Below are positions 1 to 64,000 of a DNA stretch of 64,000 bases, piece by piece. The position numbers were made by a program, and so were the translations under genes. Positions within the stretch are counted from its first letter, which is position 1. Every line of letters begins with the position of its first letter. The notes under the pieces are model-generated. The model made no database searches and was not told where the DNA came from. It worked only from the letters and a program-made list of their open reading frames with translations. This DNA is from Alitta virens (taxonomy: Eukaryota > Annelida > Polychaeta > Phyllodocida > Nereididae), in NCBI GenBank assembly GCA_932294295.1, contig OW028574.1:13836215-13900214 (forward strand), read 5' to 3'.

Positions 1-536
1 ATCCAGAACAGGCCTGTACAGCAGCAATGAACCAAGAGAGTGGCATGAGACAAAGTAACACAGTGTCCATCCTATTCATTTGACGAAAAGTACTCATCCC
101 AAATCTGCATCCGCAAAATCTTTGCTCTAGCAGTCTTGACAAAATGTCTGACACAAATTATTTAATGTTCATCATTATTATAATGATTACTATTTTTTGT
201 GCAACTTTAAAATATTAATAAGCATCTATCATTTATTAGTAATATTAGTAAATGTAGCATCTGATGATGAAGGCCAGTCATATCACTTAGAACTGGCAAT
301 ATTGCAATAAAAAGACTCGTGACTCAGTGCATATTACGAATCGGTGTGTTGTTTGAAACTTGTTTCCCCCATTTTGTATATGGGTACACAGTCTGAGAGA
401 CGTTTTCATTATTATCTGTTTCATTACCTACCTACCTACCACTAGAAATTTTTTTGTATACAATTTTACTGACACTGTCCCCACTACTCAAGCTAAATGT
501 GACAAATGAAGTCTTTTTAAATCATTCATTACTCAC
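1..536. other. Intron of the MOV10-like gene
   Basis: AT-rich sequence downstream, on the minus strand, of the exon ending at 537. No open frame, RNA gene or repeat boundary is evident. Confidence 0.4.
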
Positions 537-2746
537 CGGATTTTACCCAAATACTCCGCGCTTTGACCAGATAAGCCATCTCCATCCAATTTGTGTCTGA
601 TCACATCTCTAAATGCATTAGGCACTCGATGTGCTCTCAGCTCAATGTCCCTCTCAAGCTGAGATGAATTTTCCCTACAGGTGAGGAAAGACAAACTTAT
701 AAGTTAAAGAAAATACCCTAACTCTTGGACAACAGCAATAGAGCAGCTTGAGAAGCCATTCAAATGTAATCATTCAAACTTTCACATTAAAGCGTGGTGT
801 AACACTGAACAACTATCCACAGCCCCCCCCCCCCCCCCATATGAAACGGTTAAGAGACCACTTTAGTTTTATTATAAAACTTGTTACATTACAAAGAGAA
901 TGCTTTTCTCGTGCACTTTATGACTTGACATTTAAATATGGAACATTACTTGCTTTACTCAGCAGATACTCCATCATCTCAATCATTGTTTTGCGTTCAA
1001 ATACTTACAAGTCCGGTGCAAGACCTTCGACAATATCAACTCTTGGAGGATAGTACACCTTGCGCACAGGTGTGTAAGGCGTGGTGGGCTGGACTTCATC
1101 TACAATTGCATTCTTGCATCTGCACGCCAAAAGTCTAATGATGTGTATGTGCTTATCTTTCTGGTCTAGCGTTGCAAACATGAAGGAAATTGATGTGCGA
1201 TATCTTCCAACATTATTCGCACAGCTGGTCACGTTTACCTGGTATGAAGCACCTGAAAAAGAAACTTTCTGGGTTATCCTTAGTTAAGGGTACACTGCCA
1301 ATCAAAATGTATATTAAAAATTTGGGCTACAATACATCGTCTAAAATAATTACACATGGCTTCCTGGATGCCTGGTTTATTTTTCCTTCTATTTGGGGGG
1401 GGGGGGGGGGGGGCAGGAGCAAACCATCTCCCCCCCTCCCAAAAACAAAACCTTTGAAAAACAGCCGCTCCTTTCTAATTTTTTTCCCCACTCTTTAACA
1501 TTTATAAATATCTCTCCTAACCACCAACATTTTTAATCCTCCAGGAAGCCCTATATTAAACATTACATAATATAAATGCTGTGTTCACCTGGAGCAAGCT
1601 TCACTAAACCCCCTGAGGTCACATTTTTGACATCAGTGAGAGAGAACACACCAACATTCTTCAAGAATTCATATTTTTTGAAGAGGATGATTTCTTCAGA
1701 ATTATTTGTGATATCAAACTTGAACACCGACTTCTGCTTTTCAAGTACTTCGTAGTGGACAGATCCGACTGGGTCACCATCATACGGACTAGATATCACG
1801 ATTCCTGCTTTGTTTTGTACTAAAAACGTCCTGCAAATGAATCGTAAGTGTTCTCAAGTGAATGTGTTGCAGAACTTATGGCCAAAAATGCATCAAGTAT
1901 TCTATATAATTATATTTCAATGCATAGGTTGCCTAGTTATTACAATATTTATATTATACAAGGAAACAAAAATGTTAAATTAGAACATTTCTTTTAAGCT
2001 ATGAAAAGTCGGTAAAGCGCTACGCTTGAACTTGTATTATACTTGAATGCTAAATATGGTAATACAAATCAAGCTTCAAAACTAGATGACAATCATTACG
2101 GGATCAAGAGTGTTTGAAACATGTAGAGTTTTTAAAGTTTTCTTGTCATATTTCAATGATAGAATCACAAATTCAGTAGCACCTACTTGTATTCCTTTAA
2201 AGCGAGGATCAAACCCTGAATACGATGGTTCCGTGTATTGGAATGTTGAGGAAGTTCCTCTTTTGCTTGAAGAATGATTCCACAAACCCTGCAAATCACT
2301 TGGTTAGCAGTGACATGGATCCAAAGTGGAATAAAATCGTCACTCGTTAATTCTGAGATAAAAGACTTAGTGGTTGGACCATTGGAAGTGGATGCATCGG
2401 CTGAGTTTCGTAGCGAGGGAGAGACACTACGCCTGTGTTGTTGACGCTGTGCATTTTGAGACAATGGAGCAAGATTTCTCTTCTTGAAACTTGGATTGAA
2501 ATTCACCATATTTTTCGCCTTGCTTCGCAGCACAGCTTTTTGTCTAACCAAAAGAAAGAAAACAGTAGCAAAACTGGCACCACGGGTGCTGCGGTTTTCA
2601 TCCACACAAATTGGTCTGAACTGCTGATAATAAATATCCCTGAGCGTCTCTCTCTGACAAGAATTCTTCAACCCTTCATCCTCCAAAAACTGTAGGAATT
2701 CAAAGCTCCGTAAGTTAACAATAGTTAAATCCTTCCTTGATGGCAT
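537..2746 (-). CDS. MOV10-like RNA helicase, 5' exons (partial, runs off left edge)
   Basis: Minus-strand exons with GT-AG borders. The first coding exon opens at ATG 2746 (MPSRKDL) and stays open to 2183; it has a phrase resembling the MOV10 N-terminus (ETLRDIYYQQFRP) and a single C2H2-like zinc finger (CRVCG, then HSNTRNH). A second exon, about 1567-1830, reads like the MOV10 beta domain before the helicase (FDITNNSEEI, then VKLAPGEHSIYI). Further exons are about 1009-1120 (PPRVDIVEGLAPDL) and 537-674 (acceptor at 675-676, donor at 536-535). The SF1 helicase core would lie beyond position 1. MOV10-family helicases act in RNA silencing and retroelement control. The 3' border of exon 1 is unclear: a GT sits near 2186, and an overlapping frame (2082-2294) might carry another exon. 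Family call is by pattern recall, not search. Confidence 0.55.
818..838. repeat. Poly-C tract
   Basis: Run of about 17-18 C after AGCC, interrupted by nothing before the following AT. It lies in an intron of the MOV10-like gene. Similar G/C homopolymers recur at 1396-1413, 8360-8373, 35027-35043, 61350-61360 and 63643-63658. Confidence 0.9.
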
Positions 2747-2759
2747 TTTAAAAACCCAT

Positions 2760-3567
2760 TAAAACCCTGAAAAGAGATGAAACAAACATTAGTCAGAATG
2801 TCAACTATGAATCCCATAAGTTCTAAATATATTTTAGTGGCCGGCATCACTGAACAAAGCCAGTGGATACCAGAGAAAATCTGACACCAACAAGACAGAA
2901 GCAATGAACAGATACTCTATTATCATATTAAAGGTGAAAGAGCAAGAATTTATTGAGTAATACACACAAATCAAATAATCTTCTAATAAGTTGCAGCAAT
3001 TTCTTGGGACAAGAAGATAGTAATTTGCAAAATTTGAATTTTCTAAATGCTTTTTAGATTTTCCCAAATGGAAGACAACTTTTATTTTAAATAGATTTAC
3101 TGATGCTGAACATTAATTTATTGATGTGGGTGTGCTTTAGCAAAACAGGTAATTAGCAGCAGAAAAAACAACCAGAAATATACTTGGAATAGCCCTATTT
3201 TCATCAATTCACCATTTTGAAACTAGACAACGCCAGTTTGTGAAGAGTCATTACAAGCCTCAGCTACTTTCCATCAAAAAATTGGCAAAATGCCAAATAC
3301 ATTGTACTCAGGAAATTCAGGCAGCAATCAGGCAAAGTATCATAACATACAACTGTACTAAACAGGTGTCTCTTTATCTGTTATCTTGACAAAATGATCA
3401 TGTATAATATTACTGTGTCAGTACAAGTATATATATATGTATATATATCTATTCTACAACAGGATATATATATGATACATCTTGCAAAACATTCCATTCA
3501 ATTCAAACTTTTGTCCATAAAAAAATATACATCAATGTATGTACTCTGAAATGCATACATATATCTA
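2760..3567. other. Upstream of the MOV10-like gene, no gene seen
   Basis: AT-rich sequence upstream of the helicase start. It should hold that gene's promoter, but no convincing TATA or CpG cluster is visible. A TA-rich stretch sits at 3430-3470. Confidence 0.4.
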
Positions 3568-3833
3568 GGCTTCCTCTAAATTAATTCCAGCCTTAGACAC
3601 TGTTGCTAAAGCAGGTCAAATCTTTTTAGCCACAACAGAGACAGTTTAGCTACCATTGTTTGAAGCAGCTTTCATAATACAATGATGACACTATAGTGAA
3701 GACCAATCAGATTCCTCGGCTCATAGGCATTTTCGCCACTAAGTTTGACAGATTTTCGCCACACAAGCATTACATTTAGCCGCAGTTACATAAATTTCGC
3801 TAAGCGGACCGTGGCGAACGTTTAGCGGAAGCC
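3568..3833. mobile_element. MITE, 266 bp, TA target duplication
   Basis: The left end GGCTTCCTCTAAA (3568) is inverted at the right end, TTTAGCGGAAGCC (ends 3833), with one mismatch. TA flanks both sides (3566-3567 and 3834-3835). There is no coding capacity. TA duplication suggests a Tc1/mariner-type mobiliser, but 2 bp is weak evidence inside TA-rich DNA. Confidence 0.6.
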
Positions 3834-6706
3834 TATATATATTCTTAATACCATAACAGGTGCATTTGCTTTTAACAGCTAGTAAGACAATCAGAATATC
3901 AGCTGAATTTTAGAACTTAATGCAACACATGCCCATCCGCAGCTTATAAAAAGATATACATGGGATGAACTGTTTAGAAGTTTGTGTCACAATCGGTTTG
4001 GCAGACAAAAAAAATCTATTCCTGGACAATGCTTAATTTTAAGTAGACTTTTGCAATATAAGCATATTTATAAATAATAAAAAGAACGGACACTATCTAT
4101 CACTGTATCAGATCAATTTCTGTTGAGCAGTGGCCGCATAAAAATAAACGAATACGCCACTGACCACATCAACTTCTTTTAAATTTTTATGTTCAACAAT
4201 TTACACAACCCCAATAAATTTATATATATATATATAAATTTACCTCAAGGAGCAGAAAATCACTCTGATGTGTAGCTCGCAAGCACAACTCATGAGAACT
4301 GCTCACTGCAGCCAAATACAGATATATATATCTACTACTCCACGTGCATTGATTTTTTTCTCAAGATTTTTATTTCCCAGAAATGGCTATTTTTATCTTG
4401 ACCCTGAAGTTCATACAGGCGACACATCTCTTGTGATTAGGTATCTAAAGTCCAAAAAAACACCTGGTTATGATCTGTTATTCAAACAGCATAGGTCATA
4501 TAAAATTCCCGAATATATCTAAATAAACTAATTTCTGAATTTGAACGGACATGAGTCACTAAGATAACAGCTGATAGCTGTGCACGCTCCGCTACATGTA
4601 CCAGTTAGCTCTAGTTATGAAAACAAGAACAACAAAAAAAGATCATAGTTATTCCATATTTTCAATTTGTTTTGTATTTGTAACTTAACCTTGTTAAACC
4701 GGCATTTCCAAGAAAACTGACCAATTATGAAAATATCTGGAAGATCATAGATTTTGGTTAAATTATCTTAATAATATTATGCAGTTTTATGGTACCAAAT
4801 ACTGTCCCTAAAATATTATGACTCAGGGGCAAGTGGTTGCCATGGTAGCAATGTTTAAAATGTTTTGGGCTGTTTTCTCAATTCTTACCCAGTCTTTTTA
4901 CCATTGTTTTAGTCTAAACATAGGCTGCACGGCAGCAAACCCTCAGCGAATGGCCATATAGCACGTAGCATCATCAATACGGTTCAAGAAACCTCCGTAA
5001 CGAATGTCTTTGAAAACGACATTCTACTACATTTTGTCTGTTATTCTTAATCCATCCGAGACAATCACAAATGGTTATGTTTCAGGAATTTCAAATCAAT
5101 CAGACACACACACAGGGCAAACTCAGACTGTGTTTCTTACAGCTGTGTAAGATGGTTTTTGAGTAACTTCAACAATTATATTAGATACCTATTTACTAAA
5201 AATATATTGTTCACCATTCAGCTACATGTACAATACGTGGAGTTTACTTATGGTCTGCAAAGTTACCATGCCCTTCTTGTATATAACATTAAACCTACTA
5301 TGGTCTTTGAAATTCTTATCCCATTTGCTTATTTTGAGTGTCTTTTATGAGGCAAATAAAATCATTATCAATACCAATGGACTAGAGCAGCGTAGAGGTG
5401 GTGATGATGAATATAATATTATTGGATAATATTCATGCAGGGTTGGAAAAATAATTTTTTATTTTTTTATTTTTTTTGGACCTCAAGTACTGTCTGAAGC
5501 CCATCCTCCTCTATAAGACATAACTGTCGCCGATGAGTTTTATAGTCTGAGATTGTCTTGACCAGTCTTAAGCCTGAAGACTGTATTGGCCTAGAGACCA
5601 CCTGCTGACCTGGATACAATCAGGTTTTTTTTTATTTGGCAGACATAATGATGGTTGCCTAAGGCTTGTTCCCTAATAGGGACTGTATCTAAGGAAAGGG
5701 ACTATGTCTTAGGCAATCTAGATGTGATCTTCGTGAATTTACAAGAAAATTGTATTAAAGGGTCGAACTAAGCCTATACATAGATAAGCTGTTGTTGGCT
5801 ATTTAACAGTACGGGGCACAAATATTTCATTTGTCTGACAGCAGGCTATGTAGACGTCTGGAAAATTATCCACCTATTTAAGAAGCTCATTGGCCAATGT
5901 GTTCAGTGGGAGGGACATTGCAAAGTTTAATTTAATTTGATTGGTTAAAACCTTGATGATTGAAAAAATATTATCTTGTGACATTTTTTGTTGTTGTAAA
6001 TAGTCTAGTGACATAGTAGTGTAACAAAAACATAGCAACAATACACAATGTAGCAAGAAATAATGGCCCATACATAAACAATTTCTTAAAATGTTGCTGG
6101 GATTGCACTTGACTGCACTTGACCTATCACATGTGTTTCTTATATTTATTAATAATAATCAGAAATTTACCTCAAAGATATCAGTTCAGTCAGATTGGGA
6201 AATTTTTTTTTTTTTCATAATTATTCTAATTGTTTTTCCTCACTCATTTATATACAGCAGGCATGCATTATCTTCTTTTTTTTAATGTCTATGGTACACA
6301 TTAACCCTATGGGTGGGGTATTTTACCTGAGCATATACAGGACACAATGGCCTTGCTTGTTATCTTTTTTTTTTTTTTACAATATTTGATTTTTTATTTC
6401 AAGTATATTAACCAGGGGAGCGAAATAATTGCTAAAGTATAGTCAGAAAGTGCACTCAAATGGCAGGCATGACATGATTTTGTGTGCGACACTTTGACTA
6501 TTGAAGAAATATTTCCCAGACACTGGTATGAGGTTACTTGTTCGAACAGGCTGTATGTTTTCATGTTCAATAAATATTTCACTATTTTCTGTGATTTTGT
6601 AAAGTAAAAAATATATATATATATACTTAACGATAGAGTTATCATGCTAAGTGTGCAAGACTTCTATTGATAGCTCTATTGAACATAATATGGCACCATA
6701 GGTTAG
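3834..6706. other. Gene-free AT-rich DNA
   Basis: About 2.9 kb with only short chance ORFs. TA microsatellites sit at 4208-4240 and 6611-6626, and poly-T runs at 5455-5480, 6204-6217 and 6363-6380. I see no splice-bounded coding exon. Confidence 0.5.
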
Positions 6707-6762
6707 TTCATCCAAGGTACACGAATTGATAGCTAGATTGATTGAATAGATAAATCTTGGAT

Positions 6763-7630
6763 GAACTAGAGAAGGATTGGACACTTCGGAAAGTAATAAA
6801 ACAATATTCATTATTAGGTGATTTAAGAAGAGTCAAATTCGCCCAGAGCTGGCCCAAGGACCCCTGCTGCTTCCCTAAATACATAAATTATTTGATGTTC
6901 ACACTGCGCTTCAGTGAGCACACCCCTCCTTAGTGATGCCCTGCATCAGCAGCAATTAACTCCCTAAATTTCTAAGTAGAAATTCTTTATTTCTTATTGT
7001 ATATTCTTGACATCACTGCCAGTGAATGAGGCATGATCCAAGGATTCTAAAAGTGTTTTCATCAAATTTCTAGCCCTAATATTAAGAAAGTTATGGACTA
7101 AAATTAGCCAGATTGGAACTAATATTTTTTGAAACATGTTATCTTAATCATGTGATAACTCAAGAAGCCGTGAAGAGCCATAGATCAGGCCATATCCATT
7201 GAAAAGATGAAAACCTTATATTCATGCTGGTTATTATGCCTTAATTGTCGAAAGTTGTCGAACGGAGATACAGACCTTCAAAGATGCCTAATTTTCAAAA
7301 GATATGCTCACATGTGTCTTAAAATTTTGATAAAAACCTGCCTATTTATATATTTTCCAAAATTTTGTTGCTTACAAAAATAAAATTTAAGTCTGAAAAA
7401 AAAACAATGAAGGAAAAAAATGTCAAGTTTATACTGTGTGTAGAGGAAAGATATGCATGTCAGCCGATATGAATACATATTTAGCACCCCTTTCCATCGT
7501 TTCCCAGTGGAATCAGTGAGGGGGAGTTGTAAAACTTGGCTCATATTTATTTATAACAGCATCCTAAATTGGTCATTAGGACGGTAGCGAAACCTTTGAA
7601 GTATCGAAGTGTCCAATCCTTCTCTAGTTC
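6763..7630. mobile_element. MITE A, 868 bp, 26-bp perfect TIR
   Basis: The left arm 6763-6788 (begins GAACTAGAGAAGGATTGG) is perfectly inverted at 7605-7630. No ORF of note. Its interior shares phrases with the adjoining element at 7633-8603 (for example GCTGGCCCA and TTTGATGTTCAC), so the two belong to related families. A short hairpin of GTTCATCCAAGG and CTTGGATGAAC sits just outside its left end (about 6707-6765). Confidence 0.8.
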
Positions 7631-7632
7631 TT

Positions 7633-8603
7633 CCTAGGAATATTTAGAGTAGGAATGGAAACTAGCTCAGTAATAAAAATTAGGGGATGATTATCAACAG
7701 GTCATAAATGTGGTAAAATGGCCTAAAGCTGGCCCAGACCCCCAGCTGAGGTGGGCAGGGCATTAATTGCTTTGATGTTCACTCTGCATCTCGCTGACTG
7801 GGATGCTGGACATCGGTCAAGTTATAACTTGCTGCAGATTAGTTTCATTTCACCACCCCAGTGTGATGCTCAAAACTTTCAAAACATCCTGCGGAGCATG
7901 CCCAGTAGCATCATTACAACCACAAGGTTATTGCAATCACAGCAGTGTTTTTCACTTCTTTCTGGACCTAATAGCGGCAAATTTACATCTAATTGAAGCT
8001 AAAAATTAGCATTTCAGGGAAGTTTAACGGCTTTTAACACCTATACTTGAAAGTGTAATATCTTAAAATCGTCTTATTTCTCACAATTGAGTGTAGAATC
8101 ATTTTAAAGCTGACAAAACAAATGTTCTAGCCAATTTGTAAACAATAGAGATGAATGACAACGAACACTGTTACAAGCATGTAATTATGTTGACAAACCA
8201 AAATGTAAACAATCTCCAACTGAACCAACCGTGCGTTTTTTTTTTCATCGTTTATGGTGTTGATAACACGAAAATTAAGTACATTGTTTACTTTTCATTT
8301 TTCTCGTTTTCTTGTATTATATGTATTTTTGATTGATTAAAAAATGTTTTCTTTTGCTGGGGGGGGGGGGGGGTTCCATTACCAGTCGGTTTAGCTCATT
8401 GATATTTCTGTATTATGTAACATTAAGTTGTAAAATTGTATACAATTTATTACACAGCCTGGTAGGGATGGGAGCTTCATGAGGGGGAGTTTTATTGCCA
8501 TGTTAATAACTGGTGTCAGATTAATATCATTAAGGATATTGCGAGACGCACAGTGGACTTTTGAAGTTGCCTTGTTTCCATTCCTTCTCTAAATATTCCT
8601 AGG
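7633..8603. mobile_element. MITE B, about 971 bp, 30-bp TIR
   Basis: The left arm CCTAGGAATATTTAGAG... (7633-7662) is inverted at 8574-8603 with a single mismatch. It lies only 2 bp from MITE A, so the two are back to back. It contains a poly-G run at 8360-8373. No coding capacity. Confidence 0.8.
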
Positions 8604-8664
8604 TTCATCCAAGGATAAATAGATAGTTTGATTAGGCAAGACAGAAACAAAGAAGCATAGAAAC

Positions 8665-8895
8665 ATTGATTGATTGATTGATCGACTGATCAAGAGAAAG
8701 AACGTGATTGATTGATTGATTAGAAAGATTCATTGATTGAAAGAAATAAAGAAGAAAGAATGTGATTGATTGATTGATAGAAAGGAGAGAAAAAAAGCAA
8801 GAAGGAAGAAATTGATTTGGTTACTAGGATAGACAGCTAGACAGACAGACATAGATAAATTAGATAGATAGATTGGATAGACAGATAGATACATG
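8665..8895. repeat. GATT/GATA microsatellite cluster
   Basis: Several blocks of (GATT)n at 8668-8780, followed by (AGAT)/(AGAC) repeats at 8830-8893. Simple-sequence DNA just beyond MITE B. Confidence 0.85.
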
Positions 8896-9423
8896 CATGC
8901 CTTATTAATTTGAGTGATGATCAGACAATTTAAGGTGCTTCTGTTTTGAGTTGATTCATTTCATTGTTATGCTCACTGAAGCGGAGATATGTATGTCCTC
9001 CCTGGAATTCATGCAGTACATACAACATGTCAAGTGGTACAATCGACATTAGTGGACTGGGATTAGTTCATTGGTTCATCGCACCTTGAAATGTTATATC
9101 TTTGCAATGGCGCACTGTAAAATTGTATTGGAATAAATTGTAAATAAGTTATTCTTCAATCTACTCCTGTTGTTTCTTCTGGTCAATTGCAATTAAACGT
9201 AACAAAACTTTAGCCTTTGTATGTTCTTCTGGTCAATTGCAACTGAGCTAGAGTGACCCCCTTTCCAGGGCAATTTAACCCTCACACCTAATTAATTGCA
9301 ATTTATTAAAATTACATGAAAGATAACACAAAGCATTTACCAGCTTAGAGCTGCTGAGAGGGGTGGGCTTGTCTTGAACAACCAACAAAACAGATAAAGA
9401 CCGCACTCGCCGACCAGCCAGTC

Positions 9424-9429
9424 GCCGAC
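9424..9429. repeat. Polinton target-site duplication, left copy
   Basis: GCCGAC directly before the left TIR; identical to 29049-29054 after the right TIR. A second GCCGACCAG occurs 15 bp further out at 9409, matching the right flank over 9 bp, so the target may have been locally repeated. Confidence 0.9.
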
Positions 9430-9583
9430 ACTACAGACAGGCCGATATGATATCACGATAAGCTAGTTATTTGCCCTCAGGGGCCTGATATCATATCGAG
9501 CTGTGGCCATGGATCCCTACCCCTCCAAATTCGCCCCCGGGCTACGCTCATCATTATGCTAATTAGTACACAACTTGTCTTTG
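9430..9583 (+). repeat. Polinton left terminal inverted repeat with internal hairpin
   Basis: Matches the right end in inverted orientation. The outer 54 bp are identical; then comes a 1-bp indel and another 23 bp of identity, after which similarity is patchy to about 9583. Inside the conserved part, 9443-9455 (CGATATGATATCA) is perfectly inverted at 9486-9498, giving a 13-bp stem. Protein-primed polymerases initiate at such ends, so the hairpin may be part of the replication origin or the integrase/terminal-protein binding site (inference). Confidence 0.92.
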
Positions 9584-10998
9584 TAGGCGCACACCCCGGG
9601 GCTATCCATTTAGCTAGTATGAATAAATTAGATTAATTTGATTGATCAATACATTTTGTTCAGTTAAAACAGTTTGTTAATATTAGTACTATGTCGCAAT
9701 GGGTATTTCAACAACTAAAGTTCTAATTTCGGTGACACTTTTTTTTTTTTTAAATGAGATATTAAACCCCTGTGTATTAATAAATCTTGAATTCTATATT
9801 AACTATTTAAAATGAACTCCATTTCCTCTGAAGTATGTGACTGATCATTGAACTCTGGTATTTGACTGAAAATGTATTTATTTACTATTTTTTTGTACAT
9901 CTATAATGTAAATTTTATAATGCTCTTTTAGATAGCATTTGAACTATAACTATGTCATGAAACTAGCCAGTTTAGATCATAGTTTCAAAATTATGAGCTA
10001 CAAATTACACTGTTACAAATTACAATACTTAAGAATAAAAGTCAGTGTATATGCATTAATTCAGTCAGTCAGAAATGAAAGCACAATCTCTCAGTACTCC
10101 CCACTGTGATTGGCATTATACTGTTAAGAGTATTTAGGTGTCACTTTGTGCCTGCTGTTTCCATAAGTGACACTAGAGCAAGCCCCTTACACCCCTAGGC
10201 CTGTCACAGTCATACTCAATTTGCTACCCCAATGTAAATGGAACCCCCAAATTAGAAGGCTGCATTGAGAATGTTAACAGATAAGGGACTTCAAGCTGTG
10301 AGCAATATGGCAAGCAGTCATCAGCATCAGTCAACAAGCCTGCCTCTTAAATGGCACGCTTGACTATTGTATACACCCTCGGGGCTAATTCACGCCAAGT
10401 ACACCCCCTTTTTTTGTTTGCCGTTTTTACCCTAAATGTACTGATAAGGGTTGTTAATGACAAACACAGCTTGTGTATTATCTTTCTTTTTGATCTGTAA
10501 ATTCCCAACTTCTCTGTATACAAATTATTGTTTTAAAAATGAAGAAAAAAAGAAAAAAAGTCAGTGTTAAAAAATTCCTGTTTATGTAAAAATGTAAGTT
10601 TTAAAAAAGTCACCGTAGACATAAGCATAACATGCCTCACAAGAGTCAACAGCACAGCTGGAGACAAACTGAACAACGAAAAATGACATTAGAAAATAAA
10701 TCAGTAAAAAATTGCAATAAAAAAAAAAAAAAAAGTCCAGACTGTACAGTGCATCAATCAGCAAGTCGCTTCCATTGATGGACTGTACATACTGATCAGT
10801 GGCACATGTAAAAAAGAGTCAATAATAATAATAAAGAAAGAGAGTAAGAAAAAAAAAAAAGCAATACATGGCTATGACAGCAATATATACATATACACAT
10901 ATATACACAATGGGGCACTACTTCATACATATCAAAGTGCATAAAAACAAAATTTTAAAAAAATCGCAAAAATTACCAAAAAAAAAAAAAAAAAGACA
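9584..10998. other. Polinton left subterminal non-coding region
   Basis: 1.4 kb of AT-rich DNA without a credible gene. It has A/T homopolymers (9740, 10720, 10850, 10977-10994). A 60-aa Phe-rich minus frame at 10582-10764 looks like a poly-T artefact. Confidence 0.5.
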
Positions 10999-11370
10999 TC
11001 ACATTCGAGGCTGAGCGCCTCTGACATATCTCAACCGGTGATGAATAACATTGCCTTGATCAAGCCATCTGCTACTCCTCACCCGTTTAAATTTGTCAGG
11101 GGCACCCCGATCCTCCTCATTATCGTCATTAGCTTGAAGATACGGGTCGTCCACCACCGCATCTTCTTCCTCCTCCTCCTCCTCCTCCTCCTCCTCCTCC
11201 TCCTCCTCCTCCTCCTCCTCCTCCTCCTCAACAAGTTGTCTATCTTCTATTCTGCGCATCAAGTCGTCATCCCGAAAAACCAGCCATACCGCTAACAAAA
11301 ACCTCATCAGCCTTGACAGGACTCTGAAAATGCGTAAGGCTCCATCTCTCCTCTGAAAAAATAAGTGCAC
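10999..11370 (-). CDS. Acidic poly-Glu protein, unknown function
   Basis: 123 codons from ATG 11370 to stop at 10999. The N-terminus is basic and hydrophobic (RIFRVLSRLMRFLLAVWLVF), which could be a membrane or amphipathic helix. Then follows an uninterrupted run of about 22 Glu encoded by a TCC-type triplet repeat, then a polar Arg-rich tail. It is the left-most gene of the element on the same strand as its neighbours. I do not recognise the family. The triplet tract could alternatively be a chance microsatellite frame, but flanking residues remain open on both sides of it. Confidence 0.45.
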   Translation of the reverse strand: MHLFFQRRDGALRIFRVLSRLMRFLLAVWLVFRDDDLMRRIEDRQLVEEEEEEEEEEEEEEEEEEEEEEDAVVDDPYLQANDDNEEDRGAPDKFKRVRSSRWLDQGNVIHHRLRYVRGAQPRM

Positions 11371-11521
11371 ATTGACTATGACGTGTTTTTTTCAATTTTG
11401 ACCATTCTTACTCCGTGCTGTCAATAACTGCACCAAACACAAACTTCATTACTGTATTACGGTATTACAACTATAGTATTTTGCAGCAGTATTTAAGCAT
11501 TTCCGAAAAAAAAAAACCCAC

Positions 11522-12229
11522 CTAAGCAGTGAACGCAGTTGAAGGAGGGGTGTCTCCTCTTTCCAGCGTATGTAGATTGCCCCAAGTACAATTACAGCAT
11601 TTTGCAGCCAGATGAGCAGGGAGGAGCATTATTGCCATACATTTCAAACAGCAATCAATCGCGCACATTGCTGGATCGTCGGCCCTGGCGTGGCTATTGA
11701 TGCGAGCATGTAAGTTCACGAGACTCACCAGAATGCAGCATGTCACAACTCCTCCCAAAATGCTGCTCACTGTCGTCCACACGATCATCCCAGTGCCATA
11801 ACCCCTTAAAGCCTTTCTGGATGCAAAGAGAGGTGCATGGGGTTCATGTGAATGGTCGTAATCGATCTCGACTGTGGTCTTTATCAATGAAGTCACCGTC
11901 ACTCCAGCTACATCGGCTGCCAAACACTGAGTCCAGGGAAAGGTTGAAGTAATTTCCGGGCAGAGTTCACCAGAAAGTCCAATAACTATAACTCTAGCGA
12001 ATCCTATTGTGCGCTTGAGACTCGCCACGTCAAAGTTCTCCATTCCTGGCCTAAGCGTCAGTACTTTGCCGGTCCGGTGTTCAGAAGCAAAGAATGGTGC
12101 AGCGGCCACCTCTTTACAAAGTACGGCCCCCGAAAAGCCGCAACTGCATTGTCCCTCATTTCCGCAGGACCATGCCACCGCATGACTCAAGCTAATCACT
12201 AGCAGCAAAAAGACAGCAATTCGATCCAT
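11522..12229 (-). CDS. Secreted/type I membrane protein of the Polinton
   Basis: 235 aa when started at ATG 12229, chosen because it gives a clean signal peptide (hydrophobic FLLLVISLSHAVAW); the frame is open 31 codons further upstream. After the signal comes a Cys-containing ectodomain (CGNEGQCSCGFSGAVLC) with LRR-cap-like spacing. A long hydrophobic segment near residues 145-175 (VWTTVSSILGGVVTCCILVS) acts as the membrane anchor, followed by a Cys-rich stretch (CAIDCCLKCMAIM, then CCNCTWG) and a short polar tail. Polintons often carry such a membrane protein; a role in particle envelope or host contact is only an inference. The Cys cluster after the membrane segment suggests palmitoylation or metal binding. 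Confidence 0.7.
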   Translation of the reverse strand: MDRIAVFLLLVISLSHAVAWSCGNEGQCSCGFSGAVLCKEVAAAPFFASEHRTGKVLTLRPGMENFDVASLKRTIGFARVIVIGLSGELCPEITSTFPWTQCLAADVAGVTVTSLIKTTVEIDYDHSHEPHAPLFASRKALRGYGTGMIVWTTVSSILGGVVTCCILVSLVNLHARINSHARADDPAMCAIDCCLKCMAIMLLPAHLAAKCCNCTWGNLHTLERGDTPPSTAFTA

Positions 12230-12900
12230 GGCACTCAATAAATGATCCGCTTGCAATTTCCACTTGCTTTCTCTCCCAACAAAAAGCCTGTAATGACCAC
12301 TTAACACCCCTATCCAGGTCAAGAATCACCCTCAGTCTGACCTCAATACGGTGTGTTACATAATGAAAACAAAAGAAGGCTAGGGGGGTGGCCACAGCAT
12401 GCCAAATGGAAGGGTATATTAGACACAATGGGCTGAGTTATATTCACTCTTATTGCACACACATGTCATTATTCATCACATATATTAATTAGTTCTGATT
12501 GTAATGCCACTAATTTTGATAGGAAGTCTCTCCAAATTTCACTCAGGTCACTGTCACTATATTATAAGACACTCATGAGTAAAAAAATAAATAAAAATTA
12601 ATAAATAAATTATAAACTTATATTTATATATAATAAAATTAAAAAAAATTAAATAAAATTATTTGTACCCGCTTGAGATGCTACAGGTATTAAATGAGCA
12701 TTCTTAAAACGTTTATTTGATCATGAGATAAGCGTGTCATGGGGCCACCCACTGGGGATGCTCAGATGACACTTGAGCAGAAAAGACTTATGGCCTGAAG
12801 CTGTGTGATGCGCATGTCACCTGCATGATCTGAGGGGGAGATGACCATGGGGGCTGAGTTCTGGAGACCCCCCATAGCAGACAGTTCTCCCCTCCAGCTA
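12230..12900. other. Intergenic region upstream of the membrane-protein gene
   Basis: Separates the minus-strand membrane-protein gene from the plus-strand promoter at 12910. It includes A/T-rich DNA (12580-12665, AATAAAT-type repeats) and a palindrome-poor stretch. No clear TATA box for the minus-strand gene is visible. Confidence 0.4.
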
Positions 12901-12909
12901 ATTATTTAG

Positions 12910-12917
12910 TATAAAAA
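12910..12917 (+). promoter_or_regulatory. TATA box of a plus-strand promoter
   Basis: TATAAAAA on the plus strand, followed about 35 bp later by an initiator-like CCATTC (A at 12945) and, 80 bp further, by a consensus 5' splice site. The only plus-strand gene it can serve inside the element is the polymerase. Confidence 0.6.
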
Positions 12918-12944
12918 GTACAAGGCTCAATGGCTGAGGACACC

Positions 12945-13025
12945 ATTCACAACCAGGACTAGTGGGCATTAGGACATCACCAGCAGCCAAAACGACACCA
13001 TCAGCAACACTCTGCTTTAAAACAG
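12945..13025 (+). other. Predicted 5' leader exon of the polymerase transcript
   Basis: The stretch from the probable start (about 12945) to the donor AAAACAG|GTAAGT at 13025/13026 has no long reading frame and is CA-rich, unlike surrounding AT-rich DNA. It would splice to the acceptor at 19754, placing the first downstream ATG at 19771. Predicted from sequence only. Confidence 0.5.
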
Positions 13026-13109
13026 GTAAGTCGCCTTTTTTTCCTCTTGTTTTAATGTACATTCATTCCCCCTAACAGTCAGTCATGGAAACTCGTAACT
13101 CTTCAATGT

Positions 13110-13399
13110 GTTTTTTTTTTTTTTTTTTTTTTTGTACTTCATTTTATTTACCATATGTTTTTAATAGACTACAATACATATATAAATAGACATTTATCTA
13201 GATTCCGGTGTCGTTATTAAATGACATATTATATATATATATATAAAAAAATATTTTTGGAATTATAATATACTATACATCATTAAAAAAAAAAAACTAC
13301 TTTTAACAGCCGCTATTGACGGACATGCAGTACCATACAGTAAATACCTATATTCTCCCTCAGCTAATAATAATAATAATAATAATTACCAATGACATA

Positions 13400-13452
<53 letters not shown>

Positions 13453-13630
13453 TGCACAATACAACGCAATACAATACAGTGCAATACAGTGTAATGCAAT
13501 ACAGCGCAATACAATACAGAAAAAAAGACTATACCAAGTGGCTGAAACAATATTTTTTTATACGCAAATAATGCTTTATCTCGATTCTATTACTGACTTT
13601 GAATGAAAATTTATTTTAATTTTTACTATG
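13110..13630. repeat. Simple repeats between promoter and protease
   Basis: Poly-T (13110-13133), TA repeats (13232-13246, 13398-13416), (AAT)n at 13366-13386 and 13417-13452, then imperfect GCAATACA repeats (13453-13520). No gene. Confidence 0.8.
13610..13615 (-). terminator. AATAAA poly(A) signal for the capsid-gene block
   Basis: AATAAA on the minus strand, 18 nt after the protease stop codon. It is the only obvious signal after this block, because the eight genes overlap or abut and leave no room for internal ones. Confidence 0.65.
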
Positions 13631-13632
13631 CA

Positions 13633-14121
13633 TCAAATCAATTTACCCTGGCTATACAGCATTAAGCAGTGACTTTTAACATCTGTTATTTCCTTAAACA
13701 TTTTTAAAATACATGAGGGTTCATATTGCCTGCTTCTATAGTAAGCATAGGCCAGTGCATAGAAACCGCAGTGAGTAGAAGCTAAATACCCCGAACAAGT
13801 AATGTGACTTTTAAATGTTGACATAAAAGCAGTTATTTCTTCATTGTAGGTACGCTCGCCCAGTGAATCGAATACTTCTAAAAGACTCGAATCTTCGCTC
13901 TTCAACTTCCGCTTCTCCCTCGAATTACCATGAATGGTCAGGATCATCCAGTGGCCCACCTCGCCGCGTAAGTACGAGTTTTCATTACAATTAACGATGT
14001 AACAGCGCTCACGGCCGTCGGCTTTAACATAGCTCAGCGCTCTCGAGGGTATGATTGCCATGACGTACGAAGAGGCTGTCTTGTCATTCCAAAGTATCTC
14101 ATATAGCTCGTTTGTGTTCAT
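13633..14121 (-). CDS. Adenain-like cysteine protease (Polinton PRO)
   Basis: 162 aa. It belongs to the C5/ULP1-like cysteine proteases that mature capsid proteins in adenoviruses and Polintons. Visible catalytic set in family order: His57 in GHWMIL, acidic Asp85 in EVFDSLG, nucleophile Cys118 in STHCGFYALAY. The Gln that usually forms the oxyanion hole several residues before the Cys is not evident (the stretch there is SHITCSGYLA), so that part may differ. It is shorter than adenain (about 200 aa). Its start codon overlaps the capsid stop as ATGA (14118-14121). Last gene of the minus-strand block. Confidence 0.88.
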   Translation of the reverse strand: MNTNELYEILWNDKTASSYVMAIIPSRALSYVKADGRERCYIVNCNENSYLRGEVGHWMILTIHGNSREKRKLKSEDSSLLEVFDSLGERTYNEEITAFMSTFKSHITCSGYLASTHCGFYALAYAYYRSRQYEPSCILKMFKEITDVKSHCLMLYSQGKLI

Positions 14122-15497
14122 GTCAAATAGAGGTTACGTGCGTAATCGATTGAGAATAGACCTGGATATGTCACTTTTGTGAGCATAACAGCTGACTCTT
14201 CCAGTGGTGATCTGAATCTCAACTCTATTCTCACACAGCCCTCGCGAGTCACGGGGTAGAATTCCGAGTGATTTTGGGGAGCAAGGTCAATCACGAACAA
14301 GGTGTACCCCTCTTTGTATTCCTCACGAGTTATTCGCCCCTGATTGGAGCAATTCTGTTTCCCCTTGTAGAGGTCCGAGTAACAATGTAGATACTTATCC
14401 GCTGTAAAGTCAACACTCAGAGGCCCCCCTGGTGTAGGGGTGCCAGACAGACTCACGTTAATGAAATTGATGTCGTAGTGTCGAAAGTTGTAGGGGTTCT
14501 TGGCTAGGCTGCCACTCATTGATTCCCCAGACACCAGGCCTATGACAATTTTACTCGGCACTCGTCCATTGAATGCGTCCTCAATGTAATATGAGGATGT
14601 ATCGCGTGACAGATTGAATTTTCTGAGCTCTTCTTTGGTGTAGAAGTATTTGGCCAGTGAAATCTCTTTCACCAGGACATCTTGATGGCCCAGTAGAATG
14701 AGACTAGTGGGGGTCACGTGTTTCAGAATTAAAGTAATATCCACAATTTCCAGCTTGTAATCAGTTTTACTGGCGTTGGGGCTCAGCAGCCTGAACCTAT
14801 TGGAAGTTGGCGTGAGAGTGATGTCAATAGTGACACCATTTAGTAGGTATTTGTTGACTTTGAATACATCAACATCCACTTTGGCCAGAAGCTCAACAGT
14901 GCGGCTCCCACTCATCGCCTCGGCTCTCTTTTTAAACCCCTCGTTGCAACCAATCAGGAGACTGACGTCGTCCATGAAGCCAGCAGAGTCCTTATGAAAC
15001 ATTGCGCATTCTAGTTCAGAGTCATTAAGTTCAGTTTCACCTAATAGAGTGTTCATTAGGGCCTTGTAGCTGTAGCCTGTTTGACCACCTGTCACAACAC
15101 GATCGTTGAGGCGTACTTCCACTTGATCCCATAGGCCCTGAGCCAGGTTATTAACAGGTCCAACACTCCATACCCCCTCGTCTGCAGAAACACTCTCCGC
15201 CCCTGCAGTTGCAGCATCAGCATCTGGCTCAGTTCCTCGCTCTGGCACTAGCGAACCGTCACCCCTGACAATTCGCACTCTGGTAGCTAGGTATACATTC
15301 GATAGGTCAATGTAAGAAGTACCTACGCCTGGTACATGGAACTTTGCTTCACTCTCGGTTGAAAACTGGTTGACCGGCTTGTGCGAGAGATATTTCACAT
15401 CGGTGACGCCCAAGTTACTGGCTGGAACGCTGAACAAGTTAAGAGTATCCTCATAGGCCAGGTCTGACGCCTCTAGAACTTTTTCACCGCTTGACAT
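14118..15497 (-). CDS. Hexon-like major capsid protein (double jelly-roll)
   Basis: 459 aa. The start resembles the conserved Polinton capsid family represented by the C. elegans F54H12.2-type protein: LFSVPASNLGV, then FHVPGVGTSYIDLSNVYL, then WDQVEVRLNDRVV, and later ITLTPTSNRFRLL. These match the first jelly-roll strands seen across Polinton capsids. It would form the capsomer of an icosahedral shell, with the neighbouring penton, protease and ATPase completing a morphogenesis module. It overlaps the upstream basic-protein gene by 14 nt and the protease gene by 4 nt. The frame is intact throughout. Somewhat shorter than many Polinton capsids. Confidence 0.85.
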   Translation of the reverse strand: MSSGEKVLEASDLAYEDTLNLFSVPASNLGVTDVKYLSHKPVNQFSTESEAKFHVPGVGTSYIDLSNVYLATRVRIVRGDGSLVPERGTEPDADAATAGAESVSADEGVWSVGPVNNLAQGLWDQVEVRLNDRVVTGGQTGYSYKALMNTLLGETELNDSELECAMFHKDSAGFMDDVSLLIGCNEGFKKRAEAMSGSRTVELLAKVDVDVFKVNKYLLNGVTIDITLTPTSNRFRLLSPNASKTDYKLEIVDITLILKHVTPTSLILLGHQDVLVKEISLAKYFYTKEELRKFNLSRDTSSYYIEDAFNGRVPSKIVIGLVSGESMSGSLAKNPYNFRHYDINFINVSLSGTPTPGGPLSVDFTADKYLHCYSDLYKGKQNCSNQGRITREEYKEGYTLFVIDLAPQNHSEFYPVTREGCVRIELRFRSPLEESAVMLTKVTYPGLFSIDYARNLYLT

Positions 15498-15927
15498 GAC
15501 GAGTGAATATGTCGTTTATCCTCGCTATTTTCTTACTAGGTGCACCACTCGCTCCAACTGTCTTGCGCTTGATACGTTGCGTCCCTGACTTACGCTGTGG
15601 TGTGACTGAGCCCTTGAGTTTAGAGAGTGGGTTTTTATCAATTTTCCCCGCCAGTTCTGCATGAGCCATTTCGTTGGACTGCTCAATAGGCGACACTACC
15701 GTTAGCGGTAAATTTTGACCATTCTGTTCGCCTCTGCTCTGACTCGATCCGACCTCGCTCCGACCCTCACCCCTAGCCGCCTTACCAGGCTTAATGACAA
15801 CCGCCATAGGTTTTTTTGACCATAAACTCGTCTGCCCTGCAGTCTTCTGAAAATGCTCTATCCACGGTTCGGCTTTCATGGCCGCTAGTGATTTATATCT
15901 CTCCGCCATAACAGTTCCAAAGTGCAC
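15484..15927 (-). CDS. Small basic protein, probable DNA-associated core or minor virion protein
   Basis: 147 aa from ATG 15927. An internal Met at codon 7 (15909, MAERYKSL) is an equally good start and would reduce the overlap with the penton gene to 25 nt. The N-terminus has an aromatic phrase (EPWIEHFQKTAG). The rest is rich in Lys/Arg, Ser and Gly, ending in a strongly basic tail (RIKRKTVGA, KKIARIND, RHVKR). Placed between capsid genes, it could be a nucleic-acid-binding core protein comparable to basic adenovirus core proteins; that is inference from charge and position only. Confidence 0.7.
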   Translation of the reverse strand: MHFGTVMAERYKSLAAMKAEPWIEHFQKTAGQTSLWSKKPMAVVIKPGKAARGEGRSEVGSSQSRGEQNGQNLPLTVVSPIEQSNEMAHAELAGKIDKNPLSKLKGSVTPQRKSGTQRIKRKTVGASGAPSKKIARINDIFTRHVKR

Positions 15928-16346
15928 CTCGTGGCCTGAACTGTCTCACTACTAAGTTCCTGTAAAATGTCTCCTCTCGAATCCCTGAGCTCGAACGACA
16001 GGTGCTCCACGTCCGCCACTCTCACTGGCACATAGAGTACTGGCTGTAGGTGTGCATAGTTATGCCTTTTTATTTCCCCCAGAGGAATTGAGCGTAACAC
16101 TGGACTGTAAGTGTCACCCACTATGGAGCCTTCCAACTGAGCGCACGTCACATACATTACATCCCATTTGGACCACTTGCCACTTAGTGAGGGTACTGTT
16201 ATGTCAATAAGCCCCAAGTACCACTGTCCTTTCAGTAATGTATTTTTTGGTTTGGGGAATGACTCAGGCATTTGCACAGTGAAACTCCCCGCACTGTTTC
16301 TCGGGTTGATCCCCAGAGTCTGGTCGCTAGCGGCGTAAATAAACAT
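15885..16346 (-). CDS. Penton-like minor capsid protein (single jelly-roll)
   Basis: 153 aa. It has the pattern of the Polinton minor capsid (PY) family: an N-terminal SFTVQMPESF and WYLGLIDITVP, and a C-terminal YVPVRVADVEHLSFELRDSR followed by a final beta strand CTLELLWRR. It is predicted to form the vertex capsomers of the particle. It lies 16 nt after the integrase stop and overlaps the next gene by 25-43 nt depending on that gene's start. Intact. Assigned by motif pattern and position beside the major capsid gene. Confidence 0.8.
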   Translation of the reverse strand: MFIYAASDQTLGINPRNSAGSFTVQMPESFPKPKNTLLKGQWYLGLIDITVPSLSGKWSKWDVMYVTCAQLEGSIVGDTYSPVLRSIPLGEIKRHNYAHLQPVLYVPVRVADVEHLSFELRDSRGDILQELSSETVQATRCTLELLWRRDINH

Positions 16347-16362
16347 GACTGCTGCCTCCTTC

Positions 16363-17682
16363 CTAGTTTTTCTTCTTCTTCTGCTTTTTCTTCTTCAGAG
16401 TCTTAAGGCCTGCGGTAGGTAGCCACTGGTTATATTTACTCGGCCACGATTGATATTTAACAAGACTCTCACTTTCACCGTCAGCCCTCACTCTTGTTCT
16501 GATCACCTTTTCAATGCGGAAGAAAGCATCGGGGTCAAACCTTACTGCAGTCAGCTCGTTCGAATAGAATGGACCATCAACAGTCTCACCCCCGTAATCA
16601 TTCAGGTAGTAGACGGCAACGTTGTCCGAAAATTTTCTTGCCCTCACCGAGAACACTTCACCGGTAAACTGCTCGTCATATGAGCGAGAAAATATTTTTT
16701 TCCTATGATAAGACACCCTGACTTTGTCACCGATGGCGAATTTGTAAACACTTCGTTTCTTGTTCCTCGATGAAGAAATGGCCCTCCGGAAAGCAGACGC
16801 TAGGTCTATTGTGTTTTGAGTCACGTACTGATAGTCCCAAATGTCCTGCTCGTTCGACTTAGCCACTTGTGATGGACTGACTCCTATGCTCGAATGAACA
16901 GTACGGTTATACGAAGATACTATATTCTGAAACTCATCAGCGTAGCTGTAACTGTTGCTGTATTGGAAAAATTGGAACAATCTTTTCTTCAACCCCTTGA
17001 TCATGGCCTCTGCGTAGTTGGCCTTCGTTTCAGTGTTTGTAAAAATCATCTTTATATTCCGCTCCCCCATAAGTGCAGTGACAAGGGTGTTGGTAAATTC
17101 GGTGCCTCTGTCGCTCCTTATAAATCGAGGCAGTTTCTTCGATTCGTCATCCTCATCTCCATCACTCTCTCTCTCACCGGCTGGATCGCCTGCAGCAGCC
17201 GGAGCAGCCGCAGCAGCCGCAGCAGTCGCTGCAGCATTAGTGGGGCCATCAAATATTTTCCTGAACCCTTCGCACACATGTTTCCCGCTTTTGCTCTTGA
17301 CAGGTTGCGCTCTACAGAACCTCGAAAAGACATCTATTGTGACAAGGATGTAAGCAAGGCCGTCATTAGCTCGTGCAAATCTCTCTCCATTCAGAACTAG
17401 TAAATCGCAGTCCCACAGGTGATTGATGCCTGGTGCAATGACTCTTCTATATCTGACAGGTTTTTGTCTCCCCTCCTTGTGTAGCGTGACAATGTCCTGA
17501 GATTTGGCCCAATCATTAATTCGACTCAGACTAATGTTGTAGCGTCCTTCTCTCTTAATTACGGAGTGCAGCTTTGATGCACTTGTGAAACTAGCTGGCG
17601 ATCGAGGATTGTAAAAACGTCTGGATAAATATGCATCTATATCTTTAGGCAGGACCATTATACAGCCTTGACCCTTATCCAA
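16363..17682 (-). CDS. Retrovirus-like integrase with C-terminal chromodomain (Polinton INT)
   Basis: 439 aa. The N-terminal region (residues 1-85) is of Polinton type (SRRFYNP...). The RNase-H core has the D,D,E triad: Asp93 in LWDCDLL, Asp191 in RSDRGTEF, Glu225 in NYAEAMIKGLK. A further conserved segment is SSYNRTVHSSIG. A chromodomain-like segment lies at about 387-422 (RIEKVIRTR, then KYQSWPSKYNQWLP), followed by a Lys-rich tail. It inserts the element with 6-bp duplications. Oddity: an Ala-rich then acidic low-complexity insert (about 147-184), made of GCA/GCC-type triplets, sits between the first and second catalytic Asp. The gene overlaps the next upstream gene by 25 nt. Confidence 0.94.
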   Translation of the reverse strand: MDKGQGCIMVLPKDIDAYLSRRFYNPRSPASFTSASKLHSVIKREGRYNISLSRINDWAKSQDIVTLHKEGRQKPVRYRRVIAPGINHLWDCDLLVLNGERFARANDGLAYILVTIDVFSRFCRAQPVKSKSGKHVCEGFRKIFDGPTNAAATAAAAAAAPAAAGDPAGERESDGDEDDESKKLPRFIRSDRGTEFTNTLVTALMGERNIKMIFTNTETKANYAEAMIKGLKKRLFQFFQYSNSYSYADEFQNIVSSYNRTVHSSIGVSPSQVAKSNEQDIWDYQYVTQNTIDLASAFRRAISSSRNKKRSVYKFAIGDKVRVSYHRKKIFSRSYDEQFTGEVFSVRARKFSDNVAVYYLNDYGGETVDGPFYSNELTAVRFDPDAFFRIEKVIRTRVRADGESESLVKYQSWPSKYNQWLPTAGLKTLKKKKQKKKKN

Positions 17683-18644
17683 TTAAGTTTATTATTATTA
17701 TTATTATTCTTCTTCTTCTTCTTCTTCTTATTCACCTCCTCATCAGTAGCTTCTATTTTCTTTTTCCTCCTATTCACCGCTCCAGAGCCCGAGCCCGAGC
17801 CAGAGCCAGAGCCAGAGGCAGAGACAGAGCCAGAGCCAGAGCCAGAACCGGAGGAAGAACTCTTTTTACCGGTTTCCCTGTTACCAAATTCTTGACTAAG
17901 CTCTTCTTCTTCTTCTTCCTCTTCCTCTTCTTCCTCCTCTTCTTCTTCTTCTTCTTCTTCTTCTTCCCCCCTGGAGTATTTGTTCTTCATGTAGTGCAAT
18001 ATACGCCTCAATTTGACGTTAGAGACTAGGCTAAGAGGAACATCTCTCTCTAACATGAGCCAGTAAAACTTGTGATGTCCAGTGGGCACAGGGAACTCGC
18101 TAGATTGAGTGTGAAGTAGGAACGCAGAGTAATCTATAGTGTGAGCCCCTGAGCCAGCAGAGTTGCGGGGAATGAGTGCCCTCAATATTTGACGCGCTTT
18201 ATCTCGGTGAGAAGTAGAAGTCAGACGAGTATCAATGTCAATATCAATATCAATATTTCTCAAAGCGGCGTCGCTGCTCACACTTCTCGCACCTCTCCTA
18301 GACTGATTGCTAGACGCGTCGCTGGGGAATTTGTCAGAGTCTTCATCCAGCGGAGTCGGAGATGCCATCGACACCGACCCATTTAGCGATGTATTTCCAT
18401 TGCTGACAGGCCCCCCACCGCTTTCAATGAGCCCTCTCCCCCGACTCTGCGACAGGCTAGAAGTCGGCTCACCGTTCAGATCCCGCAGGGAGGGCAACTG
18501 GCCCGCTCCGCTGCCTATGGCAGCGGCAGGGGCCATTTGCCCTGGCTCATCTTGCGACTTCTTTCTATTGGCCTCCATAAGACTTTCGTATTTTTCATGA
18601 GGTATCACGTAGACCTTCTTGTTAAATTTCATTGTCAGAGTCAT
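17658..18644 (-). CDS. Polinton protein of unknown function with poly-Glu and Ser-Gly tracts
   Basis: 328 aa. The N-terminus, KKVYVIPHEKYESLMEANRK, resembles a short conserved phrase found in a Polinton protein usually adjacent to the integrase. A middle region (about 155-225, ARQILRALIPRN... then LVSNVKLRRILHYM) looks folded and helical. The C-terminal third is almost all low complexity: about 23 Glu, (GS)n, then Lys and Asn runs, all encoded by triplet repeats. It overlaps its neighbours by 25 and 23 nt. Function not assigned. Confidence 0.75.
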   Translation of the reverse strand: MTLTMKFNKKVYVIPHEKYESLMEANRKKSQDEPGQMAPAAAIGSGAGQLPSLRDLNGEPTSSLSQSRGRGLIESGGGPVSNGNTSLNGSVSMASPTPLDEDSDKFPSDASSNQSRRGARSVSSDAALRNIDIDIDIDTRLTSTSHRDKARQILRALIPRNSAGSGAHTIDYSAFLLHTQSSEFPVPTGHHKFYWLMLERDVPLSLVSNVKLRRILHYMKNKYSRGEEEEEEEEEEEEEEEEEEEEEELSQEFGNRETGKKSSSSGSGSGSGSVSASGSGSGSGSGSGAVNRRKKKIEATDEEVNKKKKKKKNNNNNNKLNWIRVKAV

Positions 18645-19026
18645 CTAGGGTAGACAGTAATTTCTTCAAGTGGGGTAGACAGTGCTCTAAAAACTCCACC
18701 AGAGTCTTGTAGTGCGTCACGTAAACCTGCTTCAACTGACGCCGTGACGCAACGCTGATTTTAATGGACGAAGTTAAGCGGTCATCAGTTCCTCGAACAA
18801 TTCTAGTAACCTTTCTGAGAACACGCTTGCCCCTGCTTAACTGTCGTAGCACACTGCTGGGTACTTCGACGTTCCCTTCCAAAGTGTTCAGGACGACTTC
18901 TGTTATGCAAAGCACCTGCTCACGGGTCGCATCTGCCAATAGGGTGCGACTGAGTCGAGCTGTCATCCTGTAAGTGGTTGTTAAAAGTTCTAAGAACTTC
19001 ATGCAACTAATCGCTCTCTCAGCCAT
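18622..19026 (-). CDS. Small helical Polinton protein, unknown function
   Basis: 134 aa, predicted mostly helical and basic (LLTTTYRMTARLSRTLL, LRQLSRGKRVLRKVTRIVR). Its ATG overlaps the ATPase stop in the string TAATG (19024-19028), so the two may be translated together by termination-reinitiation. Genes of this size and pattern sit next to the ATPase in other Polintons as far as I recall, but no function is known to me. Confidence 0.75.
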   Translation of the reverse strand: MAERAISCMKFLELLTTTYRMTARLSRTLLADATREQVLCITEVVLNTLEGNVEVPSSVLRQLSRGKRVLRKVTRIVRGTDDRLTSSIKISVASRRQLKQVYVTHYKTLVEFLEHCLPHLKKLLSTLDDSDNEI

Positions 19027-19694
19027 TATTTACGAGTGTATAGCACGAGAGTGTCCGAGGGTAGAATTGAGGTACTCAGTCGCACGTCGTCGTCCCCTGA
19101 ACTGGTCAAGTTATTCACTACTAAGTATCCACGTGGTTGGCGAGTTGCGTCCTCGTAAGCTTCGACTAGCCTCTTCGGAGTGTCGGGGAACATCTGACGT
19201 GAGAGGAAGTGTATCTGCTGTAAGTCACGGCATGTTTTTAGCAATATCAAATAACTAGTGTTAAGACTGATGGTGCGCGAGTATCGCGACTGGTGGTAGA
19301 CGTTTTGAGATATCATGATGACTGAAATGCGACTGTGATGCACGTCTCTCGTGAAGAGAGAGCACATTTCGCTAGATTTACATATTTCATCCATGAGGTC
19401 ATCGAGTACGAGTAGGCTGTGGCCTGTGTCATTGTCACTTTTCAATTCCTCAATCATCTCACGAGTAGGCAGTCCGTGATGGACGTTTAGATTTGTCACT
19501 TCAGCCTCCAAGTCATCAAACTTTTTCTGATGTACACCGTACGCGTAAAGTATTCTTTCAGGGGGTATGGTGTACATGGCTTCCGCATTCCTCAAAATGG
19601 CTAGAGTCAGGACAGTCTTACCAGACATTGATGGCCCCGCTATAACCGTAGAGGCGGGTGACTCGAACTTGAATACACCCATAGACTTCTCCAT
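19026..19694 (-). CDS. FtsK/HerA-type genome-packaging ATPase
   Basis: 222 aa, a usual length for the Polinton packaging ATPase. Walker A is GPSMSGKT (residues 20-27), with Lys26 binding phosphate. Walker B is LLVLDD (94-99), with the catalytic acidic residue there. A sensor-like ISQN follows at 128-131. It is the first gene of the minus-strand block and starts only 76 bp from the polymerase ATG on the other strand. It is expected to drive DNA into the capsid at a vertex. No TATA box fits between the two starts, so its promoter may be TATA-less or lie inside polB. Confidence 0.92.
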   Translation of the reverse strand: MEKSMGVFKFESPASTVIAGPSMSGKTVLTLAILRNAEAMYTIPPERILYAYGVHQKKFDDLEAEVTNLNVHHGLPTREMIEELKSDNDTGHSLLVLDDLMDEICKSSEMCSLFTRDVHHSRISVIMISQNVYHQSRYSRTISLNTSYLILLKTCRDLQQIHFLSRQMFPDTPKRLVEAYEDATRQPRGYLVVNNLTSSGDDDVRLSTSILPSDTLVLYTRK

Positions 19695-19740
19695 GATTTT
19701 TTTTTCTGCTGTTTTTTAAACAAAATGTCTCTTTTTTTGT

Positions 19741-19754
19741 TTTCTTTCTAACAG
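19741..19754 (+). promoter_or_regulatory. 3' splice site before the first polB coding exon
   Basis: The pyrimidine-rich run TTTTTTTGTTTTCTTTC leads into TAACAG ending at 19754. It has all the properties of a genuine acceptor, including a CTAAC branch-like element. It implies that the polymerase mRNA has an upstream leader exon. Confidence 0.65.
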
Positions 19755-19770
19755 TCTTGCGGACCAGGTT

Positions 19771-22700
19771 ATGGAGGACCTGAATGAAATGGCCCGAAGA
19801 GTCAGTGCAGCTCAGCCGAGAGTCGAGGAGAAAATGGATATCGATATGACGGAGGTGGAAGACTCTCCTCAAACTCGGCCTCAACCTCAGTCACAGCCTC
19901 AGCCACAGCCTCGGTCTCAGGCACAGCCTCAGCCTCAGACACAACCTCAGCCCAGACCTCAACATCAGTCTCCGTCCGAGTCGGAGTCTCGACTCAAGGC
20001 CATAGCACCTCGCACAAGGGCTCAGACTCGTGCTCAGAATGTGACTCGGGTCAAGACTAAGGTCAATGTTCAACGCCCTGCCCATGTTTTATTAGAAGCG
20101 ACGCCGTCAACTGCACGAAAGTCGTCTCTAAGTCTTACTAGCAGCCAGAGACAGAGGCAGAGGCAGAGGCAGCTGCAGAGTCAGCTTTCTGTCGAGTCAT
20201 GCACAACAGCCAGCTGTGACGGTGATAGCACTATTACGGGTGCAGTGGCGAGTACAAGTGCGAGTACAAGTGCAAGTGTGGCTGCAAGTACAGTCACCAG
20301 TAAAGTGGGCACTGACAGCATGACAACTACTGCTACAACTACTATCACTACTGCTACTACTAGTGCTGCTACTACTGACACTACTACTACTACTACTACT
20401 ACTACTAAGGACAATTGCTCAGCCTCTGTACAGGCTGTAAATGGGTGTGATTACGAAACTGACGATGAGCCAGATACCGGCACTGACGCAGACACCGAGG
20501 ACGACAGTTGCACTGACAGCGATAGTGGCGCTGACGATGACGACGACGTCGACGACGACAGCGATATCGAGGACTCCGGGGTGCCTGGTGAGTCAGCAGA
20601 AGAAGGAGTGGGAGGAGGGAATGCCGACATTCGCACCAACTCACGTGTACCACCGATGAGACGGTGCGATCACACCCACTCGAGGGTCTCTGTGCCTCAA
20701 GCAGTGGATACCTCCACTTCAACATTACCACTGGCTGGAATAAACACCTCTAGTGGTGATAATGATGTTAAACAGTACGATGCGTGCACTGAGGAGTGGG
20801 ACATTGTTGATGATGACGATGCTCTTCAGCTGCTGGAGAGCGAAATACTGCAGAGACCTCTGGCTGCCCAACAGCAGACACCTTCCACTGAACCAGGTGC
20901 TGTGTATGTCCAGGATGAGGAGTGGGACACTGCTGATGATGACGATGCTCTTCGCTCAACCGAGAGTGAAATACTCAAGGTATGTACGCGATCAGCACCC
21001 AGTGCTTGCGAATTATTAATTAATTAATTAATTAACATTGACACTATAGGAATGGTATGGTTTGACAATATTTTTTCTTTTTTTTTTTCAGCGTTTGAAG
21101 AAGGAGCTACAGTATCACCAGAAAAGGACCCGTGAGATTGAGGCCTTTTTCACGTGTTTCAACTCAGCCCCTAATGAAGCCCCTCCCCCCAAGAAACTAA
21201 AATTAACCAATGAGTAAGTTTTTAATTATTATTATTAAAAAAAACAAAAAAAAAACAAAAGCATTCTATTTACAATGTACACCCGTGCTTAACAGTGTTT
21301 TTTTATTTATTCTTTCTCCTCCAGACCTCAGCCTTCGACCAGCTCGGCCTCTAGCCTGATGAGTGGGGAGTGCGATTATGATCCATGTGAGGGGACTTCA
21401 TCTACTGACCATTCCATTTTGAGGTGTGTGTGTGCGTGTGTGCGTGCGTGCGTGCGTGTGTGTGTGTGTGTGTGTGTGGATGAATTTAGGATGCATGTTT
21501 AGCAATGTCTCCATGAATTGAGGATAATGACATAAGGTTTCATTACTCTGTAGAGAGAGCCATGGCGTGCAGCGGAACAGTGGAGATGGTGGTTCAGTGG
21601 TGAAGAAGAAGAAGAAGAAGAAGAAGAATGATGACAGCCATGAGGGGGAGAATGCCAGCAGTGGACCGGTTGATGTAGCAAACAAGTCGTCATTAGTTTA
21701 GTATGTTTGTGCCCCAGTGCTATTGCATACCATTATACGCGAAGTCTCTGTACAGCTTCTTTTTTTTAAAATAAAAAATAAATGAAATTAAATCATATTT
21801 TTTATTTTTTTATTATTTTTTATTTCAGCTTGAAAGAAATTTTGACACGCGACTGTGAGGTTGATGTTGAGGAGTTAGAGCTTGAGGAGCTGCATGATGG
21901 CAATGAGATGAAACTACTTATGGACATTTTATATGATAACAACATAGTGGGTGAGGGAGGAGATAGAGAGGGTGGAGGAGGAGGAGGAGGAGGAGGAGGA
22001 GGAGAAAATGTACCTATTGTTAATGATGCTGTTGATGATGATGATGATGGTGGTAGTGATGGCGATTTTGAAGACAACATGATTTTTGATGGTCCTGATT
22101 ACTCGGTGAACTTCCATAGACACATTGATGTAAAAAATATACGTGATCTAGAGTTTGATGGGGGTGCAGCCAGAGAGACCGTATACAGGGTGCACCTTGA
22201 TGCAAACTGGTCAGGGGTCAATCTACGCGACATAATGGGAGGCCTAGAAGGAGTGATTGAAGACATCCTGGAGCGCCTCAGAGAGAGTTACAACCCCTTC
22301 GACCTTGTACGGTTTTTCATTCAGAATGAAGCTTTCTATAGCCCCCACACTCTAGGCCTTATGCCTTTACATCAGATTAACATTTTTAGAATTCTTGAAC
22401 TACTGGAAACATTGTTACAGTCGGATGATGAGCTATATCTAGATGAGGCCCTTGAAATTCATGTAGGTGTTATACGTAACCCTCTGGGTGCTGGGCGTGG
22501 AGACGGACTCAATTATGTCGATGATCTGCACAAGTTCAGGTGTATTTGTAAAATAGGAAATGATGACAAATTGTGCCTTGCACGGTCAATTGTTGTGGGT
22601 CTCGCTAGAGCTGATCTAGATGCAATTCCCTCATCAAACCGAGCTGCACAATTGGCAGCCCGATCAGCTTATTACCAGGTGATTAACCCTAAGCGTAAGC

Positions 22701-25700
22701 TGCAAAAGGCGAAGGCAGAGCAGCTGCACGCACGTGTAGGGTTCAATGTCGGCGACGTGCCAACCTTCACCGACATTCCTGCTTTTGAGAGGGAAGCCAA
22801 TGTGCGCATTGTAGTGTTCAGCAGAGGCTCTGGAACAAGGGCCATTTATGCCGGTGCAGCTCATCGTCAGCGCACAATTTATTTACTTTATGTGAGTGAC
22901 CCTCTGAAACCCAGGGCTGTAGGACATTTCCACACAATAACACGTGTGCACTGTATTTTTGGAAAGAGCGCTTTTTGCTCAAAGTGCCTTCAGCCGTACG
23001 ACAAACGCTATGGCCACAAAGGCTGTGAACAGTGTGTGTCGTGTCGTAGTTCTCCATGTGTTGCCGTGGAAGATGAAAAGCATAACTGCCCGAAATGTAA
23101 CAGATTCATCAAGTCGGAGGAGTGTGCACGCATGCACATGGAAAACGGTGTCTGTTCAAGCGCTCACAAGTGTAAAGACTGCGGAGCTTTCTATGCACCA
23201 TCGAAAGAGCACAGGTGTGGCATGAGGGAGTGCACAATCTGTAAGAAGTGGGTGTCAGGTGTTCATTTCTGCTACATACGGCAACGCAAACCCAGGGGAG
23301 TCTCCTGTAAATATATGTTTGCAGATTTTGAAACTGACCCCACTACAGAGTACCACACCCCCAATCTTCTCATCGCCCACTGGGAGTGTGAACACTGCAT
23401 TGAGCACACATACCGCGAGAATAAGCACTGTAGCCACTGCGGTACTGCATGTGAGAAATGCTCAAAGCTCACCTCTAGCGCTACGGCTAGGGGACACCCT
23501 GAAAGAGCTCTCTGCATGTCCAGTGATGCATGCGGAATGAGATCGGCCCGCTTTTTTGGTGATGCCACAGCCACTGAATTTTGTGAATTTTTTTTTGCTA
23601 AGGAATTCGAAGGTTACACGCTCATCTTTCACAATGGCCAGGCGTATGATGCATACTTCATAGCAAAGTACATCTTCTGCACCATGTGTAAACTACCCAA
23701 AGTGATATACAGGGGGAGCAAGATAGTTGCGATTGACACAGGTAAGTTCAGAGTGATTGACTCCCTGAACTTTCTCACGTTCCCCCTGAGTCAGATGCCC
23801 AAAGTGTTCGGGTTGAAGGGTGTGAAGAAGGGTACTTTCCCAGTTTTTTTCAACCAGAAAGAAAACTGGGACTATGTCGGGCCAATGCCACACCCCTATT
23901 GCTACAGAGTGAATGCCATGAAGCCCCAGGCTCGGACTGAGTTCATGAAATGGTATGTCTCTCAGAGGGGGAAGGTGTTTCATTTCAAAAACGAATTACT
24001 GGCCTATTGTGAGGATGATGTGAATATCCTGCAGGAAAGTTGTAATGCTTTCAGGAGCTGGCTTCTGGGTATTACTTCGAGGGAAGAAGTCGTTGATGTC
24101 TGCGAGGGTGGTGAAAGGGTTACAAAGACCATAGGCATTGACCCCCTGCAGTACAACACTCTGGCTAGTGTCTGCATGGCAACCTACAGATACATGTTTC
24201 TAACTGAAACATATTCAGTTACTCTAGCCGATGGTAGAGTGGTTAAGGGGCTCCTGCAAAATGACAACATGAAACTTGTAGGGGAAGGGGGAGAAATAAT
24301 CGAAAGGGACAGCGCTCAAGTGAGCTCCATGCAGTTTGAGTCAACCCCCTTTGCCCGAATGCCTTCATGCGGGTTCGCTGGAATAGACGCGCACAGTAGA
24401 TCGTCCATTGTTTGGCTGGAATATGAGTCGCGGAGACGAGGCGTACCTATTCAGCACGCCCGTAGTGGTGGAGAGCACCGGGTGCGAAACCAGAGCGGTG
24501 ACGGGTGGCTGAAGCTAGATGGCTATCACCTTGATGTGACCACTGGCAAGGAGACTGCATGGGAATTTTACGGTTGTGTTTTTCATGGCTGTAAGTGGTG
24601 CTTTGGTGGTGAGAAGGTTTCGACTAACATCCGACACCCTCACACTGGTGAAAGTCTCAAGACGCTCTACATACGCACTATGGACAGGTTAGCCTATCTC
24701 AGGCTGGTACTCAATTTCGAGGTTCACACTGTGTGGGAGTGCGAGTATCGACTGATGCTGAAAAGTAACCAGATGCTCCACGAAATAGAAAGCGCCTGTG
24801 AACTTTTACCTCGACTGGACCCCCGTTCCTCTTTCTATGGTGGTCGGGTAAATGCTGTCAAACTATACCATGAAGCCAAGGAAGGGAGGAAAATAGGGTA
24901 CACAGATATCTGTTCATTGTACCCTATGGTGTTAAAAAATGACGTTTTCCCTGTGGGTATTCCTGAGGTCATTGTGGAACCACAGGGCACAGACATCAGT
25001 GCATTTTTCGGCATCATTCAGGCTCGGGTGAGACCACCTCGTGGACTGTATCACCCGTGCCTCCCCGTTAGGTTAAATGGTAAGCTGTTTTTCCCCCTCT
25101 GCCTCACATGTGCTACTACCCAGTCAAAAGAAGCATGCAATTGCTCAGACGAGAAGAGAGACCTGACCGGTACATGGACCACTATTGACCTTCAGGACGC
25201 CCTCAGTGTCGGCTACACAATCATAAAGCTGTTTGAAATTTATCATTTCAAAGAAAGGGCAACATTTGACAAGACTCAGGAGACTCCTGGTCTGTTTTCG
25301 GACTATGTCAATATGTTTTTGAAGGGCAAGCAGGAGGCGTCAGGGTGGCCTTCGGCTGACATGTCTGACTCCGAAAAGAGCGATTACATCGCTCAGTATA
25401 AGGCAGTGGAAGGTATTTGCCTGGACCCTGGTAGTATTTCACTAAATCAGGGGAAAAGGGCAACAAACAAGCTACTCCTTAACAGCTTCTGGGGGAAATT
25501 CGGCGAGAACAATAACCATCGTACTCACCAACTAGTCGAGCAGGGCATTGACATTTTTAAATTGCTCACAAACCCCGCTATTTCTCTGAAGGGCATGCAT
25601 ATTCTTGATGAGAAACGTTGCATGTTAGAGTACTCGCACTCGGAGGGTTTCCTACCAGAAATGGGACACGTGAATGTATTCATTGCAGCGTTCACGACCG

Positions 25701-26215
25701 CCAATGCACGTAGTAGATTGTTCAATGTACTCAATAAACTGGGTAGGAGGGTACTGTATTTTGACACCGATTCGGTTATTTACGAGTATGATGACACGGA
25801 ATTAGATGAGTACACTCCTGACATGGGAGACCATTTGGGGCAGTGGACAAATGAATTGAAGAAGGGTCAGCACATCTCGCGGTTTGTTAGCAGTGGCCCT
25901 AAGTCATATGCGTTTATTACAAATGACGATGAGGAGCGAACAACAAAGCTCAAGGGTTTCACACTGAATCACGAGGTGTCGAAACTCTTAAACTTCGATA
26001 GCATTTGTAGACTAGTGCTTTTCTGGGCTGACCCTGACAACAACCCTCTGCCCCCTGATGAGCAGCCCCATGTGGAAGTAGCCTATAGCAAGATCAGGCG
26101 TGATAAGTACAAGTTTAAGTTGTTTAGCAAGGAAGAACTTAAAAAATTCCGTGTTACATACTCCAAGCGACGACTCCTACCCGGTACATATGACACTGAA
26201 CCTTACGGTTTTTAG
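19771..26215 (+). CDS. polB: Protein-primed family B DNA polymerase, five coding exons
   Basis: Exons: 19771-20979, 21092-21213, 21325-21423, 21554-21700, 21829-26215. All four introns are GT-AG and phases agree; the total is 5,964 nt (1,987 aa). Exon 1 is low complexity (Pro-Gln, Ser/Thr, acidic). Exons 2 and 4 hold Lys-rich nuclear-localisation-like stretches. Exon 5 has, in order: a Glu/Asp/Gly-rich start; an OTU-like segment (DDKLCLARSIVVG near 22560; GHFHTIT near 22922); CxxC zinc motifs (22978-23275); exonuclease motifs DFETD (23324), FHNGQAYDAYF (23626) and YCEDDVNIL (24005); a Vsr-like segment (24400-24765); and palm motifs DICSLYP (24904), LLLNSFWGKFG (25472) and YFDTDSVIYE (25759). 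It replicates the element from its ends by protein priming. All catalytic residues are present. Confidence 0.92.
20791..20979 (+). repeat. 42-residue tandem duplication in polB exon 1
   Basis: EEWDIVDDDDALQLLESEIL (residues 341-360) recurs 42 residues later as EEWDTADDDDALRSTESEIL, directly before the first splice donor. The DNA repeat (GAGGAGTGGGACA...) is equally visible. An acidic repeat suggests an activation or interaction motif (inference). Confidence 0.85.
21424..21553 (+). repeat. GT/GC microsatellite beginning at a polB splice donor
   Basis: Intron 3 starts directly with (GT)n(GCGT)n repeats (21424-21478), so the donor itself is part of the microsatellite. This gives several alternative GT positions; only 21424 keeps the frame with the acceptor at 21553. 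Confidence 0.7.
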
Positions 26216-26261
26216 TTGAGTAGAGTAGAGTAGAGTTGAGTAAAGTAGAGCAGTGTTGGAG
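26216..26261 (+). repeat. GAGTA tandem repeat after the polB stop
   Basis: TGAGTAGAGTAGAGTAGAG-type repeats begin directly after the TAG at 26213-26215. Confidence 0.85.
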
Positions 26262-26281
26262 GGGTTTGAATTTATATTGCA

Positions 26282-26287
26282 ATTAAA
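26282..26287 (+). terminator. Possible poly(A) signal ATTAAA for polB
   Basis: The variant signal ATTAAA lies 67 nt past the stop; no canonical AATAAA lies nearer on this strand. Confidence 0.4.
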
Positions 26288-26352
26288 TGTTTTTTTTAAA
26301 TTATTATTATACATTGTCATATTGTTTGTTGTAAATTGAATATAATACCATT

Positions 26353-26353
<1 letters not shown>

Positions 26354-26406
<53 letters not shown>
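26354..26406 (+). repeat. (AGT)n microsatellite
   Basis: About 17 perfect GTA units in the gap between the converging polB and 362-aa genes. Confidence 0.95.
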
Positions 26407-26429
26407 TACATTTGTTACCAGCCGCTCAC

Positions 26430-26695
26430 CGTTTGACGTGTGATATATGATGTATGATGTGTGAAATATGTGTTTGATGCACGATGCACGAAACCGTGAA
26501 ATATGTAAGAAATTGATGATGCGTGAACTGAAATTTGTTTATGACTACACTTAACATTTCACACCACTCCATAGTTTGGTGTATGCTGTGTGAAACTGTG
26601 AAATATGTATGAAATTGTTTGATGTATGATGTGTGAAACTGCGAAATATGCAAGAAGTTGTTTGATGTATGATGTGTGAAACTGTGAAATTACAC
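26430..26695. repeat. Degenerate 40-50 bp tandem repeats
   Basis: Repeats built on TTGATGTATGATGTGTGAAAC and TGTGAAATATG recur five or six times between the convergent genes. No reading frame. They may be a spacer or part of the 3' region. Confidence 0.75.
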
Positions 26696-26942
26696 TTAAC
26701 AGCCTTGAGGCATATTCAATTAAAAAAGATAGACTGCCAAGTCTTTTTTTAACTTAAATCTGCTGACTTTTTCTCATTTAGTGAATTTCACAAAGCTTTC
26801 TTGGCAACTAATGCAATATTCATTTAAATAGAGTAGCATAATTTATTACGTATGTCAGCCTTTTCATGAACATGAAAGTCACAGGCCACCCTAATGAAAA
26901 GAAAGAAACGAGTGAAAATGAAGTGTTCACTTTTGAAAATTT

Positions 26943-26948
26943 TTTATT
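26943..26948 (-). terminator. AATAAA poly(A) signal of the 362-aa gene
   Basis: AATAAA on the minus strand, 16 nt after the stop codon at 26964. Confidence 0.65.
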
Positions 26949-26963
26949 ATAAGACTCGCAAAA

Positions 26964-28052
26964 TTACATATCGTTTGCCCTACTATGCACAAGATTCTGG
27001 ACACATACTTGAGGCACAGCGGTGTTGGGGTCTTTTTTCATAACCAGACCAAAACAAAAATCGATCAATCTCTCGGTCTTCAGAGAAGGTGGATTGACTG
27101 CCTTTACAATGTCAGCCTCTATTTTACCTATACCCCCAACATATGTGAAAATATCATAAATTTCGCTCAGGAAATACAGTCTCTTGTGGTTGAGCATTGA
27201 GGCGACTTCGTCGACAATCTTCAGAACATGGTCCTTGGTAACTTTCTCTTCTATTGTACTCCTGACAACTTCTGCTGGAGGTGACATCATGATCATGTCA
27301 GTCATATCATAGCCGATCTGTTCGAGAAGGAGACAGTGGAATACTCTCTGAGTGATTTCGAGCTTTGACGGCCGTAATATTTGTTCAGGCTCGATGACAT
27401 AAGTGGATGGCTCCATGGGCTCATCATCATTGTCTGACTGAATGAAGCTCTGAACATTAGCCTCGCACTGTTCTCGAGTGAGGAACACTGTGTGTGACCT
27501 AAAACCTCTTTTTTCAATGAACCAGCGGAAGCACTTGACCGTTGGATATTCTTCCAGGTGACCCTGCTTACTGTCCTCAGCCTGAGGTGTTGTAATAACG
27601 AGGTAAAGTTGATCGTAAGAGACGTGAAGTTTTTCGAATTCTTCCAGACGTAAATTGATGGTTTTACTATGGGTGTATTCAGTGGCATCGGTGAGGTTGT
27701 CCTGCTCGGTTTTAGGATGTAGTATAGATAAAAAGTACAACTCCTCCTTGTTATACTTTTGGAACTTCGTAATCATCAGAAACTGTTTCTTAGTCAGCCG
27801 TAGTTGCATTGTCTTGCGATTCGTGAGAGCATCGAGTAACCCACATGATGATTCTTTAATTTTCTCGAAGGACTTCTTAGCGATGTGTACGTTCCGCCAC
27901 TTATTGGTATCGTCGTTGTACCTGGATATTGTTATGTATCCAGCCTTGTACTGACGAGCGGCATGGGCGATGACTCTTGTTTTCTCAGACAGGCATATAG
28001 TCATACCACTGGCACCTTGTGGAGTCTCGGAGTTAAGCTGGCTGCTAGTCAT
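26964..28052 (-). CDS. Unknown Polinton protein, possible PC4-like single-strand DNA-binding domains
   Basis: 362 aa. Residues about 33-66 (YKAGYITISRY, then WRNVHIAKKSFEKIKE) follow the pattern of the transcription cofactor PC4 DNA-binding fold: basic strands, then a helix with K-x-F-x-x-I/L. A second stretch around 170-200 (KCFRWFIEKRGFRSHTVFLT) has a similar strand-strand-helix look, with a third weak one in between (LRLTKKQFLMITKFQKY). The C-terminal half is helical and unassigned. The gene has its own TATA box and poly(A) signal, separate from the capsid block, so it may be expressed early. A replication or transcription role is an inference; I would call it hypothetical. Confidence 0.75.
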   Translation of the reverse strand: MTSSQLNSETPQGASGMTICLSEKTRVIAHAARQYKAGYITISRYNDDTNKWRNVHIAKKSFEKIKESSCGLLDALTNRKTMQLRLTKKQFLMITKFQKYNKEELYFLSILHPKTEQDNLTDATEYTHSKTINLRLEEFEKLHVSYDQLYLVITTPQAEDSKQGHLEEYPTVKCFRWFIEKRGFRSHTVFLTREQCEANVQSFIQSDNDDEPMEPSTYVIEPEQILRPSKLEITQRVFHCLLLEQIGYDMTDMIMMSPPAEVVRSTIEEKVTKDHVLKIVDEVASMLNHKRLYFLSEIYDIFTYVGGIGKIEADIVKAVNPPSLKTERLIDFCFGLVMKKDPNTAVPQVCVQNLVHSRANDM

Positions 28053-28100
28053 GTTGATTTGTGAAGAAGAAGTGAATACTCTTTACACCCAACATGCCAC

Positions 28101-28108
28101 CTTATATA
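28101..28108 (-). promoter_or_regulatory. TATA box of the 362-aa gene
   Basis: TATATAAG on the minus strand (complement of CTTATATA), 49 nt before the start codon at 28052, leaving a short 5' UTR of about 20 nt. Confidence 0.65.
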
Positions 28109-28325
28109 CTATGCATCACATTCATTGGTTCAAAGGTTTGTGTAAATGAGCATGTCCTGAGGTTGAGTTAACCCAATCCATGGAGAGCATTCAGCTCCAT
28201 TAACCCAGAGGACATAGCACAGGTGTGGTGCCAGGTGAAGCAGAGTTGTCGTTGAGCATTTGAGATGGCTCTCAAAGATTAGCCCAGGGGTGTAATCATT
28301 GGGCGATTTGTCAGGTGTCAAAATG

Positions 28326-28679
28326 TCACTGTTTCCTAGTTGACAATGTTGGCTGGGGGAGCATTATTCCAAGGGATGAAGACAAGAGTGCAGTCCATAA
28401 ATTGCTATCACCATTGCGCATCGAGAGGTTGACAATACAAGTGATGATGACAATATATAGAATGACTACCTGACAAATGAAAATAACTTCATTCTTGGGA
28501 AGAAGCCTACCAAAAATTAGCCAGTTACTATTACTCCCTATTGAGTGAATGTCTATTTTCCCTGTAGAAGACTGTGCCCCGGAATCGACATCAGAGGTTT
28601 CATATTTCTCTTCTGAATCCTCCAAAGGTGAACCACCCATGAACTTCATGAACTTCTCTCCGACGTCCTCGCTCCCCAT
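28326..28679 (-). CDS. Small single-pass membrane protein conserved in Polintons
   Basis: 117 aa. The polar, acidic N-terminal half is followed by a phrase I associate with a conserved Polinton membrane protein: FGRLLPKNEVIFICQ, the hydrophobic segment VVILYIVIITCIVNL (about residues 71-85), and SNLWTALLSSSLGIMLP near the C-terminus. Probably N-in or N-out single pass plus a second, weaker hydrophobic stretch. Right-most gene of the element. It lacks a signal peptide. A TA-rich stretch upstream (28698-28712, ATATATTATATTAT on its strand) may be its TATA element. Function unknown. Confidence 0.75.
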   Translation of the reverse strand: MGSEDVGEKFMKFMGGSPLEDSEEKYETSDVDSGAQSSTGKIDIHSIGSNSNWLIFGRLLPKNEVIFICQVVILYIVIITCIVNLSMRNGDSNLWTALLSSSLGIMLPQPTLSTRKQ

Positions 28680-28893
28680 TGTGTAGAGTTCGAATGAATA
28701 ATATAATATATGTGCTAAGGGTTATACTCCAGCAATGAACCATGAACCACCTCTATACTAAGACCTCTATACTAGGACCAGTACAAAATGGAGAGCTCAC
28801 GGAAGCGTGCCCCTAAGCTATTTACATCTATTTACATTTTTATGTCATTAAGTACAGTGCAGTGTTTAGCCTAAACGCCTGAGGGCAATGTAT
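28680..28893. other. Right subterminal non-coding region
   Basis: Between the last gene and the right TIR; includes a short direct repeat (CTCTATACTAAGACCTCTATACTAGGACC, 28748-28778). No gene. Confidence 0.5.
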
Positions 28894-29048
28894 CAAAGAA
28901 CCGTTCTGTACTAATTAGCATAATGATTAACATCGCCCGGGGCGGAATGAGAGGGACAGGGATCGGTGGACCACAGCTCGATATGATATCAGGCCCCCTG
29001 AGGGCAAATAACTAGCTTATCGTGATATCATATCGGCCTGTCTGTAGT
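28894..29048 (-). repeat. Polinton right terminal inverted repeat with internal hairpin
   Basis: Inverted match to 9430-9583. It contains the same 13-bp internal stem (CGATATGATATCA and TGATATCATATCG) and the same GCCC-TCAG-GGGC mini-palindrome. Compared with the left end there is one extra base in the G/C run. Confidence 0.92.
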
Positions 29049-29054
29049 GCCGAC
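29049..29054. repeat. Polinton target-site duplication, right copy
   Basis: GCCGAC, identical to 9424-9429. Confidence 0.9.
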
Positions 29055-30394
29055 CAGTGGAGGATGGGATTAACATGAGCCAAGTTTGATAATTTTTCCA
29101 GCATTACTTCTTAAACTTACTGAACTGTAAAAATGAACACACCTTTCATTTATTTAACAATTTGAGTTTTTAAAAAAAATCTACTAAAAAAGTCTTGTTG
29201 TATTAAAATAAATCATGTTTTGAATAGTAAAAAATGTAGTTTTCAACTAGCCCAAACATACTGCCTCGCAAGGCAGGGCCGGCGAGGCAGTCAGAAACCA
29301 TCCTATTGAAAAATCTTGGGGAACACATGCATCTAAACTTTAACGTTTGTTCATTGCCGTTAAATTCCGCATTAGTCACCATTGATTATTTCTATCTCAT
29401 CTATATAATTACCAATTAAATGCCTTCAATTTCACCGGATTTTTTGATAAACGTGAGAAAACAACCGGAGCTGTGTTGATGAATTGGAGCTGATATCCCG
29501 CAATAGAGTGTGAACCTCATAGAAAAACCATGAGGTTCACACTATGAGGTTCAGTGTTGTGAACCTCATAACATACATTATCCCTTATAAAGAGAACAGC
29601 CTGGCCAATCACAGGACAGCACACACAAACTCAGTGACGTCATGAGAGTCATCACTTCAACTGGATATTCTTCCCAAAATCTATAAAATAAACAAAATTA
29701 GCCTCACCTACGGGACTCATGGGTTCACCAGCCCAACCTCATCACTCATGAAGTTCAAGGCTCTGAATCACACAGTTATAAGGTTTTATTATAAAAACCC
29801 GAAGGACTTTCGCATTGATGACGTCACAATGATGCTCTCCAATGAATACATTGCCGGAGATTCGCCTGTTAGATTTGATGTCCAACTTTTTTTGGAAAAA
29901 GCTAATGCTGACAGCCAGTTATATAGCGAACAGCATTTTTTGGTAATGCCCTCGTAGCTAAGAGTTTGGCGATTAATTTGAGGGGTTTTATATGGCCCTT
30001 CTAGTTTGTTTACAATCAAAAGGTGAAGTGCGGCACCCGAGGTGGGTGGCGAAATTCACTGACGCCGAGTGTACATGGGTTTGGGACTGGCTTAGGCATG
30101 TAGCATAAGCCAGACCAATTGGGCTATTTTCAACTGATTAACCTTGTTCAATTAAAAAAAATTTTTTTAAATATTCAAAATTGTTTTGTCTTTTTATTTT
30201 TAGCCTTGATTTAAATCACGATTTATATCACTTGATTTAAATCTGCCAACCCTGTATTCGTGTAATGTTTAGTATCAGTTTATACGTATTTTGATAACAT
30301 GTCTCGGAGATTAAAACAAATGTACATCTGGCAAAGTTTGATGATTAAACGAGGAGTTTAAATAACAACACAGACAGTCTTGATAGCCACTTGT
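29055..30394. other. Gene-poor DNA with a short inverted-repeat cluster
   Basis: No convincing gene. A cluster of GTGAACCTCATAG/CATGAGGTTCAC units in both orientations (29511-29570) can form hairpins. A 69-aa plus frame (29748-29957) lacks flanking splice sites or any recognisable motif, so I leave it unannotated. Confidence 0.5.
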
Positions 30395-30756
30395 GGTAGG
30401 ACTCCGATCAATTTTTGCAATCGATTAATCGGAACTTCAGGCAGCCGATTATCGATTAATAATCGATTATTTGATGTAACCCACACAAAGTGTTAATGCA
30501 GTGCTATGTCAAATTGTCAATGTATATATATGAAATAGGTTTTTTTTTCTACCAAAAATCCACCAGTTTTAATATGAATTGTTAGTACTTTCAGTTTAAT
30601 CCAGGTGGCAGCACATAACAGTGGCCACCTGGCTGATTTTCCTGGCGAAACGGATTGGGGGCGCGAAATTCTAGGTTACAAATCAGTAATCGAGAATCGA
30701 TTTTTTTTTTTACATTAATCGATAATCGTCGATAATCGCCAAGCCCTACTAGTTAG
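30395..30756. mobile_element. hAT-like MITE, about 360 bp
   Basis: The ends TAGGACTCCGATCAA... and ...GCCAAGCCCTACTA are imperfectly inverted, with many ATCGATTA motifs just inside both ends. TAGGGCT-type termini are common in hAT elements. The 8-bp flanks do not match convincingly, so the exact borders are uncertain. Confidence 0.55.
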
Positions 30757-31527
30757 TGTCAACAAGTTGGCCGAACCAACTCATCGACATGTCAACAAGT
30801 TGGTACAGCCACATGCGCTTGTCAACCAAATTGTTGGGCTGAGGGCTTTCTTTGTCAACGAGTTGGATGCCTTCATGTCAACGGGTTGGTTGTCAACGAT
30901 TTGCATGTCGACAAAGTGACTCGATACCTAGGTCTTGAACAGAGGTCTTATATATGGTGTTTATAAATCTTCTTATTGATTGTTTTTTTTTACAAGAAAA
31001 ACTTAATTTGGTGTAAAAACTAACTTTAAATAGAAATGAATAATCTTTGAATATAAATATATGTATTTTCATAATTTTTTGTAATGTCTGCTCCTTGATG
31101 CCTGTAATCACATGATCAGCCACCATTTTGACAACTCCTCTCGCTTTCAAAATGCTGACGGCATTTATGGATTAAATATTGAAGCTACACAACTGAAAGT
31201 GTACTCAAATGTAGAATTCAGTCAGCTATCCAACCATACCAAACAGACTTCTGTACAACGAACAAGGTGAGCTCGTCCCAGCAATCTCTTAAGAAAAGAT
31301 AGGGGCAGCTCCTGAGCTTTGCTCTACTACTCGATACCATGCATATGTCTAGGTATTGAGTCATTTCGTCCACATGCAAATTCGTCGACAGCAAAATCGT
31401 TGACAACCAACCCGTCGACATGAAGGCATCTAACTATATTGACAAAGAAAGCCCTCAGCCCAACCATTTGGTTGACAAGCGCTCGTGGCTATACCAACTC
31501 GTTGACATGATGAGTTGGTTCGGCCAT
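30757..31527. mobile_element. Foldback MITE, about 770 bp, 180-bp TIRs
   Basis: 30757-30940 is inverted at about 31338-31527 with roughly 85% identity by eye. Shared phrases include GGCCGAACCAACTCATC, GGGCTGAGGGCTTTCTTTG and GATGCCTTCATGTC. The arms are full of GTCAAC(A/G)AGTTGG units, themselves short palindrome-like repeats. No transposase. Confidence 0.75.
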
Positions 31528-33000
31528 GAACAGTAGATGGTGTAAGGCAAATTTGCACGATTCGCACAAATCTAACTGGATTCGCACAAAATTGCAAGAT
31601 CTGTCGATTTGTTAGAGACTTTACACGAGTACAGCAATAGGGATAGTGGGATATCTTGAGCGCAACATCCACCATTCCAAACTTAGGGTGGAATTGCTCA
31701 ACAACCAGGGGCGGATACAGAAGGGGGCGCCCTCTACCTGCACTGTACTCCCCCTAGTGTTGAGACTGCAAACATTGCCGAAAAATATAAGATATTGCTT
31801 GATGTGTTATTTTATTTAGTTCAGCTGAAATCTTAAGTGCAAGTGATAAATCAATCAACTTGACAGCAATGATAGCTATTGGTAATGGATGATTAAACCA
31901 GTGGTGTAGGCCTAGGTCTCATTGCAATTAATAATGATTATAAGAATGACCAATTAAAGAATATGTGTGAAGTAAAGTACGAAATATACTATCATTATGA
32001 ATATATGTTATTATTCCAGAGATATTCCAATTGGTTACATGTGATGTACAAATCTGCTTTTTAATGGTCATAAAATTCTGTGATTTTATGTCATCCAATG
32101 ATTTTAAATTATTTATCCATTTTACATCCATCACATGTACCAATTCCATATTTACATAATTATATAGATATTTTATGACAATTGAATAAAATATCTATAT
32201 TGTAATTATTAAGAGTGTCAATAGCACACCCTTACATTCACAATAACAAAAAGTTTGATCATTGTTGATATTTTTTCCTGATTTTTTCTGGAATATGAAA
32301 ACAAATTATATTCACAAAACTATATCAATAATTTTCCATGAAATAAGATTCATATAAAAAATATTTTTTTAAATATTTTTCGTATATTGCTAAATGCTTC
32401 AACATTCCTGTTGGGGGTTTACAGTGCTCGCAATCATCCATGCGTAAGCCAAAGGGTTTACAAAATTTATAAGTTTGAAACCATGCGTTTCTATATTCGT
32501 TTTAGACAACAACTCATTTATACTCCCACTAACTCTAAAACAAACATGTATGTATATTACGAAATAATATTCATCTATAATTTCTATTAGGTCAAACTTT
32601 AGTTAGTACTTGATATTGCTTTTTTCTACCTGTATACTCTAGTAATTATGTAATTTTTTTCTTATTGTCAATTAGTTGATCTGAGTTAGCTATGTTGATT
32701 TAAGCCTTTTAAAATTGTAACTATTAATATTAGAATATCTTCAAAATAAATAAATTTTATAAAATATATTAATTTTTTTTTGCTTTGTGAAACCATAACC
32801 ATTGCTACAAGTTTAGAAATTGCTAGAAATTAAGTTTTTGTTTCAGTGAGTTGGCAGAGAAATTTAGAAAAATCTTTTTTTTTATTTTATTTCATAAACT
32901 GTTTACTGTGATAGTTTATACTATTCGTCTTATTCTGAGCATTCAGAATCTGTTTAAATTTGGAAAACATGTTTATTGGAAGTGAAGTTATCAGTATATC
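31528..33000. other. Gene-free AT-rich DNA
   Basis: Nothing beyond short chance ORFs and A/T runs. Confidence 0.45.
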
Positions 33001-34345
33001 ATATAATACTAGCCACAGACCTATTTAGATTAAACCGACGGGGGTACGGCGCACATACGGGTGGGGGGCAGGTTGGGGGCACTTGGTATAATAAACTTTG
33101 TGAGGAGAGCAGGGAGTTCTGACTGGCCAGCAATGGGCTTGTTAAATGCCAATGGGACCCAACAAGTCCAGAAAAAATATATAAGTTAAAAAACATAATT
33201 GGGGGGTTGATAAGGTGCTGGACTTTTATGCACAATGGAAGAACTGAAACTTTGGCAGTGACGACGATTGAGCGCTTAGTTTGTGTTCACTGGTAGCGGC
33301 CAGGCTGTATATATACTCCTCAAGGAGTTGAGAAATGCGCATGCTTGAACAGGTCCACCTAAATTTATACATTATACAAGTTACATTTTTACTAGCTCAA
33401 ATTGGGGGACCAAAAGGCAAAGTATCTCATATATTTCATGGGAAGGTTAACCTTTCCTAATGATAACTATAACTCAGGATTACATGTAAGTATGATCAGT
33501 TTATTGAACTATGAACTATAAAAAGCAGCACTGTCCACTGCAAAAAATAAAAAATATAAATATATAACTGGACTTCACAAATCTGAGTAAATTTGACCGA
33601 TGACAATAATAATTGATATTGAAAAAGTATATTATTTACAATTATATAATATACTTATAATTTCAATAAATTTTTTCTCATATATATAATTTTAAATCTG
33701 CCTTAAATGTTAGAAATTAAATAATATAATCTATAATAAATTAACAAAATTTCCATATATAATGTTTCTTTTTTTATATGATATGTTACAATTTTTAACC
33801 TCAATTGAGGTAATATTAAAATATTAGAAAGGACCACATTATATCTCTTTCCAAACAAAGGTACATGCTAGACCTACATCAAATTTTGTCATGAATATTT
33901 ACCTTGATTGAGCTAAATTTATAGTGAAATTACTTTGATTGAAGCATATTATGTAATATACACCACAATTTTAGTAAATTATATTGCCAGATAAAGGTAA
34001 TTCACATTTTACTTGATCATATATGTTGATTTAGCCCTTCATCTTGACTGTTAATTTTATTATTATTTAAAAAAAAAAGCATGCATTAATACCGGGACAT
34101 TGATGACAGGTCTATTAGGGGGGTTCCTTCATTTCAACCTTTCCCTCTCTGAAAATTTTTTTTTCCTTTATATTCTAGAAATTAATGGAATCGTTAGCCC
34201 ATATCTGACTGACCATTCAGTTTTTGACAGAATTCTAGATACTCACAAGCTCTTAGATCTAGTATACTTTATAAATTAATAATACTGTCCCAAATTCCTT
34301 CTCTCATCTTCTGAAGTGACCACACCATAATATTACATGAACATA

Positions 34346-34615
34346 TTAATATATGACAGTGAATTTTGACATAACTTTAACAATTTGAACATTATACTCT
34401 GTAGAGTACTTCTTCAAGGCTGCTTCAAATTGATCAAATGAGTCAAATGTAGTATTAACTGCAAGTTCGCAACTACCTGTAGCTGGAACTGATGAGGGGA
34501 GTTTGCACTCCATGGTAGTATTCGACTGGCAGTTTTCCGTGAAGGCAGTTCCGTGCTCCACAAAGATTTCCCAGTCAAAAAAAAATTCCTGGCATATATA
34601 TGCCCCTTGACACAC
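34346..34615 (-). pseudogene. Coding fragment, possibly FAR1/MULE-like N-terminus
   Basis: 89-aa frame. The C-terminal part, NTTFDSFDQFEAALKKYSTEY, has the F-x-S-F-x-x-F-x-x-A-L-x-x-Y look of the FAR1/MULE transposase N-terminal region. No downstream catalytic domain is visible in the same orientation. If real, it is an isolated exon or a remnant. Confidence 0.3.
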
Positions 34616-34995
34616 AGGCCAGAATATAAAATGCGAATGATAATGTTAACCCCATCCGCACAATTTATTTGATTTCTGTAGAGTTATAATTGCAATCAAC
34701 TTTCACCACTAAAAGATGAACCAATGAGAAGAGTGGTACTACAAGTCTCCACCCCCTGTGTTGCATTAATTGCAATCGTTGCATTGATTGCAATTGATCC
34801 CATGATGAAATAAAAAATGGATTATGCTACTTGTTTTAATTATAATGACAGATTTATGCTATCTTTTGAAGTATAATGACAGATAATGTCTTGTAGGATT
34901 GCAATAAATATTGTCCTTAGATCTAAAACTTACTTTATCTAACTTACTTTATCTGGAATGAGTTTCAGGGCCGGCAATCAACTGCCGGCGAGCCC

Positions 34996-35227
34996 TTGCC
35001 AACCCCGGGTCCTAACCCCAATCAGGGGGGGGGGGGGGGGGGGCATATCTGGTGTTGTACAATGTAAACATTTTAATACAGTATGATGGCTACTAACTCA
35101 TTGAGACCAGTGTCTGTGAATGTATACTCCATTCATTACTCATATTTTGTACAAATCTATTGATCTATTAGAAAAAAGATAATAGCATAAAATTACAGGA
35201 CTACCATACCAACATTTTTTCCTATTT
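34996..35227 (+). repeat. Direct repeat, copy 1 (with poly-G)
   Basis: About 230 bp beginning GCCAACCCCGGGTCC, a G run, then CATATCTGGTGTTGTACAAT. It is almost identical to 36886-37110 except for the length of the G run (17-18 versus 10). Confidence 0.9.
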
Positions 35228-35735
35228 CAATTATGGGACATGCTGTAACTGCTGATTCTCCTTTACCTTTATATTACCAAAATATATACAGCGTTTGTGT
35301 TCGCACAAGTGTGTATTTTTGCAGAACAACCAACATCTGTCAGGTCATTTATATACATTCATAATATTAAATAATACATAATTACTGAAAGCCCCAGAAG
35401 GGGTGGCAAGACGGGGAGCAAGATTTTTTTCTGGCCAGATGATGAAAGATGTTAAATTAGCATGGATAGCATGGAGTAATTGCAGAATTTTAATGGGCAG
35501 TAAGACCCAGCATTTTTAGCTACAAACACCACATTTTAATGACACTAACACTTGCATGATCTTGTATGTTATCTTCGACCATTTAAGGCCTGAGATTTTC
35601 AGTGGGGCATTAATTGATCATGTTGATTTTGTACATTACTGTGCCTGTACTACTACTGGACATACTTTGACTTAGTATGAGTATAAAGTCCTGATATTTT
35701 TCACCTGAGAACTTTTCTAATTATTTTCTTTCCAG

Positions 35736-36026
35736 AATGCTCTTGCTATTCTTATTGAAGTTCCACCTTGTGTTTCACGACAAGTTCATGTTAGAAACTT
35801 CAAGAAGCATGTTGCATGGACATTTTATGACTATATGCGAAGAAATGATGAGGAGTTATGTGACATGCCATTTTGCTTAGTGGAAAGTACCAATGCACAA
35901 CCCAAGAAAGACAAGTGGGTGCTTTGTGATAACTGCGATCGATGGTGTCACCAGGAATGCGTAGGCATCAAAGGAAGAATAAAAGCTCGTGAAAAGTTCA
36001 CATGTCAGTTATGTTGTGACTCGTAG
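35736..36026 (+). CDS. PHD zinc-finger terminal exon
   Basis: The acceptor TTTTCTTTCCAG ends at 35735; the frame is open from the first base to TAG 36024-36026 (96 codons). The C4HC3 PHD pattern is clear: CDMPFC, WVLCDNCDRWCHQECVG, then CQLC. It reads as the last exon of a longer protein (upstream NALAILIEVPPC... has no start). PHD fingers usually bind histone tails. Its location between long inverted repeats suggests carriage by a transposon. The parent gene is not identified. Confidence 0.6.
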   Translation, partial: NALAILIEVPPCVSRQVHVRNFKKHVAWTFYDYMRRNDEELCDMPFCLVESTNAQPKKDKWVLCDNCDRWCHQECVGIKGRIKAREKFTCQLCCDS

Positions 36027-36885
36027 TCTTGTTTGTCTGAAGTGATATATATGTAAGTCTAACAGTAATGTTTATGTGTCTATTCTGTAGTGGTACCTTT
36101 TTATACCCAACTGTCAGAACATGGTTGTCAAATAAGAATTGAAGATGTACCTTAAGCGGTGCTAAGTTGTTAGTAAAATGATTTTATGGTGATGATATAA
36201 TATCTATAAATGCCTGGTAATTAATTTTTTCCTCTTGCGTATGATATTTTCTCCGACTCAGGTGTGTCATTTAACAATGGAGGTAATTTGAAATTGCAAT
36301 TTTTTAGCAAATTCTTATTTATTATATAATAGTGACAAGGGTATCGAAATATAGTACACTATTTGCTCAATTTGTACAATTTCATCGCAATTGGAGTTTA
36401 TTGTTTACATTTGTATTTTTATTTGCTGCTTTTTATAGTTCATAGTTCAATAAACTGATCATACTTACATGTAATCCTGAGTTATAGTTATCATTAGGAA
36501 AGGTTAACCTTCCCATGAAATATATGAGATACTTTGCCTTTTTGATCCCCCAATTTGAGCTAGTAAAAATGTAACTTGTATAATGTATAAATTTAGGTGG
36601 ACCTGTTCAAGCATGCGCATTTCTCAACTCCTTGAGGAGTATATATACAGCCTGGCTGCTACCAGTGAACACAAACTAAGCGCTCAATCGTCGTCACTGC
36701 CAAAGTTTCAGTTCTTCCATTGTGCATAAAAGTCCAGCACCTTATCAACCCCCCAATTATGTTTTTTAACTTATATATTTTTTCTGGACTTGTTGGGTCC
36801 CATTGGCATTTAACAAGCCCATTGCTGGCCAGTCAGAACTCCCTGCTCTCCTCACAAAGTTTATTATACCAAGTGCCCCCAACCT

Positions 36886-37110
36886 GCCAACCCCGGGTCC
36901 TAACCCCAATCAGGGGGGGGGGGCATATCTGGTGTTGTACAATGTAAACATTTTAATACAGTATGATGGCTACTAACTCATTGAGACCAGTGTCTGTGAA
37001 TGTATACTCCATTCATTACTCATATTTTGTACAAATCTATTGATCTATTAGAAAAAAGATAATAGCATAAAATTACAGGACTACCATACCAACATTTTTT
37101 CCTATTTCCA
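36886..37110 (+). repeat. Direct repeat, copy 2
   Basis: Second copy of 34996-35227, immediately after the right inverted arm. The junction sits at shared TGCCAACCC, suggesting recombination or template switching. Confidence 0.9.
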
Positions 37111-37539
37111 ATGCATTTAAAAGTTTTCACAAACTATTTGGAATAAGAATATACTCTAACCTAACCATTGAACGGAGTAGAGTCAAAACGGCCAACGACC
37201 ATAACGGCCACTCCCCATAACGGCCAACTAGCCAAAACGGCCACTCCCCATAACTGCCAATCGACCAAAACGGCCAATTACCAGGACGGCCAACTCAGTA
37301 TTTTTTTTTTATTCATATATAAAAATATATATATATATGTATATATATATGTGTGTGTGTGTGTTGAGTAGTACTTTCATATTTTTCTTATATTACATGC
37401 TTTCTTAGGTTTATTAAGATCACACCATGAGACAAACTCCACTTAACCTAAAAATTCCCTTGAATCATAATCCTTGATTTTACCCAGAATCACCAGTTAA
37501 AATCACCAGTTCATTGATGCAAAATTATGCAGTTTATAT

Positions 37540-37975
37540 AATAATCCATATCTCAGTGTAAAGAAGACAAAAGAAATGGTGATTGATTTTCTAAAGAGAA
37601 GCTTTGACTGTGACAGAGTGATAAGTGCTAATAGAACTATAGTGTACAAACAATTTGTACAATGGGTTCTATTTTTAAGAATCATGAGAAACATTAATGT
37701 TGAGTGTAAACTTCTCACCCTATTCTACAAATCAGTTCTTTTAAAGATAAAGCTAAATTGAAACAGATTGTTAAGACATGTGGTAAGTTAAAGGCAGACA
37801 TAAAACCAATAGATGAACTTTAAAAACAAATGTTATGAGACAAGTTGATAAGATTATGAATGATGAGCAGCAGCTTTTATTTAATTATTATACATTGTTA
37901 AGATATGGAAGAAGGTTAGCCCTAACAGTACAACATGCAAATAGGTATAATCTTTTTTATGCAGTAGCATAAGAG
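37540..37975 (+). pseudogene. LINE reverse-transcriptase fragment
   Basis: Broken plus-strand frames contain VKKTKEMVIDF followed by a YKQF-type segment and LLTLFYKSVLL, reminiscent of the part after the RT palm in LINEs. Frames are interrupted, so it is a remnant within the outer MULE-like element. Confidence 0.45.
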
Positions 37976-38077
37976 TCTATATAATGTTATGTCAAATTAA
38001 TTTATCTTATCTTAATTGATTACATCAGCAGTGCAGTGGTTTTATGTTGAAATAGCTAATTTATGAATAAAGATATG

Positions 38078-38345
38078 TAATAGCAATCAGCCGTGACCGT
38101 TATGTCAATTGCTATTAGCATTTTGAATGATGAAAATAATGGGGTAAATCATGTTTTTTCATCATTGATCAAAAGCATGAATTGAAACTCTGAATTTCAA
38201 CTGATTCCTGGTTATTATGCATATTAATATATACAATTAAGTATTTCATATACAGAATAGCAATCTGCCATGTCAATTGCTATTAGCATTTTGAATGATA
38301 CAAAGAATGGGGTAAATCATGCTTTTTCATCATTGATAAATATGT
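38078..38345 (+). repeat. Two-copy tandem repeat, about 180 bp unit
   Basis: The phrase GTCAATTGCTATTAGCATTTTGAATGAT...GGGGTAAATCATG...TTTTTCATCATTGAT occurs at 38103 and again at 38272. Confidence 0.8.
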
Positions 38346-38583
38346 AAATATTAAAGAGGGATATTGTCTATAATTAGTTTTGATCATGAAAATCCAGTTA
38401 TTATATAAATTATTAATATTTTGTTGTTTTTGTTTCTAAAAAAAATCCAACTGGGATTAAAATTGCATGTTCCATATGCTTTCTCATTCATCTATCTTTT
38501 ATTATAGATCATGTATATACATCTATAGCCTATATGACTTAATTAATTGTATATATTTCATTTTATATAAATTATGAAATATA

Positions 38584-41500
38584 TCGTCAGTGTCCTGATG
38601 AAACCTCCTATCTGCATTTTGGCAATTTTTCAGAAGAAGGAAAATATTGCACTGAATAATCATCTCTGCACCTATTTATCTCAGATTTTAACCAAGAACA
38701 ATTTTTTAACTACATTTTCTCCCTGTCATAAAATTTTATGAATAATGTTGAATCGTGCCTGAAATAGTGGAGATAGAAGGTTTGGCTTTCCTTTGGTAAG
38801 GACATAGGAGGTTTTCATATAGATGAAAATGAAATTTTTCTGGTACATTATTGCAATAAGTTTTTGTCAGCATTAAGGGAGAAAAGGAATATTTATTATA
38901 TCTCATAAGAAACATGCTTAGATATTACCCTTCAGTCTCATACTTCACTTTTTCTTATTGTGATGTGTAAGTATGACCAAAAAAGTCACATCTATAGACA
39001 AAACTAACTATGGCAATTTTAATACCACCATTTCCTCCAATTAGCGACTGTGATGCAGAAAGAAAACAAAATGTTGTCTCAATCATTATAACACCAAACT
39101 GGTGTATTCATTTTAATCAAGACTCAAGAAATCATTGAGAGTAAACAACAATGTAATTTCAACAACAAACAAACTCTACATGAGGTAAAAATTTACAAGA
39201 AATTGGCATGTTATGTCTGGCATGAAGGAGAGGGAGGGGTATACCAGAAATTGGCTCATGAATCTGCAAACTAAAAATTAAGAATGCAAGAGATTGTCGT
39301 AGAATGCATGAAAATCCCTCGGCATGAACTGCTTCAATTCCTGGAGATGTGCAAATTTTCCAGCTGTAATTGTCCTTCTTTGCTGGTAAAGTGGAGATGG
39401 ATTGTGCAGCGTTTCATTTTGCTGACTTCTCCTCTGCCTTCCCGTTTGGTTGGGCAATTCTGCCCAGTCATCGCTGAAACATATTTTGTAATAGATCAGT
39501 TTGTCGTACTTGATTGACCTCAGATCTGTGACTAATGGATCACCCTTTTGGGTCCCGGGCCGTAATGACTGCAGGTGATTGTATTTTGAGAAGTCCTTAA
39601 AAAAGGAGTGATCAACATATTTTAATTCATATGGCTTGGAAGCCCTGGCTGTTTCAATCGCTTGCACATAGTCTCCTGGACAATATATTTTCACCCCCGT
39701 TGGCTTCAGCTTTGATTCGATGGTGGCATGGACGCTGTCCACCTCACTTTGGGTATGGCCTTTCTCTAGAATCTTTTGAAAGACGGGTTTCCCGGTACGT
39801 TTGGAAAAAGCAAAAAGAGAATTAGCAAGCGTTACATTTCGGTTTTGGTAGCCGCAACCATCAGAATAAATGGTAAAGGAATCATACCTTTCTGCCCGAC
39901 ACTCAAGATAATCAATCAAACAAGTACTAAATTCGTTTGCAGTTACGCCTCCTTCTCCCTCATGCCACACGTAGCAGGTGGCATCTTTGCTTGCTATATC
40001 ATATATTGTGTAGTTGTGTACACAGAGCTTCTTTTTATAGTACAGACTAGAAGCTTGAAGGGACGGGCATAAGAGGACAGCTTGCATATCAACAACTATC
40101 ACCAGGATTTTCTCCCCAACATAGCCTGCTTCTAGACAAGCAATAGCTTTGACTTTGTCTTGATCCTTTTCCACCCTGGCCAGATCCTTTCTTGCAATGT
40201 GAGCTTCCCATACATCCTGCTCAATGCTGCCAACTTCATGCTGGATGCACAAGTCGCATTGATCCTTCTTTGGTTTATACAACGACAAGTTCATTTTGTC
40301 AAATTCTTGACTTAGAATTTGCCTTGATAATGGTGCTCTGTTGTTTTCCTTACATTTTTCTTGGTAGAGACTGTGCAGATGAGCCATTGATGGAATAATT
40401 GGCTCCAGGTAAGACTTTGTGGTATTTGCGCGACAATAGTGGGAGGGCATTTTCTCAAGTTTTTGCAAAAATTCCTTCACCAAGAACTCTTTATCAGCAT
40501 CAGCACGGTGATAGTGTGGTGACTGTGGCAGGGGCTTTTCCACAATAGGCTGCTTCGCCCAGTTTTGGATGGACCACTTTCCCAATGCCGTTGTAGCCAA
40601 AAACAATTTTTGACACACGGGTTTCCTTGAACCACTCTTCTTTAAATAATATTTCAGTGTTGTACTTCGCCTGGAGCGTTCCCCTGAAGTTCTCTTTCGC
40701 GCAACTGGTACAGCATCAACAGTGGTGTTGATGAGCACCTTTCGCTCCTTCCATGTCATTTCTTTCCAAATCATATCAAATATAGCTTTCCTGTCATCCT
40801 CTGTGAAGTCACGACACTGCCTAGATTCAGTTCTCTTGCACCCACATCTTTCTTTCAAGACTCGTCCAGCTTTTCCATCATGAGGCAAGCCTTTTTCTCT
40901 CTGTGTTTTTTTCACATTCTGTTTCCATTTCCTTGGTTTGCTTTCTTTGACTTTTTGGTTGCTGGCTCAGTTTCACCGGCACCTTCAGGGTTAGGATCAA
41001 TGTTTTCATCATTTTCTTCAATATTCTGTTCATATCCTTCAAGATCAGGATTCTCAGTTTGCACTACATCAACATTGTCTCCATCAAGATCACTGTCAGC
41101 ATCACGTTCCATTTCATCAGCACTGTCAGGGTACCAATTTGGGTCCTTTAGCACTTCTTCAACTGTTACAGCTTCATCAGTTTCACTTAGGTCATCAAAG
41201 GAAGGGAGAATGCTGGAGTCATCCAATGTACCTAAAGGAATACAAGAACACTGAATCTGCCCTAGAACAAGTTTTGCAATGGTGAAATTGTAATTGGTAC
41301 CAAAGAGTTTAGTCCTTATTGGTGTAAACAATCAAAATTAGAATTTACATTACAGTATTATGAACACTGTAAACAATGGTCTGTCCATGTACAGAGATAT
41401 CTGTTATTACACCTTTATTTCCTGTTCAGAAACAGAACATGTCTGTAAACAAATTTTCACAGAGACTATTAAATTTTGTTAATTTACAGCCACACTGTAC

Positions 41501-43326
41501 ATGTACATGTTTTCTCAGTTCCACTAATGAAACAATCAAACGCAAACATAGGTTTTAATCTATATGCAGTTATCCCTTATAATGAAACAGAAATGTTTCT
41601 GTAATTCTACATTGAACTCTGGAAAAAGTGCTGCCAGAGATCTCTGTAACTGGATAGACAGATTATTAACAGTGAAGAACATACCATGATCCTGCTCTTG
41701 CATATCAAGATCTATAGTGGGTGAGGCGTTGTCTCGCACATCTACCACAATTTCTTCCTGAACATCCAAATCCACATCTATAACATGTACCACATCATTT
41801 GGGACATTGGCTACAATTTCAACCGGCACAAGGAACATTTCACCAGAGGCTGCATCCCATACGGACATATAGTTTTCTTTATTGTCTTGACCAGTCATGT
41901 CAACACTTTGATTTTGTTTCATGGGCTTTGGAATTGGCTCAGGAATTGGCTCGGGAATTGTATATGTTTCATCCGTGTCCATTGCAGCAGTGTCCGTTGC
42001 CACCATGGATGAAACATCTTCAATTGCTGCTGTCATAGGTTGTTCTGGCTGACTAGCATCAGCTTTCATTGTAGAAGCATGAACTTTGTTAACTGATAGA
42101 GTGCCAACTTCCATTCCTTCTGGAGCTCCAGACTTTTTTTGTTTGGATAGGCTCATTTGCAAAATTCTCTGAGCTCTACTCAGGCACCTGGGCCTTTCCA
42201 TTTTGGCTCTACAAAATGAATACAAAAAGCTGTGAATTCATTGTAATTGGATTCACATAATATTAAAATGTTTTTTGTTTTGCACAGAAGACATTTTTGT
42301 GTGCAAAAAAAAGGAGATAGTGATACTATTATTATTATAAATTGTCATGAATTCCTGTTGATTTATTAATAAGGGTTGCGACTGACGTGAGACTTGAAAA
42401 TTTGCTATATCTTCCCAGACAAAATGCAAGTTTTCCCCAAAAATCTAACATAGTGATAGTGATATGTGTTGCTTTAAAGGGTTAAGAAGGTCCCCAAAAA
42501 TCTAACATTAACAAAGTTTCGTGGCATTTTGAATTTAAGTCATTACGAAAGATTCGGAAAAACCCTGTCATTGCTACCATCGATGTAAATTTCTTGTCAG
42601 ATTTTGTGAATGAATAAGATTTCTGATGTTTAATTGCAGATTACCATAGCCATCAGTTATCATTTTATGAGGTTCTATTATATTGCTCTATTGTGCCTCA
42701 GTTTCATACTGGTGACATCATGAAGTTTAAAACAAGCACGAATAAGAATTTAGCATCACTCACAGACCAACTAGCAATAAACCCTTTACCAGATAAATTT
42801 TAGCTAGTATTAACATGGAAATAAAATTAATGTTACCTCAGAATGCACTGGGTGATATTAGAGGAAATTCTAACAAGGCTAACAAAGACAATGACATTGT
42901 ATTTTCAGTGCATTATGAGAAAAAAAACCCTTTGTAGTGCAATTTACCACTGTCAGTGTTTTCAAAAGTGATGACTGACATATTTCTTTAAAGCTTACCT
43001 GGTAGAAGAGCCGCCTTTTTGCACAAAATGATGCAGAAATGCTGTCTGCTCTTGACTAGCAGACGTTCTCTGTGGAGATAGGAGGTTTCATCATGCCAAA
43101 TTCTCCAACCAATGACCAGCTAAGGTACTATAGGAGGTTTCATCAGGACAATTCAGGAGGGCCCTGGACATAGAAGGTTTTAATACTGGCTGTTTTGCTG
43201 AGTCATATTGGGCACTTGGTTATGAAATTTATTCAGCAGATGGCCCTCAACATAAAGTAACATTTTGTGAAAAAAAGTGAAATCACCCAAAAATGGAGAT
43301 AGGAGGTCTCATCAGGACACTGACGA
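38584..43326. mobile_element. DNA transposon, 4,743 bp, TSD TATA, possibly Sola-type
   Basis: The left end TCGTCAGTGTCCTGATGAAA (38584) is inverted at the right end (to 43326) over about 42 bp with few mismatches. TATA flanks both ends (38580-38583 and 43327-43330). The motif AGGAGGTTTCATCAGGACA recurs inside the right end (43079, 43130, 43296) and in variant form near the left (38805), likely as transposase-binding sites. It contains a transposase gene on the minus strand. A 4-bp duplication and a probable D-D-(E/D) transposase would suit a Sola-like superfamily, but this is a hypothesis. Confidence 0.75.
39278..42201 (-). pseudogene. Transposase gene of the 4.7-kb element, spliced, with an apparent frame break
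   Basis: Exon A 42201-41685 (ATG at 42201, donor ATG|GTATG) joins in phase to exon B starting at 41231 after the acceptor CCTTTAG. Exon B is acidic (LKDPNWYPDSADE) and continues to about 40960, where the reading frame shifts into the long frame that ends at 39278. That frame (open from about 40962, reading PRKWKQNVKKTQREKG) holds a Cys-rich start (CGCKR...RQC), LVIVVDMQAV, IYSDGCGYQNRN and EKGHTQSEVDSVHA. The three acidic positions look like an RNase-H-like catalytic triad. The shift is one base; it may be a mutation, a sequencing error or an unseen small intron. The rest is intact. Confidence 0.65.
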
Positions 43327-43595
43327 TATACTATTAAGTAATTCATATAGGCTAGATGTATATATATAGTATAGAATAAGATAGATGGATGAGAAAGCAT
43401 ATAAAGCTGAAAATAGTACAATTGGCCGTTTTGGTAGGTGGCCGTTTTATCCTTTGGCCGTCTTGGTATGGTGGCTGTTTTTGCGATTGGCCGTCCTGGT
43501 ATATTGGCCGTTTTATATTTGGCCGTTTTGACCTGACCCCCATTGAACATAGATAAATTCTACACATTTTCATGAACAATTCTGTTTATAAGTAT

Positions 43596-43782
43596 AAATC
43601 CCATCCCTGTCGGTGAACGGCCGTGTGTATTGCTCATATAAATACACGGCGGCCGTGTATATTGTACAGTAAATACACGGCGGCCGTGTATATTGTACAG
43701 TAAATACACGGCGGCCGTGTATATTGTACAGTAAATACACGGGCCGTGTACAAACTTTGTTTATACACACGGCCCGTGCATA
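43596..43782 (+). repeat. 31-bp tandem repeat with palindromic GGCGGCCG core
   Basis: The unit AATACACGGCGGCCGTGTAT plus ATTGTACAGTA is repeated about four times between 43640 and 43745, with partial copies either side. CACGG...CCGTG makes each unit nearly palindromic. Confidence 0.9.
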
Positions 43783-45001
43783 TAGGCTCTTCCGGGTCCT
43801 TGACCATGTTGACTCCATCTCGACACCATCAACTGCATGATGTCAGTGATGAATTGGAACTTACCAACATCACAAGACAATGACACGTCATTGCATCGAT
43901 CTGGGATGGGAATCACTGTATGTATACAAACATTACAAACTGAAAGGTATACTTACAATGCCTCAAAGTAAGTTAAATCGTTCGAGCGCGCCCACGACTC
44001 GTCCGATCAGAAGCAACGGAAGTAAAATTCTAGACACTAGCACCAGCGCCCCCTAGTGTTTACAAAGTTAGCACTGCTGCGCCATCAGTCGATAAAGAGC
44101 GGAAACTGCCCACATGTTCACATGACGATTTTGCTGTTTGTGGTGCAATAAGTGTTTTATGGTGGAACCTGTGAAGTTGTGATGCACTCTGTAATACTTT
44201 TATAACATATAATGTATATGCAAGAGTTCATAGTCTTATGATTAGATCTTGGCTTTCACTAGTTACAGTACTGTGTCATTAACGTTCATGAGACAGACAT
44301 GGCACTGGCAGTTATATTGATAGATTAATCATTATACTTAATTGATAGAAATCAGACCTGTTTTGGCTGCTATGTGTGGAGACCCCATGTGATAGGCCCA
44401 TATATGCCTATGCAGATTGCAGTAATATTGGTGTCTTGGGAACAATCTGATTCTGAATTTCATCCCTTTAACCCCCAATACTTACTAACTAAGCAGTCGC
44501 TATTATTCATGGTTAGCTTCTAAAAAAAATAGGGTTTTTGTTTGTGCGTTGCCCCAACAATTCACCTTTTGTTATTAGTTGTGGTTTGCTTGTTGTATAT
44601 TTGCAGCTAGTGCAATCTACCAATCAGCGTCTGAGCGGACACTTGGCTGTGGGGAGCGGCTGTCAAATGCCTGCCCCCTTTACTTTGCATGAGTGGCCTG
44701 GCTGCAGACTTTGTTTTGGGCAATAAAATTGAGATATTATCATTGAAAGGCAGATATTGGCGGAAGAGAGGCTGTTTGGCATAAATTCCCCCGGTTCCTC
44801 AATAGCAGTGCGAATGGCAAAATAGAATTGTAAAAGGCAAATATTTGGGTGTAATTGTAATGAATATTCTGGGGCAAAAGGCGAATATTTGTGAAGGGCG
44901 TGTAACAACATGTCAGGTTTTTAAAATCATGTCTCAAAATTTTTGCAGAGGATTTTGTAAGATATGCAAATTATGTTATGTAAAATATTTTTTCTTCTCA
45001 G
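43783..45001. other. Region upstream of RPAP1
   Basis: The likely RPAP1 promoter lies here; GC content rises near 43970-44060 (CGTTCGAGCGCGCCC). An untranslated first exon is possible because the ATG exon begins after an acceptor at 45001. I cannot place the transcription start. Confidence 0.4.
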
Positions 45002-45007
45002 TGAATC

Positions 45008-48000
45008 ATGGAGACTTTGGAGAGACCCAAATGTGACGATACAGAGGAGGACTTGCTGCGTATGCAAGAAGAATTTTTGAAAGCCAAAGCTTCTTCTTCC
45101 GCTCAAGTCATTAAACCCAACAAGAAGGAGAAAAGTGATGGAGCCAAAGTAAAGTCAGCCAGTGAGTATTTCTGACATGATACAAATAGCATTCACAATG
45201 TTTAAAGTTAATTCAGAGAGTGTTCTCTGTAGTACTATAAATTCATTATTATCAGAGTTTTAATATAGTTCATAGTTATTTTCAGCAATCCACATGAGGT
45301 TGGGAAGAAACATTGGCTTCATTATCTTTGGTAATATGTGTATTTCAGGCCAAAAGAATCAGCCTCGCAGTGTTATAACAGAAATATTTGAGCAAGATGT
45401 ACATCATGTCCCTGTGTACTATCCAAGTGCTCCAGCAGTCGGTGGCTTTCCTGTAGCTACTCACCGAGGAAAATTTGAAGAGAATGAGAAACAGGTTAGT
45501 GTTTAATTTTACATTAGATTAAGAGCTACAATTAAAGTGTAGTACAAGGAGTGCTCAATATGATGTTTCAGGTTATTTGGAATGCATGTTATTAATAAGT
45601 GGGTGCTGAAGTTTTGTATCCTGATTAACTTTTGTATGTTTGCAGGACAGTAGTGCTGGCCCAGTCAAACGAAAAAGTCTTTTTGCAAGGCAATTGGAGA
45701 AACAGTCTGTTAACCAGTATGGAATTACACCTCAAACAACACAAAGGGTTCAACATATGCCAAACAGTAAGAGACTGGAGCCAATTGCTATGGAGGTGGT
45801 TGAATCATTACCACCAAGCGCAGAATCATTAGGTTTGTTTGAATTGTATATTCTCCCGTTAGGATACAGTGTTCCAGCTATCAATTAATTTGGGCATGGC
45901 GTACCAAGAATTCTGGGCACCTATATGGGGTAATACTGCTGATGTTGTTAGTAGAAAAAAAAAAAGGTCTTTACTTATTACATGGTGCTGATGAGGAAGG
46001 GTATGGCGCGAGGATAATCGGGCAAGGTGCGGTGCCATCCTCAAATCGCCTAGCTGGAACACAGGGATATTGCTTAAAATTATTGTTCAAAAGTACTACA
46101 ATTACTTGACATACTGAGGTTTTTGATAAGGAATGAATATTTTCTACATGTTACATATTGTCCCCAAGGATATCATGTTGTAAGCTGTAGTGCCCTTGAT
46201 TTGTGATAAGACCTCTGTGTTGATTGACTAATGGTCTGTGGTAGTCTCCTACACAGACCTCTGCCACTAGGGGGCGTTTAGCGAAGGGCAACAGCCCTGA
46301 GTGTCTGTCAGATGTTGGGAGAAGCAATAATCCTGGTGGGGGAGCAAGGCATTTGACTGTGTGTAACAGTTTCTATCAATCATTAGAGTCCAAAACTGCG
46401 GCAATCCATGCTTAACAGCCCTAAATAATGCCAGATTTGGCAATATTAAAATAATTATTTTGTTCGCCGCTATGTTGAATCCAACGGTCGCAGTAATTGA
46501 CCTAGTTTTAGCAACGAGCAAGATCATATAATCTGAGTCTATGGTGCACGTAAGGAATAGATGATAAAAATGGTCCATGTTACGTTTTATGTGAAGTATA
46601 GATTGTAGGTGTCATCATTGATTTTCTTCAGTGTAGATAGTACTAGATACAAAGAACTTGGTATGTTCAATACACTATAATTTCACTCTTCCGTCATACA
46701 ATATATATAGTGCTTAAAACATTTATCAATGACCGGTTAATCATGATGCATTCTATTTAGGGAGTGGTGGTTTTGTTGCACCTTTGCTGGTTTCTGGACA
46801 AGGTTTAGGAGGAGCTAATCCTTCTACTGAAGTTTTAAGAATTCATGAGGAAAATGTTCAACGATTAGAAGCCCTGGACACCACAACTATTCTAAAGGAA
46901 CAGAAGGAATTACTTGAAACATTGGGTAAGTGTCATGCACACCATTTTACAATTAAATTACCAGGGTGACAAGAGTTTTAAAGCGAACACTGGGTTGGTT
47001 TGAACAGAATGAGAAATCATGTGTGGGACAAATTACTAGACTCCCATACTCTTCGGCTTTTGCAAGAGTTTGGAACATTGTATATGTATTGTACAATTAG
47101 TCTTAGATGCTGCCTGCAGTTATGCCCTCCTGGTGTTTCTATTTCAATTCTCTCTGAGTGATTGCAAAAGAAAATTTTTTGTAGTTCTCATCTTGATTGT
47201 TTGTTATGTTATGGTAAACTGAATATTATTTCAGTGTCAAGCAATAGGGCTTATCAGTTCTCGTGTGACCTTGTACCTGAACTACTAATACAATACATGA
47301 AGTCACGACAGCCCAATTGTGGACGACGTCATCTAGTATTATGTGATAGTGATGTCATGTATTGTACCAGTATTTCCAGGTACAAAAGTCACACGAGAAC
47401 TGACCAGCCCTATTTTATTCTGTTTTCATTTGTAAGGAAAATATTATTCTTTCAGATCCTGGTATAGTTGCCTTTCTCAAAAATCGCAGAGCAGCTGCCC
47501 CTGTGCAGCAGTCCGTTTCTCAAAACCAGGCGAAGGGAGATGCTGTGGAAATTTCAACACCTGAAGGTGATATTTTATAATCTTGATCAAACAAATGCAT
47601 GTTGGCGTAATGAAATTATTTACTAAGTTTTAAGTGCTTTGATAGCAGGATTTTCGAATATTCATCTTGTTTCAGAAGCAATAGAGACATCTGATACCAC
47701 AATGAGTGTGGATGAATTACCAGTAAAACCTTTGCCCGAGTTTGTCAATATGGATCAGGTTGAGCCACAGAAACTTGAGTGGATGAAAGAGTTGCCTCAA
47801 CCTCCAAAGCCTGATGATCCAAAGGTAGGACAGAACATTGTGAACGATACAATTTACTGAGACCAGATTTTGATGTAGAATGTACAAGTGATGTTTAACA
47901 ATCTGGTGTTTCATGCAATCTTAGACCGGGAAACCAGCAAGGTTTGACTTTAAAGGGAATCTTGTGAGGGAAGATGTAGACTTGCCAACTCACATTGGAC

Positions 48001-51000
48001 TGCATCACCATGGAAAGGAACCTGAGGTATCTTATTTTGTACACTATTTAATTGAAAGACTGACATAATTTGTCACAATAGAGTCTTTTCACTAAGCAGC
48101 CCTAAATTTCAGACATAGTAGGTCATAACTGATTCCATAAATATAATTTTCTCAGGGAAAAAGCAGAAATCTATTGAATGATAAGATGTCAAATATACAT
48201 TAAAATGAACTTAAAATGCTGCTGCTAGAATGCAGTGTGCTTCTGCCAATCAGAATCAAGGGCGGGAACTTTTTCAGCAAATAGAATTGCCGTATTCTGT
48301 CATAGCCACCTGGTGGAAATCTAGAGAACCTTTCCGTGAAAATCTACTATTCACTGTTTACAGTTTCTCTGGCAGACTAAACGTTGATGCATTACTGTTG
48401 ATTTATTGTAGCGTGCTGGCTACAGTCTTGAAGAGCTTTTCTTGTTAGCCAGAAGTGCCAACATGCAGCAGAGAGTGGTCGCCCTAGACACAATTGGCAA
48501 TATCATACGAAACGTAAGTGTCCTGCGAAGTTATTGACAGCATATTCATAATTTTATAAAGAACATTTTTTATTATTATTATCATTTATTTCGTATAAGT
48601 ATATACAAATGTAAAAGTGTAAAAAACCGTAAAAAAAAAAAAGTTAAAAAAAAAATTGTCACATCCCAGATTTCTGTTATTAGGTTTTACCCATTACCAA
48701 TCAACAGTTGTCTAGTTATTGCGTGTATGCATAATGAATGAAATGTTTTGTTTCAGGCAAAGAGCGGTGTCTTTTTTGAGGCAGTTTCGAGACCAATTTT
48801 CCCTGCTCTTTTGGACGGTGGATTGATGTTCATTCTAAGGTGGGCGATTGATGACTCCATGGACACTGCTTTAGGGGCAGCTGTGCACTGTTTGAGGGAA
48901 ACCATTTGTCTTGATCAGGATGATGTAAGTGTTGTTTGTGTCAATTCTCGCTTTAAAAAGTATCCTGCAGTACTAATGTGTTTTAGTTAAAAAATAATTG
49001 GTTCAATAAAAAAATAATTACGAAATTTGTAAATGTTATTGTGATGTCCGTTGATGATAAACTAAAGGGTAATATTATATTTAGTTACCATCAGCAATTT
49101 AGACTGATTTAAAGTTGTTCCTGAACTTCTCCAATCAATTTCCTCTTCATTCATTAAGCCTTTGCTGCTAACTGTTGAATCACTGCTAAAATGCCAATTA
49201 AAGTACAGAGCCTCTTACACCAATCACACTAAGATATTCAAGATCTATGTTGATTCAATGTTTGTGTGCACCATGTAGCAATGCAAGTACTCTTTCGCTG
49301 CATGCTAAATTTTTAATTGTGTCCATTTCAGGTTGGTCTTGATCATGTCTTTGACTGGTATCAAGGTCATATTGTTGGGGAGGCTGTGGGAAGCAGGATC
49401 ATGGTTGATGATGAGGGTGAAGGGGATGTAATGCCCCCTAGTGATAGTGACCTCATTCAGTATGACATAGTCAAGGTTGGTATTTTGAATTTCTGTTTTT
49501 TTTTTAAGGATTAAATAATATCTTACACTTCAAATACATGTGGATTATATTTGCTCTGTTGACCTCTAGGGATTGCTGAACATGAAGATTTTGGAAAGAT
49601 TGCGATACATCCTTGAAGTTTGGCGACCACAAGCATCAATTGTTCTGGATATTCTTTGCATCCTCCACAGAATTGCAAGACATTCAACTGAATCTGCTTA
49701 TGCTGTATGTTGTTATATTTGTACAATACATTTATTGGTAGTTGCCAAAAAATTTCCAATTAGAATGAGATAAAATTAGTTTATTGAATTGTATCAGACC
49801 AGGTTTTATTTTTAAGGTTGTCCAGTGTCCAAGGTTATTAGGCTGCATTTTCAATGAATTTTTGCCTACAGCTTGGGAACATTTAGGTAGGTTGCCCGAT
49901 GATGTTACATGACAAACGGTTTAAGAGTGGGTGATCGGACCCGTACTACCAATCACAGTGTAATTCTTAAATATTTTGCACATTTAGATCCATCCCACAG
50001 GATGTCTACAGCTCATGGGTTCCCAGTAGCTGCTGCAATGAAGTTAGCAAGACTGGTCTCATCTGCTGGGAAAAATATGGCTGCCATTTTGGTAAGTTGC
50101 CTTAATTAATATATTGCAAATACATATGATTTGTTGCATACAGATTTCTTTAGGGTATTCTAAAGAATTTTATTACAGTATCACTTGTTTCAATTCAGAC
50201 ATCGAAGTACAATCTGATGACCATAATTGGTCGATATATCTCAGAACCGGCCACTGATCTTCGTCTTGTTCCATCGGAAGCTTGGAACTTGCAGCAAGAA
50301 AGCTGGCGAACCTGGACTGTCCTTCTTACATATGGTTTAGCGGCCAGTTCTGTGAGGTGAGTTGTGTATTACTGTGTGCTTGAATGACTTGTATGCATGT
50401 TTTTTTGTCAGTTCTTTGTATGCAAACAAAGCATAGCAGTTCACTTTTTCTGAGATTATTTTTGTTTCTTCATTAAATATCACTGATTACTTTTCTTTCA
50501 GTGAGCTGTACCCAGTTATAGGAAAACATTTACAGTTTATAAATAAACTAAACACAAATTCCCCAGAACAAGAATTGCAACTTGGCGGTGCAGTTCTGAA
50601 GATGTTGGAAACGTCTGTGTGTCTGGCTGCCATGGCGACTAACATGCATTCTGAATATGCTCACAAGTAAGAAATATCTCTTTTCAAAAGATAATCATTA
50701 TTGTATTGGATGCAGTTTATTTGATCAATAGGTTTAAAATTTATATCAACATTGTGATGGAGGCTGAATTTCAAACTAGATGTGTTTAGAGTTTCTTTGT
50801 TTTTTCTTTTTCTTTTAATGTAGAAAGACTTGGAATGAAGAGAGTAATGCTACTGAACTTGCTCTTCCTGATCTTCACTGGAGCCAAATAAATGGCCTCA
50901 TGGCGCCTGTCACTCAGTGTTTACTGACGTGGTTGCCTCTTTTAGCACAACCTTATCCGCAAAAGGTATAGTGAATATTAGTGATGCTGTAGGTTTCTGC

Positions 51001-54000
51001 ATCTTGTGTTGCCTTTTAATCTATCAAGCTTTGGTTTTTCTGTTTAAATGAATATAAAATTATGAATGCTGCAGATCACCAAAGTTCATGTAATTTTTTC
51101 CTTCCAGAATATCAGTCTGATTATTCCAACGGGATGCTTGAATGTCTTGGCCAGTTACCTCGTAAAGGTCAAAAACCAGGTCAGTAAACTGATAATTGTG
51201 TGTTGGTGTGAAATATTTTTACTGGCGGGATTTCTTCGGTAATAATTTGTTATCGTGTTTTTAGCCAGGGTATGATGCCCTTCAGTGTATATCGGAAATT
51301 GAGGGGCTGGCATCAACTATAAAGACGGTGATCGCAGCTCATCCTTTCCAGTGGATTCTCTCTGCCTCCAGGTGAGTTGTTGTTAATAATTCATAGCTAT
51401 TCATACAGATTTGAAAATGTACCTTAATCAGTCTTTAATTATCATTAATTTTCAAACATTCCATCTCATTCATTTATTAAGTTGTTAAAAACAATAGGAT
51501 GTTCAAAATGGTCTTGGAGAATTATGCCTGAAAACCTTACTGCAATTATTTTAGAAATTATTCCATGCTATTATGGGATGGGAAACTGAAGAGAGGAGAA
51601 GAAGTCCCCAGTCTGCCTGAATCGGGAAGCATATTATGCAAACAAGCTGAGCAATGTCCAATTCTCAACCCAAACAACACCACTGCATTTTGCACAGCTC
51701 TTACAAGACTGATGTTGTCAATGGCTAGCATTCACAAAGATATTCCACCACAGGTAATCTTAATTGCACTATTAAAAATGGCTGTCTATACCATGTTATG
51801 ATGATCACAGACAGGGTTTCTAGGTCATCAAGAACTCAGACAAAACCTATGATGTTCGATTTTTTGATTTTCGAGTCAGGTAATTTGAGAAAATAACTCA
51901 AAAAAATTAAAACTGGGATTCTGAAGTGAATCAGATGAGAATTATACATTATATATAGATTTTATTGACATGTAAAATATCATAAATGATACATATGTCA
52001 TTCAGTTAAAAGATAACATGAAAGAGACATTAATGTAAGTACAGAAAGCAATAAAATTTCAATAATCAAGGTTCCAGCCACCAAGTTAACTTATAATACG
52101 TGTTTAAAATCCACATACACAATAGAAAAAAATACAAGCCGCTAATAAAAACATTTCACTCTCAAAGTCCAAAACATGACAAGCACATCATAACTAATAA
52201 ACTAATAAACTAAATTAATAACTGTGTGGATACAGGAGATGGTTTTCTCTACACATCAGCTTGAAGGAGAAACTTTCCTAAACTAATTAATAACTCAGGT
52301 TCCTTGTTTGTCATTATTGCTGTAAACTTAGTTATATCATCTAGAGACAAGAAGTTGTTAATAAATTTAGTTGCATTCAAAAAAAGGTTAACACGGTGTT
52401 GCTCATTACCAGGACAGACAATCAAACAGTGAATTTCGTCTTCTACAAAGTTTAACGTACACTTTTCACATATTCTATTTGGAGCAGGAATTATTGGTTT
52501 ATGGTGTCGACCTGTTTCAATCTTCAGGCTATGTGAACTTGTCCTAAATCTAGCTATTTTAGTTAACACTTTGCGAATTTGTTGCAATTCAAGATAAGGT
52601 TCTATTCTACAATCAGTTTTAAATAGTTTATATGTCCTAAGTTTTGGTTGTTGTGAACTGTCATTTATTGCATTTATAAGTCGCTCATGTTCGGCTTCAT
52701 AGAGTCTTAGTTTCACTGTGTTAGAGATATTATCAATGTCAAAGTTTCTGAGGTTACTAATATCATATTCAATGTTGCAGTTATTTAATACATGACACAC
52801 TTTACTGAACCAGTTATTTCCATTTACTGCATTCACATAAATTTCCTTCTGAAAATTTAAACATTTCTTAAGTAAACTGTCATCAGGTGCTCTTTCCAAT
52901 CTTATCCAGTAATTCACCATTCTAATTTTCTGTCTGACATGCAATGGGAATCTACCTGTTTCACCATAGACTGCTAAAGATGGTGTTTGTTTTCTAACTC
53001 CTAATATGTTTTTAAGATATGCAAGTTGCAAATTTTCTAATTCAGGCATAGATTTTTCACTTGTCCATATTTCACTATTGTACTCCAGGATAGGTAAAAT
53101 ATAGGTATCAAACATTCGAAGAGATAGCATGGGATCGATTTTTCCTAATGCTTGTTTTGAATCACCTTGCAGTGCAAAGAGCGCTTTATGAGCTTGTGTT
53201 GAGAGGTATTCCGTCATCTTGCTATGTATTCTACGCTTATTAGTAAGCATATGGCCAAGATATTTGAAGCTGTCAACATTTACTAGTTTTTCCCCATTAC
53301 AGAAGAAGGTGCTTATTGCTTTGTTACCAATCTGCATCACTTTGGTTTTACTAACATTTACAATAAGGTGCCATTTTTTACAGTAATTATGAAGTGAATT
53401 TATACTATTTTGCATGCAATTAGGAGAATCAGCTACAAGTGCGATGTCATCGGCATACAATATATGTGTAAGAGTAAAATCACCTAATGTTATTCCATCT
53501 GATTTTTCAAGATGATCGGGTAGATCTGACATAAATTCATTGAATAATTTTGGGCTGAGGATTCCACCTTGTAATACCCCACATTTGCTGTCAATAGAAC
53601 CACCGGTATTACCACCTTGGTTTACTCTTGCTTTTGCCTTATCATACATACTAATGATAACCTTGAGCATTTTGTCACCAATATTCTGCTGCATCAATTT
53701 GTAGTACAAAGCATTTCTATTAATGTAATCGAATGCTTTAGTAAAATCAACAAAGCACAAGTATACAGGTTTTCGCATTGCTTGTTGGTAACTTATAACT
53801 GTGTCAAGAACAAAGACACAGTCAGTAGTGCTTGACCCAGGGGTGAACCCAAACTGACAAGGATCATCAAGATTTAGAGCCTCATTTTTAAAGTATAATC
53901 TGCTATTTAGGATTGAGTCAAAAATCTTACCCATTACTACATTTACAGTTATTTTTCTATAGTTATCAGGATCTGTGCGGTTACCTTTTTTATGTAAAGC

Positions 54001-57000
54001 ATTAATAAGCCCTTCTGACCACTGAGATGGGTATTCACCTTTATCAAAAATGTGGTTGAATACAGCACAAAATGGTGTTATAAGATTTTCACCAGCATAT
54101 TTATAGAATTCTGCGGGTATCCCATCAATGCCAGCCGCTTTATTATTTTTGAGTCTCCTGAAATGCAGGGCGACCTCTTCTTCAGTTATTACATTATCAC
54201 AAATATGAGTAGATAGTTCACTACTGCAGCTATAACCGGAATTTTGCACAGCATTAACTATGTGTGCCATATTTTCAGTGTCAAAATAGTCACGCTCTGG
54301 TGGAAGCGATTGTTGTTTAAAGTAGTTATGAAAGGTATCTAAGTCTGGGCAGTTAACTTGGATTTTTCCAACAGATTTTAATTTATTCCAATACTTCCAG
54401 CAATCTGCTTGATTTTTACCCATGAGAGTTTGCATTTCCTTTCTATTATTTCCTTGAAATTTTCTTTTTTTCTTTTGAGTTACTCGTTTGTAATATCTGT
54501 GCATAATACCATATTGCATTTTATTTTGATCCAGGGCTAAATCATTCTGTTTAGCAAAGTCATTCAAAGATTTTCTGAGATTTTTACACTCACTATCAAA
54601 CCATTTATTAGTAGGAAAAGTGCTTTTTGCAGATTTAGATTTCTTTTTCTCAAACGTTGGCCGTATTCTATCAGTTAAGTATTGGTATACAGTATCTATG
54701 ACCACATCTGTATCATAGTCTGACTCAATATCACAGCATAGCTTATACAGTGTGTTCTTGGCATTTTCATTGTCAAAATTAGAGAGGTATTCTTCAGTTT
54801 TACTCTTGTCAAATACATACTTGAATGTTCTGGTCTGCCGACTATTTTTAGTCTGTTTATTTATTTTTGGTACTTTGGGAAAGTTAAAAGAAAAGTTAAG
54901 TGGAGTATGGTCAGACTCAGTAAGCTTATCATTTACAACAAACTCATGAAGGCAATTATACGCTGGTTCACTACAAAGCAAATAGTCAACAACACTTTGT
55001 CCCATAGGAGTATGACAGGTAAATCGATCGGTTATACTTTCCTCAAAGAATCCATTCATTATTCTAATACTGCTTGCCCTACATAAGTTAATGAGATCCT
55101 TTCCAAAGGCGTTTACCTTCTTATCTCTACACAGTCTGTGCTTAAGGGACCATTTGTGTTGCATTGTAGTTGCAACACGAGATACAGTGCCTAAGTCAGA
55201 GATGAGAGAAGAATTTTTTCCATTTACAGGTTCTTCAAAATCATTCATATCACCTGTCCGGCTATTAAAATCACCACAAATAGAAACAAAGGGTGTTCTA
55301 TCTAGAAAACATGCAAGATCCTCCCTCAATTCATTCAGCACATCCTTTCCATATCTACTATTCAAATAGATCATGCTACCCTCAGGGGGAATATAGGCAC
55401 CACCAATAATAATTTCATGAGTTGATCCCCTAATTTTCAGCCATATAGCATGTTCACTTGCTTTTTCGATAGCTACAGCTTTTGACTCAAAAATATCTGA
55501 CTTAATCAATACGGCTATGCCGCCAGATGGCCTCCTAGCTCTAGGGTGTCTGTACTTTCTTTCATAATGGAAGTAGTGGTACCCTTCCATTTGTGGGTCA
55601 AAGGTATCTGATTTCATGGTTTCATACAGGAAGATGACATCATAACAGGTAAACATATTTCTAATCTCCTCTAACTCTAATTTTTGACCAATGCCCTGAA
55701 TGTTCCATGAAATTATTTTGAGAAAATTATCATTTGAGCCTTTGTTACTGTTCCAAAATCTAGATTTTTCATTGAACATTTGAGTCATATCGTGAATTAA
55801 GTTTATGTCTGAGTGTGTAATTGTATCTACAACAATCTTAGTATTAATGTCAGAACCATCCCCCACATCCACACAGTCATCAACGAAAAGATCTATCACA
55901 GGTTCAACATTACTAAAATCAGATGGCATAAAAATATTACAGTCATACATTGCCATTGAGTTTGAAATAGTCATATTTACAGGAGGCAATTGCAGCTGGA
56001 ACCTATTTACGTAAAAACCTTCTTGACAGCACAAGACACATTAAAGCAGAGTCTCTCTCTGGCTGTGCGACTGAGGTTGAAGTTTGCAATTCCTGTTGGG
56101 AGATACAGTTCTATTTGTTCAAGTCAATTTTGGTCATTTCCCTGCTATACTATAAATTTTGGCCTAGGGAATTTTGATGTTTTCTTAAGAATCATGAAGT
56201 GCTGGGAGTCCTGATAAAGTAAATGCCAATCAGGCGCATTTGATAATTTTCCGTTCAAAATATTTTATACAATTATTATCATCATAGTACAATGCATGAT
56301 AGTATCATCATTTGCATTATGCCATTTATGCTGACATTTCAATAATATTTGTACATTTTAAACCTATTGTATATGAACTTAATTTTGTATTTTTTCATCA
56401 GATATTCAGTATTTTACTGAAAAATGAGGAGGTGGTTCTATATGTCCAGAAATGTTGTCAATCTCAAGCTCTGTTGAATGCGGAGAATTATTTTGCCAAG
56501 TTTGACAATCTCCTGTGTTTTCAATTGATTAGCATGGCCCAATGTCAGGTAAGTGTGTCATTTTGCTGTATTTAAGGTATGACAAAAAACATGAAATAGT
56601 TTTCCAGTGTATTTCTGTTTGTAATACTGATTGTTTTCACAGGGAGTAGAGTGTGACAGAGTGTTGTACCACCATTGTGCGCTTAGCTTGCTTGGTCACC
56701 TTCAACCTGGGGATGAACATCTTGGTCATCATCTGTTATCAGCTGTAATTTTCAACAAAGATTTTGTCAGGTAAATGCATATGTCATACATAAACTGGTG
56801 GTATACTTTGTAAACTTGACGAAGTTGAGTTCAAATGGACCTCCTGATTCAATAAGAGTCAGACAAAGTTTGGACTTCTACAAAGATTTGTAGAATAAAT
56901 TGGCAATTTAAATTGTTCTGATGAATTTGGTTGTGTTGTTTCAAAATTGATGTCGGGACTTTTGATTCTTCAAGGTTTACTGTATATGGCTCGCAAATCC

Positions 57001-59486
57001 CGTTATTTCATAACTTTGAACTCACAATAAATTTTTAGATTTATTTTATTAAACAGTGATGCAGCACAACAATTATCCAACATGGATGCCCTACAGATGC
57101 AGGACCTGGAACCACTTCAGTTAGCGACCTTAGAGCAGGTGCAGGTCACAGGAAATGATCTCATGCAGGAAGCAGTTGGAAGCCTGGCTGATATCAGAGC
57201 CACCTATATTCAATCAATGGAACTACTGGCAAGGCAATTACAGAAATCTAGGTGGGTGACTAGCCGTTGAATAAAACTTTTATAAATGTGAAGTACTCTA
57301 TGACTTTCCTGACATTTTGGTGTCATTGATCTTCTTTAGGGCCTTCCATCTGCAGTTCTACGCTGATATTGACCAACTTATGGTGAGGTCAAGTCGAAAT
57401 GGCCTGGTTCCGGTTGACTGGTTCTTTATGCCTATTGTACATCTTTACAACATCAGCATAAACAAAAGGTGATGAATCTTAAGTTAATCTTATATTATTT
57501 GTGGCATTTGGTGTCATGCTTAACAATGGCAGTGTGGGTGGGTGTATTAGGGCTTTACGTCCTGTATTTCTGCACCTGATGGGCTAATTACAATGGCAAC
57601 GAAGAGGAAATACAACAATGCATTAAAACCATCTTTTTAACTTTTTATAATATTATGTGTAGAGGTAAATTTCATGCTAAATATTGCATTGTTTCAGTGA
57701 GGAAGCTACGTCACCAACTCTAATCAGCAAGGTCACACACACACTTCAGTGGCTATATTTCATACACAGATGTCGTTCAAACTTGCTGCAACCAATTGCA
57801 TTTGCCACTCAATATTCCAGGCTGTTATGTATTTTCCTGTCAGGTTTGTTATTTGTTTCCTTGCATTGTTTTGAAATAGTTCTTGAAAAACCGTCAATTC
57901 TTAGGAACTATTTAATTGTGGATAATTATAATGAATAATTATTATATTGAGGAATTTAAAAAGTAGGCTGGCATAGAGTCTAGACAGTGTGAGCATAACT
58001 AAGATGAGGAATTGAATATAAATTGGCTTATTTATATTGCAGGTAGCGATATATTCCTTGACAAAAAGGTCCATTCTTATCTGGCTGGTATTCTGAAACT
58101 TCTCTGTCGATCTGTTTTACTGGACAGAGCAAAACTTGACGTTCCTGTCCCGGGCCTGTCATCTTTTTATGATCTGTAAGTAAAATCCTGAAAGTTTGCT
58201 GACTGAATTTCTTGGGGGGATTAGTTTATGATTACCATTATCATTAAAGACTAATGGTGTTTTCATTGTCATGTAATTTTTTGCCACGTTTCTTCATTTA
58301 TGTTTCTAATATTTCCAGATATGTCATGCTGATTGCACAGTTTGAATCTGTGTCATTTGGCGATGCCCTATTTGCCTGCTATTTGTTGTTACCGATGCAA
58401 CAAAGTTATTCCGTTAAGTTACGCCGAGCAGTTTGGGGCGAACATGCCATGGTGCTTCGAGCTCTTCGCATTCCTATCAAACAGGTACAGTGGAAATGTC
58501 ATATACCTAAGCATTAGTGACCACATGAAAACTTCTTTGTTGTCATGGATTATTGTTATGTGTATTTCTTAAAAAGTAAGCATCTAAGGAAGGGTTATCT
58601 CATTGTTTAAAGTTGGGTTAGGGACTGGTAATATCCCAAAGGGATATTCACAAATTAATCTAAATATAATCAAAAATTTTGTTAGTTCTTCTGCATTTTT
58701 ACTTTCGAATTGTGGATAAGTGAAACAAAATCTGCCCAACTTGAGTACTATACTACTTTCATTATGTGCCATTTTTAAGGTGTTGCATTTAGTTAATTGT
58801 GTTTTAAAAATGCTCCTTTGTTCATTGTTTTCCAGCTGATCCTGCCCATCCAAGGGTTTCTTTACCCTGAAGAATCGGAGCCTGAGATGCTCCGGTTGTA
58901 TGTTCAAGCACTTCTTGCAAATTTAGCGATGGCTAAATTCACTCCCTTACCTTACCTTATTGCTGTTCACCATGTCAATCGCTTTGTGTACACTCAGTCA
59001 TCTCATCTGCAGTCGTTCAGAAAGCTAGTTATACGGCAAATTCTTAAGTGTCCAAATCAGGTAAGAATTCAGGTATCAAAGCAGATTTGGTGTTTTAGTA
59101 TAGCACAGATCTGACCAGAACATCCAGTAGCCTATTTTAATAAAGTTGCTGTCTAAAGTATTATATTCACCACTCCTGATAAATTTTCTTGGAATTCCCT
59201 TACATGGCTGTCATACATAAGTCATTCAAAATTATGTGAAATTTTCTTGTGGGACTATAGCATATATCAAGTGTTTTTTAAGCACAATTTGTCTCTTAGT
59301 GGGAAACCTACGAATTGAGTCACTGAAAATATTTTTGATGCGTCTTTTCAGGAGGTAAAGCATCACGTCCTGCACTACAAACAGCATAATGTTGATGAAC
59401 AATTTGGAATGGAGTTATACACTGAACTTCCCAGCATTCGACAAGATCTCCTCCGAAGTTATGGAGTGAAACATGGAAGCTCTTAG
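45008..59486 (+). CDS. RPAP1: RNA polymerase II-associated protein 1 (RPAP1), 28 coding exons
   Basis: Exons (GT-AG): 45002-45161 (ATG 45008), 45349-45494, 45646-45832, 46761-46925, 47456-47566, 47676-47824, 47925-48026, 48412-48513, 48757-48924, 49332-49475, 49570-49704, 49817-49886, 49988-50091, 50199-50356, 50502-50666, 50824-50965, 51108-51179, 51265-51371, 51555-51753, 56402-56548, 56643-56770, 57057-57251, 57340-57468, 57698-57843, 58043-58175, 58319-58484, 58836-59060, 59352-59486. Diagnostic phrases: the RPAP1 N domain [20 protein letters not shown]; the RPAP1 C domain [30 protein letters not shown] and [20 protein letters not shown]. The rest is a helical-repeat scaffold. RPAP1 acts in RNA polymerase II assembly and Mediator-linked transcription. 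A small exon might be missing between 51753 and 56402, where a LINE sits. Symbol by recognition. Confidence 0.9.
47243..47414. mobile_element. Small MITE in an RPAP1 intron, 172 bp
   Basis: AATAGGGCTTATCAGTTCTC at the left is inverted at the right (GAGAACTGACCAGCCCTATT), the match continuing for about 37 bp and resuming further in (ATACAATACATGAAGTCA against TGATGTCATGTATTGTA). Almost the whole element can fold into one hairpin. Confidence 0.75.
48570..48660. repeat. A-rich simple sequence in an RPAP1 intron
   Basis: TTATTATTATTATCATTTATTT followed by A-runs near 48635-48655. Confidence 0.6.
51754..52248. other. RPAP1 intron and LINE 3' untranslated region
   Basis: Between the RPAP1 exon ending at 51753 and the LINE stop. 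AT-rich; the exact LINE 3' end could not be fixed. Confidence 0.4.
52249..56034 (-). CDS. LINE polyprotein: endonuclease and reverse transcriptase (antisense in an RPAP1 intron)
   Basis: 1,261 aa in one uninterrupted frame. Apurinic-type endonuclease, from about residue 105: [35 protein letters not shown]. Reverse transcriptase: [68 protein letters not shown] and the catalytic [13 protein letters not shown]. The C-terminus has a CCHC-like zinc knuckle (CEKC...HCLIVCP). All key catalytic residues are present, so the copy could be recently active. It is transcribed opposite to RPAP1. Superfamily is uncertain (Jockey/CR1/I-like by domain order). No separate ORF1 is seen before it; the 3' end on its strand (about 51830-52248) shows no clear poly(A). 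Confidence 0.92.
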   Translation of the reverse strand: MCCQEGFYVNRFQLQLPPVNMTISNSMAMYDCNIFMPSDFSNVEPVIDLFVDDCVDVGDGSDINTKIVVDTITHSDINLIHDMTQMFNEKSRFWNSNKGSNDNFLKIISWNIQGIGQKLELEEIRNMFTCYDVIFLYETMKSDTFDPQMEGYHYFHYERKYRHPRARRPSGGIAVLIKSDIFESKAVAIEKASEHAIWLKIRGSTHEIIIGGAYIPPEGSMIYLNSRYGKDVLNELREDLACFLDRTPFVSICGDFNSRTGDMNDFEEPVNGKNSSLISDLGTVSRVATTMQHKWSLKHRLCRDKKVNAFGKDLINLCRASSIRIMNGFFEESITDRFTCHTPMGQSVVDYLLCSEPAYNCLHEFVVNDKLTESDHTPLNFSFNFPKVPKINKQTKNSRQTRTFKYVFDKSKTEEYLSNFDNENAKNTLYKLCCDIESDYDTDVVIDTVYQYLTDRIRPTFEKKKSKSAKSTFPTNKWFDSECKNLRKSLNDFAKQNDLALDQNKMQYGIMHRYYKRVTQKKKRKFQGNNRKEMQTLMGKNQADCWKYWNKLKSVGKIQVNCPDLDTFHNYFKQQSLPPERDYFDTENMAHIVNAVQNSGYSCSSELSTHICDNVITEEEVALHFRRLKNNKAAGIDGIPAEFYKYAGENLITPFCAVFNHIFDKGEYPSQWSEGLINALHKKGNRTDPDNYRKITVNVVMGKIFDSILNSRLYFKNEALNLDDPCQFGFTPGSSTTDCVFVLDTVISYQQAMRKPVYLCFVDFTKAFDYINRNALYYKLMQQNIGDKMLKVIISMYDKAKARVNQGGNTGGSIDSKCGVLQGGILSPKLFNEFMSDLPDHLEKSDGITLGDFTLTHILYADDIALVADSPNCMQNSINSLHNYCKKWHLIVNVSKTKVMQIGNKAISTFFCNGEKLVNVDSFKYLGHMLTNKRRIHSKMTEYLSTQAHKALFALQGDSKQALGKIDPMLSLRMFDTYILPILEYNSEIWTSEKSMPELENLQLAYLKNILGVRKQTPSLAVYGETGRFPLHVRQKIRMVNYWIRLERAPDDSLLKKCLNFQKEIYVNAVNGNNWFSKVCHVLNNCNIEYDISNLRNFDIDNISNTVKLRLYEAEHERLINAINDSSQQPKLRTYKLFKTDCRIEPYLELQQIRKVLTKIARFRTSSHSLKIETGRHHKPIIPAPNRICEKCTLNFVEDEIHCLIVCPGNEQHRVNLFLNATKFINNFLSLDDITKFTAIMTNKEPELLISLGKFLLQADV
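57533..57605 (-). mobile_element. Truncated SINE tail in an RPAP1 intron
   Basis: AGGGCTTTACGTCCTGTATT, then TCTGCACC..GGGCTAATTA, is the reverse complement of the tail of the full SINE at 62492-62746. Only the 3' part is present. Confidence 0.8.
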
Positions 59487-59756
59487 CACTTAGCAGGATA
59501 TGATTTTGAAAAAAAAAAAGCACATCTACTGATTATCTTGTCTGTGATAAAATTTTTGTAAAGGGCAGATACATTTTATGAATATGAAAAGATTGGATTT
59601 ACAATGGTTTCTTGTTTTTGTTGATTGTCTGAGAAGATCTGGGACACATGATTGTTGATGAAGTATATTAAATTTTCAATGCAAAACTGCTAGACATTGA
59701 TAGCTGGCATGTGAATCTCATCAAATTTGTGATTTGTTAGTTATTTTGTTTTTGTA

Positions 59757-60606
59757 TTAACTAAAGCCCCCATCTCACATACCCGGTTTTGCCGTAGTGA
59801 ACCCGTAGTATTACGTAACGGTTATGCAATACGCTACCCAGCCTAAACTCTGCGGAAACCCTGCGACCATCCGTTGTAACCGGCGATACCCGTCGAGTCA
59901 CTCCTGGGACTCGTGGCCAACCCGGGAGTTTTGGAGCCGGTAGCCGGGTGTGCCAAGCTTGCATAGCATACCCGTGGCAAACTCCCGGGTGTCCAAAACC
60001 CGTCATAAACCCGTTGAAATTGGCGGATTACCTGTGGAAGTCGGCGAGTCACCCGTGGAAGTCAGCAGATTACTTGACCCTAATTTTACCCTTAATAAAG
60101 CCGGCGGTTTACTAGGAGTAAGCCGACGGGTAGTAGGAGTGACTCGACGGCTTCCAGGAGTAACCCGCCGAGTTGTAGGAGTATAGTTCATACTGATTCC
60201 ATACGTATTTTTGAATCAAAAATAGACCAAAAAATAGACCAAATATTAAGCGAGATATTTGTCTGAGAAGGCAGCTAGGTTGGCGGAGGCAAACGGTGGT
60301 GCTCCCGCACACGTCCGCGCCCGGACTGTAGCAATGCAGGAAGGGCTTCTTTAAAAGGCTGCTGCTCCCCTAATAATAAAACACGTATGGAATCAGTATG
60401 AACTATACTACAATCCAGTCTAGGGGAGCAGCAGCCTTTTATTAAAGTATATACAACCCCCCTCCACTGCTGCATGTACAAAATATCATTCGACGAGCGA
60501 CTCACCCTTTTTGCTGCCAGAATCCGTCGCCAATCCGGCAAAAAAAGCTGTTGCATAACCGTTAAGTCATCACTACGGCAAAATCGGCTATGTGAGACCT
60601 AGGCTT
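59757..60606. mobile_element. MITE, about 850 bp, TTAA duplication
   Basis: TCTCACATACCCGGTTTTGC (from 59773) is inverted near the right end (GCAAAATCGGCTATGTGAGA), along with CGGTTATGCAA/TTGCATAACCG. TTAA stands at both borders (59757-59760, about 60603-60606). Inside are further inverted pairs (TACTGATTCCATACGTA at 60190 and 60384; GGCTGCTGCTCCCCTA at 60357 and its complement at 60421) and degenerate GAGTAACCCGCCGAG-type repeats. TTAA suggests a piggyBac or Kolobok mobiliser. Confidence 0.65.
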
Positions 60607-60609
60607 AAT

Positions 60610-61328
60610 ATCTCTGTTCCTGTATAAGCAATATTATAGAAGTGGATGGTATGAAGTCCAATACAGAATTTGATTGCATGAAGAAAAACTAATGCCTCAT
60701 CCAATATGGCTTTTCTTCATCCAATATAACTATATTGGCCGACTTTCCATCCACCATTTCAATGTTTCTACTAACTTATTTCTTTAATAGGCTCTATTGT
60801 GACAAAATATTGGGCTGTCACATGGTATGAATGAAGCAATCGGATTGGAGAAGGACATTTCATTGGAGAATATATTTACATTTATGGTCTCTAATGCGTA
60901 TGGTTGATTAGTCGGTTATCAGTGAGAAAATGCAAAGCATTAACTGAATGTGATTTTCATCCAATCCAATCTTCCGATTCCTTGTTTTGAGTATAGTAAA
61001 ATTTTGCCTTGTGTGAAACTTCATTAAAAGTTCGTGGAATGCATGTCTTAAAGCCACTAAGCAAAAGTTATGTCGCAACAGCATGTGAAATCATTTTAAG
61101 TGGCCTAGATTCAGTGTTCTTCATGTTTGCCGCGCAGGTGTTTACATTCTCGAGATTTCACGAAGTTTTTTTAGACATGTTGGATAATTGAAAGGTGCTG
61201 AATCCAACGCTGATGGGTGGCACCTTGTCATCCTTGAGGAATTTCAGATATTTAATGACCTTCTAGTGTGGCCACAATTTGAAAGAAATAGTCCACACCT
61301 CGCCATACTTGTAGTTTGTTCAAACAAC
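60610..61328. other. Gene-free DNA downstream of RPAP1
   Basis: No coding exon or repeat border recognised. Confidence 0.4.
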
Positions 61329-61331
61329 TTA

Positions 61332-61561
61332 GGCCTGTTCCATTTAAAAAAAAAAGGGGGGGGGGTGGACCTAAAAATTTTAGACCCCTGATATCTGGTG
61401 TTTGACAGACCCCCGTTTTTTCTCAATACAATATTCAGAAAATGCTGGTCAACCACCCCCCTCCCCCGATATTAGTTTGGCCAAGACCACCCCCCTACCG
61501 ATATCTGAAAAAATCTTGAGGTCTACCCCTTTCCTCTTGTAAAAAAAAAATAGAACAGCCC
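61332..61561. mobile_element. MITE, 230 bp, TTA duplication (PIF/Harbinger-like)
   Basis: The ends GGCCTGTTCCATTT (61332) and AAATAGAACAGCCC (to 61561) are inverted with two mismatches; TTA flanks both (61329-61331 and 61562-61564). A three-base TWA duplication with GGGCTGTTC-type ends is typical of PIF/Harbinger MITEs. Interior has G- and C-runs. Confidence 0.75.
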
Positions 61562-61564
61562 TTA

Positions 61565-62478
61565 TGTGTATCACTTTATGTGCTTTAGCTTAGTTAATAA
61601 ATTCTACTGGCAGGAATGGATTGGCATTACTGGGTTTATACTTGGTGAATGATTGGATGATAAAATCCAATTCAAAATATAGCCATGAATTCTTTGAGTA
61701 ATTATCCATTTTCCACCACTACCATGGTTGAGTATTTTTCTCATCAAACTCCCTGTGTCAAACTGAATTTGACAATCATTGGTTTGTACCATTCAAAGGA
61801 ATTTGAATACTTCGAACATCAATTTCTGAAAGTTTCATTCTAATCAGTTTAACATGCCCTGAGATATTGGGTTTTTAAATTCCAATGCATTGGTAGGTTT
61901 GCACAGAGGTATAATCATTTTTTGTATCTAAACTAAGAATTCCATGCTGCATTACACTGTCTTCTATGTCAATTCGGGGCTTGCCGGAGTTAGAAAAACT
62001 GTCTCAGTCACTGAAAGTACAAGCATGGTATTACATTAGGAGTAATACTAATAAGTCAAGAGTTGTTGTGCAATGTGCACTGTTGGTTTCGCACAAACCT
62101 GGTTCACTTGGTCTGCCCTGAGTGTGATGTCTACACCAAATGTTTCAAAGCTCTTCAGACCAACTGATAGTACTACAGATTGTGCCAATTCGCTGCCAAT
62201 TAAACTCCAGGAGGGTCTGTAAGTCGATGCAGACCAAAATAATATCAATGGAATGCTTATAAATGGTTATAAAGAGAATTGTTGTGACACACGCTAGTTA
62301 ATAGACATTACCATCAATGGCAGAACTTGACACATTTGGAGCAGGCTCATCTGGCAAATTGGGAGAAGATGTGATGGTGCATGGAGGCAGTGGCCGAGTG
62401 TGGTTATATAGCTTTATATGTTCCCATGGCCTCTTCTACCAATTGACATACCTTCTCTGATGGTTTCACTTGTGTGGT
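61565..62478. other. Gene-free DNA
   Basis: No supported feature. Confidence 0.4.
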
Positions 62479-62491
62479 ACCATTAGCTGAA

Positions 62492-62746
62492 GGGGTGGGG
62501 GCTTAGCTCAGTGGTAGCGCGCTGGGCTTCCAACCACTGGGTCCCGGGTTCAATTCGAGGGCGGGGGCTTAGCTCAGAGGTAGCGCTCTGGGCTTCCAAC
62601 CGCTGGGTCCCGGGTTCGATTCCCGGTCGAGCCTAAGTTGGATGGCTGTTTCATCCTTCATCTCATTGCCATGGTCTCTGCCTGTCCTAATTAGCCCAAC
62701 TGGTGCAGAAATACAGGACGTAAAGCCCTGATCACTCACCACCACC
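62492..62746 (+). mobile_element. SINE with dimeric tRNA-like head, 13-bp target duplication
   Basis: Two tandem tRNA-like units (62497-62563 and 62564-62632) each carry an A box (TTAGCTCAG.GGTAGCGC) and a B box (GGGTTCRATTC). A tRNA-unrelated body and a (CAC)n tail follow. Perfect 13-bp duplications ACCATTAGCTGAA flank it (62479-62491 and 62747-62759). The loop CTTCCAA would give a glycine (TCC) anticodon, but the stem pairs poorly, so this is not a working tRNA gene. Confidence 0.88.
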
Positions 62747-62759
62747 ACCATTAGCTGAA

Positions 62760-64000
62760 AGTACAAACACAATGGAGCTGAAGCCAACGAAGTGCGATTA
62801 CCTTGTATGAAACAACTGAAGTGTCAGTGAAGTATTATTATAATAATTGGACTTAATTTTTTGGCACTTGTCCAGTTGCGCTCACAAAACTTTGAATAGT
62901 GCTCAGCATTCCAAGAGGATTTTAGTGATTGAAAGAATGATGTGGAAGTGAATGAAAGTAAATCGACTGTGGCATTTGGGTTCAAATATCTTAAGAATAA
63001 GATTAATTTTACAAAATATATGCTGAATAAAGAATGTGAATGATATTGTTATTGCTCGAAATGATGTTGGCATATGGGCTATAGGACTTTCTTGTTAATT
63101 TTGGGGTGAATCAAAATTGAATAAGTAATAATTGGGAAAGTGATTGATTCATAATGTAGCTTTGGACCTTATTGTTTATTGCCAGACATTTCACAATAAT
63201 GTTGTATCCATAGAATTTTTCTTCTCTGAGGCATAATATGAAATGTATTAAGCAATGAAATTAACAGATAAAATTGCAAGTAAAGTCAAGTATTTAAAAA
63301 TTCTAATGATTGTGGGATAATTGACATATATAACAACTTTCATTGTAGGCCTCAATTGTCTTGAAGTAAAACTTGAAACCATCTAATTGAATTACCTTAT
63401 GGTATTATGAACCTACTCTTACTCTATATAACAACAAATGCAAACCATACAAACACTAGAACAAAAGCTTGTCAATTAAAAAACAAGACATGCATGTATA
63501 GTTTGGTTGGATGGCACTGAATAAATGTACATTTGAATTACTAAAGGGAATTTCATTTTATTGTCTGCGGTCCAAAGGCTGGAGCAAATACGACATATGC
63601 ATACATCTACTGGGTGTGGGCTGGACTTCCGAGACTCAAAGTCCCCCCCCCCCCCCCCTGTGTCTTGTGCAGGTGTCTCTGGCTGCATCCTCTGCCATGA
63701 CCTTTAAATTTATTTATTATTTGTAGGGACCTCTTTTGTGACCCTCGCCTCTTGACATAAATATATTTTTAATTGCAACACAAACCTATCTCTGCTTGTT
63801 TCGGAACAAATTATTGAGCCTTACATGTTTAGGAGCAATATCTTGCACTATTGACACTTGTCCTACATGACATGCTTTGCTTTCTGTTGCTTCGAACCTT
63901 GTCAAGATATGGCGAAAACTCCGTCATAGCTACAGACTTATGATGTACACTGTATTCTCCTGTGCATATTTGCCTTACTAATATATCTTACCATATTCAT
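62760..64000. other. Gene-free DNA to the window end
   Basis: AT-rich, with a poly-C run at 63643-63658. No exon or repeat border recognised. Confidence 0.4.

What the first reader, a model, noticed from the sequence alone, without database searches (positions are those of the whole stretch)
12910..19770. polB mRNA probably starts 6.7 kb upstream and splices across the whole opposite-strand capsid block
A strong 3' splice site (pyrimidine tract plus TAACAG, 19754) sits 16 nt before the polymerase ATG, though the DNA just upstream is minus-strand ATPase coding sequence. The only clean plus-strand promoter and donor pair I found upstream is the TATA box at 12910 with CAG|GTAAGT at 13025. If joined, eight structural genes lie nested and antisense inside one intron. 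Early (replication) and late (capsid) transcripts would overlap head to head, offering a built-in switch by transcriptional interference or double-stranded RNA. Adenovirus E2B polymerase also uses a distant leader exon (established knowledge).
Basis: partly seen in the sequence, partly recalled or inferred. Interest (0 to 1): 0.82.

Follow-up and report, generated by a model that had tools for sequence, protein, structure and literature searches.

The report
Possible distant leader for Polinton polymerase
A virus-like transposon in an unnamed animal genome carries signals suggesting that the message for its DNA polymerase starts about 6.8 kb upstream and has a whole block of opposite-strand genes spliced out of it, much as in adenovirus, but no RNA data or related DNA could be obtained to prove it.

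Summary
TATA 12910 plus donor 13025 is the only strict-TATA plus donor>=11 pair on either strand of the ~19.6-kb Polinton-like element. A pair that good arises in 3 of 2000 shuffles of the local gap and in 1.8% of 1000 Markov sequences of the 10.3 kb upstream. The acceptor, 16 nt before the polB ATG, scores 11.6, but 641 of 5000 local shuffles reach 11.5. polB is the only gene found on the plus strand and has four short in-frame introns (111-130 nt), so splicing is in use; intact vertebrate Mavericks are reported intronless (PMC8097293).

The long join is inferred. Against it: a 6,729-nt intron, two stronger acceptors (16399, 16083) and one AATAAA inside it, no canonical branch point, and a weaker donor at 19657 that would give a normal-sized 97-nt intron. 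The eight opposite-strand ORFs include integrase and ATPase, so they are not all structural. No relative's DNA was found in eight scans; the genome search was unreachable nine times. Best reading: an adenovirus-E2B-like distal leader, probability 0.4; if real, a new variant of a known kind.

The parts
9418..29060 (.). Polinton/adintovirus-like element between terminal inverted repeats
   Evidence: TIR 66 nt at 94%, about 168 aligned columns at 86%; polB, rve integrase and A32-like ATPase
12910..12917 (+). TATA box (TATAAAAA)
   Evidence: sequence; one of few strict plus-strand TATA words upstream of polB outside AT-rich repeats
12941..13025 (+). Inferred 5' leader exon, no ATG, 48% GC; start inferred from the TATA position
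13023..13031 (+). Strong donor CAG|GTAAGT
   Evidence: score 12.5
13026..19754 (+). Proposed 6,729-nt intron (inferred, not shown)
   Evidence: inference from donor and acceptor; competing sites listed
19735..19755 (+). Acceptor, 16 nt before the polB ATG
   Evidence: score 11.6
19771..20979 (+). polB coding exon 1 (low-complexity, acidic)
   Evidence: open frame and donor 9.3
21092..21213 (+). polB coding exon 2
   Evidence: acceptor 17.1, donor 5.1, frame open
21325..21423 (+). polB coding exon 3
   Evidence: acceptor 13.5, donor 8.8, frame open
21554..21700 (+). polB coding exon 4 (weak sites)
   Evidence: acceptor 5.2, donor GTATGT below 3, frame open up to the donor
21829..26215 (+). polB coding exon 5, with the polymerase domain
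   Evidence: acceptor 11.8; DNA_pol_B_2 1e-37
13633..19694 (-). Block of eight ORFs antisense to the proposed intron: 13633-14121, 14118-15497, 15484-15927, 15885-16346, 16363-17682 (integrase), 17658-18644, 18622-19026, 19026-19694 (ATPase)
16399..16399 (+). Competing acceptor, first exon base, score 14.8 (antisense to the Lys-rich end of integrase); another at 16083, 12.9
17304..17418 (+). Possible small extra leader exon (acceptor 10.8, donor 8.3); TATA word at 17119 is a rival start
19657..19657 (+). Rival nearby donor CGG|GTGACT, last exon base, score 6.6 (97-nt intron)
13143..13148 (-). AATAAA for the minus-strand block; another at 13610-13615

Best explanation
polB is transcribed as a plus-strand unit from the TATA box at 12910, in the gap at the far end of the minus-strand block, through that block to the polB 3' end near 26.3 kb. 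The ~85-nt ATG-free leader is spliced from 13025 to 19755, directly or through a small extra exon such as 17304-17418, so that the first ATG of the mRNA is the polB ATG; four further short introns are then removed. The minus block (integrase, ATPase and probably capsid and protease genes) is thus antisense inside the first intron, as capsid genes are to adenovirus E2B. Shown: the motifs, the uniqueness of the TATA+donor pair, the in-phase short introns. Inferred: promoter activity, the 13025/19755 join, early/late timing.
For: TATA + donor pair unique in the element, 3/2000 local shuffles and 0.018 of Markov sequences; GC-richer island of 44-59% per 100 nt between stretches at 17%; leader without ATG; no other plus-strand gene found for this promoter; donor 13025 far stronger than the next in 12900-19760 (8.3); acceptor 11.6 in the range of the polB introns (5.2-17.1), while the best acceptor upstream of 11 minus-strand gene starts is 6.8; polB is otherwise spliced.
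Against: No RNA data and no relative's DNA. The intron would be 6,729 nt against 111-130 nt. Seven acceptors>=9 lie inside it, two stronger than 19755; one AATAAA and three ATTAAA lie inside. No yTnAy branch word 13-60 nt before 19755, though 21554 lacks one too. 641/5000 local shuffles reach the acceptor score. Antisense acceptors are as dense in the block (7 in 6.06 kb) as antisense to polB (4 in 4.39 kb), so no sign of their avoidance. The ATPase start facing polB has no strict TATA word within 2 kb upstream either, so genes here may do without one.
Confidence: 0.4

Rival explanations
1. Local short intron: polB starts from a TATA-less promoter inside the ATPase gene and a short 5' UTR intron, e.g. 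donor 19657 to acceptor 19755 (97 nt), is removed.
For: Intron size matches the other four (111-130 nt); donor 6.6 lies within the range of the polB donors (9.3, 5.1, 8.8, below 3).
Against: Weak donor; no strict TATA word on the plus strand between 17119 and 19770; leaves the 12910/13025 pair without a gene.
Confidence: 0.2
2. No leader: transcription starts within about 19.6-19.77 kb, a two-way promoter shared with the ATPase, and the T-rich acceptor is unused.
For: 641/5000 local shuffles give such an acceptor; no canonical branch word; the ATPase start itself has no strict TATA word within 2 kb upstream.
Against: An RNA starting before 19725 would carry an upstream ATG with an 8-codon frame before polB (read); only 76 bp separate the two ATGs.
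Confidence: 0.2
3. The 12910 promoter makes a separate RNA (antisense or non-coding), spliced locally (13025 to 13079, 53 nt) or to 16083/16399, and does not serve polB.
For: 13079 has acceptor 6.5 and a TTAAT branch word; 16399 and 16083 score above 19755.
Against: No convincing plus-strand gene between 13.1 and 19.7 kb; the longest plus ORF there is 168 aa (16894-17400), antisense to integrase.
Confidence: 0.1
4. Internal promoter: TATA word 17119 with donor 17418 (CAG|GTGATT, 8.3) joined to 19755, a 2.3-kb intron.
For: Strict TATA word and the second-best donor in 12900-19760.
Against: Such a pair arises in 84/500 shuffles of the block; the promoter would lie in integrase coding sequence.
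Confidence: 0.05
5. Spliced-leader trans-splicing at 19755.
For: An acceptor close to the ATG without a near donor is typical of trans-spliced genes in animals that have this (recalled).
Against: None of 11 minus-strand gene starts tested has an acceptor>=7 in the ~130 nt upstream; host unknown.
Confidence: 0.04

Closest known systems
Adenovirus E2 unit (E2B: polymerase and preterminal protein)
   Same: Polymerase on the strand opposite to late genes; common distant promoter upstream of E2A; polymerase reached by alternative splicing (PMC9499273 and PMC5507307, passages). Adenovirus's late tripartite leader also lacks AUGs (PMC7851563, passage).
   Different: In adenovirus the same promoter also serves DBP and pTP; here no second gene of the unit was found. 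Adenovirus splicing is measured, this is predicted. polB here also has four short introns in coding sequence.
Intact vertebrate Mavericks (PMC8097293)
   Same: TIRs, protein-primed-type PolB, rve integrase, ATPase.
   Different: Reported intronless, with polB and ATPase in one module; here polB has introns and faces away from the ATPase, which lies with the integrase.
Adintoviruses (PMC11071296, passages)
   Same: Integrase with C-terminal chromodomain; PolB with a conserved N-terminal region holding DxLC and GH motifs that could be the OTU-like domain (motif reading recalled).
   Different: Hexon similarity not tested; 'splic' and 'intron' occur once each in that text, and the passages shown say nothing of polB splicing.

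Membership tests
Polinton/Maverick | terminal inverted repeats | tested here: met
Polinton/Maverick | family B polymerase, rve integrase and A32-like ATPase together | tested here: met
   (rve 31.6 bits, just under its cut-off of 32.6)
Polinton/Maverick | capsid proteins and adenovirus-like protease | tested here: inconclusive
   no profile or PDB sequence hit; MCP model pLDDT 30; place, size and recalled motifs only
Polinton/Maverick | 6-bp target site duplication | tested here: inconclusive
   no clean duplication seen by eye at the ends; ends not fixed to the base
Intact vertebrate Maverick | intronless genes, polB and ATPase in one module | tested here: not met
   against PMC8097293
Adintovirus | chromodomain integrase and OTU-like PolB N-terminus | tested here: inconclusive
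   Chromo 23.2 bits, under its cut-off of 25.1; OTU only by motif
Adenovirus E2B-type distal-leader unit | polymerase mRNA made by splicing from a distant promoter | not testable with these tools
   no RNA data
Adenovirus E2B-type distal-leader unit | polymerase transcript antisense to late genes | tested here: inconclusive
   true of the geometry if the 12910 start is used
Spliced-leader trans-splicing | acceptor just upstream of the ATG of many genes | tested here: not met
   seen at polB only; 0 of 11 minus-strand starts

The most novel reading that the evidence does not exclude
Polintons of this group share with adenoviruses an old transcription plan: the polymerase pre-mRNA starts beyond the capsid-packaging-integration block, runs antisense through it and is made translatable by a non-coding leader spliced across the whole block, so that the replication and capsid units regulate each other by geometry.
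Probability: 0.15. Interest if true: 0.75.

Novelty: new variant of a known kind. Interest (0 to 1): 0.45.

Why it matters
How Polintons are transcribed is little described: the vertebrate survey has no word beginning 'splic' or 'transcri' in its main text and reports intact elements as intronless (PMC8097293), and my paper searches (listings of an open-licence library only) showed no listed title or abstract on spliced Polinton polB. A distal leader would give a testable early/late mechanism and a trait shared with adenoviruses, which belong to the same virus lineage.

Tried and rejected
Relatives' DNA: six viral-contig scans (ATPase, part of polB, alignments A2 and A4, P0133, P0122) and two genome-contig scans (A4, A2) gave no confirmed relative. 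Protein relatives exist in unnamed assemblies (ATPase 182 with E<=0.001 of 358 candidates; polB 613 of 5111; 120 listed each) but come without genomic context. Host naming through the LINE reverse transcriptase gave no close named hit (118 of 5599 candidates). The single-sequence MCP model was useless (pLDDT 30). The bacterial promoter scan does not apply here. A repeat origin of 12640-13110 was checked by blastn against the rest of the window: only short matches, best E 0.085. An Rfam scan of the window gave 0 matches.

Considered and set aside: that the strong plus-strand acceptors inside the block are real. They are probably by-products of purine-rich minus-strand coding (16399 is antisense to a Lys run), but they would still compete. 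The splice-site matrices are approximate vertebrate frequencies from recall and the host's preferences are unknown, so scores are relative. In the test of minus-strand starts, two are GTG/TTG starts as listed by the ORF listing (15927, 17682); their first ATGs lie 18 and 24 nt further in.

Full report
What is there. The finding lies in a Polinton/adintovirus-like element of about 19.6 kb (9418-29060) with terminal inverted repeats (66 nt at 94%; about 168 aligned columns at 86%). The window is 38.7% GC and looks animal: a MOV10 N-terminal domain ORF (2183-2746) and a reverse transcriptase ORF with endonuclease (52249-56034). Minus-strand ORFs lie at 10999-12322, 13633-19694 (eight) and 26964-28679; polB is the only plus-strand gene I found. 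Of the eight, integrase (rve, chromodomain) and the A32-like ATPase have profile matches (rve and Chromo slightly below their cut-offs). Protease, MCP and penton labels rest on place, size and recalled motifs: Pfam, PHROGs, PDB sequence search and a single-sequence model gave nothing usable. So 'eight structural genes' is too strong.

The motifs. TATAAAAA at 12910, CAG|GTAAGT at 13025, the acceptor ending at 19754 and the ATG at 19771 are as described. With a recalled vertebrate matrix 13025 scores 12.5 (best possible 12.6). The same 9-mer also occurs in polB coding sequence (23741), so it proves nothing alone. A strict TATA word with a donor>=11 at 40-250 nt occurs once in the element on both strands, and twice in the 44.4 kb of flanks. 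By chance: donor>=12.4 in 0.018 and donor>=11 in 0.091 of 1000 second-order Markov sequences for the 10.3 kb upstream of polB; 3/2000 and 25/2000 shuffles of the gap 12323-13632. The pair sits in a GC-richer island (44-59% per 100 nt, next to stretches at 17%), and the inferred leader has no ATG.

The acceptor. 19755 scores 11.6; the four polB acceptors score 17.1, 13.5, 5.2 and 11.8. None of the 11 minus-strand gene starts tested has an acceptor of 7 or more in the ~130 nt upstream (best 6.8, ATPase). But 641 of 5000 dinucleotide shuffles of the 76-bp gap reach 11.5, and no yTnAy word lies 13-60 nt upstream (also true of 16083, 16399 and 21554).

polB is a spliced gene. Stop lists and phases give five coding exons: 19771-20979, 21092-21213, 21325-21423, 21554-21700, 21829-26215. 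The third acceptor and the second and fourth donors are weak. One of ten aligned relatives (P0122, 69% identical over the polymerase region) has a predicted protein whose similarity begins at the same acceptor (21829), as expected for a shared intron; the other nine do not show it. The survey of intact vertebrate Mavericks reports no introns and puts polB with the ATPase in one module (PMC8097293; passages and part 1 of 8 seen).

The proposed join. Nothing here shows that 13025 is joined to 19755. For: it is by far the strongest donor in 12900-19760 (next 8.3 at 17418), part of a promoter-like site on a strand with no other gene, and the first ATG of the product would be that of polB. Against: 6,729 nt is over 50 times the other introns; seven acceptors>=9 lie inside it, two stronger (16083, 12.9; 16399, 14.8); one AATAAA (16338) and three ATTAAA lie inside. 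The antisense acceptor density of the block (7 in 6.06 kb) is like that antisense to polB (4 in 4.39 kb), so no avoidance is seen. Nearer choices are 19657 (6.6; 97 nt) and TATA 17119 with donor 17418 (such a pair in 84/500 shuffles). An exon 17304-17418 would make a two-part leader.

Mechanism. Most likely, in my view, is an adenovirus-E2B-like unit: distal TATA promoter, non-coding leader, splicing over the antisense block. In adenovirus one E2 promoter serves DBP and, by alternative splicing, pTP and polymerase (PMC9499273 and PMC5507307, passages); [quoted passage not shown] Efficient splicing is reported to prevent dsRNA between its strands (PMC8860579, passages). So if the geometry here is real, removal of the long intron would more likely avoid dsRNA than build a dsRNA switch. 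Timing and interference remain inference.

Limits. No relative's DNA was found, the home genome could not be reached (nine tries), and the tools hold no RNA data. I give the distal leader 0.4, a local start with or without a short intron 0.4 together, and the rest to a separate RNA, an internal promoter or trans-splicing.

Noticed in passing
20980-21828: polB has four short in-phase introns (111-130 nt) ahead of the polymerase domain, unlike intact vertebrate Mavericks reported as intronless.
   Followed up: partly
13111-13133: T run (A run on the minus strand) right after an AATAAA of the minus-strand block (13143-13148), at the place expected for its mRNA 3' end.
   Followed up: no
28108, 28052: The minus-strand gene 26964-28052 has a TATATAAG box about 56 nt before its ATG, so other genes of the element use TATA-type starts.
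   Followed up: partly
10999-12322: Two minus-strand ORFs, the first with an apparent signal peptide, may be one spliced gene (donors 11522 and 11729); not tested further.
   Followed up: no
one search hits P0168, one search hit P0084, one search hit P0306: Polinton-type polB/ATPase and a LINE-type RT appear in bins named as clam-symbiont bacteria (Thiodiazotropha, Sedimenticola), probably host DNA in those bins.
   Followed up: no
33067-36888: Large inverted repeat in the right flank (arms 349 nt, 99%), outside the element.
   Followed up: no
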